This document shows positions 1-64,000 of a DNA stretch of 64,000 nt, one piece after another. Origin of the DNA: Stigmatella aurantiaca DW4/3-1 (GTDB lineage: Bacteria > Myxococcota > Myxococcia > Myxococcales > Myxococcaceae). The number at the start of each line of letters is the position of its first letter. The first letter of the stretch is position 1. Below the pieces are notes generated by a model. The model made no database searches and had not been told where the DNA came from. It saw only the letters and a list, made by a program, of their open reading frames with translations. The position numbers and the translations under genes were made by a program. Where the stretch lies: the NCBI RefSeq assembly GCF_000165485.1, contig NC_014623.1:7458893-7522892 (forward strand). Reading direction: 5' to 3'.

Positions 1-231
1 GTAGACCACCTCTGGCCGGTAGGTCTCCTTCGCGCCTGACTCCACCCACCGCATGAGCCCTCCGGCCACCGGCTCGATGGAGAAGGTGTAGAGCACCGCC
101 AACCCCAGCACCTGGAGCCCAGCGGCCAGCCGCCTTTTCCGGCGTAACAAGAGCCCCAGCACGATGAACAGCACGCCCCAGGTGAGCGGGCCCAGAAAGA
201 GATCCAGGATCTTGGAGAGGAGCAGAAACAT
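1..231 (-). CDS. YdcF/ElyC-like membrane protein, N-terminal part (cut by window edge)
   Basis: The frame is open from an ATG at 231 to the window edge and gives 77 residues, so the protein continues outside. The N-terminus starts MFLLLSKILDLFLGPLTWG and forms two hydrophobic membrane segments (about residues 3-30 and 37-60) separated by a basic stretch LLRRKRRLAAG. This two-helix start followed by a short soluble linker ending in ETYRPEVVY resembles DUF218 proteins of the YdcF/SanA/ElyC group, which act on cell envelope precursors. The catalytic DUF218 part is not in the window, so the family call is tentative. It runs in the same direction as the Ser/Thr kinase upstream of it, with about 27 bases between them. 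Confidence 0.55.
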   Translation of the reverse strand, partial: MFLLLSKILDLFLGPLTWGVLFIVLGLLLRRKRRLAAGLQVLGLAVLYTFSIEPVAGGLMRWVESGAKETYRPEVVY

Positions 232-258
232 GGCGCATTCCACCGGCGGGGCCGGAGG

Positions 259-2787
259 CTAGCCGTCCTGCCTGCCACGGTGGATCGTGATGTAATCGCG
301 CGCTTCTTGGGCCTTCGCGGAGTCCGGCGCGAGCTCCAGGAAGCGGCCATAGTACTCGACGGCTTCCTCGCCATTGCCCAGCTGCACCGAGACCTCGCCC
401 AGCCCATGGAAACACTGGGCCGCGGAGGAATCGTTCGCCAGACATTCCCAGAACAGCTCCTTGGCCTTTTGGAACTGCTTCTTGGCCTGCTTGTCCCGGG
501 CCTGCTTGTACTTCTCCGCCGCGGTGGCCGGAGAGGGGTTCGCCGCGGCCGTGACGCGGAGGCTGGACTTCGGGGTGGGAGGGCTCACCCAGGAGACGTT
601 CACGTCGAGTTCCGACTCGCCATCCTCCTTCCACCGGGGGAGTGCGAACCACAACTCCCTCGCCCCCGTCACCGTATAAGCGCCAGGGGCCAGCACATGG
701 AGGACCTCTCCGCCAGGCTGCGAGGACACCTGCACGGTGTCCTCCTCTCCCCCCAGGGCCACCATGGCCACGGAACTCGAGGGCATTCCTGGCCGCGACC
801 GGATCCCCAACTGGTAACGGCGCTTGGGATCGAGCTGACGGACCGTGTACCGGCCCTCCAGGGCGGCCTGGTTGGCGAACCTGCGCGGGTTCAGCTCGGA
901 GCGAAAGACTTTCCCGGTCACCCCCTCGCGCACGTTCAGAAAGAAGCCCATGTGTTCGTTCTGCTCCACGGAGTCACCGAACAGAACGAAAGCATGCAGC
1001 GCGCTGGCCCCGGTCACGAAGCGGGGCGTGGACGAGACGGGCAGCAACCGAGAGGAAGACGAAAGGTCCGGTCCCTCCAGGAACAAGGACGCCTGCCGGA
1101 AGAGCTGCGTCCTGCCCTTCTGACCACGCCTTTCCCCGAAGCTGTACTTGCCCGTGGTCCAGACGGCATAGGTCCTGCGGGGATTGAGCTCGACGCGCAA
1201 GGAGCGCAGCGCGGGGCCGAACGAGTGCAACGCCTCGCTCAGCGTGAACGAGGCCGGCACCTGCCTTGTCCCGAAGCGATCCACCTCCTCCTCGACAGGG
1301 GCCTGCGGCGAGGAGGGCTCCTGCGGCCGTGGCTCCACGTCTTCCAGAGAAACCTCCAGGCGGGCCGCCAGCGCCCCCGCCGCGAACTCCTGCTCCCAGG
1401 GGACCCGCCCCAGAAGCAAGAGCTCCACCCGGTGAGGCTGGTCCCGATCGAGACTGTCCACCACCACCGGGGTGACGCCGTGAATCTCACCGTTGATGCG
1501 CACCTGGGCGCCAGGAGGCTCGGAACGGATCTCCAACGGCTCTGGCTTGTTGCGCTCCTGCCACAGGATCCCCACGAGTCCCACCCCCACCACCCCCGCG
1601 AGCGCCCACCCGATAAAAGCGCCTCCCCCCTTCACGGCGGCCAGGGTCTGAACAGACGTGGTCGGCGCGGACGGAGGGGGCGCCACACGCTCCGCGGGAG
1701 CGGTCTCCGCGTCCGGCGGCTCTGGGGCCATGGGCGGCAGAGGGGTCTGCTCCGTCACGGAGCGCGGCGGTTGGACGGAGGTCCACAGGGCCAGCTGCTC
1801 CTGGAAGCCACTCGTCACCACGGGGGGCGTTCCCCGCGCCACCAGTTCCGGCGTGTAGAGCCACTCCATCACATGCTTGAGGGTATTGGCCGCGAACAGT
1901 GGCGCCCGCTGCGCCAACCACCGCGTGAGTTCGAGCCGCAGCACCTCCGCACTCTCGGGCCGCGCCTCGCGCCGGGTCGAGAGCACCCGATCGACGAGGG
2001 GGGCCAGCGAGCCATCCACTGCGGGATTGTTCTGGTGCAGTGGGACGAGCCGGCCCTTGACGATGCGCTCCAGGACTTCCATCTGCCGTCCCTCGGCGGG
2101 CAGATGGCCGCAGAGCATGCGGTAGAGCACCACCCCCACGGAGTACACGTCCGAACGGGCATCCAGCTCCAGTCCCAGGGCTTGCTCGGGCGACAGATAG
2201 AGGTACTTGCCCTTCACCACCCCCGCTTCCGTCTCCTGGCGTCCCGCGAGCCGAGCCTTGGCGATGCCAAAGTCGGAGATCTTCACATCCCCTTCGTAGC
2301 TGACCAGGACGTTGTCCGGAGAGATGTCGCGGTGGACCAGTCCGAGGGGACGCCTGGACTCATCGGTGCGCGTGTGAGCGTGGTGCAAGCCCTTGCACAT
2401 CTCGATGGCGATGCTCACCGCCAACGGGGCCGGAAGCCAGGCGAGCCCTTTTGATTGAGCGCGTTTGAGGACCCGCGACAGGGGCTGGCCTTCGACCAGC
2501 TCCATGGCCAGGAAGTACTCGCCCTCCACCTGCCCGAAGTCGAAAACCTGAACGATGTTGCCGTGGCTGAGCCCCACCGAGACACGGGCCTCCTGGATGA
2601 ACATCTCCACGAAAGCCGGGTGCTCCGCGTACTGCGTCAGGACCCGCTTGATGACCATGGGCTTGGTCACGCCCGGTGCGGCCATGTAGCGCGCGCGGTA
2701 GACGGCTGCCATGCCGCCCGTCCCCAGACATTCCAATAGCTCGTACTTCCCGAATGGGACGGCCTTGGTCTCGCGCACGATGCGCAT
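259..2787 (-). CDS. Ser/Thr protein kinase with PEGA domain and C-terminal TPR
   Basis: Membrane-bound eukaryotic-like kinase of 842 residues. The kinase domain spans about residues 12-290, with the ATP loop GTGGMAAVY at 22-30, the ATP-binding lysine in VIKR at 47, the catalytic loop HRDISPDN at 152-159 and DFG at 172-174. The catalytic loop has Ser where most such kinases have Lys (HRDxKxxN); this HRDxSPxN form is common in myxobacterial kinases. A Pro-rich linker leads to one membrane helix near 390-410, then a PEGA-type beta domain (IRSEPPGAQVRING) near 420-470, a beta-rich domain, and a TPR-like C-terminus (about 765-840). The kinase is therefore cytoplasmic with an exported sensor part. 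The substrate cannot be told from the sequence. Confidence 0.93.
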   Translation of the reverse strand: MRIVRETKAVPFGKYELLECLGTGGMAAVYRARYMAAPGVTKPMVIKRVLTQYAEHPAFVEMFIQEARVSVGLSHGNIVQVFDFGQVEGEYFLAMELVEGQPLSRVLKRAQSKGLAWLPAPLAVSIAIEMCKGLHHAHTRTDESRRPLGLVHRDISPDNVLVSYEGDVKISDFGIAKARLAGRQETEAGVVKGKYLYLSPEQALGLELDARSDVYSVGVVLYRMLCGHLPAEGRQMEVLERIVKGRLVPLHQNNPAVDGSLAPLVDRVLSTRREARPESAEVLRLELTRWLAQRAPLFAANTLKHVMEWLYTPELVARGTPPVVTSGFQEQLALWTSVQPPRSVTEQTPLPPMAPEPPDAETAPAERVAPPPSAPTTSVQTLAAVKGGGAFIGWALAGVVGVGLVGILWQERNKPEPLEIRSEPPGAQVRINGEIHGVTPVVVDSLDRDQPHRVELLLLGRVPWEQEFAAGALAARLEVSLEDVEPRPQEPSSPQAPVEEEVDRFGTRQVPASFTLSEALHSFGPALRSLRVELNPRRTYAVWTTGKYSFGERRGQKGRTQLFRQASLFLEGPDLSSSSRLLPVSSTPRFVTGASALHAFVLFGDSVEQNEHMGFFLNVREGVTGKVFRSELNPRRFANQAALEGRYTVRQLDPKRRYQLGIRSRPGMPSSSVAMVALGGEEDTVQVSSQPGGEVLHVLAPGAYTVTGARELWFALPRWKEDGESELDVNVSWVSPPTPKSSLRVTAAANPSPATAAEKYKQARDKQAKKQFQKAKELFWECLANDSSAAQCFHGLGEVSVQLGNGEEAVEYYGRFLELAPDSAKAQEARDYITIHRGRQDG

Positions 2788-2829
2788 ACCCTACCACTCT
2801 CCCCGTCCCCCGGCCCAATCCCCTCCCGC

Positions 2830-3675
2830 TCAGCGCTCGCCCCAGTGGAGCTTCTGCCGGAGGATGGTGAAGTAGGCCACGCGCGGGTTGCGGATCAAGT
2901 TCACCCGGTTGGGCGAACGCACCACCTCGATGCAGTCATTGCTTTGCAGACCATGGCCTGTCTGCCCATCCAACGTGAGGTAGGTGTCCGCCGTCTCGCG
3001 GCGCAGGGTGATGCGGATGACACGGTCCGCGGGCACTACGATGGCGCGCTGGGTGAGCGCGTGCGAGCAAATGGGGGACAGGATGGTGCAGTCCACCGAA
3101 GGGTGGACAATGGGCCCGCCCGCGGAGAGCGAGTAGGCCGTCGAGCCCGTGGGCGTGGCCAGGATGATGCCATCGGACTTATAGGTGGTGATGGGCACCC
3201 CATCGATGGACGTCTCGTGGTCCGCGATGCGCGCCAGCGCCCCCTTGTTGATGACGATGTCGTTGAGGACCTCCTCCTCGATGATGGCCCGCCCCTCCCG
3301 CAGCAGCCGGCACGTGAGCTTCATGCGGGAGTCCACGTCGAAGCGGCCCGCCAGCACGTCATCCAGAAGGCTGAAGAGCTCATCCACGGGCACTTCCGTC
3401 ATGAAGCCCAGGCTGCCCAGGTTCACCCCCAGAATGGGCACGGCCCGGCCCGCCAGCAGCCGCGCCGTGTAGATGAGCGTGCCATCTCCGCCGAGGACCA
3501 CCACCAGGTCCGCCCGCTGGGCCAGTTCCCGGTCGTCAACCCGTGGCCAGCCCAGTTCCTGGGCCAGATAGCGCTCTCCCAGGAGGGTGAGGTGTGGGTA
3601 GCGCTCGTGGATTCGCGCCGCCAAAACGACGGCCTCCTGTTTGTCCCTCTTCGCGACGATGGCCAGGGTCTGCAC
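2830..3675 (-). CDS. nadK: NAD kinase
   Basis: Phosphorylates NAD to NADP with ATP (or polyphosphate), the only source of NADP in bacteria; cytosolic. The 281 residues match the usual family length. The diagnostic GGDGT is at residues 62-66 in VVVLGGDGTLIYTAR. It is followed by LGVNLGSLGFMTE, the NE/D-type segment EVLNDIVINKG, and the NAD-binding loop region TPTGSTAYSLSAGGPIVHP. Start is GTG at 3675. It lies divergent from rarA with about 75 bases between the two starts. Confidence 0.96.
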   Translation of the reverse strand: MQTLAIVAKRDKQEAVVLAARIHERYPHLTLLGERYLAQELGWPRVDDRELAQRADLVVVLGGDGTLIYTARLLAGRAVPILGVNLGSLGFMTEVPVDELFSLLDDVLAGRFDVDSRMKLTCRLLREGRAIIEEEVLNDIVINKGALARIADHETSIDGVPITTYKSDGIILATPTGSTAYSLSAGGPIVHPSVDCTILSPICSHALTQRAIVVPADRVIRITLRRETADTYLTLDGQTGHGLQSNDCIEVVRSPNRVNLIRNPRVAYFTILRQKLHWGER

Positions 3676-3749
3676 GGTGGCGGATGCTTTTAGTCCAGGA
3701 TGGCAAGGCGCGCTGGAGGAAATGAACCCAAGCGATAGGTTCCACGCAT

Positions 3750-5081
3750 ATGGACCTCTTTGAACACGCTGGCCAAAAGGACCAGGAAGCCCAGGCGCCG
3801 CTCGCCGAGCGCATGCGCCCCAGCACGCTGGCCGACTTCGCCGGCCAGGAGCACCTCACGGGCGAGGGCCGGTTCCTCCGCCGGGTCATCGAGCAGGACC
3901 AGGTGCCCTCGCTCATCCTCTGGGGGCCCCCGGGCACGGGGAAGACGACCCTGGCACGCGTCATCGCCCAGGCCACCGGGGCCTCGTTCGAGTCCCTCTC
4001 GGCGGTGCTCTCCGGGGTCAAGGACATCCGCGAGACGGTGGCCCGCGCCCAGGAACGGTGGAGGCTCCACCGCCAACGCACCCTGCTCTTCATCGACGAG
4101 ATCCACCGCTTCAACAAGTCGCAGCAGGACGCGCTGCTGCCCCACGTGGAGAAGGGCACCGTGACGTTGATTGGCGCCACCACGGAGAACCCCTCCTTCG
4201 AGGTGAATGCGGCGCTCCTGTCACGCGCCCGTGTCGTCACCCTGCGCGGGCTGGAAGAAGAGGAACTGGTGGGCGTGTTGCGCCGGGCGGTGGTGGCCCC
4301 CAAGGGGCTGGGCGGCAAGGTGCAGGTGGACGACGAGGCCCTTCAGTTCATCGCCCAGGCAGCCGGAGGGGATGCGCGCAAGGCCCTCACCGCGCTGGAG
4401 GTGGCTGCCTCCTATGGGGGCTCGCAGGTGAACCGGCAGGCCGCGGAGGAGGCGCTGCAACAGAAGGCGCTGCTCTACGACAAGGGGGGCGAGGAGCACT
4501 ACAACGTCGTCAGCGCCTTCATCAAATCCATGCGGGGCTCGGACGTGGATGCCGCGCTCTACTGGATGGCCCGCATGCTGGAGGCGGGCGAGGACCCCGT
4601 CTTCCTCTTCCGGCGCATGGTCATCTTCGCCTCGGAGGACATCGGCAACGCGGACCCACGGGCGCTGGGGGTGGCGGTGGACGCACTCCATGCCTTCCAG
4701 CTCATGGGTTTGCCAGAGGGGGCGCTGCCGCTCACCCAGGCGGTGACGTACCTGGCGCTGGCCCCCAAGTCGAATGCCGTCATCACCGCCTACGGCGCGG
4801 CGCGCGCGGCGGTGACCCAGGAAGGCGCGCTGCCGGTGCCGATGCACCTGCGCAACGCCCCCACGAAGCTGATGAAGTCCCTGGGCTACGGCGGCGGATA
4901 CAAGTACCCCCACAACTTCGAGGGCAACTATGTCCCCGAGGACTACCTGCCCGAGGCGCTCAAGGCCCGGCGCTTCTACAAGCCGAGCACCAACGGGTTG
5001 GAGCGGGAGCTGTCCGAGCGCTACGAGGACATCCAACGTCAGCTCGCCGGGCGGAGACGGGAGCCCGGCGAGGAGGGCTGA
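3750..5081 (+). CDS. rarA: Replication-associated recombination protein A (RarA/MgsA AAA ATPase)
   Basis: Clamp-loader-like AAA+ ATPase that acts at stalled replication forks. The 443 residues match the family. Walker A GPPGTGKT is at 59-66, Walker B LLFIDEIHRFNKSQQDALL near 110-128, and sensor 1 IGATTENPSFEVN follows. The C-terminal half contains the RarA tetramerisation region with EDIGNADP and the conserved YKYPHNFEGNYV near the end. ATG start at 3750. It ends four bases before the convergent NtrC-type regulator gene. Confidence 0.96.
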   Translation: MDLFEHAGQKDQEAQAPLAERMRPSTLADFAGQEHLTGEGRFLRRVIEQDQVPSLILWGPPGTGKTTLARVIAQATGASFESLSAVLSGVKDIRETVARAQERWRLHRQRTLLFIDEIHRFNKSQQDALLPHVEKGTVTLIGATTENPSFEVNAALLSRARVVTLRGLEEEELVGVLRRAVVAPKGLGGKVQVDDEALQFIAQAAGGDARKALTALEVAASYGGSQVNRQAAEEALQQKALLYDKGGEEHYNVVSAFIKSMRGSDVDAALYWMARMLEAGEDPVFLFRRMVIFASEDIGNADPRALGVAVDALHAFQLMGLPEGALPLTQAVTYLALAPKSNAVITAYGAARAAVTQEGALPVPMHLRNAPTKLMKSLGYGGGYKYPHNFEGNYVPEDYLPEALKARRFYKPSTNGLERELSERYEDIQRQLAGRRREPGEEG

Positions 5082-5085
5082 GCGC

Positions 5086-6540
5086 TCAGGCCACCTCTAA
5101 TGGAGAGCTGTCGTTCCCATCCGCCTTGCGCTGCTTCATGGTGCGCCCAGCCACCTCGTACTGCTTGAGCAGGCGGCGGAAGTTGGAGCGGTCCACCCCC
5201 GCGGCGCGGGCGGCGCTGGAGACGTTGTTGTTGTTCTTCTCCAGCAGCGCGGTGAGGTACCGCCGCTCGAACGCCCGCATGGCCAGCCGCTTGGCCTGGG
5301 CGTACGGCAGGTGCGCCAGGCTGAACACCTCCACGGGCGAGCCAGCCTGCGGGGCCTCCTGGAAGCCCGGGGGCAAGTCCTCCACGTCCAACACCTCGTT
5401 GGAGGTGAGCACCACGGCGCGCTCGATGACGTTCTCCAGCTCGCGCACGTTGCCCGTCCACCGGTTCACGGTGAGCGCCTCCATCGCGCGGGGGGTGAAG
5501 CCCGCCACCTTCTTGTCCAGCTTGGCCGAGTACAGCTTCAGGAAGTGGTGCGCCAGGAGCGGCACATCCTCCGGCCGGTCCCGGAGCGGCGGCAGATCGA
5601 TGGTGATGACGTTGAGGCGATAGAAGAGGTCCTCGCGGAACCGGCCCTGCTCCTTGGCGCGCGTCAGATCCACGTGGGTGGCGGCAATCACCCGCACGTC
5701 CACCTTCACCGGCTCGTTGGCGCCCACCCGCTTCACCTCGCCCTCCTGCAGCACGCGCAACAGGCGCACCTGGGTGGCGGGCGGCACATCGCCAATCTCG
5801 TCCAGGAAGATGGTGCCGCCATCGGCCGCCTCGAAGAGGCCCTTCTTGTTGCCGGTGGCGCCCGTGAAGGCCCCCTTCATGTGGCCGAACAGCTCGCTCT
5901 CCAGCAGCGTCTCCGTGAGGGCCGAACAATTGACCGCCACGAAGGGCTTGTCCTTGCGCGCGCTGCGGTAGTGGATGGCCCGGGCCACCAGCTCCTTGCC
6001 CGTGCCACTCTCGCCCTGGATGAGCACCGTGGCGGTGGAGTGGCTCACCGTCTCCACCAGCTTGAAGACGGCGCGCATCTGCGAGGACTGGCCGATGAGA
6101 TCCTCGAACTGGCTGCGCGCGGTGAGCGCCTCCTCCAGGGCCCGCGTCCGGTCCTTGAGCGCCTTGCGCTCGGCCGCCTTGCCGACGGTCAGACTCAGGT
6201 CGTCGATGTCCTCGAACGGCTTGGTGAGGTAGTCATACGCCCCGGCCTTCACCGCCTCCACGGCGGTCTCCACCGTGGCATAGGCGGTCATCATGATGAC
6301 CTCCACGTCCGGCCGCTCGGCCTTGATGGCCTTGAGCAGGTCCATGCCGGACAGGTGGGGCATGTTGATGTCCAACACGGCCACGTCGATGGACGGATCC
6401 TTGGCCGCCGTCAGTCCCTCGACCGCATCGTCGATGGCGACGATGGGGTAACCCTCGCGCTGGAGAATCGAGGTGACGGCCTTGAGGACTACGGGGTCAT
6501 CGTCCACCACGAGGATCTTGGCGCGTTTAGGCTGGTTCAC
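5086..6540 (-). CDS. NtrC-family sigma-54 response regulator
   Basis: Activates sigma-54 promoters after phosphorylation. The 484 residues have three domains in order: a REC domain (1-120) with phospho-acceptor D57 in VLDINMPHLSG and KP at about 107-108; a sigma-54 AAA+ domain with Walker A GESGTGKE (176-183) and the sigma-54-contacting loop GAFTGA (223-228); and a Fis-type helix-turn-helix near 435-470 (NNNNVSSAARAAGVDRSNF). Start is GTG at 6540, overlapping the stop of the upstream sensor kinase by four bases (GTGA). The two genes are therefore translationally coupled and the kinase is almost certainly its partner. Confidence 0.95.
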   Translation of the reverse strand: MNQPKRAKILVVDDDPVVLKAVTSILQREGYPIVAIDDAVEGLTAAKDPSIDVAVLDINMPHLSGMDLLKAIKAERPDVEVIMMTAYATVETAVEAVKAGAYDYLTKPFEDIDDLSLTVGKAAERKALKDRTRALEEALTARSQFEDLIGQSSQMRAVFKLVETVSHSTATVLIQGESGTGKELVARAIHYRSARKDKPFVAVNCSALTETLLESELFGHMKGAFTGATGNKKGLFEAADGGTIFLDEIGDVPPATQVRLLRVLQEGEVKRVGANEPVKVDVRVIAATHVDLTRAKEQGRFREDLFYRLNVITIDLPPLRDRPEDVPLLAHHFLKLYSAKLDKKVAGFTPRAMEALTVNRWTGNVRELENVIERAVVLTSNEVLDVEDLPPGFQEAPQAGSPVEVFSLAHLPYAQAKRLAMRAFERRYLTALLEKNNNNVSSAARAAGVDRSNFRRLLKQYEVAGRTMKQRKADGNDSSPLEVA

Positions 6541-8117
6541 GGCAACCTCTCAAGCTGCAGCGGAATGGGTAAAAAGACGGTGAAACGGGAGCCATGGCCG
6601 ACCTGGGTATCGACCTGGAAGACGCCGCCATGGTCCTGCACAATGCGGTAAGCAATGGACAGGCCAAGGCCTGTGCCCTCACCCGGCGGCTTGGTGGTGA
6701 AGGACGGCTCGAAGATGCGGGGCAGGTAGCGCTCCTCGATGCCGGAGCCCGAGTCTGCGACGGCGAAGAAGCACCGGTCCCCCTCGCGCCCCGTATCCAC
6801 CTTCAGGGTGCCCTCGGCGCTGGGGAGCGCTTGAAGACCGTTCTGCAGCAGGTTGAGCACCACCTGGGACAGCTGCGCTGGATCCCCGAACAGCTTGGGC
6901 AACCCGCTGGCCAGGTTCAGCTCCAGCTTCACCCGGGGGTTGGACTTGAGCTGGGCCTTGAAGAGCACCGCCGCGTCTTCCACGCACTTGGACAGCTCGA
7001 AGTGGCGGCGGTCCTCCACCTTGCTGTGGCGGCTGAACTTCAGCAGGCTCTCGACGATGCGCTTGCAGCGCAGCGCGCTCTCCTCGATGAGGTCCAACGA
7101 CTCGCGGTCCGCCTCGGAGCGCCCCAGGTCCCGCTTCATCAGCTGCGCGAAGGCGAGGATGCCGCCCAGGGGGTTGTTGATCTCGTGCGCCACCCCGCCC
7201 GCCAGCTGCCCCACGGCCGCCATCTTCTCCGTCTCGATGAGCCGCTTGGTGAGCGCGTACTCCTCGGTGACATCCCGGTAGGTGCACACCACCCGGCCCT
7301 CGCCCGGCATGGGGTAGGCGGCCACCACGAACGTGCGCCCCTTCTGCTGGATCTCCGAGCGCGCCCCCTTGCCACTCTCCAAAGCGGACGGAAGCGGGCA
7401 GCCCACACAGGGGGAGTCCCGGCCGAAGAGGTACTGGAAACAGTTGACCGCCGAGGCGGTGGCCCCATCCCCCGACGCCGCCACCTTCAGATACGCCAGG
7501 TTGGCGCGGCGGACCGTGTAGTCGGTGCCCTGCATGACGGCCAAGGGCGTCTCGATGCAGTCGAACGTCTGCTCCCAGTCCCGCTTGGCCTGGCTGAGCA
7601 TCAACGTGCGCGTCTCCACGCGCGCCTCGAGGTCCGCGTTGAGGCGCTTGAGCTCCGCGTTCTGCTCCTGCGTCATGCGGTGCAGGCGCTCGTTCTCCGC
7701 CAGCAGCGCGTACTGCTCGAAGGCGCTCTTGACGGTGAGCACCAGGTGGCTGTCGTTCCACGGCTTGGAGATGAACCGGAAGATCTCCGAGCGGTTGATG
7801 GCCTCCTCGATGGCCGTCTGGTCCGCCTGCCCGGTGAGCATGATGCGCTGAGCACGCGGCACCTGCTCCTTCACCCGCGCCAGGAACTCCACCCCGTTCA
7901 TCCCCGGCATCCGGAAGTCCGAAATGACCACCTGTGGAAGGAACTGCTCCAGCCGCTTCAGCCCCTCCTCGGCGTCCGTCGCGGTCTCGATGTCCCAGTC
8001 CCCCCGCCGCAAGACGCGCCGAATGGATTTGAGGATGTTCTCCTCGTCATCCACCAATAGCAGCCGGCCGCGAGCCCCCGCCTCCTGTGTGTGCGCCAGT
8101 CCCACTCGCAGACCCAC
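6537..8117 (-). CDS. Response regulator-sensor histidine kinase hybrid (REC-PAS-HisKA-HATPase)
   Basis: Soluble sensor kinase of 526 residues with no membrane helices. An N-terminal REC domain has D67 in VISDFRMPGMNG and the FRFISKPWND segment typical of the RpfG-like REC group. A coiled coil follows (about 135-180), then a PAS-like domain with three cysteines (VNCFQYLF..SPCVGCPLP), which might bind a metal or sense redox. Then come HisKA with the phospho-acceptor in GGVAHEINNPLGG near 310, and HATPase with GTGLGLSIAYRIV near 490. Start GTG at 8117; a GTG four codons later is possible. Its coupled partner is the NtrC-type regulator. The N-terminal REC means it can itself receive phosphate from another kinase. 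Confidence 0.92.
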   Translation of the reverse strand: MGLRVGLAHTQEAGARGRLLLVDDEENILKSIRRVLRRGDWDIETATDAEEGLKRLEQFLPQVVISDFRMPGMNGVEFLARVKEQVPRAQRIMLTGQADQTAIEEAINRSEIFRFISKPWNDSHLVLTVKSAFEQYALLAENERLHRMTQEQNAELKRLNADLEARVETRTLMLSQAKRDWEQTFDCIETPLAVMQGTDYTVRRANLAYLKVAASGDGATASAVNCFQYLFGRDSPCVGCPLPSALESGKGARSEIQQKGRTFVVAAYPMPGEGRVVCTYRDVTEEYALTKRLIETEKMAAVGQLAGGVAHEINNPLGGILAFAQLMKRDLGRSEADRESLDLIEESALRCKRIVESLLKFSRHSKVEDRRHFELSKCVEDAAVLFKAQLKSNPRVKLELNLASGLPKLFGDPAQLSQVVLNLLQNGLQALPSAEGTLKVDTGREGDRCFFAVADSGSGIEERYLPRIFEPSFTTKPPGEGTGLGLSIAYRIVQDHGGVFQVDTQVGHGSRFTVFLPIPLQLERLP

Positions 8118-8230
8118 CTATCTTTCTATGTCGAACATTTGCAATGACGTGGCCACCCGCGTCTTTTTAGACCCTTGGGCCAAGCCGTTGATTCTTATGT
8201 ATTTTCAATTTCGTGTTCTGACCACAACAT

Positions 8231-8275
8231 GGGTCATTCGCTACCCTGGACTGACAAACGGGTAGCCAATGACCC
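8231..8275. terminator. Large intergenic hairpin (16-bp stem)
   Basis: Left arm 8231-8246 and right arm 8260-8275 pair over 16 positions with one mismatch; the loop is 13 bases. It lies after the diguanylate cyclase gene and before the sensor kinase gene, both on the minus strand. There is no T-run, so it may be a factor-assisted terminator, an mRNA-stabilising hairpin or an operator. A second smaller hairpin (8272-8291, ACCCCC/GGGGGT) and a perfect 12-bp palindrome TGACCCGGGTCA (8295-8306, covering the cyclase stop codon) crowd the same spot. Confidence 0.5.
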
Positions 8276-8303
8276 CCTCAACCTGGGGGGTAAATGACCC
8301 GGG

Positions 8304-9272
8304 TCACTTCCCCCCAACACCCTTGGACTCCCATCCCCGAGACGCAGAGTGAAGCGGGATGGGTGAGTGCAGACAGACCCTGTTACGGCCCTCGCGCTTG
8401 GCACGGTACAGCGCCTCGTCGGCGGTGAGCAGCAACTGTTCAGGAGTGAGCACGGTGCGGTGGGGAAAGCCCGACACCCCCAGGGAAGCGGTGATCCGCA
8501 GCGCCCCATCTGCCCCCATGGGCTGACCCGCCACACCTTTCCACACACGTTCGGCCACGGTGATGGCGCCCGCCAGGTGGGTGCGTGGCAGGAGCACGGC
8601 GAACTCCTCTCCGCCATAGCGGGCGACGATGTCCGTCTCGCGCACGCTCTGCTGGAGGATGCGCGCCACCTCGCACAGCACGGTGTCGCCCACGGGGTGG
8701 CCGTGGCGGTCGTTGATCTCCTTGAAGAAGTCCAGATCCAGAAGGATGAGGCAGAGCGCGTCGTCGTAGCGCTGGGCGCAGCGGAACTCCTCGCGCAGCC
8801 GCTCCTGGAAGTAGCGGTGGTTGTGCAGCTGGGTGAGCCCGTCGAGCACGGACAGCTGTTGGAGCTCCATCACCTGGGCGGCCAGCGTGGACAGGGTGTG
8901 GTGGTTTGAGAAGCAACGGTGAATGCGGGCGCGCAGCTCGTCCGTGTCCCAGGGATCGGCCACCACCTCCACCCCCAACCGGAGCGCCTCCAACCGTGTC
9001 GCCCGCGCTTCCTGCGGAGCCACCACGAGCACGGGGGCCCCCCGGCCAGGCCCCTCCACGTCCATGAAGCGGCGCACCAGGGAGAGATCCGCGGGCATCT
9101 CCGGGCCGACGCAGACGATGACGAGATCCACCTCGGCCGAAAGCCTGGGCGCCTCCGGCCCTGGCGGGACCACGCGCAGCGTGAATCCTTCCGGCGTCAG
9201 GTTCTGGACCAGCTTCGCCGCCGCCGACCGGGAATCATCCACCACCAGCAAGGCGAAGGGCTTCTCTCCCAC
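8304..9272 (-). CDS. Diguanylate cyclase with response-regulator-like domain
   Basis: Makes cyclic di-GMP from two GTP. The active-site motif is intact as GGEEF in VARYGGEEFAVLLPR, and the product-inhibition site RETD lies five residues before it, so feedback control is likely. The N-terminal half is REC-like (FALLVVDDSRSAAAKLVQNL) but the region where the phospho-acceptor Asp is expected reads VDLVIVCVGPEMPADLS, so the receiver may be degenerate. The GTG at 9272 was chosen because the REC fold begins immediately after it. The frame stays open to 9356, adding an Arg-rich stretch that does not look like protein. Confidence 0.88.
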   Translation of the reverse strand: MGEKPFALLVVDDSRSAAAKLVQNLTPEGFTLRVVPPGPEAPRLSAEVDLVIVCVGPEMPADLSLVRRFMDVEGPGRGAPVLVVAPQEARATRLEALRLGVEVVADPWDTDELRARIHRCFSNHHTLSTLAAQVMELQQLSVLDGLTQLHNHRYFQERLREEFRCAQRYDDALCLILLDLDFFKEINDRHGHPVGDTVLCEVARILQQSVRETDIVARYGGEEFAVLLPRTHLAGAITVAERVWKGVAGQPMGADGALRITASLGVSGFPHRTVLTPEQLLLTADEALYRAKREGRNRVCLHSPIPLHSASRGWESKGVGGK

Positions 9273-9401
9273 GGTGCCCCCATCGAATGAACGGCGCGGC
9301 AAAGTAGCACGGCCTTCGCACAGGGAGCGACCCTGACGATTGCGTCCAGCCACCACCCTCTGTTACCCACCCTCCAGAGCCAACCGTTACGAGGTCCATT
9401 C

Positions 9402-10196
9402 GTGGGCACCTACCCGAGCATCAGCCTCTTCTTTCCCGCCTGGAACGAGGAGGACTACGTCGAGCGTGCAGTCACGCGAGCACTGGATGTCCTCCCCCGG
9501 CTCACCGACGACTTCGAGATTGTCGTCGTCAACGACGCATCCACGGATCGCACCAAGGAGATCTGCGAGTCGCTGGCCCAGCGGATCCCCCAACTCCGGG
9601 TCATCACGCACGAGACGAACCTGAAGCTGGGCGGGGCAATGCGCACCGGCCTGTCGTCCTCCACCAAGGACATCGTCGTCTACACGGACATCGATCTGCC
9701 CTGGGATCTGAGGGAGCTGGAGCGGGCCCTGCACCTGATGGACTACCTGGAGGCGGACATGATCTGCGCCTTCCGGTTTGACCGCACGAGCGAAGGCCCC
9801 AAGCGAATCATCTACTCGTTCGTCTACAACCTGCTGATCCGTTCGCTCTTCGACATCAACATCAAGGACGTGAACTTCAGCTTCAAGGTGATGCACCGGC
9901 GGGTGCTGGAGTCGATCGAGCTGAGGAGCATGGGCTCGTTCATCGACGCGGAACTGGTGGTGAAGGCCATCCGCAAGGGCTTCCGGGTCTTCCAGATGGG
10001 CGTGGACTACTTCCCGCGCACCCGGGGCGTGTCCACGCTGGCCTCGCCCTCGGTCATCCTGAAGATGGTGCGGGAGTTGGTGGACCTTTACCCCGAGACG
10101 CGCAAGCCCCAGCAGCCCTCGAAGCCGGTGCGCTTGCCACCTTCGGTGACGACCCTGCACACTGCCCAGTCGACGAAGCGCCGGACCCACGGTTAG
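9402..10196 (+). CDS. Glycosyltransferase family 2 (dolichyl-phosphate mannose synthase-like)
   Basis: Transfers a sugar from a nucleotide donor to a lipid or glycan acceptor at the inner face of the membrane. The 264 residues begin with the GT2 nucleotide-binding start ISLFFPAWNEEDYVERAV, then VVVNDASTDRT and the metal-binding VYTDIDLPWDL (DxD). No clear membrane helices are seen, so it belongs to the short soluble GT2 type. GTG start at 9402. The next gene, a YdjC-like deacetylase, starts 14 bases after its stop, so both probably act on the same envelope or secreted glycan. Confidence 0.9.
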   Translation: MGTYPSISLFFPAWNEEDYVERAVTRALDVLPRLTDDFEIVVVNDASTDRTKEICESLAQRIPQLRVITHETNLKLGGAMRTGLSSSTKDIVVYTDIDLPWDLRELERALHLMDYLEADMICAFRFDRTSEGPKRIIYSFVYNLLIRSLFDINIKDVNFSFKVMHRRVLESIELRSMGSFIDAELVVKAIRKGFRVFQMGVDYFPRTRGVSTLASPSVILKMVRELVDLYPETRKPQQPSKPVRLPPSVTTLHTAQSTKRRTHG

Positions 10197-10210
10197 CGGG
10201 CGGAACCTAC

Positions 10211-11056
10211 GTGAGCCGCCGCACGCGCCTCATCGTCAACGCCGACGACCTGGGGATGCACCCATCCCTGGACGCGGGCATTCTCCGGGCGCACCGGGAA
10301 GGCATCGTCACCAGCGCCACGGTGCTGGCCATGGGGCCCAGCGCGCCCCAGGCCGTCCTCCAGGCCAGGGAACAAGGGCTCGCCCTGGGCGTCCACCTGG
10401 CCTTCTCCACGCGCCTGCCCTGCGCGGCCCCCGCCACCGAGGTTCCCACGGTGGCCCCGGGGGGGCGGCTCCGCGCGAACTGGGCTGACTTCGCACGCGC
10501 CTGGCTCACCGGACGGGTGCGGCGCGGAGAGATGGAGCGCGAACTGGCCGCGCAGCTCGCGCGGGTACGGGAACTCGGGGCGACCGTGGATCATCTGGAC
10601 GCCCACCAACACCTGCACCTGCTGCCGGGCCTCCGGGGTTGTGTCGAGGCGCTCGCCCACCGCGAAGGCCTGCCGGTGCGCTGGCCAGATCGGCTGCCCC
10701 GTGCCTCTTGGCTCCGGGCGCCCGGGCCAGCCCTGAAGACCCTGTTGCTGACCGCGCTGGCCCGGACCGCACCGCGTCCTCCCTCCGGTGTCCGCCGGGT
10801 GAGCGCCGGGGGCGTCTTCGAAGCAGGCCGTCTCGATGAGAGCACCCTGCTGCGCCTGTTGGACACGCTGCCCTCGGGGGACTTCGAGGTGGGCTGTCAC
10901 CCTGGCGAGGGAAGCCCTCATGTTCCCGAGGATCCGGCGTGGACCTACGGCTGGCAGTCCGAGCTGAGCGCCCTGACCAGCCCCCGGGTGAAGGCCCGGC
11001 TCGAGGAGCGTGGCATCGAGCTGATCACCTACGCCCGGGCTTCGTCGAGGCGCTGA
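10211..11056 (+). CDS. ChbG/YdjC/HpnK-family carbohydrate deacetylase
   Basis: Metal-dependent deacetylase of N-acetylated sugars or hopanoid head groups. The 281 residues contain the family hallmarks: NADDLGMHPSLDAGI at the N-terminus (metal-binding DD), the middle motif VDHLDAHQHLHLLPG with the metal His pair, and VGCHPGEG near the C-terminus. GTG start at 10211 is preceded by GGCGGAA. It is the second gene of a two-gene unit with the GT2 glycosyltransferase. The natural substrate cannot be chosen from the sequence. Confidence 0.88.
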   Translation: MSRRTRLIVNADDLGMHPSLDAGILRAHREGIVTSATVLAMGPSAPQAVLQAREQGLALGVHLAFSTRLPCAAPATEVPTVAPGGRLRANWADFARAWLTGRVRRGEMERELAAQLARVRELGATVDHLDAHQHLHLLPGLRGCVEALAHREGLPVRWPDRLPRASWLRAPGPALKTLLLTALARTAPRPPSGVRRVSAGGVFEAGRLDESTLLRLLDTLPSGDFEVGCHPGEGSPHVPEDPAWTYGWQSELSALTSPRVKARLEERGIELITYARASSRR

Positions 11057-11061
11057 GCAGA

Positions 11062-14000
11062 CTAAGGGGCGGCGCGGGCAAGGAACCCCTTGAGGGTCGA
11101 GACGACCAGGAGCAGTTCCTGCTCGAGGAGGGGAAACCGCTCCTCGATGGGGGGAGGCGCGCCACTCTCTCGTAACGCGGCCTCCAGCGCCTTCGCATGG
11201 TCGCGCAGGACTTCGGCGCCGATGTTGGCCGCCAGGCTCTTCAAGGTATGGGCCGCACGGGTGGCACGTTCCCGGTCGCCGTCGTTCCAGGCCACGAGAA
11301 ACTGTGCCCAGGAATCCGGCGCATCGCCCAGGAACAGCTCGACCACCGTCCGGTACAGAACGGCATCTCCATCCAAGTTGATCAGCGCGCTGTCCATGTT
11401 CACGTGCAGTGGAAGGGGCGTGCCCAACGCCTCCGTGCTCGGAGCGCGATCATGCGGGGGACTCTCCGCCTGCAAGGGGTTGTCCGCCAGGGCGTCCAGC
11501 GGCGTCGCCTCACTCCAGGAGCCAGGGGCAATCCACCGTCCCAGGGTTTGGTAGAGATGGTTGACGTCGATGGGCTTGCTCAGGTGATCGTTCATGCCGG
11601 ACTTCAAGCTGCGCTCGCGATCTCCTTCCAAGGCGTTGGCGGTCATGGCGATGATCGGCAGTTGGGCGAACTGGGCCTTGCTCCGAATGCGCCGGGTGGC
11701 CTCGTAGCCATCCATGACCGGCATCTGGCAATCCATCAAGACGGCTTCATACGCCCCCTGTTCCAGGCGCTCGATGGCCTCCGCGCCATGCGCCGCCACG
11801 TCCACTTTCAAGCCCGCTCGCCGCAGGAAGTGCAGCGCCACTTCCTGATTCAGCCGGTTGTCCTCCACGAGCAGGATGCGCGCGCCTTGCAGGTGGCGGA
11901 GGACGGCCTGCGATGCGCCCTCCCGCCGCAGGGGAGCGGCCCTAAACTGCGTGGAGGGATGCCCCAGGGCCCTCTGGACGGCATCCAGCAGTGTCGAGGC
12001 CGTCACGGGCTTGTTCACGTAAGCCTGGATCCCAGCCTCCTGCGCCTGCTGGACGACGATGGGACGCTCATCCATGGACGCCATGATGACCGTCGGCAAC
12101 GGGACTGATTCCTTTCGCTGAAGCAGCCTGCGGCTGGTCTCGATGCCATCGAGCCCAGGCATGTGGTAGTCGATCAGCATCAGGTGGTAGGGCTGGCCAT
12201 CCATGCCACGCGCCAGCTCCTCCAGCGCCTGCCGGCCGTCGGCCACCGCATGGGCCACGAACCCGAAGGAGGCAAACATCGCGCTGAGAATGTGCCGGGC
12301 ACTGGCGTTGTCGTCCACGACCAGCACCCTCAGCGCGCCCCATGACGCGAGCCCTTCGCGGCCAACACGGGCGCTTTCCTCCAGGAGCCTGGCCAGCGTC
12401 AGCTCGAACCAGAAGCAACTGCCTTGGCCAGGCTGGCTGTCCACCCCGATTCGGCCGCCCATCAGCTCCACGAGCCGCTTGCTGATGGCAAGACCGAGCC
12501 CCGTCCCCCCGTACTTGCGTGTCACCGAACTGTCGGTCTGAAAGAAGGACTGGAAGAGGCGCGGAAGCTGCTCCGCGGCAATCCCAATGCCGGTGTCCCG
12601 GACCGAGAACCTGCATGCGACGCCCGAGGCGAGTTCGGCCACCTTCTCCACCCGCACGACCACCTCTCCGGCGGGGGTGAACTTGAGCGCGTTGCTGATC
12701 AGGTTCTGGAGAATCTGCCGTAACCGCAAGGGATCCCCGGCCAAGGCGGCCGGAAGGGAGGCATCCACATCGAAGAGCAGCTCGATGCCCTTGTCCTGAG
12801 CGGCGCTGGCAAACACGTCGGCCAGCCCGGAGATGAGTTCATTCAACGAAACGGGCACCGTTTCGATTTCAAGCCGGCCCGCATCGATCTTCGAAAAGTC
12901 GAGAATGTCGTTGATGATGCCGAGCAGGGACTGGGCCGAGCGGCTCGCCTTGACGATGAAGTCGCGCTTTTCCTCCGGAGAGCCCGCATCGAGCGCAAGC
13001 TGGGTCATCCCAATGATGGCGTTCATGGGCGTCCGGATCTCGTGGCTCATGTTGGCGAGGAACTCGCCCTTGGCGCGATTGGCCTCCTCGGCAGATTCCT
13101 TGGCCTGACGAAGCTCCTCTTCCGAGCGGCGCCGGCCGTGCAGGTTGTCCAGGAAGGCATTGAACCAGCCCACCATCTCCTTGATCTCGTCCTGGGTCCG
13201 CGAGGGGGGCAGGGGCCGGACCTGTTCCAGCCGGTCCTGCTGGATGTTCTGGAAGCCTTCGGAAATGGCCCGGATGGGCGCGACCACCCGCCGCGAATAG
13301 CGCATCGCCACCAGGGTGATCACCGCGAAGCAGGCCAGCAGGACGGCCAGCCCCACCCCTCCGATTCTCAGCATGGGCGCCATCAGGCTGGCCTGCGGTA
13401 GCACGCTGATGACCTGCCAACCCATCGGGTCCATGCGAAGGTAGTTGAGCAGTACATCTTGCGATCCCAGCCGCAGGGCCACCCGGCCCTGCTCCCCCTT
13501 CAGCAGGGCCTCGAACCCAGGCACCAGGGACTGGCCGATGAGGGACTTGTCGGGGTGGACGAGCAGCCGCCCCCTGCCGTCGGCGACCATCAAGTAGCCG
13601 CCCTCCCCAATGTCCAAGCGCTTGAAGTGCTCGTGGAGATGCTCGGTCGAGTAGTTGAGCACGACCACACCCACGGGCTCGGGAGCCATCCCTCCCTGAG
13701 GGATGCGCCGGATCACCCTCGTGGCGACAAGCACCTTGCTGTGCGGCGAGGCCGCATTCACATTGTCCTCCACCCCATGCCAGACGATGGCCTGAGGAGA
13801 GGCAAGGGACGCGGCGTAAAGGCGGCTGCGCAGTTCCAGCCTGACCGTGGAGACATCCAGCGTGGAGCCCACGTGGAAGTGCCGCCCCGCCGGTGTGAAC
13901 AGGTCGATGGACTCCAGCCCTTTCAGACCGCTGTAGCCGCTCAGGATGTAACCCATCTTCGCCTGGGTGGCCAACGCGGCGTAGCCGTCATCGGCGTCCA

Positions 14001-14250
14001 CGGAGACGAGCGCATCGCCGATGTCCTCGATGCCGGTGATGCTGGCCGCCAGACTCTCGACCTGCTCGGTCTGAAGCCGCAGATAATCGCGCTGATTGTC
14101 CAGGAGACGGGCGTTGTATTCGCTGGCCAGGCGCACGATGGCGTCACGCGACAATTGATACGAGGTGACACCAAAGATCAGCAACGGAACCACGCTCGCG
14201 GCCAGCAGGTAGCCGATCAGCTTGACCGTAATGGACAGTCGGATCGTCAC
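11062..14250 (-). CDS. Hybrid sensor histidine kinase (dCACHE-HAMP-HisKA-HATPase-REC-REC-HPt)
   Basis: A 1062-residue multi-step phosphorelay protein. A first membrane helix near 10-30 is followed by a large periplasmic CACHE-type sensor, a second helix ([18 protein letters not shown]) near 300 and HAMP. Then come HisKA with the phospho-His in [16 protein letters not shown], HATPase with [11 protein letters not shown] and [18 protein letters not shown], a first REC ([25 protein letters not shown]), a second REC ([29 protein letters not shown]), and a C-terminal HPt with phospho-His in [14 protein letters not shown]. It ends a few bases from the convergent deacetylase gene. The gene upstream codes for a periplasmic sugar-binding-like lipoprotein that probably feeds a ligand signal to the CACHE domain. 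Confidence 0.95.
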
Positions 14251-14269
14251 GCGGTTTCCCGGAGCCTGG

Positions 14270-15265
14270 CTACTTCAGGCTCTCCAGGGTGACGAGGCTC
14301 GTCTCGACGAGCACCACCTCCGGAACCGCCTCCCCGTTGAGCACGCGACTCGCCAGGATGATGCCCTGATACCCCTGCTCGGCGGCTTGCTGGTTGACGG
14401 TCACCTCCATGCGCCCCGACAGGATGGCCCGCTTGGCTTCCTCCAAGGCATCGTAGGCGGCCACCTTGACGCCATACCGTCCCGACTCCTGGAGAAACTG
14501 GATGGCCCCCAGGGCCATCATGTCGTTGGCACAAAACAACAGGGTGATGTCCGGATGGTCGGAGAAGAGCCGCCGGGTCACGTCCCGGCCCTCATCAATC
14601 TTCCAGTTCGCGGACTCCCGGGCCACGAGCCGGATGAGGGGGTTCTCCCGGAAGGCCCGCTCGGCCCCCACCCTGCGCTGACGCGAGTTGTCGGCGCTGC
14701 GGATGCCCTCGAGGATGGCTGCCTGGGCGGGTTTGTGGATCTCCCGGGCGATGAACCCGGCGGACTCATAGGCAGCCTTCTCGTTGTCCACGCTGATAAA
14801 TGGAACAGGGGCCATCCCCTGGCCCTTCATGGCCTCGGCATCCAACCGGTTATCGATGTTGATGATTCGAATGCCCGCCTCCTGGGCGGCCTTCAGCACC
14901 GGCACCAGCCGCAGCGAATCTCCCGGGGCAATCACGATGGCATCGAACTTCATCCGGATCAGATCCTCGATGATCTGGATCTGCTGCTCGATCGAGGTCT
15001 CCTGCGCGGCGGTCTTGACCAGCAGGTCGATGCCCAGCTCCTTCTGCGCGCGCCGGGCCCCCTTCTCCATCTCGATGAAGAACGGATTGGTGAGGGTCTT
15101 CATCACCAGGGCGATCTTCCGGGCATTGGGCGCCGCGTCAGGCTCACGCTGCGTGCGGGACGACACGGACGCGACGACGTCCGGAACCGTCGGCCGAGGA
15201 GAGTCGCTGCACGCCATGAAGGCCGAAGCCCAGGCCAGGACACACAGCCATCGCAAGAAACGCAC
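14270..15265 (-). CDS. Periplasmic sugar-binding-like lipoprotein (RbsB-type, peripla_BP_4)
   Basis: Type I periplasmic binding protein of about 331 residues, related to RbsB/XylF. The N-terminus is a lipoprotein signal (LCVLAWASAFMACSD, lipobox FMAC). The mature part begins with KIALVMKTLTNPFFIEMEKG and shows the hinge-forming FDAIVIAPGDS and LFCANDMMALGA segments. GTG at 15265 was chosen because GGAGG lies five bases before it and the signal peptide follows directly; a TTG five codons earlier is possible. No ABC permease or ATPase is near. It sits just before the hybrid kinase gene, so it more likely works as a ligand sensor for that kinase than as a transporter part. Confidence 0.88.
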   Translation of the reverse strand: MRFLRWLCVLAWASAFMACSDSPRPTVPDVVASVSSRTQREPDAAPNARKIALVMKTLTNPFFIEMEKGARRAQKELGIDLLVKTAAQETSIEQQIQIIEDLIRMKFDAIVIAPGDSLRLVPVLKAAQEAGIRIINIDNRLDAEAMKGQGMAPVPFISVDNEKAAYESAGFIAREIHKPAQAAILEGIRSADNSRQRRVGAERAFRENPLIRLVARESANWKIDEGRDVTRRLFSDHPDITLLFCANDMMALGAIQFLQESGRYGVKVAAYDALEEAKRAILSGRMEVTVNQQAAEQGYQGIILASRVLNGEAVPEVVLVETSLVTLESLK

Positions 15266-15331
15266 GGAGGCCTCCGGCAACAGATTCTATACCTGCCCCC
15301 ACATACAGCAACCGTGATACCCTGATCAAAG

Positions 15332-16525
15332 ATGGAACAAACGGCGTCCGCGTCCGGACCTCCCTCTGGCGGTCAGCCCCCGTCCACCCGACAGGTCCTG
15401 ATCGCCGACGACGACGCAGCGAGTCGAAAAATCGCCGCCGCCTTGCTGGCGGCTTCGGATTACCGCATCCGCTTCGCCACGAGCGGCGAGGAGACCCTGG
15501 CAGCGGTGGGGGAGGAGCGGCCCGACCTGGTGTTGCTCGACGTCATGATGCCGGGCCTGGATGGCTTCGAGGTGTGCCGCCGGCTGCGCGAGCGGCTGAG
15601 CGGCGAATACATCCCCATCATCCTGGTCACATCACTGGACGGACGGAGCGATGTCGTCCAAGGGCTGAAGGCAGGGGCTGACGATTTCCTTCACAAGCCG
15701 GTGCATGGCGCCGAGCTGAGGGCCCGCGTCTCCAACCTCCTCAAGGTGCGCGCTTACCACCAGCTCCTGGCCGCCCAGCGGGACAGTGCGCTCGCCACGG
15801 TGGAGTTGCTGCGCCAGCAAGTCTTGCATGCGGATCGCCTGGCCACGCTGGGCACCCTGGCCGCCGGCGTCAGCCACGAGCTGAACAACATCGCTCAAGT
15901 GCTCCGCAGCGCCTTGGACACCAGCAGCGCGGATGATGACGGATGGGCCATCGCGGCGAATACGACCTCCAGGACGGTGCTCACCCATGTGGCCAACCAC
16001 GTCACCGAGCTGTCGAGGACCCTCCTGCACATCGCCCGTCCTGCGGGGGGATCGACGCCCGAGATCGCCCTCGGCCAGACGCTGGAAGAGGTGCACAACA
16101 TGCTCCGGATCACCGGGCGCATCCGCCATGCGGAGGTTTCCCTGGTCCTGCCCCAGGAACGCTGTGTCATCCGCGCCAGCCCTGTGCAGGCCCAGCAGGT
16201 GTTCCTCAACCTGATTGGCAACGCCGCGGACGCGGTGGTGTCCTCGAGCAGCCCCCGCATCGAGGCGGGCATCCGGCCCCAGCCTGGGGGACGGCTCGAA
16301 GCCTGGGTGCAGGACAACGGTCCGGGGATGTCCGAGGGCGTCCTCGCCCGCATCTTCGAGCCCTTTTTCACCACCAAGCCTCCGGGCCTCGGAACGGGCC
16401 TGGGCCTTCCCGTCGTCAAGCAGCTCGTCGAGTCCTGGGGGGGCCACATCCACGTCCAGAGCCGCCCGGGACAAGGCACGCGCGTGGTGCTCGATCTCCC
16501 GGCTGTCCAAGCAGCCTCCCCGTGA
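15332..16525 (+). CDS. Response regulator-histidine kinase (REC-HisKA-HATPase)
   Basis: A 397-residue soluble protein. The REC domain (about 20-140) has the acidic pair DDDAAS and the phospho-acceptor in VLLDVMMPGLDGFEV, then LKAGADDFLHKPV. The kinase part has a divergent H-box GVSHELNNIAQVLRS, lacking the usual NPL after the N residues, then HATPase motifs FLNLIGNAADAVVS and GTGLGLPVVKQLVESWGG. It is divergent from the binding-protein/hybrid-kinase pair and shares their intergenic space, so the three may form one signalling circuit. ATG start at 15332. Confidence 0.9.
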   Translation: MEQTASASGPPSGGQPPSTRQVLIADDDAASRKIAAALLAASDYRIRFATSGEETLAAVGEERPDLVLLDVMMPGLDGFEVCRRLRERLSGEYIPIILVTSLDGRSDVVQGLKAGADDFLHKPVHGAELRARVSNLLKVRAYHQLLAAQRDSALATVELLRQQVLHADRLATLGTLAAGVSHELNNIAQVLRSALDTSSADDDGWAIAANTTSRTVLTHVANHVTELSRTLLHIARPAGGSTPEIALGQTLEEVHNMLRITGRIRHAEVSLVLPQERCVIRASPVQAQQVFLNLIGNAADAVVSSSSPRIEAGIRPQPGGRLEAWVQDNGPGMSEGVLARIFEPFFTTKPPGLGTGLGLPVVKQLVESWGGHIHVQSRPGQGTRVVLDLPAVQAASP

Positions 16526-16549
16526 AGTCGCCCCTCCCAGGGGCCGGAC

Positions 16550-17233
16550 TCACCGGGGGGAGCTGGGCTCACCGGGTACGCGCGCCCGATAGAGGATGTG
16601 CGGAGTGCTGTAGCCCGCGTCCAGCTCCACCGTCTCGTCCACCTCGAACCCTGCCTGCCGAAGCAGCGCCTGCAAGGTCTCTCTGGGCTTGAGGGCCAGG
16701 GCGCCCCCCGCCTTGGTCCTCCGCAGAAGCGTCACCATCACCCACTCCTGCGCAAGGCATTTGTAGTGCTTCCAGGAGCCGTCCCCTTCGGCCTCTTTCA
16801 GAAGAAGTGACCCCCCCGGACGCAGCAGGCGCCGCGCCGTGGAGAGGAACTCCAGCCAGCGCGCCTCTGGCAACAGATAGAGGACATCGCACACCACCGC
16901 GGCATCGAACTGGCCCTCGCGCTCCGCGGCGAGGCGCTCCACGGTGCCCACCTCGATGTGGACATTGGGCAGCCGTCCCGGTCCTGTCGCAGCCCACCTC
17001 ACCTTGCGGGCATCCGGGTCCACGCCAAACACCTCGCGAGCCGGCTCCTCCAAGGCCAGCAGTGCCGAGAGCAACCCATGGCCGCATCCCACGTCCGCGA
17101 CGGTGGCACCGGGGGGGACCCGGCGGGCGACGGCCTCCAGCGGGGCGGAGAAGGCGCGGGCTCGAACGTGGAAGCGCTCCGTGGCAGGCAACGCCGAGAA
17201 CAACGCGAGAGCCCTTCCCAGAGACGCGCTCAC
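16550..17233 (-). CDS. Class I SAM-dependent methyltransferase
   Basis: A 227-residue methyltransferase. SAM-binding motif I is GATVADVGCGHGLLSALLAL, motif II VFGVDPDARKV, and the later acidic and LLRPGGSLLLKEAEG motifs are intact. The GTG at 17233 overlaps the stop of the mannosyltransferase gene by four bases (GTGA), which fixes the start and implies translational coupling. The same frame stays open far upstream (to about 18010) but that part is antisense to the membrane protein gene and has no protein-like character. The acceptor is unknown; the partner suggests a lipid-linked glycan. Confidence 0.85.
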   Translation of the reverse strand: MSASLGRALALFSALPATERFHVRARAFSAPLEAVARRVPPGATVADVGCGHGLLSALLALEEPAREVFGVDPDARKVRWAATGPGRLPNVHIEVGTVERLAAEREGQFDAAVVCDVLYLLPEARWLEFLSTARRLLRPGGSLLLKEAEGDGSWKHYKCLAQEWVMVTLLRRTKAGGALALKPRETLQALLRQAGFEVDETVELDAGYSTPHILYRARVPGEPSSPR

Positions 17234-18378
17234 GAGATGTACCGGTCCATCCCGAAAGCGGCGCTGAGGAAGACGAGCCCCACGGCGCTGACGGCCAGCA
17301 GCCCCCGGCGCAATCGCGGGCGATCCCGCAGCAGCAGAGCGAACGTCAGGAACAACGGGAAGGCAGAGAGCAGGTAACGCCCCATCCCCATGAAGTCCTT
17401 GGTGGACAGGGCGGGCAGCCCCACGATGGCGAGGGTGAAGACGGCATAACCCCACCCAAGCCGGCGGGCCGTGGGCCAGACCATGCCGAGCGCAAGGAAG
17501 GTGAGCAGCGCATGGGTGATGAATCGCCCCACCACCTCCGCGTTGTTCCCCGAAAAGAAGACGGCCTGGAACCAGGCCAGCTTGAGCCACGTGCGCCAGC
17601 CAGGGGCTTGATCCCACCCAGGAGAGCCCTGGGTCTCCACGAACGCGAAGGGCGCGCCGAAAGCCTCCCGCAGATACAACAGGTAGCAGATGAACCCAGC
17701 GGCGGAGAGCAGGGGAAGCAGATCTCCGGCATTCCAGCGCAGGCCCCGCTCGCGCTTCCACTCCAACCGGCGCACCAGCAGCCCCAGCACCACGGCAGGG
17801 GCCACGGGCCTTGCCGCCGTGGCCAGCGCTCCGAGCAACACGGCAGGAAGCAAGTGCCCCTTTTCCAATAGAAGGAAGGCGCTCACCACCAGCAGCAGGA
17901 AGAGCGCGTCGGAGTACATGACGCCATAGAGGTAGAAGGCGAACGGATACAGGCTGATGAGCATCCCGGCTTGAAGCGCGGTGGCCGGATCCACGCGGGT
18001 GCAGGCCCACCGGGTGAAAAGCACCATCGCCAAGGGGCCACAGAGCAGCGTGACGGCGATGCCCGCCACGTAGGTGCTCAACCCCAGTTGCATGAAGAGA
18101 CGGATGGCCAGGGGGTAGAGCGGAAAGAACGCCACAGGGCTCTGCTGACCGGGTGTGTAGGAGTACCCCTGCTCAGCGATGAGCTTGTACCAACTGGCAT
18201 CCCAGGCCACCCAACCCATGGAGAGGTATTGGTCCGGACGCAGGGGCAGCGCCGAGGGATCCTTGTGGTGGAAGTACCAAGCGCCCGCTGCGGCCGCCAC
18301 GGCACACACGGCGACGGAGACCAGGACCAGGAGCGCGATGGTGAGCGGAGGGGAGCGAGGCATGAGGGGGCGAGGCAT
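17230..18378 (-). CDS. PIG-V-like mannosyltransferase, multi-pass membrane protein
   Basis: Predicted membrane glycosyltransferase of 382 residues with about nine hydrophobic helices. After the first helix the exported loop reads DQYLSMGWVAWDASWYKLIAEQGY, the WDxxWY pattern of PIG-V/GT-C enzymes that use a polyprenyl-phosphate sugar donor. FFPLYPLAIRLFMQLG and LYPFAFYLYGVMYSDALFLLL are also typical. ATG start at 18378 is preceded by GAGGG. The following methyltransferase gene overlaps its stop. Confidence 0.85.
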   Translation of the reverse strand: MPRPLMPRSPPLTIALLVLVSVAVCAVAAAAGAWYFHHKDPSALPLRPDQYLSMGWVAWDASWYKLIAEQGYSYTPGQQSPVAFFPLYPLAIRLFMQLGLSTYVAGIAVTLLCGPLAMVLFTRWACTRVDPATALQAGMLISLYPFAFYLYGVMYSDALFLLLVVSAFLLLEKGHLLPAVLLGALATAARPVAPAVVLGLLVRRLEWKRERGLRWNAGDLLPLLSAAGFICYLLYLREAFGAPFAFVETQGSPGWDQAPGWRTWLKLAWFQAVFFSGNNAEVVGRFITHALLTFLALGMVWPTARRLGWGYAVFTLAIVGLPALSTKDFMGMGRYLLSAFPLFLTFALLLRDRPRLRRGLLAVSAVGLVFLSAAFGMDRYIS

Positions 18379-18463
18379 GGTCCATCCCTCTGCCCCCGGT
18401 CAAGGGGCTTGGAGATGCCAGGGGGACTTTCCCTGGCATTCCCAGGCCCTCAGGACCTCTCAG

Positions 18464-20698
18464 CTAACGCGCGTGGAAGGTCTTCCCCTCCTTCACCGTC
18501 TCCACCAGGAAGGGCGCGGGGGTGAAGCGCTCACCGAATTTGTCCTGGTAGTGCTCCAAGCGCTTGAGCAGCACGGCGGGTGTCAAGCGGTCCGCATACC
18601 GGAAGGGGCCTCCGCGGAACGGCGGGAAGCCCAATCCGAAGATGGCGCCCACATCTCCATCCCTCGGGCTGCGGAGGATGCCCTCGCCCAGGCAGCGCAC
18701 CGCCTCGTTGACCATCTGCAGGACGCACCGCTCCGCCATTTCGGCGAGATCGAAGTCCTTGCGGTCCTGTCCCGCCGGGAGCAGCGCGTAGACGGAGGCA
18801 TCCACCTCCTTCTTCTTCCCGTTGTAGGTGTAGAAGCCCTTCTGGTTCTTGCGCCCGAGGCGCCCGTCCTCGATGACCTTGTCGAGCGTCTTCGGGGCCG
18901 CCAGCCGCTTGCCGAAGGCGGCCTCCATGATGGGACCCACCTTGTGCGCGACGTCGATGCCGACCTCGTCCAACAAGGTGATGGGCCCGACCGGGAAGCC
19001 GAACTCCACGAGCGCCTTGTCCAACTCGGCAATGTCCGCGCCCTCGGCCAGCAGATACGCCGCCTCGTTCATGTACGGGGCGAGGGCGCGCGATGTGTAG
19101 AAGCCCACCCCATCGTTGACGACGATGACCGTCTTGCCCTGCTTCCGGCCCACCTCCACACAGGTGGCCGTCACCCACTCGGCGGTCCCCGGGTGGGTAA
19201 TGATCTCCAGCAGAGGCATCTTGTGCACCGGGCTGAAGTAATGCATCCCGATGACCAACTCGGGCCGCCGACTCCCCTTGGCCAGCTCCGTGATGGGCAG
19301 GCTGGAGGTGTTGGAGGCAAAGATGCACCCGTCGTGGGTCACCGCCTCCGTCTCGGCCAGCACGCGCTGCTTGAGTTTCAAATCCTCGAACACGGCCTCG
19401 ATGACGAGGTCCACGGTCTTGAAGCCGCTGTAGTCGGTTCCCGCGGAGACCAGGGCCATCTTCGCGGCCGATTCCCGCGAGGTCAGGGACCGCTTCTTCA
19501 CGCGCTCGTCCAGGATGCCTTGGATCTGCTTGAGGGCGCGCCCGGCGCCCAGGTCATCCTTGTCCTTCACGCGCACCGGTACCCCCTGGAGCGCCGAAGA
19601 CACGTAGGCGATGCCGCCGCCCATGAGCCCGCCCCCCAGCACGCCCACCTTCTTGATCTCCCGGGCTTTCACGCTCGGGTTAGAGGTGCCGTTCTCCTTC
19701 TTGAGCGCCGTGGTGGCGAAGAAGAGCTCCACCAGCCGCTGGGAGACGTCCGACACCACCAGTTCGCCAAAGAGACGCGCCTCGGCCTCCAAGCCTGCCT
19801 GACGGCCGGCAGTCACGCCCGTGCGCACGGCTTCCAGTGCCTTCTCCTGGGCAGGATAGTGGCCACGCGTCTTCTTCAAGAGCTGCTTGCGCGCCTGATC
19901 GAAGAGAAGCTTCCGGCCGAGAGGGTTGTCCTCGAGGGCGACCTCAGCCCACATCTCCTTGTTGGCCAGGCTCTTGAAAAACCCCGCCAATCCCTTCTTG
20001 GACTGCGTGGCCACCGCTTTGAGGCCCTGGCCGTGAGCGCGCTCCACCTTCAGCGTCCCATCGGCCAGTTCGCGCGCGCGCCGTACCGCCAAGGGGCGCA
20101 GCAAGGACACCGGCACCACTTCATCCACCAGACCCAACCGCTTCGCCTTCGATGGCTTCACGTGCTTGCCGGTGAGGATGAGGTCCAGCGCGGCCTGGAC
20201 ACCAATGAGCGCGGGGAGCCGCTGGGTCCCGCCCCCACCAGGCAGCAGGCCGAGCTGCACCTCGGGCAAGCCCAGCACCGTCTTCGGGCTGTCGGTGATG
20301 ATGCGGTAATCACACGCCAGCGCCCACTCCAGGCCGCCGCCAAGGCACGAGCCATGGATGGCCGCCACCACGGGCTTGGGAAAGCCATCCAACCGATCGA
20401 AACCCTTCTGGGCATTCCGGGCAACGGTGGCGGCCTCTTCGGCCGTCTTGATCTTCTGGAGGAAGTCGATCTTCGCCCCAGCCACGAAATTGTCCTTCTT
20501 TCCTGAGGTGAAAACCACCGCCCTCACCTCCGAGGCCTGCTCCGCGCGATCGAGCAGCGCATCGAACGCGAGGCCGGTCTCCGGCGAGAGGGTGTTCACC
20601 GCCGAGTCCGGCAGGTCGAAGGTGAAGACCGCGATGCCATCCTCGACCTGGTAGGAGAAGCCGTGCTTCACCTCGAGCTCTTCCAGTTTGATGGCCAT
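18464..20698 (-). CDS. fadJ: Fatty acid oxidation multifunctional enzyme: enoyl-CoA hydratase/3-hydroxyacyl-CoA dehydrogenase
   Basis: Alpha subunit of the beta-oxidation complex: hydrates enoyl-CoA and oxidises the 3-hydroxyacyl-CoA with NAD. The 744 residues match FadB/FadJ length. The crotonase domain (1-190) includes AAIHGSCLGGGLEWALACDYR and LGLPEVQLGLLPGGGGTQRLP. The NAD-binding fold begins VGVLGGGLMGGGIAYV, and the dehydrogenase catalytic region includes IGMHYFSPVHKMPLLEII. ATG at 20698 shares one base with the thiolase stop (TGATG), which fixes the start. The frame is open 19 codons further upstream but within the thiolase gene. Works with the thiolase encoded just upstream. Confidence 0.94.
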   Translation of the reverse strand: MAIKLEELEVKHGFSYQVEDGIAVFTFDLPDSAVNTLSPETGLAFDALLDRAEQASEVRAVVFTSGKKDNFVAGAKIDFLQKIKTAEEAATVARNAQKGFDRLDGFPKPVVAAIHGSCLGGGLEWALACDYRIITDSPKTVLGLPEVQLGLLPGGGGTQRLPALIGVQAALDLILTGKHVKPSKAKRLGLVDEVVPVSLLRPLAVRRARELADGTLKVERAHGQGLKAVATQSKKGLAGFFKSLANKEMWAEVALEDNPLGRKLLFDQARKQLLKKTRGHYPAQEKALEAVRTGVTAGRQAGLEAEARLFGELVVSDVSQRLVELFFATTALKKENGTSNPSVKAREIKKVGVLGGGLMGGGIAYVSSALQGVPVRVKDKDDLGAGRALKQIQGILDERVKKRSLTSRESAAKMALVSAGTDYSGFKTVDLVIEAVFEDLKLKQRVLAETEAVTHDGCIFASNTSSLPITELAKGSRRPELVIGMHYFSPVHKMPLLEIITHPGTAEWVTATCVEVGRKQGKTVIVVNDGVGFYTSRALAPYMNEAAYLLAEGADIAELDKALVEFGFPVGPITLLDEVGIDVAHKVGPIMEAAFGKRLAAPKTLDKVIEDGRLGRKNQKGFYTYNGKKKEVDASVYALLPAGQDRKDFDLAEMAERCVLQMVNEAVRCLGEGILRSPRDGDVGAIFGLGFPPFRGGPFRYADRLTPAVLLKRLEHYQDKFGERFTPAPFLVETVKEGKTFHAR

Positions 20699-21996
20699 CA
20701 CGCACGCTCCAGGATCACCGCGGCCCCGAGGCCACCGGCAGCACAGACGGTGCACAGCACCGTGTTCTTGTTCCGACGCTTCAGCTCATGAAGGGCTTGG
20801 GTGACGATTCGCGCCCCCGTCGCCCCGAAGGGGTGGCCCAAGGCGATGGAGCCGCCATTCACGTTGACCCGCTCCCGGTCCACCTCGCCGACCGGGCTGC
20901 TCCACCCTGCCTTCTTGGCGAAGGCAGGCGACGCAAGCGCTTGGATGTTGCTGGCCACCTGGGCGGCAAAAGCCTCGTGCATCTCCACCAGATCGATGTC
21001 CGCGAGCGTCATGCCTGCGCGCTTGAGCGCCACGGGCACCGCATAGGCGGGCCCTTGCAAAAGCTGATCGCCCGGATCCGTGGCGGCATAGGCGTGCGCG
21101 CGCAGGTAACCGATGGGCTCGTACCCCAAAGCCCGGGCCTTCTCCTCGCTCATCAGCAGCAGGGCGGCGGCGCCATCCGTGAGCGGCGAGGCATTGCCCG
21201 CGGTGATGCTCCCGTACTTGCGGTCGAACACCGGCTTGAGCTGGCCGAGCGCATCCAGGCTGGTATCGCCCCGGACGATGTTGTCCTTGGCCGCCACGTC
21301 CTCGTAGCGGGGCGGGATGACGACGTGCATCACCTCGCTGTCGAAGCGGCCCTCCTGCCAGGCGCGGGCGGCATTCTGGTGGGAGGCATAGGCGATGCGA
21401 TCCTGCTCCTCCCGCGAAATGCCGTTCTCCTTGGCCATCTTCTCCGCGCTCTCCCCCATGGTCATGCCGGTGGAGTACTCGGCGATGGCGGGGGGAACCG
21501 GCAACAGATCCTTGCCCTGGAGCTTCTGGAAGGGCTTGAGCTTCTCCGGAAGGCTCTTGGCCTTGGAGGATGCCACCAGCGCATGCGCCAGGGGCCGGCT
21601 GGTGAAGATGGGCGCGTCCGACATGGACTCGGTTCCGCCCGCGATGATGACCTCCGCCTCGCCCACCGCGATGGCGTTGGCGGCCGTCGTCATGGACTGA
21701 ATGGAGGTGGCGCACGCACGCGCCACGGTGAAGGCTTCGATCTTGCGAGGCAGCCCCGCGGCGATGACCACCTCCCGCGCGATCGAGGGGGCCGTCAGCG
21801 TGGGAATGACTTGGCCGAAGACCACCTGGTTGATCTCGTTCGGATCGATGTCCGCCCGCTGCACCAACTCCTGCACCACCGCCTTGCCCAGATCCAGGGC
21901 GGTGAGCCCGGAGAAGACACTTCCCGCCTTCACGAACGGGGTCCGCAAGCCGCGGACAATGGCCACCCGTGGGTGGCCGTTTCTCTCACGTGCCAT
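20698..21996 (-). CDS. fadI: Acetyl-CoA acyltransferase (thiolase), FadI type
   Basis: Last step of beta-oxidation: cleaves 3-ketoacyl-CoA to acetyl-CoA and a shortened acyl-CoA. The 432 residues carry the active-site Cys in VARACATSIQSM, the catalytic HEAFAAQVASNIQ, SIALGHPFGATGARI and the C-terminal Cys motif CAAGGLGAAVIL. The long PVPPAIAEYSTGMTMGESAE stretch is typical of the FadI branch. ATG at 21996 has GGAGG nine bases before it; a GTG three codons earlier is possible. First gene of the fadI-fadJ unit. Confidence 0.94.
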   Translation of the reverse strand: MARERNGHPRVAIVRGLRTPFVKAGSVFSGLTALDLGKAVVQELVQRADIDPNEINQVVFGQVIPTLTAPSIAREVVIAAGLPRKIEAFTVARACATSIQSMTTAANAIAVGEAEVIIAGGTESMSDAPIFTSRPLAHALVASSKAKSLPEKLKPFQKLQGKDLLPVPPAIAEYSTGMTMGESAEKMAKENGISREEQDRIAYASHQNAARAWQEGRFDSEVMHVVIPPRYEDVAAKDNIVRGDTSLDALGQLKPVFDRKYGSITAGNASPLTDGAAALLLMSEEKARALGYEPIGYLRAHAYAATDPGDQLLQGPAYAVPVALKRAGMTLADIDLVEMHEAFAAQVASNIQALASPAFAKKAGWSSPVGEVDRERVNVNGGSIALGHPFGATGARIVTQALHELKRRNKNTVLCTVCAAGGLGAAVILERA

Positions 21997-22129
21997 GTGC
22001 CTCACCCTCCAACTGCGAGTGAGGTGCTTCTAACGGCCCCTTTCGCGGTGCGTCAACGAAAGATTGACTCGAAAATCAACCACCGAGCACATTCGAACGT
22101 TCACCCAGCGGGCGGTCAAACGGGCCTCT

Positions 22130-23176
22130 TCAGGGGGACAACGTGCCCTGGCGGAGGGCGGCCCCATGGCGGTGCACGGCCTCGACCAGGAACTTCGCGG
22201 CCTCGGGGTCCGTGGGGGGAAGAATGCCGTGGCCCAGGTTGAAGATGTGCCCCACGGGTCCGGCCCGCTTCAGGATGTCCACCACCCTGCCCTCCAGCTC
22301 CTCCCGCGGCAGGAAAAGGTGCAGCGGGTCCAGGTTGCCCTGCACCGCCACATCCTGGCCCAGGATGCGCCGCCCGTCGTCCGCGGGGATGCGCCAGTCC
22401 AGACCGATGACGTCCGCGCCCGTCCGCTTGAGCAGCGGCAGATGCGTGGACATGCCCGTCCCGAAGACGATGACGGGAACGCCCGTGGCCTGCAGTTCCT
22501 TCACCATGCGCGTGAGGTAGGGCAGGCTGAAGCGCTCGAAGTCGTAAGGCGAGAGTTCTCCGCCCCACGAGTCGAAGATCTGAACGATGCTCGCCCCCGC
22601 CTCCACCTGCATCTTCAGGTACGGGATGAGGGTGTCGGTGAGCTTCTGAAAGAACGTGTGCGCCAGCTTTGGCTGCTCGAAGAGCAGACGCTTGATGAGG
22701 ATGTAGCTCTTGGAGCCGCCCCCTTCGACCATGTAGGCCGCCAAGGTAAACGGGGCTCCCGCGAAGCCGATGACGGGCACCGAGTCATTCAGGGCCTTGC
22801 GCGTCCGGCGAATGGCCTCGGCGACAAACCCAGTCCCCTCCACGGGGTCCGGGACCGCGAGCCGCTCGATGTCCGCGGCCGTGCGCACGGGCTGGGGAAA
22901 ATGAGGCCCTTTGTCTCCCAGTTCCAGGACGATGCCCATCGCCTCCACGGGGATGAGGATGTCCGAGAAGATGATGGCCGCATCCACGCCAAGGCGGGTG
23001 ACTGGCTGCACGGTGACCTCGGCGGCGAGGTCCGGGTGCTTGCACAGGTCGAGGAACGCGATGTTGCCGCGAATGGCGCGATACTCCGGCAGGTAGCGGC
23101 CTGCCTGGCGCATGAGCCACACCGGGGTGGTGTCGGTGGGCTGCCGGCGAGCGGCCTTCAACAATCTGTCATTCAT
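22130..23176 (-). CDS. hemE: Uroporphyrinogen decarboxylase
   Basis: Converts uroporphyrinogen III to coproporphyrinogen III in haem synthesis; cytosolic homodimer. The 348 residues fit the family. The N-terminal signature PVWLMRQAGRYLPEYR is exact (Arg residues bind substrate carboxylates), and the second signature FAGAPFTLAAYMVEG and the C-terminal GHGILPPTDPE are present. ATG at 23176 is preceded by AGAGGG; a GTG seven codons earlier is in frame but has no such site. No other haem gene is adjacent. Confidence 0.96.
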   Translation of the reverse strand: MNDRLLKAARRQPTDTTPVWLMRQAGRYLPEYRAIRGNIAFLDLCKHPDLAAEVTVQPVTRLGVDAAIIFSDILIPVEAMGIVLELGDKGPHFPQPVRTAADIERLAVPDPVEGTGFVAEAIRRTRKALNDSVPVIGFAGAPFTLAAYMVEGGGSKSYILIKRLLFEQPKLAHTFFQKLTDTLIPYLKMQVEAGASIVQIFDSWGGELSPYDFERFSLPYLTRMVKELQATGVPVIVFGTGMSTHLPLLKRTGADVIGLDWRIPADDGRRILGQDVAVQGNLDPLHLFLPREELEGRVVDILKRAGPVGHIFNLGHGILPPTDPEAAKFLVEAVHRHGAALRQGTLSP

Positions 23177-23336
23177 GGAGGTGCCCTCTGGCGCCACCGG
23201 GCGCCGTGACCCCGGCCATACCGGACTTCGGCCCGGAAGTCCTGCCCCTCTCGCTTCGGCCCCTCAAACGGCGAGGGCCGGACCCGCTGCCAGGAGCGGG
23301 GCCGGCCCTTCTGGCTCCTCACGAGGGAAGAGCGCC

Positions 23337-25742
23337 CTACTTGGCGATCAGCAGCAGCACGCCCCGGCCACACAGGCCGTAGGAATACCCCTCTCCTCCG
23401 AGCAACGTCTCGGCACCCGGGGCCACCGCATTGACGCCATCGGTCTCCGCCCAGGGGCAGGTATCCGCCACCCGGTACCAGTTCTTCCCATTGCCAGGCC
23501 ACGGCAGGTTGAAGTTCACGTTGTCCGACCAACCATTGTAGGCAACGTAGAGGGCGCTGGCCGAGTCATTGAACTCGGTCCCATCGATGCGGAAAGCGAT
23601 GGCGTGGTTGCTGCCGTTGTTGAAGTAGCCCGCATCGGGCACGTACCCATCGGGCTTGAACCAGCGGTGCTGTTCCATCACGTTTCCGTTGGTGTCCGTG
23701 CTCAGATAGAAGTTCGCGGGCCGCAGCGCCGGGTGCGCCTTGCGGAACGCGATGAGCCGCTGGGCAAACGTCTTGAACTTCGTCTGGTCCGCGGACAGGG
23801 AGTAATTCAGCCAGTTCTTGTCCGAGTCCAGGTTGTACGCATTGTTGTTGCACGCCTGGCTGCGCAGGAACTCATCCCCGCCATTGAACATGGGCACGCC
23901 CGCGCTGAGCATCAGGAAGGCGAAGCCATTGCGCGCGGCCTTGCGCTGGTCTGCGGCGTTGCCTCCCTGGTCCCAGCTGTGGTTGTTGTCATCGCCACCA
24001 TCCGAGGGCCCATAGGGCCACGGCTGGTTGTTGTTCTTGCTGTTGCAGGAGTAGAGGTCCTTCAGCGTGAAGCCATCGTGGGCCACCATGAAGTTGACGG
24101 AGTGGTACGGCTTGCGGGTATCCCCGTTCCCCTCTCCGTACAGATCCGCCGAGCCCGTGAAGCGGGTGGCGAGCTGGCCAGGCGTGACGGTCTCCACCCC
24201 GAGCTGGTTCTGGTCCTTGCGGAACGTGTCGCGGAAGATGCCATTCCACTCGGCCCACCCTGCCGGGAAGTTGCCCACTTGGTACGAGTTCCCTCCAATG
24301 GCCCAAGGCTCGGCGATGAAGTCCGTGCCCGCGCCGCCACTGCCCGGCCGGGGCCCCAGGTCCCGGATGATGCGGTTGAGCGCCGTGTTGCTGTTGTCCC
24401 GGACAAAGTTGAACCCCCCATGCTCCTGGGCGTTGCCGAGCACCGAGGCCAGGTCGAACCGGAAGCCATCCACGCCCAGCGTGTCCTTCCAGTAGGCCAG
24501 CGAGTGGATGATCAGGTCCTGGGCCTTCGGGTTGTAGGTGTTGTAGTTGCCTCCGACGCCCGTGTTGTCCCAGTTGAACTGCTTGTCGCCGGTCAGGCTG
24601 TAGTAGGTGGCGTTGTCGAGCCCTCGGAAGGAGATGACGTTGTAGGTGCTGGAGTCGCCCGCCTTCCAGGCACCACCCTCCCCGGTGTGGTTGTAGACCA
24701 CGTCGACGAAGACCTTGATGCCGTTGTCGTGGAAGGCCTTGACCATCTCCTTGAACTCGCGCGTGGGGCCGCCCGCCTTGGTGTCATAGGCGTAGCGCCG
24801 GTCGGGCGCGAAGTAGTTGAGGGACATGTAGCCCCAGTAATTGTCCCCCGGGGTCCCCACCGCGTTGTCGTTGGCGTCGTTCTCCGTCTCATGCAGGGGG
24901 AGGAACTCCACGGCGGTGACGCCCAGGGCCGCGAGCGCGGGGGCCTTCAGCCCGGCGCCTTTGTAGGTGCCACGATAGGCCGGGTCGATGCTCGAATCAT
25001 TGCGCGTGAGCCCGCGCACGTGGACTTCGTAAATGACGTCGTCCTTGAAGGCCCGTGTCGGCCGGGTCCCGATGGACTGGCTGTCCCCTGCCAGCACGAT
25101 GCCCTTGGGCACCCGGGGGCCGCTGTCGATGTTGCGGGTCCCCGGACCGGAGGCGAACACCGATCCATCGGTGCTCTGGGGGTTGGACGGATCGTGGCTG
25201 ATCTCCAGCGCGTACGGATCCAACAGGACCTTGTTGGGGTTGAAGCGGTTGCCGCTTCCGTCGACATCCGCGATGAAGCCCGCCGCGGATCCCTTGGTCC
25301 AGGCCGTGCTGAAGGGCCAATTCTTCCCCCAGGCACGGTACCCGTAGTACACGGGGCCCGTGATCTTGTAGGTATTCTGGAGGGTCGCCACGGAGACCGT
25401 CTTCGACCAGAGGCCCGTGTCCGGGACGGTGGTCATTTCGTAGCTCACCACTTCCTGGGCGCCGTACGCCGTGGCGTAGATGTACAGATCGATGCGCGTG
25501 GCGTTCTTCGAATAGACCTGGAAGGAGATGTTGCTCTTCGAGGCGTCGTACCGGGCGCCCAGCGTCCAGCTCACAGCTTGTTGCTCTTGGCCCCCCAAGA
25601 CCGGGGGACCTTCCTCCAGAAGAGCGGCGGCAGGGTCCGAGGCGCCACAGGCGGACAGGGCAGCCCCGAGGCCGACCGCAAGCAGGGGCCGCCACGGCAG
25701 GGCGCTCCACGCCCTGCCAAGGTTTCTGATGGACGTCATCAT
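23337..25742 (-). CDS. Secreted isoamylase-type glycogen/starch debranching enzyme (GH13), lipoprotein
   Basis: Hydrolyses alpha-1,6 branches of glycogen or starch. The 801-residue protein starts at ATG 25742 with a signal peptide ending in a lipobox (LGAALSACG), so it is expected at the cell surface. An N-terminal CBM48-like domain (about 60-190) precedes the GH13 barrel. The four GH13 regions are present: DVVYNH, GFRFDLASVLG (nucleophile Asp), FIAEPWAIGG (acid Glu), and FMVAHDGFTL. A C-terminal beta domain closes it. The frame is open 80 codons further upstream, but only this start gives a signal peptide. Most isoamylases of this branch act inside cells on glycogen; the lipobox suggests use of external polysaccharide. 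Confidence 0.92.
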   Translation of the reverse strand: MMTSIRNLGRAWSALPWRPLLAVGLGAALSACGASDPAAALLEEGPPVLGGQEQQAVSWTLGARYDASKSNISFQVYSKNATRIDLYIYATAYGAQEVVSYEMTTVPDTGLWSKTVSVATLQNTYKITGPVYYGYRAWGKNWPFSTAWTKGSAAGFIADVDGSGNRFNPNKVLLDPYALEISHDPSNPQSTDGSVFASGPGTRNIDSGPRVPKGIVLAGDSQSIGTRPTRAFKDDVIYEVHVRGLTRNDSSIDPAYRGTYKGAGLKAPALAALGVTAVEFLPLHETENDANDNAVGTPGDNYWGYMSLNYFAPDRRYAYDTKAGGPTREFKEMVKAFHDNGIKVFVDVVYNHTGEGGAWKAGDSSTYNVISFRGLDNATYYSLTGDKQFNWDNTGVGGNYNTYNPKAQDLIIHSLAYWKDTLGVDGFRFDLASVLGNAQEHGGFNFVRDNSNTALNRIIRDLGPRPGSGGAGTDFIAEPWAIGGNSYQVGNFPAGWAEWNGIFRDTFRKDQNQLGVETVTPGQLATRFTGSADLYGEGNGDTRKPYHSVNFMVAHDGFTLKDLYSCNSKNNNQPWPYGPSDGGDDNNHSWDQGGNAADQRKAARNGFAFLMLSAGVPMFNGGDEFLRSQACNNNAYNLDSDKNWLNYSLSADQTKFKTFAQRLIAFRKAHPALRPANFYLSTDTNGNVMEQHRWFKPDGYVPDAGYFNNGSNHAIAFRIDGTEFNDSASALYVAYNGWSDNVNFNLPWPGNGKNWYRVADTCPWAETDGVNAVAPGAETLLGGEGYSYGLCGRGVLLLIAK

Positions 25743-25954
25743 GATGGGTACAACTCCCAGCGCGGTTGCGAAGAGCGCTACAGGGGGCCCGCGCTCGCCC
25801 GTACTGCAACCTTCCACCACTGCTTGAGCGGCCGAGTCAACGCGCCCCCGCCAGGAGGGGCCGATTGACGCAGGGCGCTGGACCGGCAGTGGACAGCGCC
25901 TGGCTCGACGCGACGCAGCGCGCAGGGAATGATCAAACCGGCAGAAACGTATGC

Positions 25955-25983
25955 TTGACACAGGGGGAGGTGGTCGATACAAG
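25955..25983 (+). promoter_or_regulatory. Probable promoter of the tRNA-Val/tRNA-Asp operon
   Basis: TTGACA at 25955-25960, a 17-base spacer and TACAAG at 25978-25983 resemble a vegetative sigma-factor promoter (-10 imperfect). It ends 27 bases before tRNA-Val. Confidence 0.55.
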
Positions 25984-26010
25984 GCCGCCCATCGACGCGG
26001 CGGTTGCCAA

Positions 26011-26082
26011 GGGCGGATAGCTCAGCGGTAGAGCGTCGCCCTTACAAGGCGAGGGTCACAGGTTCGATCCCTGTTCCGCCCA
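26011..26082 (+). tRNA. tRNA-Val (anticodon TAC)
   Basis: Complete cloverleaf: acceptor GGGCGGA/TCCGCCC, D arm with AGCGGTAGAGC, anticodon stem-loop with CTTACAA giving anticodon TAC, T arm GGTTCGATCC. The discriminator is A; no CCA is encoded. tRNA-Asp follows eight bases later. Confidence 0.95.
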
Positions 26083-26089
26083 AAGTTGT

Positions 26090-26166
<77 letters not shown>

Positions 26167-26172
26167 ATAGAG

Positions 26173-26224
26173 GGGCCTGGAATCGAGAGGGAAACCTCGA
26201 AGATTCCAGGCCCTTCGTCTTTTC
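26173..26224 (+). terminator. Rho-independent terminator after tRNA-Asp
   Basis: A 12-bp perfect stem (26173-26184 with 26202-26213) is followed by a T-rich tail TTCGTCTTTT. It probably also ends the convergent integrase transcript. A near-identical copy exists at 35867-35916. Confidence 0.88.
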
Positions 26225-27368
26225 AGCTCCCGGGCTTCTCCCTCGGCGTGATCTCCGTCTCCAGGATGTCTCCAGAAATCTGGGACGCCGCCTCATCGAG
26301 CAGGCTGATGGCCGCGTCCTTCGCTGCCGGGCTCAGGTGCATGTAGCGCTGGGTGGTGGAGAGGTTCTCGTGCCCGGCCAGTTCCTGGATGGCCTTAGCG
26401 GGCGCCCCTCGCATCGCCAGCGGCGAGCAGAAGGTGTGCCGGAGGACGTGGAGCGCTCGTGTCACCGGCAGCCCCGCCCGCTTCTGCGCCTTCGCCATCC
26501 AGCGGGAGACAGCCGCCCGGGTCGCTGGTTGGCCGTTGTCCCGGTAGAGGACACGCGGACCCTTCAGATGCCGATTGGTCGCGAGCAACGCGGCCAGCCG
26601 CTTCGTCATGGGCACCCGTCGATCACGCCCACCCTTGGGCACGGTGACGTGCCCCTGCCACTCTGATTGCCGGATGTGGAGCTGTCCTCGCCGGAAGTCC
26701 ACGTCCGTCCACTCCAACGCGAGGATCTCCCCACTGCGCAGGCCCGCGTCTCCACCGAGCAGCACCATGGCCTGGATGCGCCAGTCCAGCTTGCTGGCCG
26801 CCTCGACCAGCCGCTCGTACTCCTCGAAGTCGTAGAACGACATGGTGGGCTTTGGAGCCTTGAGCAGCTTGATGGTGACCGGCAGCTTGTCGAGGACGCC
26901 CCACTCCACCGCCACCTTCAGCAGCTTGTTGAAGACGGTGAGGACGTTGTTCACGGTCTTCGTGGACAGATCCTTCAGGTCGGCCTTGAGGCGCTGGATG
27001 TCCTCGTGCGTCAGCGTGTCCAGCCGCCGCTGACCGAACCGGGGCACCAGGTAGATCCGCAGCACGGACTCCTTGCTGATGATGGTGCTGGGCTTCTGCC
27101 GATTGGCCCGGGCGTAGCCCTCGATGAACCTGGGAACGAACTCCTCCAACATTGGGACCGCCTTCCGTTTCACCTCCTCCTTGGCCTGCTTGCCGCGTGC
27201 GAGCAACTCGGACTGCCGCTGTTCGCCCCACGCCTTCGCGCCCGACTTCGAGCTGACCGGAGCCTTCACGCGCTCGCGGTACAGCTCGCCATCGGGCCAC
27301 TTGAACATGATGTCCACCTCCCATCCGCTCTTGCCACGCTTGATGTACGGCCTGACCTTCACGCTCAT
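26223..27368 (-). CDS. Tyrosine recombinase/phage integrase
   Basis: Site-specific recombinase of 381 residues that moves the element in and out of tRNA-Asp. An N-terminal Arm-binding/AP2-like part (YIKRGKSGWEVDIMFKWPDG) precedes a SAM-like core-binding domain (about 85-180). The catalytic domain shows Arg in GDAGLRSGEILALEWTDVDF, HVLRHTF (HxxR) and the Tyr nucleophile in LSTTQRYMHLSP. The ATG at 27368 shares one base with the excisionase stop (TGATG), so xis and int form one unit. The gene faces the tRNA and ends at its terminator. Confidence 0.95.
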   Translation of the reverse strand: MSVKVRPYIKRGKSGWEVDIMFKWPDGELYRERVKAPVSSKSGAKAWGEQRQSELLARGKQAKEEVKRKAVPMLEEFVPRFIEGYARANRQKPSTIISKESVLRIYLVPRFGQRRLDTLTHEDIQRLKADLKDLSTKTVNNVLTVFNKLLKVAVEWGVLDKLPVTIKLLKAPKPTMSFYDFEEYERLVEAASKLDWRIQAMVLLGGDAGLRSGEILALEWTDVDFRRGQLHIRQSEWQGHVTVPKGGRDRRVPMTKRLAALLATNRHLKGPRVLYRDNGQPATRAAVSRWMAKAQKRAGLPVTRALHVLRHTFCSPLAMRGAPAKAIQELAGHENLSTTQRYMHLSPAAKDAAISLLDEAASQISGDILETEITPREKPGS

Positions 27369-27751
27369 CACCGAGCCCTCCTCAGCGACGGCGCACGCCC
27401 TTCGAGAATAAACGGCAGAAGCTCGCTCCCCCGGAACCGCAGTGAGCGGCCCAAGCGGAACGCGCTTGGAAGCTGGCCGCGCGACACCTTCGCGTACACG
27501 GCCTTGGGGCTGCACCTGAGGAGGCGGGCCACCTCCTCGGCGGTGTAGACGGCCTTGTCGAGCGGTGGTTGTCCCTCCGAGGGGCTGCTGCTGGGAGAAC
27601 CTGCCTGCACCCGCTCGCGGAGCGCTGGTTCCCCGTGAAGCGCCGCCAGTTCCTCGCGCACCAGGGCGCGGATGAGGTCACGCAGTCCGGCCTCTACGCT
27701 GAGACACGCTGACCTCCCACCGTCACTGCTGGAATGAATCCCGTCCTGCAT
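27368..27751 (-). CDS. Excisionase-like helix-turn-helix protein
   Basis: A 127-residue protein whose C-terminal half is a MerR/excisionase-type winged helix: VYTAEEVARLLRCSPKAVYA followed by GQLPSAFRLGRSLRFRGSEL (about residues 68-110). It probably acts as directionality factor for the coupled integrase, bending DNA at the att sites. The N-terminal half (RDLIRALVREELAALHG) is helical and not recognised. Start at 27751; others downstream are possible. Confidence 0.75.
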   Translation of the reverse strand: MQDGIHSSSDGGRSACLSVEAGLRDLIRALVREELAALHGEPALRERVQAGSPSSSPSEGQPPLDKAVYTAEEVARLLRCSPKAVYAKVSRGQLPSAFRLGRSLRFRGSELLPFILEGRAPSLRRAR

Positions 27752-27829
27752 CTCAACCTCGTGAAGACGAGGCTCATGGTGGACGTGCCGCAGGACGAAG
27801 GGCAGCGGGATAGTTCCGCCTCTGCCGAC

Positions 27830-28615
27830 CTACTTCTTATCCCCCTTGGCATCCTGGGAATTTTCAGTAGGTGTCGACTTCGTTTTCGGTGTCGCGGTAG
27901 CTGGCGGCTTGAGCGCGCCATAGGGTGTTCCCGCGTTCGGCTCCGGCGCATGGGGCTCGGTGTCCATGCGACGCAAGATGGGCAGCACGTCCGCTCGGGC
28001 GTTCTTCATCATCTCCTTCCAGCCCTCCCGTCGCTTCTTGTTGCTCGTGCGATCCTTTTCGAACTCCTCATCTGGCGAGCGAATCCCGAGCAGGAGCGCA
28101 ACAGCCTCCATGTCCTGAGGCAAGAGCTTCGGCCCCACGTTCTCGACCTCCACCGCGTACATCGCGAAGGCGCAGGTAAGCCTCAACTCGCTCTGCCAGA
28201 GTCGCGTGCGCTCCTTCACCCAGGGGCGCTTCTCGTAAAAGCGGCGCGTGGTCACCTGAAGTTGGGCGCCAGCCTGATAGAGCCTCTGGTAGGCGCTGAG
28301 GACTTCCAGGCCGTCCGTGACGATACCCATGAAGGGGTTCAGCTTGGAGGTGAACGGACCGGGAGCGCCAGGCGGCTCGGGCATCTTCGGCGGGGACTTC
28401 AGATAGCTGCCCGACAACAACCACTCCTGATTGCGGTGTACCCACCTGAATGCCTGGGCGACGGCATATCCCAGGCCAGCGCTCGCGCAGATGATGTCGA
28501 TCTGCTGCTGAGTACGCCGCCTGAGCAGGTGCTTCAAGGCGGCTGGCGGGTCCTTGAACCGAGGCTTGGGCTTCTTCTCGGGCTCAGGGCCTGTCGGTTG
28601 ACGGGGCGTCCCCAT
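27830..28615 (-). CDS. Hypothetical protein of the integrated element
   Basis: Not recognised. The 261-residue protein starts at ATG 28615, with GGAGG ten bases before it; the frame is open 49 codons further but without a comparable site. The N-terminus is basic and Pro-rich (PEPEKKPKPRFKDPPAALKH), the middle is helical and hydrophobic in part (IDIICASAGLGYAVAQAFRWV) and the C-terminal 50 residues are low-complexity Pro/Thr/Lys. It is upstream of the excisionase and in the same direction, so it may be in the same transcript. No membrane helix or catalytic motif is obvious. Confidence 0.6.
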   Translation of the reverse strand: MGTPRQPTGPEPEKKPKPRFKDPPAALKHLLRRRTQQQIDIICASAGLGYAVAQAFRWVHRNQEWLLSGSYLKSPPKMPEPPGAPGPFTSKLNPFMGIVTDGLEVLSAYQRLYQAGAQLQVTTRRFYEKRPWVKERTRLWQSELRLTCAFAMYAVEVENVGPKLLPQDMEAVALLLGIRSPDEEFEKDRTSNKKRREGWKEMMKNARADVLPILRRMDTEPHAPEPNAGTPYGALKPPATATPKTKSTPTENSQDAKGDKK

Positions 28616-28895
28616 CTTGCGTGCGCCTCCTCTGCGCCCTGGCTGAGCGCGACGGTCTCTTCCAAGAGCATCCTCTCGAAAGAACGTAGCTGGGGGATTT
28701 TTTCCCGCTGGAGGCGGCCAGAAATATCCCCGGGGATAAGTCCGGCCCGAGAAGCGCAGCATCTATCCGTCTTCTCCTCGTTTTCGAGAAGGCACATGGT
28801 TGCGGTGTCACCTCGTCGGTGACCGTGCGCCGGAGCCGCCTTCACAGACCGGTAGAGCGGCTCCCTGCCCCGATGCAGCACGAGGAGGCTGACCG

Positions 28896-29939
28896 ATGAC
28901 ACCGATCCCCAAGGATGACGGGTCCAAGAGAACTCTCCTGGACACGGCCTCGCCTCCCCAGAGCCCCCTTCCTGCCCTGGAGCCCTTGCCCACCGGCAGC
29001 GTGTACGACGTCTGTCCGTATAGACGGGTGGTGGAGCCGTTGATCCCAACCATCACGGACACCCACTCCCTGGAAGCCGCCTGTCGCAAGCTGACCTCGG
29101 CCTATGCTCAGGAAGCACTGATTTCCCGGTGCATTGCCGTCTACAACCCACCGGAGAAAGTGAGGCAGCAGATCGCCAGCCTCGGCCTTGGGATCCAGCC
29201 CGGCCACTACCTGTTCAACCTGCGTACCCACCTCGTGAGCTACTGGGAGTCAGCCCGGTGCATCGACCTGCAAAGCCAATCCCTCGTGTGGGGCGATCCG
29301 CTCCCCACCCTCAAGGGCAAGCTCATCTACAAAATGGTAGGCCAACTTCTCCGCTACGACTGGCTGCGGACCTTGACGGAAGAGCCTCGGCCAGATGGCC
29401 TCTCTTTCCACGGCATCATCCGCGCATGGATTACGGCAAGCGGTATCCAGAACCGCAACACCTTGAAGCACGTGGCGAAGTTGCTGCACAGGCATCGCAA
29501 CAGCCTGCTCAACGAGGAGCCCGAGGAACCCGACAGCAAGCTCATGCCCGATGTCATGGGGCTGGTGCACGAGGTCGCACGGGTGCATGGTCGGGTGGTG
29601 GGCCTCGCCTTTGCCCGCTGCTTGCAGCGGGTGGCTGCTTACAGACGGTGGGACCCTGAAAACGTGGGTTACCTTGCCCGGTGGAGATCGACTTGGCTGC
29701 GTGGAGAGGCAGCCAACCCCCGTGCCATTCCAGGTACGTCCACGCACTCCCGCCTCCTCACGGAACTACTACTGACCCACGTCTTCGATCTGTATCGAGG
29801 GCACAGCGCGGGAAGGATGGCTGCAACCTATTTGCTCAAGATCGACCTTCCCCGGCAAGGAGGCTGGTATGGCCCCGAGGAGGTAGCCCAGTCCCTTGGG
29901 TTGCAATTGACGGCAGACGGGCGAGCGAGGATTGCGTAG
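28896..29939 (+). CDS. Hypothetical protein of the integrated element
   Basis: Not recognised. The 347-residue protein has a disordered Pro/Ser-rich first 40 residues, then a mainly alpha-helical body rich in Leu, Arg and His (GKLIYKMVGQLLRYDWLRTL, HVAKLLHRHRNSLL). It ends just before an AT-rich region with repeated TATCTTGTAA motifs, the first copy 13 bases after its stop. That neighbourhood would suit a DNA-binding or replication protein, but no known initiator motif is visible, so this is only a thought. It is divergent from the gene at 27830-28615. Confidence 0.6.
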   Translation: MTPIPKDDGSKRTLLDTASPPQSPLPALEPLPTGSVYDVCPYRRVVEPLIPTITDTHSLEAACRKLTSAYAQEALISRCIAVYNPPEKVRQQIASLGLGIQPGHYLFNLRTHLVSYWESARCIDLQSQSLVWGDPLPTLKGKLIYKMVGQLLRYDWLRTLTEEPRPDGLSFHGIIRAWITASGIQNRNTLKHVAKLLHRHRNSLLNEEPEEPDSKLMPDVMGLVHEVARVHGRVVGLAFARCLQRVAAYRRWDPENVGYLARWRSTWLRGEAANPRAIPGTSTHSRLLTELLLTHVFDLYRGHSAGRMAATYLLKIDLPRQGGWYGPEEVAQSLGLQLTADGRARIA

Positions 29940-30371
29940 GCCCAAAGCCTCATATCTTGTAAGCCGAGGACATGGTCCCATCCAGGAAGGAAGGGGCAGG
30001 AGCATCCTTCATCCGTCGAGAGGGGACAGTGATGCCAATTTCCTCCTGGCCTTTTCTTATCTTGTAACCTCCCGGACGTCGTCTCATCGAGGAGTTCACT
30101 TCGTGTTCTCCTCGTATTGTCTTCATATGTTGTAATTACAAGATAGAATAAAGAAGAAGAGGGAGAATCATCACCATTCTCCCTCGGCTAAAGCAGACCC
30201 AGGGTTTACAAGATAAGAAGAAGCCCTCGCAGATGAACAGACCTGCCGACGGCACCTGAAGAGATCGCTTGGCGTTTACACGATGAAGAGAGCTCCCGGA
30301 GCCCATCCTCGTCTCTCTTGGGGCCTAAACTTCTCGTTCCCACACGGGTACTCCCCAGCGACAATCCAGCG
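29940..30371. other. AT-rich intergenic region with repeated TATCTTGTAA motifs
   Basis: No gene seen. It holds copies of a 10-bp motif: TATCTTGTAA at 29953-29962 and 30058-30067, a nearly perfect 20-bp palindrome TATGTTGTAATTACAAGATA at 30126-30145, TTACAAGATA at 30206-30215 and a weaker TTACACGATG at 30276-30285. The last three are 70 bases apart. Base composition is clearly more AT-rich than the rest. Candidate roles are an iteron-type origin or an operator array for an element-encoded repressor. Confidence 0.6.
30159..30185. terminator. Perfect 10-bp hairpin
   Basis: GAGGGAGAAT (30159-30168) and ATTCTCCCTC (30176-30185) pair perfectly with a 7-base loop. There is no T-run. It lies inside the repeat-containing region, between two motif copies. 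Confidence 0.5.
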
Positions 30372-31244
30372 ATGAACGCCTCCGCTCGCTCTGCACTCCA
30401 AGCTGCCGCCTCAGCTCTCAACGGAGCCCGCTCGAAAGGCCCGAAGACCTCCGAGGGCAAGAGCCGCAGCGCGATGAACGCCCTTCGACATGGGCTGAGC
30501 GCGAACAACCTGCTGCTGCCCGGAGAGGACGCGCAGGAGTACGAGAGCCACCTCGACGGCTACTTCACCACATTCGCGCCCGCGACCTTGCCCGAGGCCC
30601 TCGTCGTCGCGCAGCTCGGGGACCTCGCCTGGAAGCTGGAGCGCTTGAGCAAGCTGGAGAACAACCGCTCCCGTGCCCTACTCGAAGAGGAGCTGGAGAA
30701 GACGGATAAACACCGCTCCGTCGTCCTCACCCGCAGGGCCTTGCAGATGGTGAACGCCCTCGTGGGGGCCATGGAGGCCGTCCCCATGCCGCCCGCCGAT
30801 GCCGAGCGCACGGAAGCCCTCCTCGATGGCGTGAAACGCATGGTGGCGGAGCTGCATGGAGTGCCTGAGATGCCGTCCGCCCTGATCCAGCCCCTCGCGA
30901 ATGCGCTCGACGCGGCGAAGGAGTCGCTCAACGGAAACCGCATCCCCCCGGCCACCTACGAGCACCTGGGCAACATGGCCAAGCTGGCGAGAGGTGCCCT
31001 CGGCGTGAAGCTCGCCCAAGAAGAGGAAGCCCTTGGGCCTGTACGCGAGCGGCTCGCGGCCGAGGTGCTGCTGTTGGAAGATGCAGACTTAAAGAAGGTA
31101 GAGCGACACCGGCGGCTGCTGGAGAACTCCATGCAGCGCCAGCTCGATCTACTCGGACAGGTGCGCTCCCAGGTGGCATCCGCTCAGCCCGAGCACCAAG
31201 CCGAGGCCAAGGAGCTGCGCGTAAAGCTCCGGCTGGTGAAGTAG
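30372..31244 (+). CDS. Hypothetical protein with 'TSEGK..NALRHGL' N-terminus
   Basis: A 290-residue protein. The N-terminus NGARSKGPKTSEGKSRSAMN followed by ALRHGL is a pattern seen in a family of uncharacterised proteins from myxobacteria, acidobacteria and related groups; no function is known to me. The rest is helical with coiled-coil character (LAWKLERLSKLENNRSRALL; LERHRRLLENSMQRQLDLLG-like). ATG at 30372 was chosen because the conserved part starts right after it; an upstream start at 30318 is less likely. A GC-only hairpin at 31339-31366 follows the gene. Confidence 0.65.
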   Translation: MNASARSALQAAASALNGARSKGPKTSEGKSRSAMNALRHGLSANNLLLPGEDAQEYESHLDGYFTTFAPATLPEALVVAQLGDLAWKLERLSKLENNRSRALLEEELEKTDKHRSVVLTRRALQMVNALVGAMEAVPMPPADAERTEALLDGVKRMVAELHGVPEMPSALIQPLANALDAAKESLNGNRIPPATYEHLGNMAKLARGALGVKLAQEEEALGPVRERLAAEVLLLEDADLKKVERHRRLLENSMQRQLDLLGQVRSQVASAQPEHQAEAKELRVKLRLVK

Positions 31245-31730
31245 CTCGGCCCACGGATCCTCTCGGGTTCGTTCTGACGGCCCTTTCGGGTCAGCTCACG
31301 CTCCTCGCCTATTGGTAGGGCTATCGGATCCGGGCAAGGCCCCCCACCCCCAGGGGGACAGGGGGCAGGTCCATTTTTCACGGGTCCAGCTCCGTCATGG
31401 CTCCCGGGTTGCGGGGGACTCGAAATTTTTGGGATCCACATGGAGGGGACATCTCTGAGCGTGGGCGACCTACGGCCATGCCCTTCTAATGACCGTACCC
31501 TGTGTTCGCCCTCTCGCTCCTCGTGCACGAGGGGTCAACGGCCTCTGGGACTTCTTGCTCTCGGAGATCTCCTGCGGGACCCCCGGCCACTTTCGCAACC
31601 GGCTTGGTGCCCCGGGCTGCATGCCCGAGGTTCCGCCATGAGAGATAAAGAACAGGACGCGGAGCCCCAAATCCGGTGATCGCGTCCTGCGCTCCCCCGC
31701 GCCCGGTGAACGTTCCTGGTGGGGGATGGG
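31245..31730. other. Intergenic region without clear gene
   Basis: Lies between a plus-strand gene and a minus-strand gene that converge on it. It contains a GC-rich hairpin (GCCCCC at 31339-31344 with GGGGGC at 31361-31366, followed by CCATTTTT) that may terminate the upstream gene. Several short open frames on both strands look Arg/Pro-rich and non-coding. Confidence 0.4.
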
Positions 31731-32180
31731 TCAGCTCTTCGGCTCCGTGGTGGTCGGCTGATCACCACCTTCCTCGGGTTGATCAGGTGAGGCCCCTGGC
31801 GGTGGGCCAGTCCTCCTGGTCGTGCCCTGCACGGGGGACTTCGATGCTTTCTTCCGGGGCGAGGGCTCCTCGTCCTCACCTGGCTCGATCCACGAGCGGA
31901 GCACCAGGTCGTGCTCCTCATCCTCTGCTTGGATGGGGGACACGTCGTTCTGCGGCGCCCACAGCAGCAGTGGGTCTTCCTCCCCCCGCAGCACGCGCTC
32001 GACCTGATGGAGCCGCAGTTCCACCAGGACCAGGATGGCCGAGATGGTGAGCGGGGCTTGAAGCTCGCGCTTCCGATCCTCCAGGCCGCCTGTGGCCAGT
32101 TCATCCGCGAGGAAGCGAGCCCCCTCGACGGCGTTCCTGATCTCCGCCAGTTCAGCACTCAAGCTGATGGCCTTGTGCAT
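31731..32180 (-). CDS. Hypothetical protein of the integrated element
   Basis: Not recognised. The 149-residue protein starts at ATG 32180, with AGGAGG nine bases upstream. The first 80 residues are helical (MHKAISLSAELAEIRNAVEG; LTISAILVLVELRLHQVERV), the last 60 are acidic and Pro/Thr/Gly-rich and probably disordered. A small open frame (32290-32403) upstream on the same strand may be in the same transcript. Confidence 0.6.
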   Translation of the reverse strand: MHKAISLSAELAEIRNAVEGARFLADELATGGLEDRKRELQAPLTISAILVLVELRLHQVERVLRGEEDPLLLWAPQNDVSPIQAEDEEHDLVLRSWIEPGEDEEPSPRKKASKSPVQGTTRRTGPPPGASPDQPEEGGDQPTTTEPKS

Positions 32181-32289
32181 CGTGCGGTTCCTCCTGGGGT
32201 GAGTGGTGAAGGCCGCACCTCGACGATGCGGCCTTCTCCTATGGCAAGAGGCGGCCCGCCACATCCGCAACGGGCCTCCTCCCCGGGCG

Positions 32290-32403
32290 CTACGGCCCGT
32301 GCCTCACCCGTTCCCGAAGATGCTCGGCCAGCGCGAAGACGACGGCCGCCATCATCTTTCGGGTGAGTGTCGAGGCCAGCAGCTTCCTCACGGCGCTCAG
32401 CAT
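32290..32403 (-). CDS. Possible small protein (37 residues)
   Basis: ATG at 32403 is preceded by a good ribosome site (AAGGGGGT, about eight bases upstream) and the frame ends with TAG at 32290. The peptide MLSAVRKLLASTLTRKMM continues as one predicted amphipathic helix with a basic end (AEHLRERVRHGP). It is followed 110 bases later by the 149-residue gene on the same strand. No known family recognised; coding status rests on the ribosome site and composition only. Confidence 0.4.
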   Translation of the reverse strand: MLSAVRKLLASTLTRKMMAAVVFALAEHLRERVRHGP

Positions 32404-32929
32404 GGCGTTCACCCCCTTCCCGCCCGACTGATCACGCCTCGCCCGCACCATGACCGGTACGGGGACGAAGCCTTCTCCTCGGTCCTTATCCCGCCAGGGA
32501 AAGGAGATTTTCTAGACCACGCTGCACTAGGAAAACGGAGGCGCGAGCACCTCCGCGACAGGTACGGAAGGTAAAAGGAAGGCGTCAAGATCGTGATGTG
32601 CTGTGGCATTACCTGTTCATGAGCCGTGCTCCGGGCTCCGTCGGGGCCTCGACAGTGGGGGCCAAGTGAAGACAACCCGTGCGAAAGTACGGCGCAGCAG
32701 CCCGGCCCAATCCAGTCTCAGCGTGCGATCCTTTTGGGGGAACCTCACGGGACTGGGGAGAGGCACGCCAGCAGACAGGGTCTAGGCCGTCCAGGGTGGA
32801 AGTGGTAGTCTCCCGCCCCTGGAGGCCCAACGGTTACGCCGAGCCGACGCCTCCGTGGGTTCGCACTGGAAGGCAGGTGGGACGTCCAGCGCGAACGTCG
32901 ATGACGATGGATTGACTTGGGGGCCGAGC
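32404..32929. other. Intergenic region upstream of the toxin-like gene
   Basis: No convincing gene on either strand. It separates the divergent small hypothetical genes and the toxin/immunity pair and must hold the promoter of the latter; no clear sigma-70 or sigma-54 element was found by eye. Confidence 0.35.
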
Positions 32930-33061
32930 ATGTCTCAATTCTGAACGCTGAGTGGAGACCTCTCCGACAACATCGTCTCCGAGTACATCATCGTCCTCGC
33001 GCGAGACAGAGCGCTGCTGGCCCGATACCCGCTCGCCTCCCCGTCGGCCGTCAAGGACAGG

Positions 33062-34825
33062 TTGGGCTTCTGGACCGGCAACAAGAAGGACCGCGAGATC
33101 CTCGAGAAGATCTACGCCGCTCTCCCGGGGAGCGCCGTGAAGGCTTCCAAGAAGACCGCTGTCCAGGACCCCACACTGCAGACCGCTCTCAGCAAAGCCT
33201 TCCTATTTGGAGACCTCCTCGCATCCGAGATCAAATACCCCGTCCACGTCCTGAAAGAGGTCGTCGTCAGAGCTGCGTACAAGGGCAAGCGCACGGCTCC
33301 CATCAACAAACCTGGCTTCATCGATAGTGACGACGGCAGCAATATTCGCACTGGGCCGTGGGAGCTGGGCGGCCAGTTGGTGCGGACGAAGCCTCTGCCA
33401 CCCGCGACCCCGGTGTTCGTGAGCGGGCCTCATCCCGCCAAGCCGGAATGGTGGTACGTGACCGCGTATGCGAAGGACGGCATCTTCCGGGGCTACGTCC
33501 AAGGCTTCCGCGTCAACGTCGATCTGCCCGAGCCGACCGCCAAGTTGCACCAGATCGAAGAGGGGGACACCGCCGAGGGGCTCGCGGTCAAGATGTTCTC
33601 CAGTTCGGTTCGCAAGGGCCACGATCTGCACTTCTACGAGAACGTCCTGCTGTACGTGAACCGGCTGAAAAAACCGCCGGGCATCACCGGCACCTACCGC
33701 GACCCGAGTTATTTCGACGTCGTCTTCGGCGACACCAGAAGCAATATCAAGTTCATCAAGGGAAAGCGGATCTGGCTGGTGAGCCCCGCTTTCGCCAAGA
33801 CACTCGAGGGCATCGTGCCCTCAGGCTCCTTGACCGACGGGATGGCCGCCGATTTCAAAGAACTCGCTGCGGCGATCGAGAAGGGCATCGAGCGGGTCCT
33901 CCAGGCCGTGGTGGACGTCCTCCAGAGCATCAACGACTCTCCAAAGTACGTTGCCAAGATTCTTCGCGAGGACGCGGAAGTCATCCGCGAGAACCTCGGT
34001 CAAATCCTCGGCGTCATTGCGTTGTTCCTCCTGGCGGAGGGCGTGTCGGCGATCTTGGCCGGGACTCCGACGCTCATCGGCCAGCTCATCGCCATCGGCA
34101 TTCAGCTCGTGTTGGCCGCGATTGGAGCGGCGGCCTTGGCCGAGGGGCTCGTCACGGCGGCTAAGCATGGGGCGGAGTGGCTCCGCCTTGCGATTCATGC
34201 GGACGGCAGAGCCGAGGACATCGCTCTCGCGAGCGAAGAGTTTCTCAAGATGCTACAGGCGATCGCGCTGGCAGCGCTGTCGTACATGGGCGTCAAGGGG
34301 AACTGGAACAAGGCGGTCAAGATCGGGAACTCGCTACCGCCGCCTTCCGCGCTGGCCGTGGCAATCACCCCCAATGGCACCAGGTTCGTGGTCGGGACTG
34401 CGCGGCCCATCACTGGGGTGGCCATCGGTCCGCCCGGAGTGAGCGGTCCGCTCGGCGCCGTGAAGATGAAGGGCGAGAAGGGCGGCGGTTCGTCAAAATC
34501 ACCAGCATCGACAGAGTTTCCGCGAAAATCGCTTCGCGGTGTCGCCGAGAAATGGCTGAAGCGCAACAAGCCACGTGGATGGCGCCAAGTTCCGACTGAC
34601 AAGAAAGGCGGTTGGAAGTGGATCGATGAAAATGGAGTCGAGCGTCTGCGCTTCATGTGGAAGAACGGTCTGAACGCTACTGCGAATAAGTGGGCTCGTC
34701 AGGCAAACGGGTATTTTCGCTGGCAGAACGCCGCAGGACAGCACCTGGATATCGATGGTAATGTCATTGACATAACGGATCCACGATTCCAAGAATTGAC
34801 CCATATCCCGTACGAGGGGCTCTAG
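33062..34825 (+). CDS. Polymorphic-toxin-like protein with LysM-like segment and C-terminal toxin domain
   Basis: A large multi-domain protein of at least 587 residues. In order: an N-terminal helical region; an SH3/LysM-like part (KLHQIEEGDTAEGLAVKMF); a hydrophobic helical region with Gly/Ala-rich segments (LGVIALFLLAEGVSAILAG, IGIQLVLAAIGAAALAEG), as in toxins that cross membranes; and a compact C-terminal domain of about 110 residues rich in Trp, Arg and Asp (GWRQVPTDKKGGWKWIDENG; NGYFRWQNAAGQHLDIDGN). The last part resembles variable C-terminal toxin domains, possibly the Ntox17 group. The given start is TTG. The same frame is clearly coding back to 32945 (SDNIVSEYIIVLARDRALLA), where an in-frame TGA follows ATG TCT CAA TTC at 32930. 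So the gene may be disrupted at codon 5 or start at a rare codon. A probable immunity gene overlaps the stop. Confidence 0.75.
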   Translation: MGFWTGNKKDREILEKIYAALPGSAVKASKKTAVQDPTLQTALSKAFLFGDLLASEIKYPVHVLKEVVVRAAYKGKRTAPINKPGFIDSDDGSNIRTGPWELGGQLVRTKPLPPATPVFVSGPHPAKPEWWYVTAYAKDGIFRGYVQGFRVNVDLPEPTAKLHQIEEGDTAEGLAVKMFSSSVRKGHDLHFYENVLLYVNRLKKPPGITGTYRDPSYFDVVFGDTRSNIKFIKGKRIWLVSPAFAKTLEGIVPSGSLTDGMAADFKELAAAIEKGIERVLQAVVDVLQSINDSPKYVAKILREDAEVIRENLGQILGVIALFLLAEGVSAILAGTPTLIGQLIAIGIQLVLAAIGAAALAEGLVTAAKHGAEWLRLAIHADGRAEDIALASEEFLKMLQAIALAALSYMGVKGNWNKAVKIGNSLPPPSALAVAITPNGTRFVVGTARPITGVAIGPPGVSGPLGAVKMKGEKGGGSSKSPASTEFPRKSLRGVAEKWLKRNKPRGWRQVPTDKKGGWKWIDENGVERLRFMWKNGLNATANKWARQANGYFRWQNAAGQHLDIDGNVIDITDPRFQELTHIPYEGL

Positions 34826-35289
34826 TGATACGGCCGATCAAAGACAGCATGGATGCGCTGGAGGGAGTTCTCGAGAGTCTCCTGATCAGCTATCAGTACG
34901 AGGCCTTGATGAAGACGTTGGTAATCGTTCTCGACTACCCTGATAGGGCTGCAGGAGCAGATCGAGCGTTCCTGCGTCTCCGCTTCATAAGTGTATCGGA
35001 CTTCCATCGAGTTCCCGGAACTTTCGCCGACCTGCAGCGCTTCAAGGAGTCGTACTCCACTCGTGAAACCCCAGCTACGACAGTCGTTCAACGGGTCGAC
35101 ATCGAAAAGAAAGCGAATTCACTGCGCATCACCTTGTCGTTTGGTAGCTTCGGCGAACTCACCTTCGAGTGCCGGTCGCTTTCTGCGGAATCGCGCAGCG
35201 CACGTGCAACAAAGACAAGTGAAAACACGTGGACGTATCACGACGTTGACGACGGCAAACCCGTAGATTTTTACAATCCATTCGCGTGA
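34825..35289 (+). CDS. Probable immunity protein for the preceding toxin
   Basis: A 154-residue cytosolic protein without signal peptide. GTG at 34825 shares one base with the toxin stop (TAGTG), giving tight translational coupling as expected for a toxin/immunity pair. The fold looks alpha/beta with alternating strands (VDIEKKANSLRITLSFGSFG; ELTFECRSLS) and an acidic C-terminus (YHDVDDGKPVDF). I do not recognise a named Imm family. The role is inferred from position, size and overlap only. Confidence 0.6.
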   Translation: MIRPIKDSMDALEGVLESLLISYQYEALMKTLVIVLDYPDRAAGADRAFLRLRFISVSDFHRVPGTFADLQRFKESYSTRETPATTVVQRVDIEKKANSLRITLSFGSFGELTFECRSLSAESRSARATKTSENTWTYHDVDDGKPVDFYNPFA

Positions 35290-35552
35290 GATTACCCTTC
35301 TCGTTCCTACACGTCGCGCTCTCTGACTCCTCCCAACGAGCCGCCTGCCTCCATTCGCGCGTTACAGGTTCTCCTTGAAGTGGCGCATCAATCACTCCCA
35401 GTGGCACTCACTGCCGAGCGTATCCAGGACCATGTGCGTGAAACTGCTGAGGGGCAGCACTTCGTAGGGCTTTCTCGCTTGGGAGAATGCGTCTGATCTG
35501 ATGGATGGGACGGCTGGACAGTCTGGGGTGAAGAAACCCGAGTAGTTACTGT

Positions 35553-35641
35553 GAGTTGCGAACCGCTGGTAACGCCTGGACGCTCCCCGGCCTTGGTTCG
35601 GGACCAAGTGATCGCAGGTTCCAGTCCCTCACGACTCGCCC
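35553..35641 (+). pseudogene. Decayed tRNA-Pro (CGG)-like sequence
   Basis: A perfect anticodon arm CTTGG-TTCGGGA-CCAAG gives anticodon CGG, a D-loop-like GCTGGTAACGC precedes it, and GAGTTGC (35553-35559) pairs with ACGACTC (35631-35637) in six of seven positions. The T stem is broken (GCAGG against CCCTC) and about 12 extra bases lie before the anticodon arm, so it is unlikely to be functional. Confidence 0.4.
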
Positions 35642-35725
35642 ATGAGGGGCTTGGAAGCGAGAGGGGAACAGTGCGCCCCAGGCTCCGTCTCCAAAATGTC
35701 TCCAAGACTGGAGGGGACTCTAGGC
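35629..35725 (-). pseudogene. Possible remnant of an integrase C-terminus
   Basis: The minus-strand frame ending with TGA at 35629-35631 reads VPSSLGDILETEPGAH and then stops inside the tRNA-like sequence. The intact integrase ends ASQISGDILETEITPREK and stops next to tRNA-Asp. The shared GDILETE and the same position relative to a tRNA 3' end suggest the tail of an older, related integrase. Confidence 0.35.
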
Positions 35726-35829
35726 GACAGGCGGGACTGGGGAGGACTGCCCCGTGGACTCGAAGTGCCCGAACTCACTCACGATTCAGCGAAAGGCGTG
35801 TGCCGTCACGGGTTTAGGGCACCCCTCGT

Positions 35830-35860
35830 CCACGGGTTCAAGTCCCGTACTCCTCGCCAA
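35830..35860 (+). repeat. attR: 31-bp direct repeat of the tRNA-Asp 3' end
   Basis: Identical to 26137-26167. It is the displaced original 3' end of tRNA-Asp, including CCA at 35857-35859. Confidence 0.92.
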
Positions 35861-35866
35861 AAAGAA

Positions 35867-35916
35867 GGGCCTGGAATCGAGAGGGAACCTCGAAGATTCC
35901 AGGCCCTTCGCCTTTT
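35867..35916 (+). terminator. Displaced copy of the tRNA-Asp terminator
   Basis: The same 12-bp stem as at 26173-26213 (35867-35878 with 35895-35906) followed by TTCGCCTTTT. It differs from the left copy by one base in the loop and a few outside. It is presumably the ancestral chromosomal terminator, left behind when the element brought its own. Confidence 0.8.
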
Positions 35917-36036
35917 CGGCTTCGTCCAACGAACTGCCTCCGGAAAGGAGGCCCCCCTGCCTTCAGGATGGCCATGAGGCCGATGAAGGCCTGCGGCTTG
36001 ACGGTTCCGCGGTCATGACCCTAAGGAGATCCACGA

Positions 36037-36870
36037 ATGACCCAGCCTCTTATCGACGCGCAACGGTTCCGTGCGCTCCACGCCCCCGGCCAACTGCTGG
36101 TCCTACCCAATGTCTGGGACGCCATGAGCGCCCGGTTGCTTGAGAGCCTTGGCGCTGCGGCACTCGCCACCAGCAGTGCCGCGGTAGCGTGGGCCCACGG
36201 CGCGCCCGACGGAGAGCACTTCGAGTTCGACCGTCTGTTGGCCTCGACCCGCGACATCGTCCGCTCCGTGCGAATCCCGGTGAGCGTCGATTTCGAGCGC
36301 GGCTACAGTACGAGTGCCACGAACGTAGCGGAAGCCGTATGCCGGCTCGCCCAGGTGGGCGTGGTGGGCGTCAACCTCGAGGACGGAACGGAACCTCCCG
36401 AGGTCCTTGCCTCGAAGGTGTCAGCCTGCCGGGAGGCGCTCCGGCGGGAAGGCTTGGACGTGTTTCTGAACGCGCGCACCGACGTGGTGCTGCGTCGCAT
36501 GCTTTCGGGCCCTCAGGCCATCGACGAGGTGGTACGGCGCGCGAAGCGCTACACCGAAGCGGGCTGCGATGGCATCTTCGCCCCTGGCATCTCGGCGGCC
36601 GACGATCTGGCCCGGGTCGTCAACGAAGTCGCAACCCCTCTCAATGTATGGGCGGCACCAACGTTGCCGCCGACTGACCAGCTCCGCACCCTGGGAGTAC
36701 GCCGGGTAAGTGTGGGCCCACGCCTCGCCCTGACTGCGCTCTCAGCGGCAAGGCGCGACGCGGAACAACTGATGGCAGGTCACTGGGCACCTGCGCCAGG
36801 GGACGCCCCGCTCACGTATCCTCAGGTCAATGGTTGGTTTTCCCAGACGCCTGCTCCGTCCAAAGAATAA
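36037..36870 (+). CDS. Isocitrate lyase/PEP phosphomutase superfamily protein
   Basis: TIM-barrel enzyme of 277 residues that probably breaks or rearranges a C-C or C-P bond of a small carboxylic acid. Seen: LLVLPNVWDAMSARLLESLG at the N-terminus, metal-binding VSVDFERGYS (usual D-E/G-Y pattern), VNLEDGTEPPEV, and FLNARTDVVL. The catalytic Cys loop KKCGH of true isocitrate and methylisocitrate lyases is not present, so it belongs to the broad 'phosphonomutase-like' branch with unknown substrate. ATG at 36037 is preceded by TAAGGAG. First chromosomal gene right of the element; no link to the following cluster is evident. Confidence 0.85.
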   Translation: MTQPLIDAQRFRALHAPGQLLVLPNVWDAMSARLLESLGAAALATSSAAVAWAHGAPDGEHFEFDRLLASTRDIVRSVRIPVSVDFERGYSTSATNVAEAVCRLAQVGVVGVNLEDGTEPPEVLASKVSACREALRREGLDVFLNARTDVVLRRMLSGPQAIDEVVRRAKRYTEAGCDGIFAPGISAADDLARVVNEVATPLNVWAAPTLPPTDQLRTLGVRRVSVGPRLALTALSAARRDAEQLMAGHWAPAPGDAPLTYPQVNGWFSQTPAPSKE

Positions 36871-37472
36871 GCAACCTCTTCTCCTGTTGGAGCCATCCTC
36901 ACTTCACGAATGGCTCCTGCCTCGGAGCCAGGCCATTCTCCATGGCCGGTGCGGAAAACTTCCCTTCTGAAGAACTCCCTGCCTTGCCCCGGAAGGCAGG
37001 GGTCTCGCCTCCCATTGCACTCGAAGTGAACCTCCCGCCGATGCAGGGGTTGTAGCCCTCCAGTCCCAAGCGTCCACGCCTTTCTGGGCACATCGCCGGA
37101 AGGGAGGGGAAGCAAGAACACCTGGGAGGGCCAATCAAGCAGTCATGCGCACATGGGGCAGCAGAGGCTGCTTCGAGTTTCATATCAGCGCATCGCCCTG
37201 CGAGGCCTATCGCATAGGACCCAAGGCAGGCATGGCTCCCCTCCACCAGTGTGTGTTTACCGGCGGACCCCGCCCTCGCACCTCCGTGTCGTACAACCAG
37301 ACATTCCGGGGCCGGTAGTGCAATCGCGAACCATGCCCAGATTGGTTGCGCGAAGTTCCATGGTTCACGCTCGTCGCTCTGCGCTTTCTAGCTGATCCGT
37401 CCTTCAGGAAAGACGGCCTGCGACGCTGCCTTCAACCACCATGGGCTTCCAGAAGGAGAAAGTGCGAAGACC
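36871..37472. other. Intergenic region before the biosynthetic cluster
   Basis: No convincing gene. A hairpin CCTGCCTT-GCCCCGG-AAGGCAGG (36978-37000) may terminate the gene upstream; its look (hairpin then GGTCTCGCC) also recalls an IS200/IS605 right end, but nothing else of such an element is seen. The rest probably holds the promoter of the 37473-44413 operon. Confidence 0.4.
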
Positions 37473-38804
37473 ATGAGCACTCTGTTCGAAGCGAGGCTGC
37501 AGGCCTTGAAAACTCCTCCGGCCATCTCCCGCTACCTCTTGGAGGGAGCACCTGCGGACCGGATGCCCACTGAGAAACTGGCCAATTACCAACTTGAATC
37601 GCTCAAGGCCATCCTCCAAAGGGCCTACGACCACTCCGCCTTCTATCGGGAGAAGATGACCCGCTCGGGTGTCCGCCCCAGCGACGTTCAGCAACTTCAG
37701 GATCTCGGAAAGCTGCCCTTTCTGACGAAGGACGAGCTTCGCGGGAACCCTTGGATTCTGCTGACCTGCGAAAAGAAGGACATTGTGCTCATCCAGGTGT
37801 CCACGGGAACGACCGGCGGCGAAGAGATCTACATGGCGTACACGTGGAACGACTACCTGCTCCACGATCTCTCGCCACAGTACCCCGGTCTGTTTCCTGT
37901 CGGGCCCGGCGACATCTGTTTGAACGCCCTCCCGTATGAGATGAGCACTGCGGGACTCTCCTTTCATAAGACGTTCATGGATGGCTACCAAGCCACCGTC
38001 ATCCCCGCCGGCAAAGGAGGGGCTTATTCCACGCCTACCAAGACGCTCAAGATGATCCGGGACCTGCGCCCCAACGTCGTCGTCACCAGCCCTTCTTGGG
38101 CCATCACCCTGGCGGAAGAAGCCGTCCGAAGCAACGTGGCACTGCCTGATCTGGGCCTGAAGAAGATGTGGTTAACCGGCGAAGGGTGCTCCTCCGCGTT
38201 CCGGCAGCGGGTGGAGACGCTCTGGGGCACCACTGCCAACTACTTCTATGGCTCGCTGGAGTGTGGGGGGCTCGGGATCGAATGCGATGCCCACAACGGA
38301 TACCACCTGACCCAGGCCCACGTCCTCATGGAGATCGTGGATCCCAAGACGGGAGCGCTCCTGCAACCGGGAGCAGTCGGTGAGATCGTCGTGACGGCGC
38401 TCTTGCGCTACGACAGCCCGATCATCCGGTTCCGCACGGGCGATCTCGGCTACCTGGAAACCGCCCCGTGTGCTTGCGGCTCCACACTGACCCGCTTCCA
38501 TCTGAGGGGCAGAGCGTTTGACCAACTCCAGTTCCGCGGAAAGGCCCTCTCGCCCCTTCTCCTGGAAGAGTTCCTGATGCGGATACCGGAAGTCGGCAAC
38601 TGGTTCCAGTTCGTCATGCCTTCCTCGGACAGCGCGCGCATCAAAATCCGCTGTGAGCTGGCCGATGGCGTGCAGCCCTCCCAAGCACTGGCCGCCACGA
38701 TCGCGAGCCGGATGGAGGCCTCTGCCCACCTGCCGTTCGATATCGAGTTCGTCGGCCATCTGCCCCGCCCTGGCAGCAAGGTGCTCCGGGTCGTCCGCGA
38801 GTAG
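37473..38804 (+). CDS. PaaK-like AMP-dependent aryl/acyl-CoA ligase (first of two)
   Basis: Adenylates a carboxylic acid and passes it to a thiol; 443 residues, phenylacetate-CoA ligase (PaaK/CapK) type. Motifs: ATP loop VSTGTTGGEEIYM, YFYGSLECGG (usual YGxTE replaced by YGSLE), IIRFRTGDLGYLE, then a Cys pair CACGS and the C-terminal domain hinge LRGRAFDQLQFRGKALSP. First gene of a seven-gene plus-strand run. With the aminohydroxybenzoate genes downstream, the likely substrate is 3-amino-4-hydroxybenzoate or its acyl partner; this is inferred from context. ATG at 37473 is preceded by AGAAGGAG. Confidence 0.88.
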   Translation: MSTLFEARLQALKTPPAISRYLLEGAPADRMPTEKLANYQLESLKAILQRAYDHSAFYREKMTRSGVRPSDVQQLQDLGKLPFLTKDELRGNPWILLTCEKKDIVLIQVSTGTTGGEEIYMAYTWNDYLLHDLSPQYPGLFPVGPGDICLNALPYEMSTAGLSFHKTFMDGYQATVIPAGKGGAYSTPTKTLKMIRDLRPNVVVTSPSWAITLAEEAVRSNVALPDLGLKKMWLTGEGCSSAFRQRVETLWGTTANYFYGSLECGGLGIECDAHNGYHLTQAHVLMEIVDPKTGALLQPGAVGEIVVTALLRYDSPIIRFRTGDLGYLETAPCACGSTLTRFHLRGRAFDQLQFRGKALSPLLLEEFLMRIPEVGNWFQFVMPSSDSARIKIRCELADGVQPSQALAATIASRMEASAHLPFDIEFVGHLPRPGSKVLRVVRE

Positions 38805-38830
38805 TTCCCTGCAACAAGAGGAATCCATTC

Positions 38831-39583
38831 ATGATCATCGACGCACACGCACACTTGTCTCCTACGGCCTATGGCTCCACGGAGAGGTACCTGGAAGTGC
38901 TGAGGCAGAGCGGCATTGAGCAAGCTGTTGTCTGCCCTGGCGGCATGCTCGACGTCAGGAAGATGAACGAATTCGTGTCTGGCCAGAAGAAGCCAGATGC
39001 CATTCCCAAGAATGAGTACGTGAGCCAATCTGTCCAAGCTCACCCCGAGTTGCATGGCGTGGCGTGCGTGGACCCCTGCCACCCGCAGGCACTCTCGCAA
39101 TTGGAAGCGTTGCTGAAGCAAGGCTTCCACGGGCTCATGGTCTCTCCCCTCGTCCACAAGTTCTCGTTCTCCGATGACATGATGGCTGGATTGGCCACCC
39201 TCTGCGGTGAGCAAGGGGCCCCCATCATCTCGCACAATGGGTGGAGACCGGGAGCGAACACCCTTGACTACGTCCAGCTGGCCAAGAAGTTCCCGCGCAC
39301 GAACTTCATCCTGGAGCACATGGGGGCCCACCCCGCCGACGCGGAAGCAACGGAGGCCTGCGCCAGTCTGGACAACCTCTTCTTGGAGACATCGCTCGGA
39401 ACCCACCTTCACGTCGCGGAGACAGTGAAGAAAGCAGGCGCAAGCAAGGTCATCTTTGGCTCCGAGTTCCCCCTCTCCCATCCCGCCTTGGAGATGAAGA
39501 AAGTCTATCTGCTCCCCATCACGGATGGAGAGCGCGAGCAGATCCTGGGAGGAAACATCCGGGGCCTACTCTGTCTGGATTGA
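38831..39583 (+). CDS. Amidohydrolase family 2 (TIM-barrel), candidate benzoxazole cyclase
   Basis: A 250-residue metal-dependent TIM barrel of the ACMS decarboxylase/amidohydro_2 group, shorter than most (about 300). Metal ligands visible: MIIDAHAHLS (HxH), a His in PIISHNGW, ILEHMGAHP, and FGSEFPLSHP. The last motif has Glu where the family usually has the catalytic/metal Asp (GSDxP). It sits between two PaaK-like ligases. In nataxazole synthesis a ligase (NatL2) and an amidohydrolase of this superfamily (NatAM) join two o-aminophenol acids and close the benzoxazole ring. The same role here is inference from gene context. Confidence 0.82.
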   Translation: MIIDAHAHLSPTAYGSTERYLEVLRQSGIEQAVVCPGGMLDVRKMNEFVSGQKKPDAIPKNEYVSQSVQAHPELHGVACVDPCHPQALSQLEALLKQGFHGLMVSPLVHKFSFSDDMMAGLATLCGEQGAPIISHNGWRPGANTLDYVQLAKKFPRTNFILEHMGAHPADAEATEACASLDNLFLETSLGTHLHVAETVKKAGASKVIFGSEFPLSHPALEMKKVYLLPITDGEREQILGGNIRGLLCLD

Positions 39584-39606
39584 AAATGGACACAGGGGGA
39601 CAAACC

Positions 39607-40845
39607 ATGGCACCACCAGACCGCCTCGAAACCATCAATCAAGTACTTCAGCAGGCTCGGAACTCCATCTTCTACAAAGAGCGCCTGCCAGTTGCTCCCC
39701 TCCGGACCTGGGAGGACTTCCAGCGGCTCCCCTTCACGTCCAAGGAGGATCTGCGCAGGTACTCCCCCCACGGACTCGTCTGCGTCCCGGACCGGGAACT
39801 CTTGCAGTACCATGAGTCCTCCGCGACGACCGGTACCCCCGTCTCTGTCTGGTATAGCCGGGATGATCTGGCGGAAATCCGGGAGCGGTTCTCGGCCTGG
39901 GGGGTCGGATTCATGCCCGGAGACCGGGTGCTCGTCCGGTTCCCCTATGCGCTCTCCACCATCGGTCACTTCGTCCATGCCGCAGCCCAGCACAGGCAGG
40001 CTTGTGTCATTCCCGCGGACAGCCGGACGAGCATCACCCCTCTGCCGCGCGTGGTCGAGCTGATGAGGAAATTGCAGGTGACCGTCCTCGCCACCATCTC
40101 TCTCTCAGCCATGATGATTGCCGAAGCCGCCGAGATGGCAGGGCTCGACCCTCGCCGGGACTTTCCTCACCTGCGTGCCATTTGTTGCGCAGGTGAGCCA
40201 TTGACCCTTTACCGGCGCCGCTACCTCGAAGAGCTCTGGGGCGTTCCTGTGTATGACAACTATGGAATGACGGAGACGGGCCCTCAAGCCATGGATTGCC
40301 ATGAGCAACGCCTCCATCCCTGGCAGGATTTGTTCTGGATGGAAATACTGGATGAGCGCCTTGAGAAAGCCGTGGCGCCAGGGGATGTCGGACACCTGGT
40401 CGTTACCTCGCTCTCCCGGAGGGCTTCACCCATGATTCGCTACCTGACAGGAGACCGGGTTCAGCGCCTGGAACAACCCTGCGGGTGTGGCCACAGCTCG
40501 ACGCTGCGGATCCGAGGCAGGGCAGAGGAGTCTCTGTGGGTCCACAACAGGCCATTCGACCTGTGGGAACTCGAGGAGATCGTCCACCAATTGCCCAGCC
40601 GACGCTTCTGGAAGGCAGCGGCTCAACAGAATGGGCTCCACTTCATCGTCGAGCAGGAAGGGGACAGAGACCACGTCCCACCAGCCCTCCTGGCACAACT
40701 GGAACAACAGCACGGCGTCCGCCTGACGGTGGACCTGGTTCCCAAGGGGACTCTTTACGACCGGAAGGAGCTCATCTCCTTCGGCATGTTGGGCAAGCCG
40801 GTCTACCTCTGCTCGCCCCAGTCTTTGCAAGAAAGCCATCCGTAA
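39607..40845 (+). CDS. PaaK-like AMP-dependent ligase (second of two)
   Basis: Adenylating enzyme of 412 residues, same family as the gene at 37473. Motifs: SSATTGTPVSVWYS, YDNYGMTETGP (full YGxTE here), MIRYLTGDRVQRLE, CGCG Cys motif and a C-terminal hinge LRIRGRAEESLW. The hinge and C-terminal domain differ enough from the first ligase to suggest another substrate. ATG at 39607 was chosen because GGGGGA lies six bases upstream; the frame is open to 39580, overlapping the amidohydrolase stop. One ligase could activate the aminohydroxybenzoate and the other its partner acid. Confidence 0.87.
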   Translation: MAPPDRLETINQVLQQARNSIFYKERLPVAPLRTWEDFQRLPFTSKEDLRRYSPHGLVCVPDRELLQYHESSATTGTPVSVWYSRDDLAEIRERFSAWGVGFMPGDRVLVRFPYALSTIGHFVHAAAQHRQACVIPADSRTSITPLPRVVELMRKLQVTVLATISLSAMMIAEAAEMAGLDPRRDFPHLRAICCAGEPLTLYRRRYLEELWGVPVYDNYGMTETGPQAMDCHEQRLHPWQDLFWMEILDERLEKAVAPGDVGHLVVTSLSRRASPMIRYLTGDRVQRLEQPCGCGHSSTLRIRGRAEESLWVHNRPFDLWELEEIVHQLPSRRFWKAAAQQNGLHFIVEQEGDRDHVPPALLAQLEQQHGVRLTVDLVPKGTLYDRKELISFGMLGKPVYLCSPQSLQESHP

Positions 40846-40951
40846 ACGGACGGCGGCACACCTTCAACGAATCTGCCCACGGCACTCAATCCTGGCCCAC
40901 ATCTCGCCGCGGGCGGACCACACCATCGAGACGCCAGGAGGAGAACAAATC

Positions 40952-42193
40952 ATGAACGGAATGAACAGCATGAGCGATGTCACCACCATGGAGAAGCGCG
41001 AGCGCATCCGCCTTGAGCGCATCGACGGCGACCGCAACCGCATCGAAGAGGCCAGCTCCCTCATCGTCTGGTTCGATACGGCTGGCCTGTCCACGCCGAA
41101 TGACTGCGAGGGCATGCTCGAGCGGGTGATCAACCTGGACTATACCGGGGCTGTCCTTTACCCGGACAACCTGACTGCGCTTGCGCCCATCCTCCCAGCG
41201 CGCATGCTCAAAGTCCTCCACGTCCAGCACTCCGCGGACCTTGAACGGCTGAAATCCATGCCTCAAGCCGGCCAGGCATTCATCGTCGCCAGCCCAGACG
41301 CGCAGGTGCTGGAAAAGGCCGCGGCGATGGGACTCAAGACCTGTTACCGGGCATATGTGGATGACGGTGCAAGCCTGCACCAGTCCATCCAGGAGGGCGT
41401 CCGCCATGCGTTCTTGATGATCCGCTTCCGGGATCCCACGAACATTCCCCTGGAGCTGGTCATCGCCTCCCTCCAGGCCACGCACACCGTGCTCATCAAG
41501 GAGATCAACTCTCCAACGGATGTGGACGACGCCATCGTCACCCTGGGCGTGATGGAGGTGGGTGCGGAAGGCGTCATGTTCTCTCCGCGCTCCCATGAAG
41601 CCCTCAGCGAGTTCGTTTCGCGGCTCGGCCGGCTGAACTGCTCCCTGGTGCAGATCGATGTCGCCACCCTGGTGCGCAGTACGCCCATCGGCATGGGCTA
41701 CCGCAGCTGCATCGACACTTCGACGCTCTTCTCTCCCACGGAGGGCATCCTGGTAGGCTCCACGTCTCAGGGCGGGCTGCTGTGCTGCCCGGAGGTCTTC
41801 TTCCTGCCATACATGGAACTGCGCCCCTTCCGCGTGAACGCGGGAGCGGTCCATAGCTACGTCTACAACTTCGGCAACCGCACGGACTACATGAGTGAGC
41901 TGCGGGCGGGCTCTCCGGTGATGCTCGTGGACCGCTCCGGAAATGCACGCAGGGCCAGTGTCGGCCGAATGAAGACGGAAGTCCGCCCCCTGCGCCTCAT
42001 CGAGGCGGAGTTCCAGACCGGTGAGCGCGTCAACGTCATCATGCAGGACGACTGGCATGTCCGGATCTTCTCGGACGAGGCCAAGCCGCTGAACATCACC
42101 GAGCTGCGACCGGGAGACAAGGTGCTTGGCCACGTGGCCAAGCCCGGCCGGCACGTGGGCATCAAGGTCGACGAGCACATCATCGAAACATGA
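40952..42193 (+). CDS. DHQ synthase II-like enzyme, probable 3-amino-4-hydroxybenzoate synthase (GriH type)
   Basis: 413 residues, related to archaeal 3-dehydroquinate synthase II. Conserved parts: EASSLIVWFDTAGL near the N-terminus, LIKEINSPTDVDDAIVTLGV, IGMGYRSCIDTSTLFSPTEG with GILVGSTSQGGLLCCPE, and RPFRVNAGAVHSYVYN. In Streptomyces griseus GriH turns 2-amino-4,5-dihydroxy-6-oxo-7-phosphooxyheptanoate into 3-amino-4-hydroxybenzoate. The same family also makes DHQ in archaea, but a myxobacterium has the normal AroB, and the aldolase next door is the GriI partner, so the benzoate role is favoured. ATG at 40952 is preceded by AGGAGGAG. Confidence 0.87.
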   Translation: MNGMNSMSDVTTMEKRERIRLERIDGDRNRIEEASSLIVWFDTAGLSTPNDCEGMLERVINLDYTGAVLYPDNLTALAPILPARMLKVLHVQHSADLERLKSMPQAGQAFIVASPDAQVLEKAAAMGLKTCYRAYVDDGASLHQSIQEGVRHAFLMIRFRDPTNIPLELVIASLQATHTVLIKEINSPTDVDDAIVTLGVMEVGAEGVMFSPRSHEALSEFVSRLGRLNCSLVQIDVATLVRSTPIGMGYRSCIDTSTLFSPTEGILVGSTSQGGLLCCPEVFFLPYMELRPFRVNAGAVHSYVYNFGNRTDYMSELRAGSPVMLVDRSGNARRASVGRMKTEVRPLRLIEAEFQTGERVNVIMQDDWHVRIFSDEAKPLNITELRPGDKVLGHVAKPGRHVGIKVDEHIIET

Positions 42194-42245
42194 GTCACCT
42201 CCTGATTCAGCCAACTCGCATCCCATCTCAATACAGGGAGTTGCC

Positions 42246-43100
42246 ATGAGTGGAATTGCCAAGAGGATCCGCTGGTCACGCTTCGTGGACCGGCGATATG
42301 GACGGGGAATCATTGTCCCCATCGATCACGGGCTCTCCATCGGCCCCGTGGAGGGGCTGGACAGTCCCACACAGGTGTCCCGATGGATCGGTCACCCGGG
42401 TATCACGGGCATCATTGCCCACAAAGGCATGCTGGAACGGCTCGGAAGCCAAGGCCTGCTGCGCGGCATCGGCATCATGGTTCATCTCAACGGCATGATG
42501 TCTCTGGCTTCGACGCCAGACCGCAAGGAACGGCTGACGTCCGTGGAGGCCGCCCTCCGGCTGGGAGCAGACGCCGTCTCCGTGCAGCTCAACTTCGACG
42601 GGACGAACGATGCCCATAACCTGGTCCAGCTGGGTGCAGTGGTGGACGAGGCTCAGCACTACGGATTGCCCGTCCTGACCATGCTCTATGACAAGGTCCC
42701 CTGCGCGGAGAAAGAAACGGGCGTGAAGCGGCTCAGGCACCTGATGCGAGCCTGCGTGGAACTGGGAACAGATGCCCTCAAGCTGGCCGCGCCAGAGGAA
42801 CTCTCGATGATGCCGATGCTGCTCGAGGGCATCCGGGAGCACACCGCCGTCTTCTTCGCGGGCGGGGCCGTGCGCTCGGAAGAAGAGATTCTCCTGATGG
42901 CGCAGGAGGCGGTGACCTGCGGCGCCACCGGATTGTGCGTGGGACGTAACATTTTCCAGCGGCCCTCCGTCCTCGCCACGCTCACGCGGTTGCAGGGAGC
43001 CGTCCTGGGAGATTCGCAGGCGAATCCAACCACCTGGCCGCTCTCTACGGCCAACGCCCGCGTCCGCTGGTCCTCTCCCGTGGAAGAGGTGGTGAAATGA
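42246..43100 (+). CDS. Class I aldolase, probable aminoheptulosonate-phosphate synthase (GriI type)
   Basis: Schiff-base aldolase of 284 residues from the archaeal FBA/ADH synthase/LsrF family. Seen: [18 protein letters not shown] (DHG), the barrel lysine in [12 protein letters not shown] as likely Schiff base, [15 protein letters not shown] and the C-terminal phosphate-binding [12 protein letters not shown]. In the known pathway GriI joins aspartate semialdehyde with dihydroxyacetone phosphate to feed GriH. ATG at 42246 is preceded by AGGGAG. The aspartokinase gene overlaps its stop by four bases (ATGA). Confidence 0.87.
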
Positions 43101-44413
43101 AGGCAGCGATAACAACGACTCCGATCGGCGGCTCTCCGTTCCAGAGCCGTCGGCGCCCCTTGGTCATCAAGAAGTTCGGCGGCACCTCGGTGGCCAACAT
43201 CGAGCGCATCCGCAGAATCGCGCGGCTGGCGCTGGAAGCGCAGCGGGCGGGCAATGACGTGGTGGTCGTGGTCAGCGCCATGGGCGGAGAAACGGACCGT
43301 CTGCTGAAGCTGGCCTACCAGCTTCTGCCCGTGCCGGACTCTCGCGAAATGGACGTGCTCGCCGCCACAGGGGAGCAGGTCACCGTTGCGCTCACCGCCC
43401 TGGCCATCCAGGCGGAGGGGGGAAAGGCGGCCTCTTTCCTCGGGCACCAGCTTCCGGTGATCACCGACAGCTCATTCACCCGGGCCCGTATCCAGTGCGT
43501 GGAACAAGGTCCCATCCGGGAAGCCCTTGCAGGGGGGCAGATCGCGGTGGTCGCCGGATTCCAAGGGGTGGATCCCAAGAACAACATCACGACCCTCGGC
43601 CGCGGCGGCTCGGACACCACGGCCGTCGCGGTGGCAGCCACTCTCGGGGCCGACATCTGCGAAATCTACACGGATGTCGAAGGGGTCTTCACGGCGGATC
43701 CCCGGGTCTGCCCCTCTGGCCTGAAGTTGAAGTCCATTCCTTACGAAGAGATGCTCGAACTGGCGTCCCTGGGGGCCAAGGTCCTTCAGGTGCGCAGTGT
43801 GGAGATTGCCATGAAATACGACGTTCCCATCCACGTCCGCAGCTCGTTCACAGAGGAGGAGGGAACCCGGATCGTCTCCCGGGACAAGATGCTCGAATCA
43901 CGGAGGTTGATGGGATTGGCCTGTGAACGGAACCAGGTGCGAGTGGAACTCATCGGCGCGGAGTGCCGCCCAGGGCTTGTCGCGGAGCTGACCGATTTCA
44001 TGGCCGAGCTGAACGTGAGCGTGGACATGCTCTGCCATTCCCGTGGGGCACTGGAGAACCCCCGGGCGGACATCTCCTTCACTTTGCCCGAAGGTGAGCT
44101 GCGCCGAGCCCAACCTGAGCTGGAACATTTCATGGGCAGGCTGGGAGCCAGCAGCATGCAGGTATCAAGCGATCTGGCCAAGGTCTCCCTGGTGGGCATT
44201 GGCCTCCGCTCGGATCCGGGGATCGCTGCCCGGCTGTGCCGAAGCTTGACCGAGCAGGGAATTCATGTGTCTGGCCTGTCTGTCAACGAGTTGCGGATCA
44301 GCTGTCTCGTGGAGGGGGACGCGGCGGACCAAGCCGTCTGTATCCTGCATGAGACCTTTGAACTCGCAGGTGAGACGCGCGTTGAGCCACTCGCCTCTTT
44401 GTCTCCAGCCTGA
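43097..44413 (+). CDS. Aspartate kinase (cluster-dedicated copy)
   Basis: Phosphorylates aspartate as first step to aspartate semialdehyde. The 438 residues show [16 protein letters not shown] at the N-terminus, [53 protein letters not shown] and two C-terminal ACT domains (about 275-430). ATG at 43097 overlaps the aldolase stop by four bases, so it is coupled to the aldolase. This indicates a dedicated supply of the semialdehyde for 3-amino-4-hydroxybenzoate. No aspartate semialdehyde dehydrogenase is in the window, so the housekeeping enzyme must serve. The ACT domains suggest some feedback control remains. Confidence 0.94.
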
Positions 44414-44473
44414 GAACAGGAAGTGCGGAGGCCGCTGGCTGCCCTGGGATTCCAGGGCAGCCAGCACCGAGGG

Positions 44474-46093
44474 TCAATGGTGGGACCCGTGCATCGATGA
44501 GCCGGGGTGGACGATCTCCAGGATCTCCATCATCCCCATGTCCTCATGGTCCAAGATGTGGCAGTGGGTGACGAATCTCCCAATGTAGCGCCGGTAGCGG
44601 CTGCGCAACCTCACGGTTTCATTGGCCTTCACGAAAAGCGTATCCCTCCAAAGGACCTTTCCATCGGCCGTTATGGCCTGGAATGGATTGACGTGGACAT
44701 GAAAGATGTGCCCCCCGGCCTGCGCAGCAGAGACGATCCATTCCTCGACCGCCTCCAGCCTGAGCTTGCGTGGAGGGGCATCTGGATTGAACGCTTTGCC
44801 ATTGATAAAGAACTTGATTGGCCTGGACTGAACATCCACCGAGAACCTCGCCTCCTGGGTACCCGTGATCTCCTCATTCAAAATGGGCTTGAAGGGCACG
44901 TGCTGGGCGAGCGCGCTCACCTCTGGCAATGGCATGGAGGAATAACTGCCCTCCACCTCGATACGGGCCAACACCTTTCGCGGCTCCGCCTGCCCCGTGA
45001 TGGAGTCTTCGGCAGCACTTGCTTCGTCGATCAGCAGGTAGACTTCAGGCCTGCTGCCGGCCCGCACCAAGACGTCTTCCCGGTACCCGGGGTGCATCTC
45101 TGTCTCGGTGACCTGATCGAGCCGACCTGAGGTGAGGCCATCGTGCGCAATCTGATAGTGCTCGATCACCGACTGCGGCTCCTTCTCTCGAACGAGCTTG
45201 ATCCGGAGCGATTCCCGGACACCGGCGTGAATGAGCCTCCATCGTTGAACCTCGCCGGGCCTCATTTTGATGACAGGCTCGACCACTCCGTTGATGGTGG
45301 TCCTCCTCCCGGAGGCAGACCAGCGTCCCTCCGCGAATGACGCGTCAAAGTCCTCTACCATGTTGGCCTGTGTCCCTGGAACATAGGGATCATTGACCAT
45401 CGCGTAGGGAATTTGCTGGAAGACGAAGATCTTCTCACGGGCGGCCCGGATAGCGGGAATCTCGTCGACGCCTCCTCGGATGATCAACGCGCCAGCCATA
45501 CCGCTGGCGACCTGAATGGCCACCGCACCGTGCTTGTGGGCGTGGTACCAGAAGGTTCCCGCAGGATGATCCGAGGGGATCTTGATCTCGTACTCGAACT
45601 TCTGCCCCGGTTCGATGGCGAGCATCACATTGTCCGCATTTCCCTCCGGAGAGACGTGCAAGCCATGGGTATGGAGATTGGTGACATTGAACCCATGGGG
45701 AACATTCGGATCAGACATTCCCCGTGGCGGCTCCGGAGGAAGCTGGTTGTCCAGCAGGATACGCAAAGTATCGCCGGGCCGCGCCTCAATGGTCGGCCCA
45801 ACGAGCTGGCCGTTGTAGGAGCGCAACTTCACGGTGTCCACCTCCGTACACCGGCCCTGCTCCAGGGTCCGGCAAATGCGGTTGCTGGCGTACTTGACGG
45901 CCAGCTCTAGGGAGACGTCCTGGTTTGGCACCGAAGCAGCCCCCGCGCCGCTGGCCGCCAGCAATCCCACGCACAAAACAGAAGCGCGCACGCTCCAGAG
46001 CAGCACAGGCTCTCTGGAGTGGGGCTCACGGCCAGAAAAAGAACTCAGCCAGCGGATCCCAGCCCTTTCTGTACGACGTGGCGTCAAGCTCAT
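44474..46093 (-). CDS. Exported multicopper oxidase
   Basis: Oxidises phenols, aminophenols or metal ions while reducing oxygen to water. 539 residues; an N-terminal signal near 30-55 (LLWSVRASVLCVGLLAASGA) points to export. All four copper motifs are intact: HTHGLH, FWYHAHKHGA, HIFHVHVNPFQ, and HCHILDHEDMGMM. The final Met ligand region fits a type 1 copper site. The best known enzyme of this class acting on o-aminophenols is phenoxazinone synthase (PhsA). As the neighbouring genes make an o-aminophenol, coupling of it is a possible role, but CotA/CueO-like general roles are equally possible. Start ATG at 46093; the frame is open 25 codons further. Confidence 0.9.
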   Translation of the reverse strand: MSLTPRRTERAGIRWLSSFSGREPHSREPVLLWSVRASVLCVGLLAASGAGAASVPNQDVSLELAVKYASNRICRTLEQGRCTEVDTVKLRSYNGQLVGPTIEARPGDTLRILLDNQLPPEPPRGMSDPNVPHGFNVTNLHTHGLHVSPEGNADNVMLAIEPGQKFEYEIKIPSDHPAGTFWYHAHKHGAVAIQVASGMAGALIIRGGVDEIPAIRAAREKIFVFQQIPYAMVNDPYVPGTQANMVEDFDASFAEGRWSASGRRTTINGVVEPVIKMRPGEVQRWRLIHAGVRESLRIKLVREKEPQSVIEHYQIAHDGLTSGRLDQVTETEMHPGYREDVLVRAGSRPEVYLLIDEASAAEDSITGQAEPRKVLARIEVEGSYSSMPLPEVSALAQHVPFKPILNEEITGTQEARFSVDVQSRPIKFFINGKAFNPDAPPRKLRLEAVEEWIVSAAQAGGHIFHVHVNPFQAITADGKVLWRDTLFVKANETVRLRSRYRRYIGRFVTHCHILDHEDMGMMEILEIVHPGSSMHGSHH

Positions 46094-46743
46094 TCCCGTC
46101 TTTCCTCCACCTGGCTCACGCCAGTCTGGTGAGGACTGGGAAGCTAGGAGCAAGTAGAGAAAGTGCACGAACGAGATTACTTGAGCATTGGTTACTCAAC
46201 CGCACGAGCGTGTGGGAACAGAAGCTCCATGCCCTGTTGCCTGAATTGCGATGGTAGACTGCCCCATGGGGCGAGGCAGCGCGCTCAGCGTGCGTCCGCG
46301 AAAGCACAGTTTCCGGACGGCTTCCCCCCTTGTCCTTTCGAGCACCATGATGCAATGGAGGCCCATGCACACTGCGCACTGGAACGACTCAACTGCCCCA
46401 CGGACGTTCCCTGGGCTGGGCCGAATGGGGGCCACCTCGAACCAGGGGTCGCATGCTTGGTGGAGCTCGTTGCCGCGGATCCTGCCCAAGCGGGCGCGCT
46501 GTCCGAGGGCTTTTCGCAAGGGTCCGCAGGCTATGCACGCGATACTGTCCTGGCGATGTCTCCCTGGCCATTCAACCTCGAGTCCATCCCCTGACCACGG
46601 AGAACACCTTGCCCGGCGAATTCCCACAGCCCGGCGTCACGTGCTCCTTCATTCGGGAGGCGCCCTGCCGTGGACACACAGCGGAGCGATTCTCGAATCG
46701 CTCTTGACGCGCACACAACCTGCGAGATGAAGAGGAAACTGGG
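46094..46743. other. Divergent intergenic region
   Basis: Lies between the multicopper oxidase (minus) and the acyltransferase (plus). Open frames of about 143 residues exist on both strands (46163-46594 plus; 46196-46627 minus) but they overlap each other, are Cys/Arg-rich and lack good ribosome sites. Probably only promoters. Confidence 0.4.
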
Positions 46744-47904
46744 ATGCCGATGCCCCCCTCAGAACCTCACTTACTTTCCACAATCGACCACTTGTTCCTC
46801 GGCCATGCCTTCTCGATCCTGCTTCACTTCGAGGGACGCCTTGACGAGGCTCGGCTCGAGGCCTCGCTGGCCACGGTGCTGAAGGGTATTCCGCCCCTGG
46901 CAAGCAGCCTCGTCGGCCTCGGGAATGCCCACTATGGCCTTGTGCCGTTGTCACCGGTCCCCGCGTGGATTGACGTCCATGAAGTGCCCCAACTCCCAAG
47001 CGAGCTCTCCGCGCCAAGTGCGCTGGGGGAACTCGTACCGCGGATCACCTCGACCCCAGGACAACCGCTGCTGGCCGTGCGCCTCACGTGCGCACCATCG
47101 GACTGCATCCTCGCGGTGAGCGTGTCCCATGCCATCGCGGACGGATACAGCCTCTTCCTGTTCCTGCGCGCCTGGTCGCGGGCAATGTCTGAGCGCCGTG
47201 TGGAGCCACTTCCGTGGGCGCGTCAGTGGCTTGCCTCGCAGGAGAGGCGTGCCTCGGCCACGGTGACCCCTGAGGAGTTCTGGAACAGAACGGGATTCAC
47301 CTGGAGCCCGCCGGGCAGAGCCCTTGACGTGCCTCGGCCGTCCTCCTTCGGCAAGCGGACCGTGCCACCGGACCCCAGTCTGTTGGCTGGAGCAGAGGGG
47401 CTCTCCAGCAATGATCTCCTCTGCGCTTGGCTCATCCAATCGCATGCCGGTCTCCTCGCGGGTGAAGCCGGACTTGCCGTGACCATTCCTGTGGACTACC
47501 GCCGCTCCCTCCAGGGATTGCCGGGCAATTACTTTGGCAATGCCATCAGGGGGGCACCGCTGTGGCTTGACCGGAGGATCCTCCGCCAGGAAACCCTTCC
47601 CGAACTCGCCATGCGGGTGAAAGAGGCCATTCGTGGGGTGCTCCATGAGCACGGGGCGCGAGATTCGCTCGAATGCCTTGGGCAGGTGCTCCATGAGCAA
47701 GGGCACCCTGTGCTCAGTGAACTCCACACGGTCCATCCCAGCTCAGGCTTCCTCGTGACCAATGTCTCCCGCCTTCCGTTCGGAATGGTGGATCTCGGAA
47801 GGGGTCCCCCGCTGCGCGTCTTGCTGCCAGCCGTCGAGGAGCGGACCGCCGTCATTCAACAAACCGGCGAGGGCTTCGAACTGTCGGTCAACGTTCCGGC
47901 GTGA
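46744..47904 (+). CDS. Condensation-domain/BAHD-like acyltransferase
   Basis: Stand-alone acyltransferase of 386 residues from the CoA/carrier-dependent acyltransferase superfamily. The catalytic HxxxDG is seen as VSHAIADGYSLFLFLRAW near residue 130; the second superfamily segment is LPGNYFGNAIRG near 260. Such enzymes make amide or ester bonds from CoA- or ACP-bound acyl groups. In this cluster it could move the fatty acyl group from the ACP at 51178 to the amine or hydroxyl of 3-amino-4-hydroxybenzoate (inference). ATG at 46744 is preceded by GAGGAAA. Its 3' end overlaps the convergent P450 gene by 17 bases. Confidence 0.78.
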   Translation: MPMPPSEPHLLSTIDHLFLGHAFSILLHFEGRLDEARLEASLATVLKGIPPLASSLVGLGNAHYGLVPLSPVPAWIDVHEVPQLPSELSAPSALGELVPRITSTPGQPLLAVRLTCAPSDCILAVSVSHAIADGYSLFLFLRAWSRAMSERRVEPLPWARQWLASQERRASATVTPEEFWNRTGFTWSPPGRALDVPRPSSFGKRTVPPDPSLLAGAEGLSSNDLLCAWLIQSHAGLLAGEAGLAVTIPVDYRRSLQGLPGNYFGNAIRGAPLWLDRRILRQETLPELAMRVKEAIRGVLHEHGARDSLECLGQVLHEQGHPVLSELHTVHPSSGFLVTNVSRLPFGMVDLGRGPPLRVLLPAVEERTAVIQQTGEGFELSVNVPA

Positions 47905-49123
47905 AACGCACCGGCAGTTCCTTGATGCCGTTCACGAAGTTCGACCGGACCCGGCGCACCTGTCCACACGGCTCCATGTCCGGGAAACGGCGCAGCAGTT
48001 CCTGAAACAGCACGGTGAGCTGAAGCTCCGCGAGACGCCAGCCCAAGCAGTAGTGTTGTCCCTGGCCAAAACCCAGGTGAGGAACCCCGGAGCGGGCCAC
48101 ATCGAAGCGTTCAGGGTGCTCGAACACCTCTTCATCGAAGTTCCCCGAGATGTACCAGAGAACGACCTTATCGCCCTTCGCGATGGGCTGTCCCGAGAGG
48201 ACGGTGTCCTCGGTCGCGGTACGCCGCATATGAAGAAACGGCGACACCCAGCGGATGATCTCCTTCGCCGCCAATGGAATGAGCGTCGGCTCTTCGATGA
48301 GACGGCGGCGCTGCGCGGGGTGCTGGGAGAGCGCCAGGAGCCCACCCGAGATGGAGTTTCGCACCGACTCGTTGCCCGCGATGACGAGCAGGAAAAATGT
48401 GGCGAAGTAACGCGGAATGGACATCACTTCGCCGTCGATCTCGGTGCCTGCGAGCATCGACACGAGGTCATCCCCCGGCCGACGCAGCCGCTCCCTCCAG
48501 AGCTTCAGCGCATAAATGCCCATGTCCTTCGAGCACTGACGGATGTGTCCGGCGGACTTGCGCATGTCGGGGTCATCTTCCCCAATCAGGGCATTCGACC
48601 ACTCGAACAGCCGCAACCTGTCCTCCTGAGGCACCCCCAACAGTTCAGCGATCACCTGGATGGGCAATTCCGCCGCCACGGAGGAGACGAACTCGCATTC
48701 GCCCTGATGGGCAATGCGATCGAGCAGGGAGGTCACCCGGGCCCGAATGCGCGCTTCCAGCCCCCGGATGCGCTCAGGCGTGAAGGCAGGTGCCACCATG
48801 CCGCGGTGGGTGTTGTGCTCCGGGGGGTCCATGCTGAGCATGGATGCCTCCAAGCCCTGGGTGATCTCCGCATCCACTTCGTCATGGATGCGGTGTCCGC
48901 CCTGGTGCCGGGCGGAGGAGAACAACCGGGGGTTCTTCGACACGGCGACGATGTCCCGGTAACGCAGGACCGACCAGAAGCCACGCCCATCCGTCCCTGG
49001 GTTCCACCAGATCGGATGCTCCTGGCGAAGCTGCGCGAAAAGATGGCGCGCCGCGTCGCGCTCGAAGATCCCGGGATCCGCCAAATCGACCCGGGACGGC
49101 GCTGCAGGCTCTTCCCGTGTCAC
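47888..49123 (-). CDS. Cytochrome P450
   Basis: Haem monooxygenase of 411 residues, typical soluble bacterial length. The haem-binding loop is LGFGQGQHYCLGWRLAE, the ExxR pair is in KEIIRWVSP, and the I-helix reads VIAGNESVRNSISGG with Glu-Ser for the common Glu-Thr. ATG or GTG start near 49123. Redox partners are not in the window. It is convergent with the acyltransferase and divergent from the desaturase gene, sharing a 108-base region with the latter, so it is likely a tailoring enzyme of the lipid or aromatic part. Confidence 0.93.
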   Translation of the reverse strand: MTREEPAAPSRVDLADPGIFERDAARHLFAQLRQEHPIWWNPGTDGRGFWSVLRYRDIVAVSKNPRLFSSARHQGGHRIHDEVDAEITQGLEASMLSMDPPEHNTHRGMVAPAFTPERIRGLEARIRARVTSLLDRIAHQGECEFVSSVAAELPIQVIAELLGVPQEDRLRLFEWSNALIGEDDPDMRKSAGHIRQCSKDMGIYALKLWRERLRRPGDDLVSMLAGTEIDGEVMSIPRYFATFFLLVIAGNESVRNSISGGLLALSQHPAQRRRLIEEPTLIPLAAKEIIRWVSPFLHMRRTATEDTVLSGQPIAKGDKVVLWYISGNFDEEVFEHPERFDVARSGVPHLGFGQGQHYCLGWRLAELQLTVLFQELLRRFPDMEPCGQVRRVRSNFVNGIKELPVRFTPER

Positions 49124-49231
49124 GCCAAACCTCCAGATGGGGTTGCATTGGAGTCTAACTCATTCAGATAATCGGACGAATCGAGGTATCCCCCTATCGC
49201 GGACGGCTCACACATCGTAATCGCCCAGCGG

Positions 49232-50155
49232 TTGACCATCGACGGGCGTGCGGTGCGGACGCGCCAGCGGCTCCATGCCCTGGTCTCCCTGTTCCTGCCA
49301 CTCGCCGGAACCTTGCTCACCCTCGCCCGTCTCTTCACCCAGGGGCTCTTGGCCGCTGACCTCGGGCTGCTCGTGTTGATGTACACCGTGACGATGACAG
49401 GTGTGGATGTTGGCTACCACCGCCTCTTCTCACACCGCTCGTTCAAGGCCCGTTCGAGCCTCCGGGCACTGCTCGCCGTTTGCGGGAGCATGGCGGCCCA
49501 GGGCCCGCCCATCTACTGGGCGAGCAATCACCGCCTTCACCATGCCAGGAGCGACACCGAGGACGATCTGCACTCACCCCACGTGAATGGTGAAGGTCAG
49601 CGCCGTGGGCGGCTCGCCGGGTTGTGGCATTCGCATGCAGGGTGGATGTTCGGCCATACCCCCGCCAATCCGATCCGGCTCGCAAAGGACTTGCTGCGGG
49701 ACACGACCCTCACGCGGATCAATCAGCTCTACTACCTCTGGGTGATGCTCGGGCTGCTGCTGCCCACAGCCCTGGGCGGGCTCCTGGCGGGAACGTGGCA
49801 GGGCGCCTGGTCAGGATTTCTCTGGGGTGGCCTGGCGAGGATGTTCTTCGTGCAGCATGCCACCTTCTCGGGGAACTCTCTCTGCCACTTCTTTGGCAGC
49901 CGCCCCCATCGCACGGGCGACTGGAGCACGAACAACCTCTGGCTCGTCATTCCAACCTTTGGTGGCGCCATGCACAACAACCACCATGCCTTTCCCAGCT
50001 CGGCCTTCGTCGGATCCAGGTGGTGGCACTTTGACCTCGGAGGCGGGTTGATCCGCCTCTTCGCCAAGCTCGGACTTGCCTCCGGCATCAAGGTCCCATC
50101 TCCCGAGGCAAGGCTTTTGCTGGCAACGGATTCGCGGGACACCGCCGGTCCATAG
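49232..50155 (+). CDS. Membrane fatty acid desaturase (first of two)
   Basis: Di-iron desaturase of 307 residues with several membrane helices. The three His boxes of the acyl desaturase/stearoyl type are present: HRLFSHRSF, HRLHHARSD and HNNHHAFPS. It introduces a double bond into an acyl chain on CoA or ACP. No ATG is available upstream; the best starts are TTG at 49232 or GTG at 49253. It is followed 22 bases later by a paralogous desaturase, then ACP and a fatty acyl-AMP ligase, so the likely substrate is an ACP-bound chain, as for JamB. Confidence 0.9.
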   Translation: MTIDGRAVRTRQRLHALVSLFLPLAGTLLTLARLFTQGLLAADLGLLVLMYTVTMTGVDVGYHRLFSHRSFKARSSLRALLAVCGSMAAQGPPIYWASNHRLHHARSDTEDDLHSPHVNGEGQRRGRLAGLWHSHAGWMFGHTPANPIRLAKDLLRDTTLTRINQLYYLWVMLGLLLPTALGGLLAGTWQGAWSGFLWGGLARMFFVQHATFSGNSLCHFFGSRPHRTGDWSTNNLWLVIPTFGGAMHNNHHAFPSSAFVGSRWWHFDLGGGLIRLFAKLGLASGIKVPSPEARLLLATDSRDTAGP

Positions 50156-50177
50156 ACCGGCCCCACAGGAGAAATGG

Positions 50178-51197
50178 ATGCGGCTGGAGCACGCCAAGAA
50201 GCTGCACGCCGTGGGGGTGATCGTCCTCTCCCTCTTCGGGTCGATAGCGGCCGTCCTGCTTGCGCTCCGCTGGGGGGCCGGTCTGCTGGAAGCCGGACTG
50301 TTCTGCCTCATGTACTCGCTCAGCATGGTGGGAATCACCGTCGGTTACCACCGCTGCTTCGCGCATGGCGCCTTCGAAGCCCCCCCGTGGCTCCGCGCGG
50401 CCCTGGCCATCTGCGGCTCGATGGCCTGCCAAGGACCCGTCATCTATTGGGTGGCCAACCACCGCGCCCACCATCGCTTCACGGATGCGCCCGGCGACCC
50501 CCACTCGCCGTACTTCTTTGGCGCCACCCCCCTCGGGCGATTGCGCGGCCTGTGGCATTCCCACCTCGGCTGGACTTACAGCCATCCCATCCCCGACACC
50601 GTCACCTACGCCAAGGACCTGATGCGTTCCCCCTCCACCCGGCGCCTGAGCCGCCTGTACTTCGTCTGGGTTGGACTCGGTCTGGTGCTTCCCGCGCTGT
50701 TGGGAGGGCTGCTCACCTTCAGTCTGAGCGGGGCAGTCCGGGGACTGCTCTGGGGTGGCTTCGTGCGCGTCTTCGTCGCCTACCAGCTGAGCCTCGCCAT
50801 CGGTTCGATCGCGCACAGCCAAGGGCAGCGGCCTTTCCACATCCGTGGGCTCAGCGCGAACAACGCGCTGCTGGCGCTACCGACCTTTGGAGAGGGCTGG
50901 CATCAAAACCACCATGCCTTCCCCTATTCGGGAACTTTTGGTCTCACATGGTGGCAACTGGATCTGGGGGCCGTCGTACTCCGGGGCCTCTCCACGCTCG
51001 GGTGGGTCTGGAACATCAAGGTTCCTCCCGCGAGCGCCATCGCGGCTCGACGAGCCACTCCCGACGAGGCGTGGGGAATGGAAAGCACTCCGGCCGAGCT
51101 TGCGGCTCAGGCGGCCGCGGGAGTGCGGCACGCAGGTCCCGCAGTGAGCAATCCCCCAGAAGAGGAGAACCGACGGCATGGCGAAAGAGCAGGGTGA
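50178..51197 (+). CDS. Membrane fatty acid desaturase (second of two)
   Basis: 339 residues, paralogous to the preceding gene. His boxes: HRCFAHGAF, HRAHHRFTD and HQNHHAFPY. The C-terminal 50 residues are Ala-rich and probably disordered. ATG at 50178 has AGGAG eight bases upstream; the frame is open 34 codons further back into the previous gene. The ACP gene overlaps its 3' end by 20 bases. A second desaturase acting on the same ACP-bound chain could add another double bond or turn a double into a triple bond; which one cannot be read from the His boxes. Confidence 0.9.
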   Translation: MRLEHAKKLHAVGVIVLSLFGSIAAVLLALRWGAGLLEAGLFCLMYSLSMVGITVGYHRCFAHGAFEAPPWLRAALAICGSMACQGPVIYWVANHRAHHRFTDAPGDPHSPYFFGATPLGRLRGLWHSHLGWTYSHPIPDTVTYAKDLMRSPSTRRLSRLYFVWVGLGLVLPALLGGLLTFSLSGAVRGLLWGGFVRVFVAYQLSLAIGSIAHSQGQRPFHIRGLSANNALLALPTFGEGWHQNHHAFPYSGTFGLTWWQLDLGAVVLRGLSTLGWVWNIKVPPASAIAARRATPDEAWGMESTPAELAAQAAAGVRHAGPAVSNPPEEENRRHGERAG

Positions 51198-51489
51198 AGC
51201 AGGTGCGGCAACGTCCACGGCGGGAGCGCCTGATACCGAAGCCGTGAGACAGTGGCTGGTGGCATACATCGCCGACTTGCTGGAGTTCGAGCGCTCCGAG
51301 GTCAACACCCGCATGGCGTTCGGACGCTACGGGCTCGACTCGACTGCGGCCGTCGCGCTGACGGGGGATCTCGGCAACTGGTTGGGGTGTGACATCGATC
51401 CCCGCGCCCTGTACGAGCACAAGACGATTGATGCCTTGGCGGACTTCGTCACCGCGAATCACGCGAAGCTGCGCAAGCCTGGGACGTAA
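51178..51489 (+). CDS. Acyl carrier protein
   Basis: A 103-residue carrier protein with the phosphopantetheine-attachment serine in FGRYGLDSTAAVAL (GLDS near residue 60) and a conserved four-helix layout. The first 20 residues are an Ala/Gly-rich extension. ATG at 51178 lies inside the preceding desaturase gene; the ligase gene starts one base after its stop. It probably receives a fatty acid from that ligase and holds it for the desaturases and acyltransferase. Confidence 0.93.
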   Translation: MAKEQGEAGAATSTAGAPDTEAVRQWLVAYIADLLEFERSEVNTRMAFGRYGLDSTAAVALTGDLGNWLGCDIDPRALYEHKTIDALADFVTANHAKLRKPGT

Positions 51490-51490
51490 A

Positions 51491-53245
51491 ATGAGCGATA
51501 CGGCGGCGGAGCGGCAAGGCACACAGCGAGCGCTCCCAGGGAAGAGCAGAACAATTCTCGACGTTCTCGGCTACCGGGCAGCAGCCCACGGCAACCGGAC
51601 CGCCTTCATCTTCCTCGAAGAAGGTGAGGTAGAGGAAGGAAAGCTGAGCTTCCAGGAACTGCACGCAAATCATCTCGTCGTAGCCCATGCACTCCGCAAG
51701 GAAGGACTTGCAGGCAAGCGTGTCCTGCTCTTCTACCTGCCAGGCCTCGACTTCGTGATCGCCTTCTTCGGTTGCCTCGCTGCGGGCGTGGTTCCCATCG
51801 CGGTCCCCCCACCCCTGCCCACCGAGCGAACATCGCGGATTCAAGCGATCGTCGACGATGCCCACGCCGCCGCGGTGTTGACCGCAGGCGACCTGGTGCC
51901 TGTGCTCCAGTCCTGGCTCGCACAAAGCGAGCGGTTGGGTGGGCTGCCGCTCATCGCCACCGATGCTGTCGATGCCTTGGAGAGTCCCGCCGGAGCTCAC
52001 CGCCCAGCGCCAGATGATCTCGCCTTTCTCCAGTACACGTCAGGCTCGACGACGCTCCCTCGGGGCGTCATGGTCGGTCATGACAATCTGCTTGCCAACC
52101 TGGAGTGTATCCAGCGCCCGCTCCTCATCGGAGCGGACAGCGTGTCGGTGACATGGCTCCCCTGCTTCCATGACATGGGCCTCATCAATGGCGTGCTCGA
52201 GCCTGTGTATGCGGGCTGCCTTAGCGTGATGATGTCCCCCTTGGCCTTCATTCGTCGGCCGCGCCGCTGGCTTGAGGCTATCTCCCGTTACCAAGCAACG
52301 CATTCGGGAGGGCCGAATTTCGCTTATGATCTCTGCGTCCGGAAAATTCCGCCACGAGATCGCCAAGGGCTGGAGCTTGGAAGCTGGCGCCAAGCCTATC
52401 TCAGCGCCGAGCCCATCCGCCGGGACACGCTGGAGCGATTCCACGACGCATTCACCGCCTCCGGCTTCCGCCGCACAGCCTTCTACCCCTGCTACGGTCT
52501 CGCCGAGGCGACGCTGGCTGTGACGGGAGGCAGCCTCGATGCCGCCCCGCTCTGCTGCAGTGTCGACAATGTGGCCCTCGAGCAAGGCAGGGTCATCGAA
52601 ACATCCGAGGGCGCTTCTGGCTCAACGGCCATTGTCGGGTGTGGAGTCGCTGGCCTCGACACCGAGGTGGTGATCGTCGATCCGGAGACCCGCCAGCTTG
52701 CCGCTGCCGGTCAGATCGGTGAAGCCTGGGTCAGAGGGCCCGGCGTCGCGAGGGGCTATCTCGGCCGCCCCGAGGAGACTCAGGAGAGCTTTCAAGCCCA
52801 TCTCGACACAGGCGCAGGCCCCTTCCTGCGCACCGGAGACCTTGCGTTCAAGAAAGGTGAGGAGCTGTTCATCGTTGGGCGATTGAAAGACGTCATCATC
52901 ATCCGTGGCCGCAACTACCACCCCCACGACATCGAATGGTCCGTCGGCCAAAGCCACCCTGCCCTGCGCGCTGGGTGCGCGGCAGCCTTCGTCGTCGACG
53001 GTGACGGCAGCGAGAAGCTCATCGTCGTTCAAGAACTTCAACGGGAACTCTCCGGCGCCGCTCCCCTGGAAGAGGTCATCGGCAACGTCCGTCAGGCGGT
53101 CTCGGAGCAGCATGGACTGCGGCTACACCGTGCGGTGTTGGTGAAGACGGGAGGCATTCCACGAACCTCCAGCGGGAAGATCCAACGAAGGCTGTGCCGG
53201 TCTCTCTTCGAAGCGGGCTCCCTCGATGAGGTTGCGCAAGGATAG
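51491..53245 (+). CDS. Fatty acyl-AMP ligase (FAAL)
   Basis: Adenylates a free fatty acid and loads it on the ACP. 584 residues. FAAL-typical motifs: FLQYTSGSTTLPRGVMV, SGGPNFAYDLCVRKI, AYLSAEPIRRDTL-like segment, FYPCYGLAEATLAVTGG, FLRTGDLAF, IIRGRNYHPHDIEWSVGQSH and the C-terminal lysine in PRTSSGKIQRR. These favour FAAL over CoA ligase (FACL). ATG at 51491 directly follows the ACP stop. Same order of parts as in JamA-JamB-JamC systems (ligase, desaturase/acetylenase, carrier). Confidence 0.94.
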   Translation: MSDTAAERQGTQRALPGKSRTILDVLGYRAAAHGNRTAFIFLEEGEVEEGKLSFQELHANHLVVAHALRKEGLAGKRVLLFYLPGLDFVIAFFGCLAAGVVPIAVPPPLPTERTSRIQAIVDDAHAAAVLTAGDLVPVLQSWLAQSERLGGLPLIATDAVDALESPAGAHRPAPDDLAFLQYTSGSTTLPRGVMVGHDNLLANLECIQRPLLIGADSVSVTWLPCFHDMGLINGVLEPVYAGCLSVMMSPLAFIRRPRRWLEAISRYQATHSGGPNFAYDLCVRKIPPRDRQGLELGSWRQAYLSAEPIRRDTLERFHDAFTASGFRRTAFYPCYGLAEATLAVTGGSLDAAPLCCSVDNVALEQGRVIETSEGASGSTAIVGCGVAGLDTEVVIVDPETRQLAAAGQIGEAWVRGPGVARGYLGRPEETQESFQAHLDTGAGPFLRTGDLAFKKGEELFIVGRLKDVIIIRGRNYHPHDIEWSVGQSHPALRAGCAAAFVVDGDGSEKLIVVQELQRELSGAAPLEEVIGNVRQAVSEQHGLRLHRAVLVKTGGIPRTSSGKIQRRLCRSLFEAGSLDEVAQG

Positions 53246-53262
53246 AGGGTGTCCTTCCCCCC

Positions 53263-54195
53263 TTACTTGACTGGCAAGAAATCGCCTGTCGTCTGAAATC
53301 CGATGCCCAGCAGAGGAAGCGCGGCAGAGGTGTCTTCTCCTGTGCGAAAGCGGTGGTGAAGCCACCATTGGACGAGGAGAAAGACGGTGGGCGTGTTGAA
53401 GCGAGCACCATCCTCGGTCTTGAAGGTATAGCCCACAAAAGGTCCTACGCGGTGTGAAGCGTTGCTCACTTCCGTGTTGAGGTCGCCCGGATCAAAATGT
53501 CTGGCACGGTCGTAGAAGGGGGTGGTGGCGGTGTAACGGGCACCAGCAATGAGCTTGTTCTCAAGCCCTTGGTAGAGCACATCGAGATCATGGGTGAAGA
53601 ACCAGCCCCGGTTAGGCGCTCCCACATCGTAGAGCTGATCATAGTAGATCCGGTCTCCTGGCCGAAGGTTGAGATCCCCACGCACCAGCCGTGCCTGGCT
53701 GCGGACGAGCAGGCGCGACACCTTTGCCTGGAGCGTGGCTCCAAGGGTCAACTCCCAGCCGTGGGCCGAAAAACGGTTGGCGGTGTTCCTTTTGATGGCA
53801 CTGTCACTGAAATCCGATTGCGCGCCCGGGAAACCCTGCAAGAGATCAAACGAGCCAAAGTATTGAACATACTGCATCGTGGCCCACACCCCGAAGAGGG
53901 TGAGCGGGTTGAACTCGACATACGGCCCCACGCGAAGGAACGCGGGGCTCACGGTCGGCGCGAGCCCCAGACCGAGGAAATTGTCTCGCAATGCCTTCGA
54001 ATCACTCTCGTACAGCCGGTACCGGTAGGAGAAACGGCTGTCGAGCAAGAGGCCCAGCGGATTGTACCGAAGCGCGAAGGTGCTCTTGTAAACGATGCGG
54101 TGCTGCGGAGGCGGCTGGTCGTTCAGCATCTGGGCGGATACGGCCAGCGGCATCAGGGCGGCTGCGAGCATCAGAATCCGGATGAAGACGTGCAT
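53263..54195 (-). CDS. Predicted outer-membrane beta-barrel protein
   Basis: A 310-residue exported protein. The signal peptide MHVFIRILMLAAALMPLAVS is cut near SAQ; the start at 54195 was chosen for it. The mature part has alternating aromatic beta strands (FSYRYRLYESD, VGPYVEFNPLTLFGVWATMQ, VGPFVGYTFKT) and ends with a strand finishing in FLPVK. The family is not recognised; similar exported proteins of unknown function are frequent in myxobacteria. It converges with the FAAL gene. Export of the cluster product is a possible role but nothing shows it. Confidence 0.7.
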   Translation of the reverse strand: MHVFIRILMLAAALMPLAVSAQMLNDQPPPQHRIVYKSTFALRYNPLGLLLDSRFSYRYRLYESDSKALRDNFLGLGLAPTVSPAFLRVGPYVEFNPLTLFGVWATMQYVQYFGSFDLLQGFPGAQSDFSDSAIKRNTANRFSAHGWELTLGATLQAKVSRLLVRSQARLVRGDLNLRPGDRIYYDQLYDVGAPNRGWFFTHDLDVLYQGLENKLIAGARYTATTPFYDRARHFDPGDLNTEVSNASHRVGPFVGYTFKTEDGARFNTPTVFLLVQWWLHHRFRTGEDTSAALPLLGIGFQTTGDFLPVK

Positions 54196-54382
54196 GAGAC
54201 CCCGGGACAGTGACGAGTGACCCAAGAGTCTTGCTCTAAATCTCAGGATAAGAACACTGTGCCGTGTATCGCAGCGCGTCATGCATCGCCAGTCTGCGGG
54301 CCCAGCGCGAAGCAGACCTGGGTCACGTGATGGCCCGTGACGGCGGCGGTGTGGCGTGACAGCGTGGAGGATGTCACGCAAA

Positions 54383-55198
54383 ATGGCCGCCGTGACGACC
54401 CTGGACCGAGAACTCGTGGAGACGTACCAACGCGATGGCGCAGTGTGCGTACGAGGCCTGTTCAATCCAGAGCTGGTCCGCCTTGCCCGGCAAGCAATCG
54501 ATGCGGTGCTGGCAAACCCAAGTGAACTCGCCATCGTGGCCAGCCGTCCCGATGATCCAGGCCGCTTCATTGAAGACTTCTGCAACTGGCAGCGCATCCC
54601 CTTGCTGGAAGAGCTTGTTCGCAAGTCGCCAGCGGCGGCGGCCGCAGGCGAGCTGATGAAAGCGTCCGTGGTGCGCTTCTTCCACGACCACATCCTGGTC
54701 AAGGAGCCGGGGACCCGGCAGCATACCCCTTGGCATCAGGATCAGCCGTATTACAACGTCGACGGTGTCCAAGGCTGCAGCATGTGGCTGCCAGTCGATC
54801 CGGTGTCCCGCTCATCCACACTGGAACTCGTGGCCGGGTCCCACCGCGGGCCATGGTTCCTCCCCCGGACGTTCCTCGACAACCAAGCCAAGTGGTTCCC
54901 CGAGGGCAAACTGGCCGAGCTGCCTGACATCCACAACGCTCGCGACCGCTTCCCGATTGTCGGCTGGGAACTCGAGCCGGGCGATGCGGTTTTCTTCCAC
55001 TTCCTCACGCTCCATGCCTCCGCGGGAGTGGAAGGCCCGAGCCGCCGCAGGGTCCTTTCTCTGCGCTTCCTCGGCGATGACATCGTCCACGCCCCTCGCC
55101 CGTGGCGCACCTCCCCGCCATTCCCCGGCCTTGAATCGGAACTGCCCGCAGGATCCGCGATGAACCATCCGCTCTTCCCGGTGCTCTGGCGAGCCTGA
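54383..55198 (+). CDS. Phytanoyl-CoA dioxygenase (PhyH) family oxygenase
   Basis: Non-haem Fe(II)/2-oxoglutarate-dependent oxygenase of about 271 residues. Iron ligands: HTPWHQDQPYYNVDG (HxD) and the distal His in FFHFLTLHASAGVEGPSRR, with the following Arg for 2-oxoglutarate. The start is uncertain: in-frame ATG codons at 54371 and 54383 and GTG at 54356; GGAGG at 54366-54370 favours 54383. It is the last gene that could belong to the biosynthetic cluster and might hydroxylate the acyl chain or aromatic part. Confidence 0.85.
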   Translation: MAAVTTLDRELVETYQRDGAVCVRGLFNPELVRLARQAIDAVLANPSELAIVASRPDDPGRFIEDFCNWQRIPLLEELVRKSPAAAAAGELMKASVVRFFHDHILVKEPGTRQHTPWHQDQPYYNVDGVQGCSMWLPVDPVSRSSTLELVAGSHRGPWFLPRTFLDNQAKWFPEGKLAELPDIHNARDRFPIVGWELEPGDAVFFHFLTLHASAGVEGPSRRRVLSLRFLGDDIVHAPRPWRTSPPFPGLESELPAGSAMNHPLFPVLWRA

Positions 55199-55235
55199 GT
55201 GCATCCGAGGATCCGCGATGCAGGCGCGGGCGGCC

Positions 55236-56015
55236 TTACCTGCGAGCGTGCTCGCGGGCCCAGTTAATCGCGTAATCCGCCACCTCTTCCCAGCCCGAAG
55301 AGGCGATCAGCCAGTGCGTGCGGCCTGGAAAAACCTTGAAGGCCGTGACCGCGCTGGACCGCTGGTACTTGCGGTATGCCGAGCGAACCATCCGCGTTTC
55401 AGCGGTTCGATCCTTCTCGCCCGCGGTGAGCAACAGGGGCGCGCGGTCGGAATTGGCGTAGTTCACCCGGGTCCCTATCCCCAAGGCGGCTTGGTAATAG
55501 ATGCGGCCAGGCGTCGGAACCACGTAGCGGTCGTATGCTGCGTGTTGCTCAGCCGGAGAGAGATCCTGAGCAAAACCCCAGGCAAAGCTTTTCCGGCTCA
55601 TGCGGACCGTCCGCCGCCAGCTGAAGGGCGACAGAAACACCGGCAGGGCCGCCCACAATGCGACGGGGCCGGGAATGACGCCTCGAGAGGGTCCCGGATC
55701 GATCGCCACCCCTGCCGCCCCAAGCCCTCGGTCTAGCAACATCTGGACGAACAGGCCTCCAAAGGAATGGCCGATCAAGATCGGTGGCTCGGGCAAATCC
55801 CGGATGATTCGCTCGTAGTGGTCAACAATCTTGCCGACGGACAGTTCCGCGAGCTCTGGCAGCGGAGCGCGCTGGAGTTCCGGCACGGGACGCTCATCCC
55901 CAGGCCATGCCGGCGCAAGGCACTGATAGCCCGCAGCCTCGTAGCGCTTCGAAAAATGCTCCCAGCAGAGAGGGGACATCCAGGCCCCGTGGACGAAAAC
56001 GACGGTCTTGCTCAT
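55236..56015 (-). CDS. Alpha/beta hydrolase
   Basis: 259 residues. Nucleophile elbow LIGHSFGGLFVQMLL (Ser near 90), oxyanion region VVFVHGAWMSPLCW, late Asp in LLTAGEKDRTAE and catalytic His in FPGRTHWLIAS, so the triad is complete. Substrate unknown. ATG at 56015 starts right at the conserved part; the frame is open far upstream across the TetR operator, which is not coding. It is divergent from a TetR regulator and probably repressed by it. Confidence 0.9.
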   Translation of the reverse strand: MSKTVVFVHGAWMSPLCWEHFSKRYEAAGYQCLAPAWPGDERPVPELQRAPLPELAELSVGKIVDHYERIIRDLPEPPILIGHSFGGLFVQMLLDRGLGAAGVAIDPGPSRGVIPGPVALWAALPVFLSPFSWRRTVRMSRKSFAWGFAQDLSPAEQHAAYDRYVVPTPGRIYYQAALGIGTRVNYANSDRAPLLLTAGEKDRTAETRMVRSAYRKYQRSSAVTAFKVFPGRTHWLIASSGWEEVADYAINWAREHARR

Positions 56016-56120
56016 GTAGGCTTCTTCCCTCCCCGTACCCACCTGCGCGTTCGGCGCCCCGCCTTGATGGGGCCAACCGCCGTTCTCGCCCGCTCGACGG
56101 CCCGGGGTCGGCTCGTCATT

Positions 56121-56158
56121 CAGATAGCGTTCGCTATCCATAAACCGATTGCTATCTG
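56121..56158. promoter_or_regulatory. Probable operator of the TetR-family regulator
   Basis: A 16-bp perfect palindrome GATAGCG-TT-CGCTATC (56123-56138) lies within a wider inverted repeat CAGATAGC (56121-56128) / GCTATCTG (56151-56158). The site is 25 bases before the TetR gene start and about 105 bases from the hydrolase start, in an AT-richer stretch. The regulator probably controls both genes. Confidence 0.75.
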
Positions 56159-56182
56159 GATTGCAAGAGCTATTCATGTGAC

Positions 56183-56827
56183 ATGAGCCAGAGAGCACGA
56201 CCCCGCTTGAGCCGAGAGGAAAGTCAGGAGCGGACCCGTGCGGCGTTGCTTGACTCCGCCCGGGAGCAGATCGCCACGCATGGCGTCGCGGCGGCATCGG
56301 TCCGTGGCATCTCGGAAGCCGCCGGTTTCTCCCAAGGAGCTTTCTATTCAAACTTCGCGAGCAAGGAGGCGATGCTGCTCGAGGTCATGGCCGAGCACAT
56401 GCGTGCCGAGGCCGCGAGATTCGCGGCGGCGGTGGAGAAAGTGCTTTCGGAAGCAGGAACCGAAGGGAAGGGGCCATCGGCCGTAGCGTCATTGAGGGAC
56501 TACCTGCTCACCCTCAACACCGACGGAAACTGGCCGATGCTGACCATCGAGCTGCAACTCTACGCCAACCGCAGCGAATCCTTCGCGGCGCAGTTCAACA
56601 CCTCGAAGACGGTCTTCCAGTCGGAGGTCGCCAAGACGCTGACGCGCCTGTTCTCCAGCTTGAGAATCCGTCCTGCGCTCGACCCGCTGAAGCTGGCCGT
56701 AGGCTTCATCGCACTGTCCAACGGCTATGCGGTCCAGGGCGACAAGGCCTCTCCCGAAGGCGTAGGGGAGATCATGTTCACGTTCCTCGACGCGCTCGTC
56801 CGCAGCGCGGAACCAACAGGGCCGTAA
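56183..56827 (+). CDS. TetR/AcrR-family transcriptional regulator
   Basis: 214 residues. The N-terminal helix-turn-helix is ARPRLSREESQERTRAALLD followed by IATHGVAAASVRGISEAAGF and SQGAFYSNFASKEAMLLEV, the classic TetR pattern. The C-terminal ligand domain (about 80-205) is not conserved enough to tell the ligand. ATG at 56183. A palindromic operator lies just upstream, shared with the divergent alpha/beta hydrolase gene. Confidence 0.94.
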   Translation: MSQRARPRLSREESQERTRAALLDSAREQIATHGVAAASVRGISEAAGFSQGAFYSNFASKEAMLLEVMAEHMRAEAARFAAAVEKVLSEAGTEGKGPSAVASLRDYLLTLNTDGNWPMLTIELQLYANRSESFAAQFNTSKTVFQSEVAKTLTRLFSSLRIRPALDPLKLAVGFIALSNGYAVQGDKASPEGVGEIMFTFLDALVRSAEPTGP

Positions 56828-56965
56828 GGCAGCTTCGCACTGCACAAAGAGGCTTGGCGAGGTCGACAGCCCCTGACGCGCGCTCTATAAGTACGCACCG
56901 AAGGATTCGCCACGTGCAGGCTACGAGCCTCCGGGCGCCGCACCACTTCTCAGGGAAACATCCGC

Positions 56966-59467
56966 ATGACCATCCGCTCTACGGCGCTGGCGCTGTTGCT
57001 GACGGCCACCAGTGCCTCCTCGGCAGCCGCAGCACCCCTCCCCGTCTTTGTCACCGCGCATTACGAACAAGAAGCACAGGTGCGCGCTGTGGCTTCGCGC
57101 TTCCAGCACCTGATGGTCGACCGTGCCAAAAAGACCGTGCGAACCGAGGCCACGGCGGAGGACCTCGATGTCCTCCGCAGCGCCGGTCTCCGGGTGGAAA
57201 TCGACGAGGAGGCCACCACGCGCCTGCAACGCATTCAGACCGCCCTTCTGCGTCCAGGCGGGCTCAAGAGCATTCCGGGTTATGCCTGCTACCGTACGGT
57301 GGAGGAAACCTACGGCGCCATGGACGCACTGACCCTCCAAGCGCCGGGCCTGGCATCGATCGTCGAAATCGGCCCGAGCTGGGAGAGAAGCCAGAACCCG
57401 CAGGCGGGCTATTCCATGCGGGCGCTGCGGCTGACCAACTCCGCCACCAATGCCTCCGTCCCCAACAAGGCGGACATGGTGGTGGTCAGCGCCATTCACG
57501 CACGCGAGTACACGACCGCCGAGCTGATGACCCGCTTTGCCGAGTGGCTGGTCACCCAACACGGCCGCGACGCCGAGGCCACCTGGCTGCTCGACAACTT
57601 CCGCTTCCACTTCGTGCTGCACGCCAACCCCGATGGCCGCAAGCGCGCGGAGACAGGCGTGCTGTGGCGCAAGAACACCAACAACACCCGCGGTTCTTGT
57701 GGAGGCAGCAGCGTCGGCATCGATCTCAACCGCAACTTCCCCTTCCATTGGAATACCGCCGCGGGAGGTTCCAGTGGCTACCCCTGTGACGAGACCTACC
57801 GCGGGCCTACCCCCGGCTCCGAGCCGGAAACGAAGAACATCGTCCAGTACGCCGCAGGCATGCCCGGCATGGGAGGTGTCTACAGCGGCGGCGTGTTCCC
57901 GGACCGCCGCGCGGACACGGCCAGCGCTCCAGCACCCGACGACTACCGAGGTCTGTTCTTCGACATCCACAGCTACTCACAGCTGGTCCTGTGGTCTTGG
58001 GGCGACACGGCAACCCCCGCGCCCAACTCCACCGCGCTGCAGACACTTGGCCGCCGGCTCGCCTCCTTCAACGGCTACACGCCACAACAGTCCGTTGGGC
58101 TGTATCCCACCGATGGCACCACCGACGACACCTTCTATGGTCTGCTGGGCGTGCCGTCATACACGATTGAACTTGGGGTCGATTTCTTCGAGGACTGTGA
58201 CAGCTTCGAGAGCAGCACGTTCCCGGACAACTTCGCGGCGCTGCGCTATGCCGCACGCAACCTGCACGCACCGTACCTGCTGCCGACCGGTCCCGATACC
58301 ACTTCGGTGAGCACAGGACTTGCGACCGTCGCCCCCGGGACGCCACTCCCTGTGAGCGCGATCGTCGACGATCGCGGTTTCAACCAGAGCAACGGCAATG
58401 AGCCCGTGCACGCCATTGCCTCGGCCCGCGCCTACCTGGATCTGCCCCCCTGGGCACCAGGGGCGGCCCCCATCGCCCTCTCCGCGGCCGATGGTGCATT
58501 CAATGCGCCGGTCGAGACCGTGACCGGCCATGTTCCCACAACGGGCCTGAGCCTGGGAGTGCACACCCTCTACGTGCAGGGAACCGATGCCAGCGGCAAG
58601 CCGGGAACGCCGCAGGCGGTGCTCTTCGAAGTGGGGAGCAGCAACAACGTCGCCCCCATCGCCCTCTTCGGCTTCAACGCCGAAGGACTCACGGTCACCT
58701 TCAGCGATGCCTCCAGCGATGCCGACGGCACGATCGTTTCGCGTGCGTGGACCTTCGGCGACGGGGGCACTGCCACCACGGCGTCTCCAGTGCACACGTA
58801 CACCGCCTCGGGCAACTACAAGGTCACGCTGACCGTGACCGACGATGACGGCGCCAGCCGCAGCATCACCCAGCAACTCTCCGTCACCCATTTGAGCGGG
58901 GTCCTCAAGAACGCCGTCCCGGTGCCCAATCTGTCGGCCCCTCAGGGACAGCCGCTGTACTACCGGCTCGACGTGCCACCTGGAGCCACCGGCCTCAGTG
59001 TGCGCATCGCCAATGGCACGGGGGACGCGGATCTCTACGTGCGCTACGGTGCCGTGCCCTCCTCCTCGGCCTACGACTGCCGCCCGTATAAGAGCGGCAA
59101 CACCGAGACCTGCAGCGACTTGCAGACGCAGGCGGGCAGCTGGTTCGTGATGCTCCACCCCTATTCCTCGTTCTCGGGCGTCACCCTCACCGCCAGCTAC
59201 ACTCCGGCCGTCGCGCCCAAGCCCGCGGGGCTGGCCTCCGTGGTGGAGTACGGGGGCCGACTGGTGGAGGTCCGGCTGAACTGGTCGGGCGGCTCCACCC
59301 AGGTTGACATCCTCCGCGATGGCCTCCCCCTCCAGCGCGTCTCCAACACGGGCAAATGGAAGGAGCTGAGACCCAAGCTCAGCACCCCACCCGTCTTGAC
59401 TGCCTACAAGGTCTGCAATGTGGAGCCGCAGGACTGCTCGGACGAGATCGCCGTGATGATGTGGTGA
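56966..59467 (+). CDS. Secreted M14 zinc carboxypeptidase with PKD and PPC domains
   Basis: 833 residues with signal peptide MTIRSTALALLLTATSASS cleaved near AAA-AP. The M14 catalytic domain (about 110-440) shows zinc ligands HARE (HxxE) in VVSAIHAREYTTAEL and the third ligand His in FFDIHSYSQLVLW, substrate-binding DLNRNFPFHW, and the catalytic Glu in PSYTIELGVDFFE. A PKD domain (about 565-640, with SRAWTFGDGG) and a pre-peptidase C-terminal (PPC) domain (about 655-750) follow, then a short beta domain. An exported protein-degrading enzyme, fitting a predatory lifestyle. ATG at 56966. Confidence 0.94.
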   Translation: MTIRSTALALLLTATSASSAAAAPLPVFVTAHYEQEAQVRAVASRFQHLMVDRAKKTVRTEATAEDLDVLRSAGLRVEIDEEATTRLQRIQTALLRPGGLKSIPGYACYRTVEETYGAMDALTLQAPGLASIVEIGPSWERSQNPQAGYSMRALRLTNSATNASVPNKADMVVVSAIHAREYTTAELMTRFAEWLVTQHGRDAEATWLLDNFRFHFVLHANPDGRKRAETGVLWRKNTNNTRGSCGGSSVGIDLNRNFPFHWNTAAGGSSGYPCDETYRGPTPGSEPETKNIVQYAAGMPGMGGVYSGGVFPDRRADTASAPAPDDYRGLFFDIHSYSQLVLWSWGDTATPAPNSTALQTLGRRLASFNGYTPQQSVGLYPTDGTTDDTFYGLLGVPSYTIELGVDFFEDCDSFESSTFPDNFAALRYAARNLHAPYLLPTGPDTTSVSTGLATVAPGTPLPVSAIVDDRGFNQSNGNEPVHAIASARAYLDLPPWAPGAAPIALSAADGAFNAPVETVTGHVPTTGLSLGVHTLYVQGTDASGKPGTPQAVLFEVGSSNNVAPIALFGFNAEGLTVTFSDASSDADGTIVSRAWTFGDGGTATTASPVHTYTASGNYKVTLTVTDDDGASRSITQQLSVTHLSGVLKNAVPVPNLSAPQGQPLYYRLDVPPGATGLSVRIANGTGDADLYVRYGAVPSSSAYDCRPYKSGNTETCSDLQTQAGSWFVMLHPYSSFSGVTLTASYTPAVAPKPAGLASVVEYGGRLVEVRLNWSGGSTQVDILRDGLPLQRVSNTGKWKELRPKLSTPPVLTAYKVCNVEPQDCSDEIAVMMW

Positions 59468-59561
59468 GAGCGCTGCCGAACAGCCTCGTGGCGCGCCCGG
59501 CAAATGGTTCTGGCGCCGGGGGTCAGTGCAGGAATCTCTCCAGGGCCCCATCCTGTGAGAC

Positions 59562-60116
59562 ATGTCCAACACCCATTCCCCCGCCTGGCCCCGCTGGCCC
59601 CGCCTTCACCTGTTCGAGTTGATCGACCAGGATTGGTGTCCCGCCACCATACGCAACCACAGCACCGACTACCTGGCCACGGTCAGCCAGAAAATGGGCC
59701 TCTTTGATGCCGTGGCGCCCCTGCTCCAGCGAGGCTTGGAAGCGGGCGCCACGGACACGCTGCTGGACCTGGGTTCGGGAGGTGGCGGCCCACTCCCCCG
59801 GCTGCGGGAGTTGCTGGAGCGCGAGAAGGGCCTGCGCCCCCGGCTCCTACAGAGTGACCTGTTCCCCAATGCCTGGGCGCGTGAGCGCGCTCGAGCCTCC
59901 GGGGCGGAGTACCTGGAGCAGCCTGTGGATGCCACACGGGTGCCCGCCGGGTTGAGGGGGATGCGGACCCTCTTCAATGCGCTGCACCACTTCCGCCCCG
60001 AACAGGCGATGCAAGTGCTGGCCGATGGTATCCGTCCGACGGAGGACGTGCTGAGGGACCTTGTTGAGTGGAGCGAAGTGAGTCACCCCTGGACTGATGA
60101 CCAAGCCAGCCGATAA
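59562..60116 (+). pseudogene. SAM-dependent methyltransferase, truncated by the IS66 element
   Basis: The first 155 residues are a normal methyltransferase: TLLDLGSGGGGPLPRLRELL is SAM motif I and MRTLFNALHHFRPEQAMQVL a later motif. From 60028 the frame runs into the left inverted repeat of the IS66 element and ends 29 codons later with residues unlike the family. The C-terminal part of the gene is not found on the other side of the element, so it was lost. Confidence 0.8.
60028..60057 (+). repeat. IS66 left terminal inverted repeat
   Basis: About 27 of 30 positions match the reverse complement of 63009-63038, allowing one gap. Confidence 0.85.
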
Positions 60117-60465
60117 GCCGCAGTGGGTCCGCATTGCCGAGCAGTTCGAGCACAGCGGATTGACGCAGAAGCAGTTCGCCCAGCAGCACGGGCTGCCGCT
60201 GAGTACCGTGCAGTCGTGGATCTACCGGAGGAGGCGCCAGGTGGCCACGCCCAGTGCCCCAGCCGTGCGACTGCTGCCGGTGGAAGTGGCCGAGCCGACG
60301 GTGAGTAGCGGGGGGAAGGTGGAGGTGCTCACGTGCAGAGGCGCGCGGGTGAGCTTCGCGTTGGGTACGGAGTATCCGCTGCACGAGACCCGTCTGGCGG
60401 GGTTGAGCGGGTGCGCGCAGGGTGGCGTGCATGGCAAACGCAGAGCTGTGGAAGAAGCGGATTGA
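60097..60465 (+). CDS. IS66 TnpA-like accessory protein (first)
   Basis: 122 residues with a helix-turn-helix near the N-terminus (RIAEQFEHSGLTQKQFAQQH, LPLSTVQSWIYRRRR), as in TnpA/OrfA proteins of IS66 elements needed for transposition together with TnpB and TnpC. It overlaps the next reading frame by 44 bases. Myxobacterial IS66 elements often have two such small genes. Confidence 0.8.
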   Translation: MTKPADKPQWVRIAEQFEHSGLTQKQFAQQHGLPLSTVQSWIYRRRRQVATPSAPAVRLLPVEVAEPTVSSGGKVEVLTCRGARVSFALGTEYPLHETRLAGLSGCAQGGVHGKRRAVEEAD

Positions 60466-60781
60466 GGACTGGCGCGCCAGCGGGTTGAGCGCAGCAGAGT
60501 ATTGCAAGGGCCAGGAATTCACGACGGGCCCGTTGTACCGGTGGTCCAGCCGACTGGCGGAGGCCGCGCGAGGAGAGGCAGGCCCTGGCGTGCCGCTGGT
60601 GCGACTGGTCCGCGGCATGGGGCCCCGTGTCTCGGCGCCTGTGAAGACCGAGCGAGGGGCTGCTGAGGTCATCATCGAAGTGGAAGGGGCGCGCATCCTG
60701 GTGCGGCCCGGGACGGATGTGGCGACGGTGCGGGTGGCGCTGGAGGCACTGGGGCCTGCGGTACGGGGGCCGGGGCGATGA
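60422..60781 (+). CDS. IS66 TnpA-like accessory protein (second)
   Basis: 119 residues, same type: AELWKKRIEDWRASGLSAAE and EYCKGQEFTTGPLYRWSSRL form the helix-turn-helix, and the C-terminus EVEGARILVRPGTDVATVR is the usual TnpA tail. A start at 60431 (ATGGCAAACGCA) is equally possible. Overlaps tnpB by four bases (ATGA). Confidence 0.82.
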   Translation: MACMANAELWKKRIEDWRASGLSAAEYCKGQEFTTGPLYRWSSRLAEAARGEAGPGVPLVRLVRGMGPRVSAPVKTERGAAEVIIEVEGARILVRPGTDVATVRVALEALGPAVRGPGR

Positions 60782-61119
60782 TTCCGCACGGCGTCGAAAT
60801 CTTCGTCGGGCTGGAGCCGATTGACTTGCGCTGTGGCTTCGAGCGGCTGGCGGGGGTGGTGGAAGAGCGCCTGGGCCGCCAGACGCGCAGCGGCGCGCTG
60901 TTCGTCTTCTTTGGCAAGCGTCGCACCGCGCTCAAGGTGCTCTTCTACGACGGCACGGGGCTGTGCCTTTTCTACAAGCGGTTGGACGCGGGCGGCTTCC
61001 AGGTGCCACGGGGTTTGGAGGAAGGCGCCACCCACCTGGCGGTGGAGGAGCACGTGCTGGAGGAGTTGCTGGACGGACTGCGAGTCGAGGCGCCGACTCG
61101 CGGCCCTCGCCCGCATTGA
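60778..61119 (+). CDS. tnpB: IS66 TnpB (Orf2) protein
   Basis: 113 residues, the highly conserved IS66 Orf2: VEIFVGLEPIDLRCGFERLA, GALFVFFGKRRTALKVLFYD and GTGLCLFYKRLDAGGFQVP. Needed for IS66 transposition; biochemical role unknown. ATG at 60778 overlaps the preceding gene. Confidence 0.92.
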   Translation: MIPHGVEIFVGLEPIDLRCGFERLAGVVEERLGRQTRSGALFVFFGKRRTALKVLFYDGTGLCLFYKRLDAGGFQVPRGLEEGATHLAVEEHVLEELLDGLRVEAPTRGPRPH

Positions 61120-61162
61120 AGTCCTGGAGGCCTGGGCCACGTGCCGCGCCCCTACTGGGTAG

Positions 61163-62902
61163 GTGGGAGTCGACAGCGCCGACGTGGGGGGTTACAAGGC
61201 CACAGTGTCCCAGCACGAGTCCCCTTCGGCCCCCCAGGCCCGTATTGCCGAGCTTGAAGCGCTGCTGAGCGCCGAGAGGCAGCGCAGCGCGCAGTTGGAG
61301 AAGGAGCGGGAGGTGCTGAAGGCCTCGCACGAGCGGCTGCGGCTGGAATTGGAGCTGCTCAAGCAGCGTCTCTTCGTGGCCAAGGCCGAGCGAGTGGACA
61401 GTCGGCAATTGGAGCTGGAGTTCGCCCAGAAGCTGCGCGCCCTGGACGAGGTGGCCGGCACGCTGGGCATGGCCTCGGGCGAGACGTCAGGCGGCGCGGG
61501 GGCGAAGCAGAAGCGCAAGCCTTCGGGCCGCCGGGACTTGAAGAGTCTGCCGTTGGAGGAGAAGCGGGTGGAGATTGCCGACCCCGTCTTCGACGCACTG
61601 GTGGCCCAGGGCAAGGCCGAGCGAATTGGCTTCGAGGAGAGCTGCAAGCTGGCCTGGCAGCGCGGCGGCATGCGAAGGCTCGTCATCGCCCGGGTGAAGT
61701 ACCGCACCGTGGATGAGGGCGGCGAGGCCTTCCTGGCGTCGGCGCTGACGCCCAAAGAGCTCTTCTTCCGCTGCCTAGCCGCGCCGTCGCTGCTGGCCCA
61801 CCTGGTGATTGGCAAGTACTGCGAAGGGCTGCCGCTGTTCCGCCTGGAGCAGCGCCTGGCGCGCGACGGGGTGCCGGTGGACCGGGGGACGATGGCCCGG
61901 TGGATGGAGGAGGTGGGCGCGACGGTGGGCACCACGGTGGTGGCCGCGATGCGAGACGAGGCGCTGGCCACCGCCTTCTGCATCGCCACGGACGCCACAG
62001 GCGTAGCGGTGCAGCCGGAGCCCACGCAGGGCCAGCGCCAGGCGTGTCGGCGGGGCCACTACTTCGTGCAGGTGGTGGACAAGGGCGCCGTCTTCTTCGA
62101 GTACACACCGCGCGAGACGAGCGCCGCAGTGTTGGAGCTCTTCAAGGGCTTCAGCGGGTACGTGCAGGCCGACGCGAAGAGCGTCTACGACGCCCTCTTC
62201 CGTCCTACCGAGGAGCCGCCGCAGGAGGGCGAGGCCGAGGTGCGGCACGAGGTAGCGTGCTGGGTGCACTGCCGCAGAGGTTTCTGGGAAGCGACGGCTG
62301 CCAAAAGCCTCGTAGCTCGGGAGGGGCTGGCTCGAATCGGCCGCATCTTCGAATTGGAAGCGGTGTGGAGGGACAAGCCCCCGGAGGAGATTCACCGACT
62401 GCGACTGGCGCACCTGCGGCCGCACGTGGAGTCCTTCTTCCGCTGGGCCGAGGTGGAGCACACGCAGGTGCGGCAGGAGCGCGGCCTGTTGCGCAAGGCG
62501 CTCGGCTACGCCGTGCGGCACCACGAGGCCCTGCGACGCTTCCTCGAGGACGGTCGGCTGCTGCTGGAGAACAACCGCTCCGAGAGAGAATTGCGGAGGC
62601 TCGCCGTCGGCAGAAAGGCGTGGCTCTTCGTCGGCAGTGATGACCACGCGCAGAGCGCCGGCCACCTCTTCACCCTCATCGCCACCGCGCGGCTGCACCG
62701 CCTTGACCCCGAGGCGTACCTGAGGGACCTCTTGAGAGTGCTGGCTCACTGGCCTCGGGAGCGCTACCTGGAGCTGGCCCCCAAGTCCTGGGCCGCTACG
62801 CGAGCCCGCCTGGTGGCCACCGAGCTCGACGCCGAAGTGGGCGAACTCACCGTCCCGAAGCCGCTCGCGGCCCCGGCCGAAGAGCAGTCGCCGCCGCGCT
62901 GA
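61163..62902 (+). CDS. tnpC: IS66 transposase TnpC
   Basis: DDE transposase of 579 residues. N-terminal coiled coil (RIAELEALLSAERQRSAQLE and KASHERLRLELELLKQRLF), the IS66 N-terminal zinc-finger-like region, and the catalytic core with IATDATGVAVQPEPTQGQRQ and YVQADAKSVYDALF (Asp residues) and the C-terminal LLENNRSERELRRLAVGRKAW and FVGSDDHAQSAGHLFTLIATA motifs (Glu). Start GTG at 61163. It looks intact, so the element may be active. Confidence 0.94.
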   Translation: MGVDSADVGGYKATVSQHESPSAPQARIAELEALLSAERQRSAQLEKEREVLKASHERLRLELELLKQRLFVAKAERVDSRQLELEFAQKLRALDEVAGTLGMASGETSGGAGAKQKRKPSGRRDLKSLPLEEKRVEIADPVFDALVAQGKAERIGFEESCKLAWQRGGMRRLVIARVKYRTVDEGGEAFLASALTPKELFFRCLAAPSLLAHLVIGKYCEGLPLFRLEQRLARDGVPVDRGTMARWMEEVGATVGTTVVAAMRDEALATAFCIATDATGVAVQPEPTQGQRQACRRGHYFVQVVDKGAVFFEYTPRETSAAVLELFKGFSGYVQADAKSVYDALFRPTEEPPQEGEAEVRHEVACWVHCRRGFWEATAAKSLVAREGLARIGRIFELEAVWRDKPPEEIHRLRLAHLRPHVESFFRWAEVEHTQVRQERGLLRKALGYAVRHHEALRRFLEDGRLLLENNRSERELRRLAVGRKAWLFVGSDDHAQSAGHLFTLIATARLHRLDPEAYLRDLLRVLAHWPRERYLELAPKSWAATRARLVATELDAEVGELTVPKPLAAPAEEQSPPR

Positions 62903-63008
62903 GAGCGTCGCAATCATCTCTTCAGCATGAGGCAACCCTCCGGCTCACGGAAGACGGGGCTCGTGCAGCGGATACCGCCGAGCACGACACGGGTCCGTCC
63001 CTCAATCC

Positions 63009-63038
63009 CCTCCAGCACGTCCCTGGTCGGACGGATAC
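63009..63038 (-). repeat. IS66 right terminal inverted repeat
   Basis: Reverse complement begins GTATCCGTCCGAC and continues GGACGTGCTG after three mismatched bases, matching the left end. Confidence 0.85.
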
Positions 63039-63871
63039 GCCTCAACTGGCGCTCCAAATGATCGACCGGGCCATGGAGGACGGTGTGCCTGCTGGCATTG
63101 TTTTGGCAGACAGTGCCTACGGCAGTTCCAGTCAATTCCGTTCGCACTTGCGTTCGCTGGGCTTGCACTACGCAGTCGCGGTGTCTTTTCAGACCACTGT
63201 CTGCCTATTGGATGACAAGGGACGTGCCCAAGAGGAGGCGCAGAGCATCTCGGATTTGGCCTTCAGCATCCAGGAGGCAGGTGGCTTTCGACGTTGCACG
63301 TGGCGCAAGGGGATCCGAAAGAACCTATCGGCCCGCTTTGCCCTGCGCGGGGTCAATGCCGCAGGCATGTCCCAGAGCGAGCAGGAACTGCTCTGGCTGC
63401 TCATTGAGTGGCGCGATGGGGAGCCCGAGCCTGCCAACTATTTCCTCATTTCCCTTCCGGGGCACAGAACCAAAAAGCAGCTCGTTCGTCTGGTCATGCC
63501 GCGCTGGAGAACCGAGCGCGTCTATGAAGACCTCAAAGGCGAACTGGGCCTGGACCATTATGAGGGCCGCCGCTTCCCAGGGTGGCATCACCACATTTCT
63601 GTCGCCCTGTGCTGCTACGCGTTCATTGTGGCCGAACGCGTGCGGCATTTTCCCCCCGCGGCCAGAGGGGTGGATGAAGCTCTCTCGCAGCCGCTCCAGG
63701 CCTGAGCGCCACTTCCACGACAGCTTTATTACCGCACGGCTTGCCATGGCTCAGGTGATTGCCTTCTGGCTGCCTCGCTGCCTGCCCCACCTGTCACCAC
63801 TCCCTCTCCGAGCGCTCTGGACGCAATCCATTCGGCCTCCCCTTTCACACTCTGGGCCCCTGACTCAGTAG
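63039..63871 (+). pseudogene. IS701/IS4-like transposase remnant, 5'-truncated and frameshifted
   Basis: Coding starts directly at the IS66 right end (TPQLALQMIDRAMEDGVP in frame from 63037), so the N-terminal half is missing. The DDE core is visible: GIVLADSAYGSSSQFR and RVYEDLKGELGLDHYEGRRF with PGWHHH. The frame ends at 63705, but the transposase-like C-terminus ERHFHDSFITARLAMAQVIA continues in the +1 frame to 63871, which indicates a frameshift near 63700. Inactive remnant. Confidence 0.78.
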
Positions 63872-63907
63872 TGTTAGGTGCAGCACGCCCCGCAGTGTAG
63901 CGCTTCG

Positions 63908-64000
63908 TCACCTTTTTGAACCCAGGTGTTTGCGCAAGAGTTTGTCGATGATGACCACTGCTTCATGCTGGGACTCCACATAGGCTTCCAAAGAGAAGTC
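63908..64000 (-). CDS. C-terminal end of an unidentified protein (cut by window edge)
   Basis: The minus-strand frame from the edge ends at TGA 63908-63910 and gives 30 residues, ESQHEAVVIIDKLLRKHLG in the middle and SKR at the end. Composition is protein-like and the reverse frame has no stops, but 30 residues do not allow a family call. Confidence 0.5.
   Translation of the reverse strand, partial: DFSLEAYVESQHEAVVIIDKLLRKHLGSKR

Follow-up and report, generated by a model that had tools for sequence, protein, structure and literature searches.

Bacterial polyyne clusters need several membrane desaturases, and the reason for this, like the way in which such enzymes proceed from an alkene to an alkyne, is an open question. 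Polyyne desaturases have each been deleted, and that report says only that they “synergize” (PMC8406139). The locus analyzed here encodes two adjacent membrane desaturases together with genes that appear to serve in loading and carrying a fatty acid. It lies in a window of 64,000 nucleotides (the whole stretch of DNA that was analyzed) from Stigmatella aurantiaca DW4/3-1.

Gene content of the cassette

Features of the locus, in coordinates of the window:
46,744-47,904, plus strand: BAHD-type acyltransferase (PF02458; Pfam 54.1 bits, cut-off 22.7)
47,888-49,123, minus strand: cytochrome P450 (Pfam p450; heme Cys motif FGQGQHYCLG)
49,253-50,155, plus strand: Des1, membrane desaturase (PF00487; 59.3 bits, cut-off 29.7); start position probable
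50,178-51,197, plus strand: Des2, membrane desaturase (PF00487; 83.6 bits, cut-off 29.7)
51,178-51,489, plus strand: ACP with Ser in GLDS (PF00550; 49.9 bits, cut-off 20.8)
51,491-53,245, plus strand: FAAL, fatty acyl-AMP ligase (PF00501; 213 bits, cut-off 29.9)
46,319-53,261, no strand: full extent of the six-gene unit (blastn of the window against L067 of the congener G077, junction sequences)

The tandem desaturases, the overlapping ACP and the FAAL span 49,253-53,245, and this core had been recognized correctly in the original prediction. Both desaturases have three complete His boxes (HRLFSH/HRLHH/HNNHH in Des1, HRCFAH/HRAHH/HQNHH in Des2), the ACP gene overlaps that of Des2 by 20 nt and the FAAL gene follows the ACP after a single base. 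The left edge, set at 49,232, was too tight. Des1 probably starts with GTG at 49,253 rather than with TTG at 49,232, because a start at the former position suits the reading frames of the orthologs in L054 and L056; moreover the BAHD gene is the first of the conserved unit, which also takes in the P450, and both had been missed. Scans for promoters (0 versus 0.8) and terminators (5 versus 4.9) gave results no better than shuffles. The repeat search at the cassette found short and imperfect repeats only, among them a pair of 20-nt inverted repeats (80%) near both cassette ends (46,392 and 53,081).

The best NCBIfam and PDB matches of the ligase include FAALs (PRK05850, FadD32, FadD23), and its gene adjoins a dedicated ACP gene. 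The closest solved relatives of the P450 among the PDB matches are CYP125, CYP124 and CYP153. The BAHD-type protein carries the motifs HAIADG and VDLGRG. Catalytic motifs are kept, i.e. the Ser of the ACP, the Cys of the P450 and HxxxDG of the BAHD protein each in 4/4 orthologs, the second BAHD motif in two of the four. Between 30,001 and 60,000 of the window no ketosynthase was found. In the same range the S. goshikiensis genes as queries (tblastn, E 1e-4) revealed no third desaturase, thioesterase or rubredoxin.

Conservation and loss of the unit

All six genes occur together also in G046 and G082, and in G121 they are split over two short contigs. They are the only close matches common to these loci in the present genome (G000), G046 and G082. 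The six-gene set is far beyond chance, because its genes have stayed intact in G046, G082 and (on the two contigs) G121, where the proteins are 56-87% identical. Des2 recurs at 75-78% identity in three other genomes among 145 of the order. Among 195 genomes of the phylum the BAHD gene (identity of at least 56%) is found in four, and these are exactly the ones that carry the desaturase pair.

In the congener G077 the cassette is absent and 77 nt stand in its place. Fifty-two of these align to the FAAL gene with a score of 47, while 100 shuffles of the 77 nt reached at most 31, six other stretches of the window at most 26 and the reverse complement 25. Another 18 nt match a later part of the FAAL gene, with the order preserved, at a score of 21 that is not significant by itself. 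This scar is a FAAL remnant and therefore G077 has lost the cassette; an insertion in the present strain, suggested by the absence in G077, is rejected. In G079 (L068) there is no trace of the cassette, and the gene at 53,263 is missing too.

Direct neighbour of the cassette is a closoxazole-type cluster (37,473-44,413), and this adjacency is older than the species because the FAAL remnant of G077 sits at the same place. The six genes might be regarded as tailoring genes acylating the aminohydroxybenzoate product of that cluster, and a BAHD enzyme could indeed acylate an amine or phenol. However, only two of the 11 genomes (among 145) with the closoxazole-type amidohydrolase have the cassette, namely G000 and, on another contig, G121, whereas G046 and G082 possess the cassette but lack the amidohydrolase. 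We regard such a tailoring role as very unlikely.

Phylogeny of the desaturases

In the reconstructed tree Des1 and Des2 each form a clade of their own (100/100), away from delta-9 enzymes that are putative and were picked by us. The original prediction had asked for this comparison, and the grouping that would speak for ordinary delta-9 desaturases was not seen: neither Des1 nor Des2 joins SCD1 (stearoyl-CoA delta-9 desaturase) or the putative delta-9 enzymes, which come from this genome and related ones. SCD1 itself, when added, joins near the putative delta-9 rows on a very long branch that carries a long-branch warning. Pairwise scores against SCD1 do not separate the types (Des2 93.7, Des1 90.1, the ordinary desaturase of this genome 101.3 bits). 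The Des2 model (pLDDT 87.9) has the SCD1 fold (Z 30).

In this tree both clades belong to a radiation with FAAL/ACP-linked desaturases among its members, and they lie outside the polyyne clades. Since orphan desaturases fall in the same radiation, ACP dependence is not proved by this placement alone. JamB and TtuB are represented in the tree by cyanobacterial stand-ins (L212, L291, L303; one desaturase plus ketosynthase). The tree omits the third polyyne desaturases (eight rows), seven near-copies and three odd rows, L133 among them.

A recurrent residue change in the downstream copy

Alignment to SCD1 places Gly209 of Des2 at the position of the active-site Asn265, and Gly is found there in 4/4 orthologs. 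Des1 has Asn at this position, and a Gly before its third His box. A census was made of 194 distinct arrays from 326 loci, with identical copies removed; the scan of genome contigs yielded at least 80 loci, and among 398 genomes drawn from the Pseudomonadota two further ones had matches. Adjacent desaturases are not rare: the sample includes 88 distinct FAAL-linked arrays, and 32 of them have such neighbours. Gly at position 209 occurs in 28 of these 32, each time directly downstream of an Asn copy, and in one of 56 FAAL-linked desaturases without adjacent copy, this one being L055, a contig end of the same cassette.

Counted by lineage, Gly has only four origins in FAAL-linked arrays; eighteen of the 28 Gly arrays are polyyne clusters and are taken as a single one. 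Common ancestry of all Gly-type copies in a single clade is rejected (AU p 0.006) and the tree requires at least four changes to Gly. L133, omitted from the tree, has Gly as well, which makes a fifth origin likely, this one not in a FAAL locus. The sign test, with three independent pairs on starred branches, is too small for significance (median p 0.25). Gly is not necessary for adjacent arrays since seven of them have none (FAAL-linked L057, L073, L080 and L295; L058, L292 and L294 with no FAAL in view), and it is not exclusive to FAAL loci, as two Bradyrhizobium desaturases without FAAL have it. The present pair, Asn then Gly with a His in the third box, has its match in cyanobacterial L289 and is similar to the pair of the polyyne clusters.

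This pattern supports a division of labour between the two desaturases, possibly ene then yne. To that extent it backs the earlier suggestion that the doubling separates double- from triple-bond formation; an alkyne product, least of all a terminal one, is not supported. In the downstream copy the diiron site has changed repeatedly from Asn to Gly, and this offers a single-residue hypothesis that is testable in a polyyne cluster already expressed in E. coli (PMC9098870).

Both desaturases could also form double bonds only, within the same acyl-ACP pathway, and thus yield a diene. Sequence alone does not tell an acetylenase from a desaturase, both copies are of the Asn type in some pairs (the four FAAL-linked arrays without Gly) and an omega-hydroxylase-like P450 would suit a hydroxylated unsaturated acid. 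On the other hand, the Asn/Gly pair is present in 18/18 polyyne arrays sampled, a family that makes triple bonds (PMC8406139, PMC9098870), and it is found in no FAAL-linked desaturase without adjacent copy apart from the contig end mentioned above. A diene is in our opinion quite possible, though well short of an even chance.

The shared Asn/Gly pair might further indicate that a polyyne cluster has been reduced here, with loss of the third desaturase, the thioesterase and the rubredoxin, none of which was found between 30,001 and 60,000 of the window. Grouping Des1 in a single clade with the first desaturases of the polyyne clusters is not firmly rejected (AU p 0.060), but the same grouping of Des2 with the second ones is weakly rejected (AU p 0.031), the gene order is different and the FAAL falls outside the polyyne FAALs (100/99) in a tree of 45 of 54 rows, the 54 being already free of near-copies. 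Such a descent is disfavoured and appears highly improbable.

In the same FAAL tree the ligase stands beside cyanobacterial FAALs of desaturase-ACP-PKS loci, at a fork (83/98) that is not starred. Together with the three shared activities this fits the likeness to JamABC seen in the original prediction, in which the second desaturase would make a triple bond at the chain end; JamB alone converts 5-hexenoyl-ACP to the alkyne (PMC4356899). The likeness holds for the activities, but not for the doubled desaturase, the missing ketosynthase (30,001-60,000) that would accept the starter, and the P450. Closest solved relatives of the latter oxidise chain ends, which a terminal alkyne would not survive, and its omega-hydroxylase-like character speaks against a free terminal alkyne. 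A terminal-alkyne cassette of the JamABC type is rather unlikely.

Proposed pathway

With slightly more than even confidence, we propose that the six genes constitute a self-contained pathway in which a fatty acid is modified on the dedicated ACP. The analysis itself establishes the gene content, the intact catalytic motifs, the conservation as a unit, the family placement and the residue pattern; the substrate, order of steps, bond type and acceptor that we infer would be the following. The FAAL would activate a free fatty acid to the acyl-AMP and load it on the ACP, and Des1 would introduce a double bond into the bound chain. Des2, whose diiron site lacks the equivalent of Asn265, would act second on the unsaturated chain and form an enyne, an alkyne or one more conjugated bond. 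Hydroxylation of the chain by the P450 may follow, with the terminal or a nearby carbon as the most likely site. BAHD enzymes normally take acyl-CoA; here the BAHD-like enzyme would accept the acyl group from the ACP, or else from CoA, and it is likely that it passes the finished chain to an alcohol or amine, a step for which related cassettes have a thioesterase or polyketide synthase. The P450 or the BAHD enzyme might also act on a different molecule.

A more specific version is put forward as a tentative and rather doubtful proposal. The upstream Asn-type copy would form the double bond and the downstream copy, with its repeatedly lost Asn265 equivalent, would be a dedicated acetylenase or poly-unsaturating enzyme. 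The cassette would then yield esters or amides of a new class, whose hydroxylated fatty acyl chain is alkynyl or enynyl and which the BAHD enzyme releases. The cassette is small enough to be expressed as a whole, which would reveal the product of the BAHD-type release step.

Comparison with known systems

Literature searches returned no paper on a myxobacterial alkyne desaturase biosynthetic gene cluster, none on the Asn/His residues of polyyne desaturases, and none joining BAHD, fatty acyl-AMP ligase, desaturase and cytochrome P450.

SCD1 shares the fold and the three His boxes, but it falls elsewhere in the tree, its Asn265 is Gly in Des2, and Des1 and Des2 are linked to FAAL and ACP. Closer in gene content are loci of Pseudonocardia, Thalassospira, Nocardia and Burkholderia with desaturase, ACP, methyltransferase, P450, hydrolase and FAAL, which likewise unite FAAL, ACP, desaturase and P450. 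In contrast with the present cassette, their desaturase is single and of the Asn type, they include a cyclopropane-synthase-like methyltransferase, no BAHD gene was found in them, and the cassette P450 is 28% identical to that of the Thalassospira locus.

The seven-gene polyyne cassette (caryoynencin, protegencin, cepacin, collimonin, massilin) has the same adjacent Asn-type and Gly-type desaturases beside an ACP, with a FAAL. It differs by its third desaturase, thioesterase and rubredoxin, by the FAAL being first instead of last, by a Gln in the third box where the cassette pair has His, and in the trees by clades that leave out the FAAL and, less firmly, the desaturases of the cassette.

JamABC (jamaicamide) resembles the cassette in its FAAL, membrane desaturase and dedicated ACP. 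The analogy fits these three activities; the comparison was made via stand-ins and membership is not claimed. JamABC has one desaturase followed by PKS/NRPS taking the starter, whereas the cassette has two, no PKS nearby, and an additional P450 and BAHD acyltransferase. By analogy, the cassette resembles the kits that make triple bonds, as a variant with P450 and BAHD enzyme.

Gene content and conservation

All four genes of the desaturase-desaturase-ACP-FAAL set that had originally been predicted were found, and with two genes upstream of the first desaturase they make up a cassette of six:

46,744-47,904: BAHD-type acyltransferase, upstream of Des1
47,888-49,123, minus strand: P450, upstream of Des1
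from 49,253 (GTG), plus strand: first membrane desaturase (Des1), Pfam match
after Des1 through 53,245, plus strand: second membrane desaturase (Des2), acyl carrier protein (ACP) and fatty acyl-AMP ligase (FAAL), Pfam match for each

The GTG start of Des1 is probable because the orthologs point to it. Des1 and Des2 are spaced by 22 nt, Des2 overlaps the ACP gene by 20 nt and a single base separates the latter from the FAAL gene. Among the orthologs the P450 heme cysteine and the BAHD motif HxxxDG are present in 4/4, and the second BAHD motif (VDLGRG in the window) is matched in 2/4.

These six genes are a conserved unit. Des2 occurs at 75-100% identity in four of the 145 genomes of the order: the complete source genome (G000, 10.26 Mb), G046, G082 and G121. 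At an identity threshold of 56%, the BAHD gene is likewise present in just these four among 195 genomes of the phylum. A fifth BAHD match (G044) reaches 28%, and the other cassette genes are absent from the 20 kb inspected there. Gene order in G046 is that of the window; in G082 it differs, with BAHD and P450 genes following FAAL, and in G121 the genes are split over two short contigs in a manner compatible with the window's order. Beyond the cassette the stretches compared gave no further close matches and four weak ones to distant window genes.

Genomic neighbourhood and history of the site

Two features precede the cassette:

37,473-44,413: closoxazole-type (benzoxazole) cluster with two AMP ligases, amidohydrolase, 3-dehydroquinate synthase II-like gene, DeoC aldolase and aspartate kinase
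44,474-46,168: multicopper oxidase, next to this cluster also in 4/4 relatives inspected (L067-L070)

Apart from the aspartate kinase, the former matches the described pfxABCDE order of Pyxidicoccus fallax (PMC12118335), and it is a cluster separate from the cassette. Its amidohydrolase occurs in 11/145 genomes and is lacking from G046 and G082, which carry the cassette. The congener G077 lacks the cassette; in the interval flanked by the multicopper oxidase and the 53,263 gene it has 77 nt where the window has 6,943 nt. The bulk of these 77 nt aligns within FAAL, in its 3' portion; therefore the cassette was lost in G077, and its presence at this site thus predates the window's species.

Upstream of the closoxazole genes lies a PEP mutase/isocitrate lyase family gene (36,037-36,870) with an 83% identical copy in G077 and no match in the inspected stretches of the other three relatives. 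Another genome (G073; L063, 7,159-17,328) carries a desaturase-ACP-cyclopropane synthase-desaturase-FAAL locus; ~2.4 kb away from it are an amidohydrolase and a ligase that make up a second pair of closoxazole type. Further to the left, a ~93-nt repeat starts from the end of tRNA-Asp (26,090-26,166) and recurs at 35,830-35,921. An integrase gene of phage type is present at 26,223-27,515, and 26,136-35,921 looks like an integrated element of ~9.7 kb. A DDE-family transposase fragment (63,058-63,705) is found at the right end.

Phylogeny of desaturases and FAAL

Desaturase trees were reconstructed from 91 and, with three signature columns taken out, from 99 sequences, including ordinary desaturases of the source and related genomes that we assume to be delta-9 enzymes. 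These putative delta-9 desaturases group together in one clade, whose branch is long (1.68; 100/100, 99-desaturase tree). The original prediction had named grouping with CoA-type delta-9 desaturases as one part of the counter-evidence; Des1 (three rows) and Des2 (four rows) instead form separate clades (100/100 each) outside and away from this one, within a radiation holding FAAL- and ACP-linked desaturases. Placement alone leaves ACP dependence unproven, since orphan desaturases without FAAL share this radiation. Mouse stearoyl-CoA desaturase (SCD1), added in a quick tree, is placed close to the putative delta-9 rows and away from Des1 and Des2, on a branch of 4.8 that drew a long-branch warning. 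Pairwise scores to SCD1 do not discriminate (101.3 bits for the genome's ordinary desaturase, 93.7 for Des2 and 90.1 for Des1).

First and second polyyne desaturases constitute two clades (100/99 and 100/100, 99-desaturase tree). A common clade of Des2 with the second ones is weakly rejected (AU p 0.031), and one of Des1 with the first ones is not rejected (AU p 0.060). The FAAL falls outside the polyyne FAALs (100/99) and adjoins cyanobacterial FAALs from single- and multi-desaturase loci at a fork that is not starred (83/98; SH-aLRT 98 in the quick tree).

Residue pattern at the Asn265 position

In SCD1 Asn265 holds a metal via water. It is listed among the active-site residues (PMC8533217). 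Des1 has Asn at this position; in Des2 it is Gly209, aligned to Asn265 of both SCD1 sequences, and the predicted Des2 model (pLDDT 87.9) adopts the fold of SCD1 (Z 30.3 over 274 residues, rmsd 2.4).

A census of 326 loci, which are whatever the searches returned and not a random draw, with short loci covering just 1.5 kb per side, gave 194 distinct arrays after removal of identical copies. Desaturases less than 400 nt apart were counted as adjacent. A Gly copy is present in 28/32 FAAL-linked adjacent arrays (18 polyyne, three of this cassette, six cyanobacterial, namely L213, L214, L215, L296, L297 and L298, plus L289) and missing in L057, L073, L080 and L295. FAAL-linked desaturases without adjacent copy (n=56) comprise 53 with Asn and one each with Arg (L221), Ser (L306) and Gly (L055, which is this cassette at the end of a contig). 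Where no FAAL is visible, none of three adjacent arrays (L058, L292, L294) has Gly, and 103 single desaturases include 100 with Asn, one with Ala and two with Gly (L132, L133). Directly downstream of an Asn copy are 28 of the 31 Gly copies, the exceptions being L055, L132 and L133. Gly requires at least four changes on the 99-desaturase tree (L133 excluded); a sign test on its origins was undecided as these are too few. A single clade of all Gly copies was rejected (AU p 0.006). A second mark, Glu to Gly before the third His box, is shared by Des1 and the first polyyne desaturases and also occurs elsewhere (seven changes).

Several loci deserve mention in their own right. L132 and L133 are Bradyrhizobium desaturases with no FAAL nearby. 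In four cyanobacterial loci (L214, L215, L297, L298) FAAL and ACP flank a tandem row of four desaturases, of types Asn, Asn, Gly and Asn. The FAAL-less L292 and L294, also cyanobacterial, have three and two adjacent desaturases, and their contigs or stretches end nearby. Within the source genome's family, G120 possesses a polyyne-like FAAL-Des-Des-ACP-Des3-hydrolase locus with a second FAAL and ACP (L060, 5,545-13,610), beside which no rubredoxin was found. The polyyne clades named in one account are Beta- and Gammaproteobacteria and Actinobacteria (PMC8406139).

P450 and ACYLTRANSFERASE acyltransferase

The best solved relatives of the P450 include "CYP125MRCA" (E 6e-129), a reconstructed ancestor to judge by the name, along with CYP124 ("methyl-branched lipid omega-hydroxylase"), CYP125 ("steroid C26-monooxygenase") and alkane hydroxylases of the CYP153 group. 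Judged from these relatives, the P450 may oxidise the end of the chain, a point against a free terminal alkyne; its target could also be the acceptor. Within the BAHD family the acyltransferase is a distant member (best PDB E 1.3e-4; Pfam 54.1 bits).

Proposed pathway and comparison with known systems

The best reading of the observed gene content, motifs, conservation and residue pattern is a fatty acid pathway on a carrier, with putative substrate, reaction order, bond type and acceptor. FAAL would load a fatty acid onto the carrier, Des1 and then Des2 would act on the bound chain, hydroxylation would come after desaturation, and the BAHD-type enzyme would transfer the acyl chain.

TtuABC and JamABC are comparison systems, as are the polyyne pairs. 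JamB is described as an acetylenase acting on 5-hexenoyl-JamC (PMC4356899), a polyyne set is defined as seven genes (PMC8406139) and one such set was co-expressed in E. coli (PMC9098870); cyanobacterial clusters with desaturases are mentioned as well (PMC4558948). The originally proposed likeness to JamABC holds for the presumed way of working, which would also be that of the polyyne pairs, yet by the features tested the cassette is assigned to neither.
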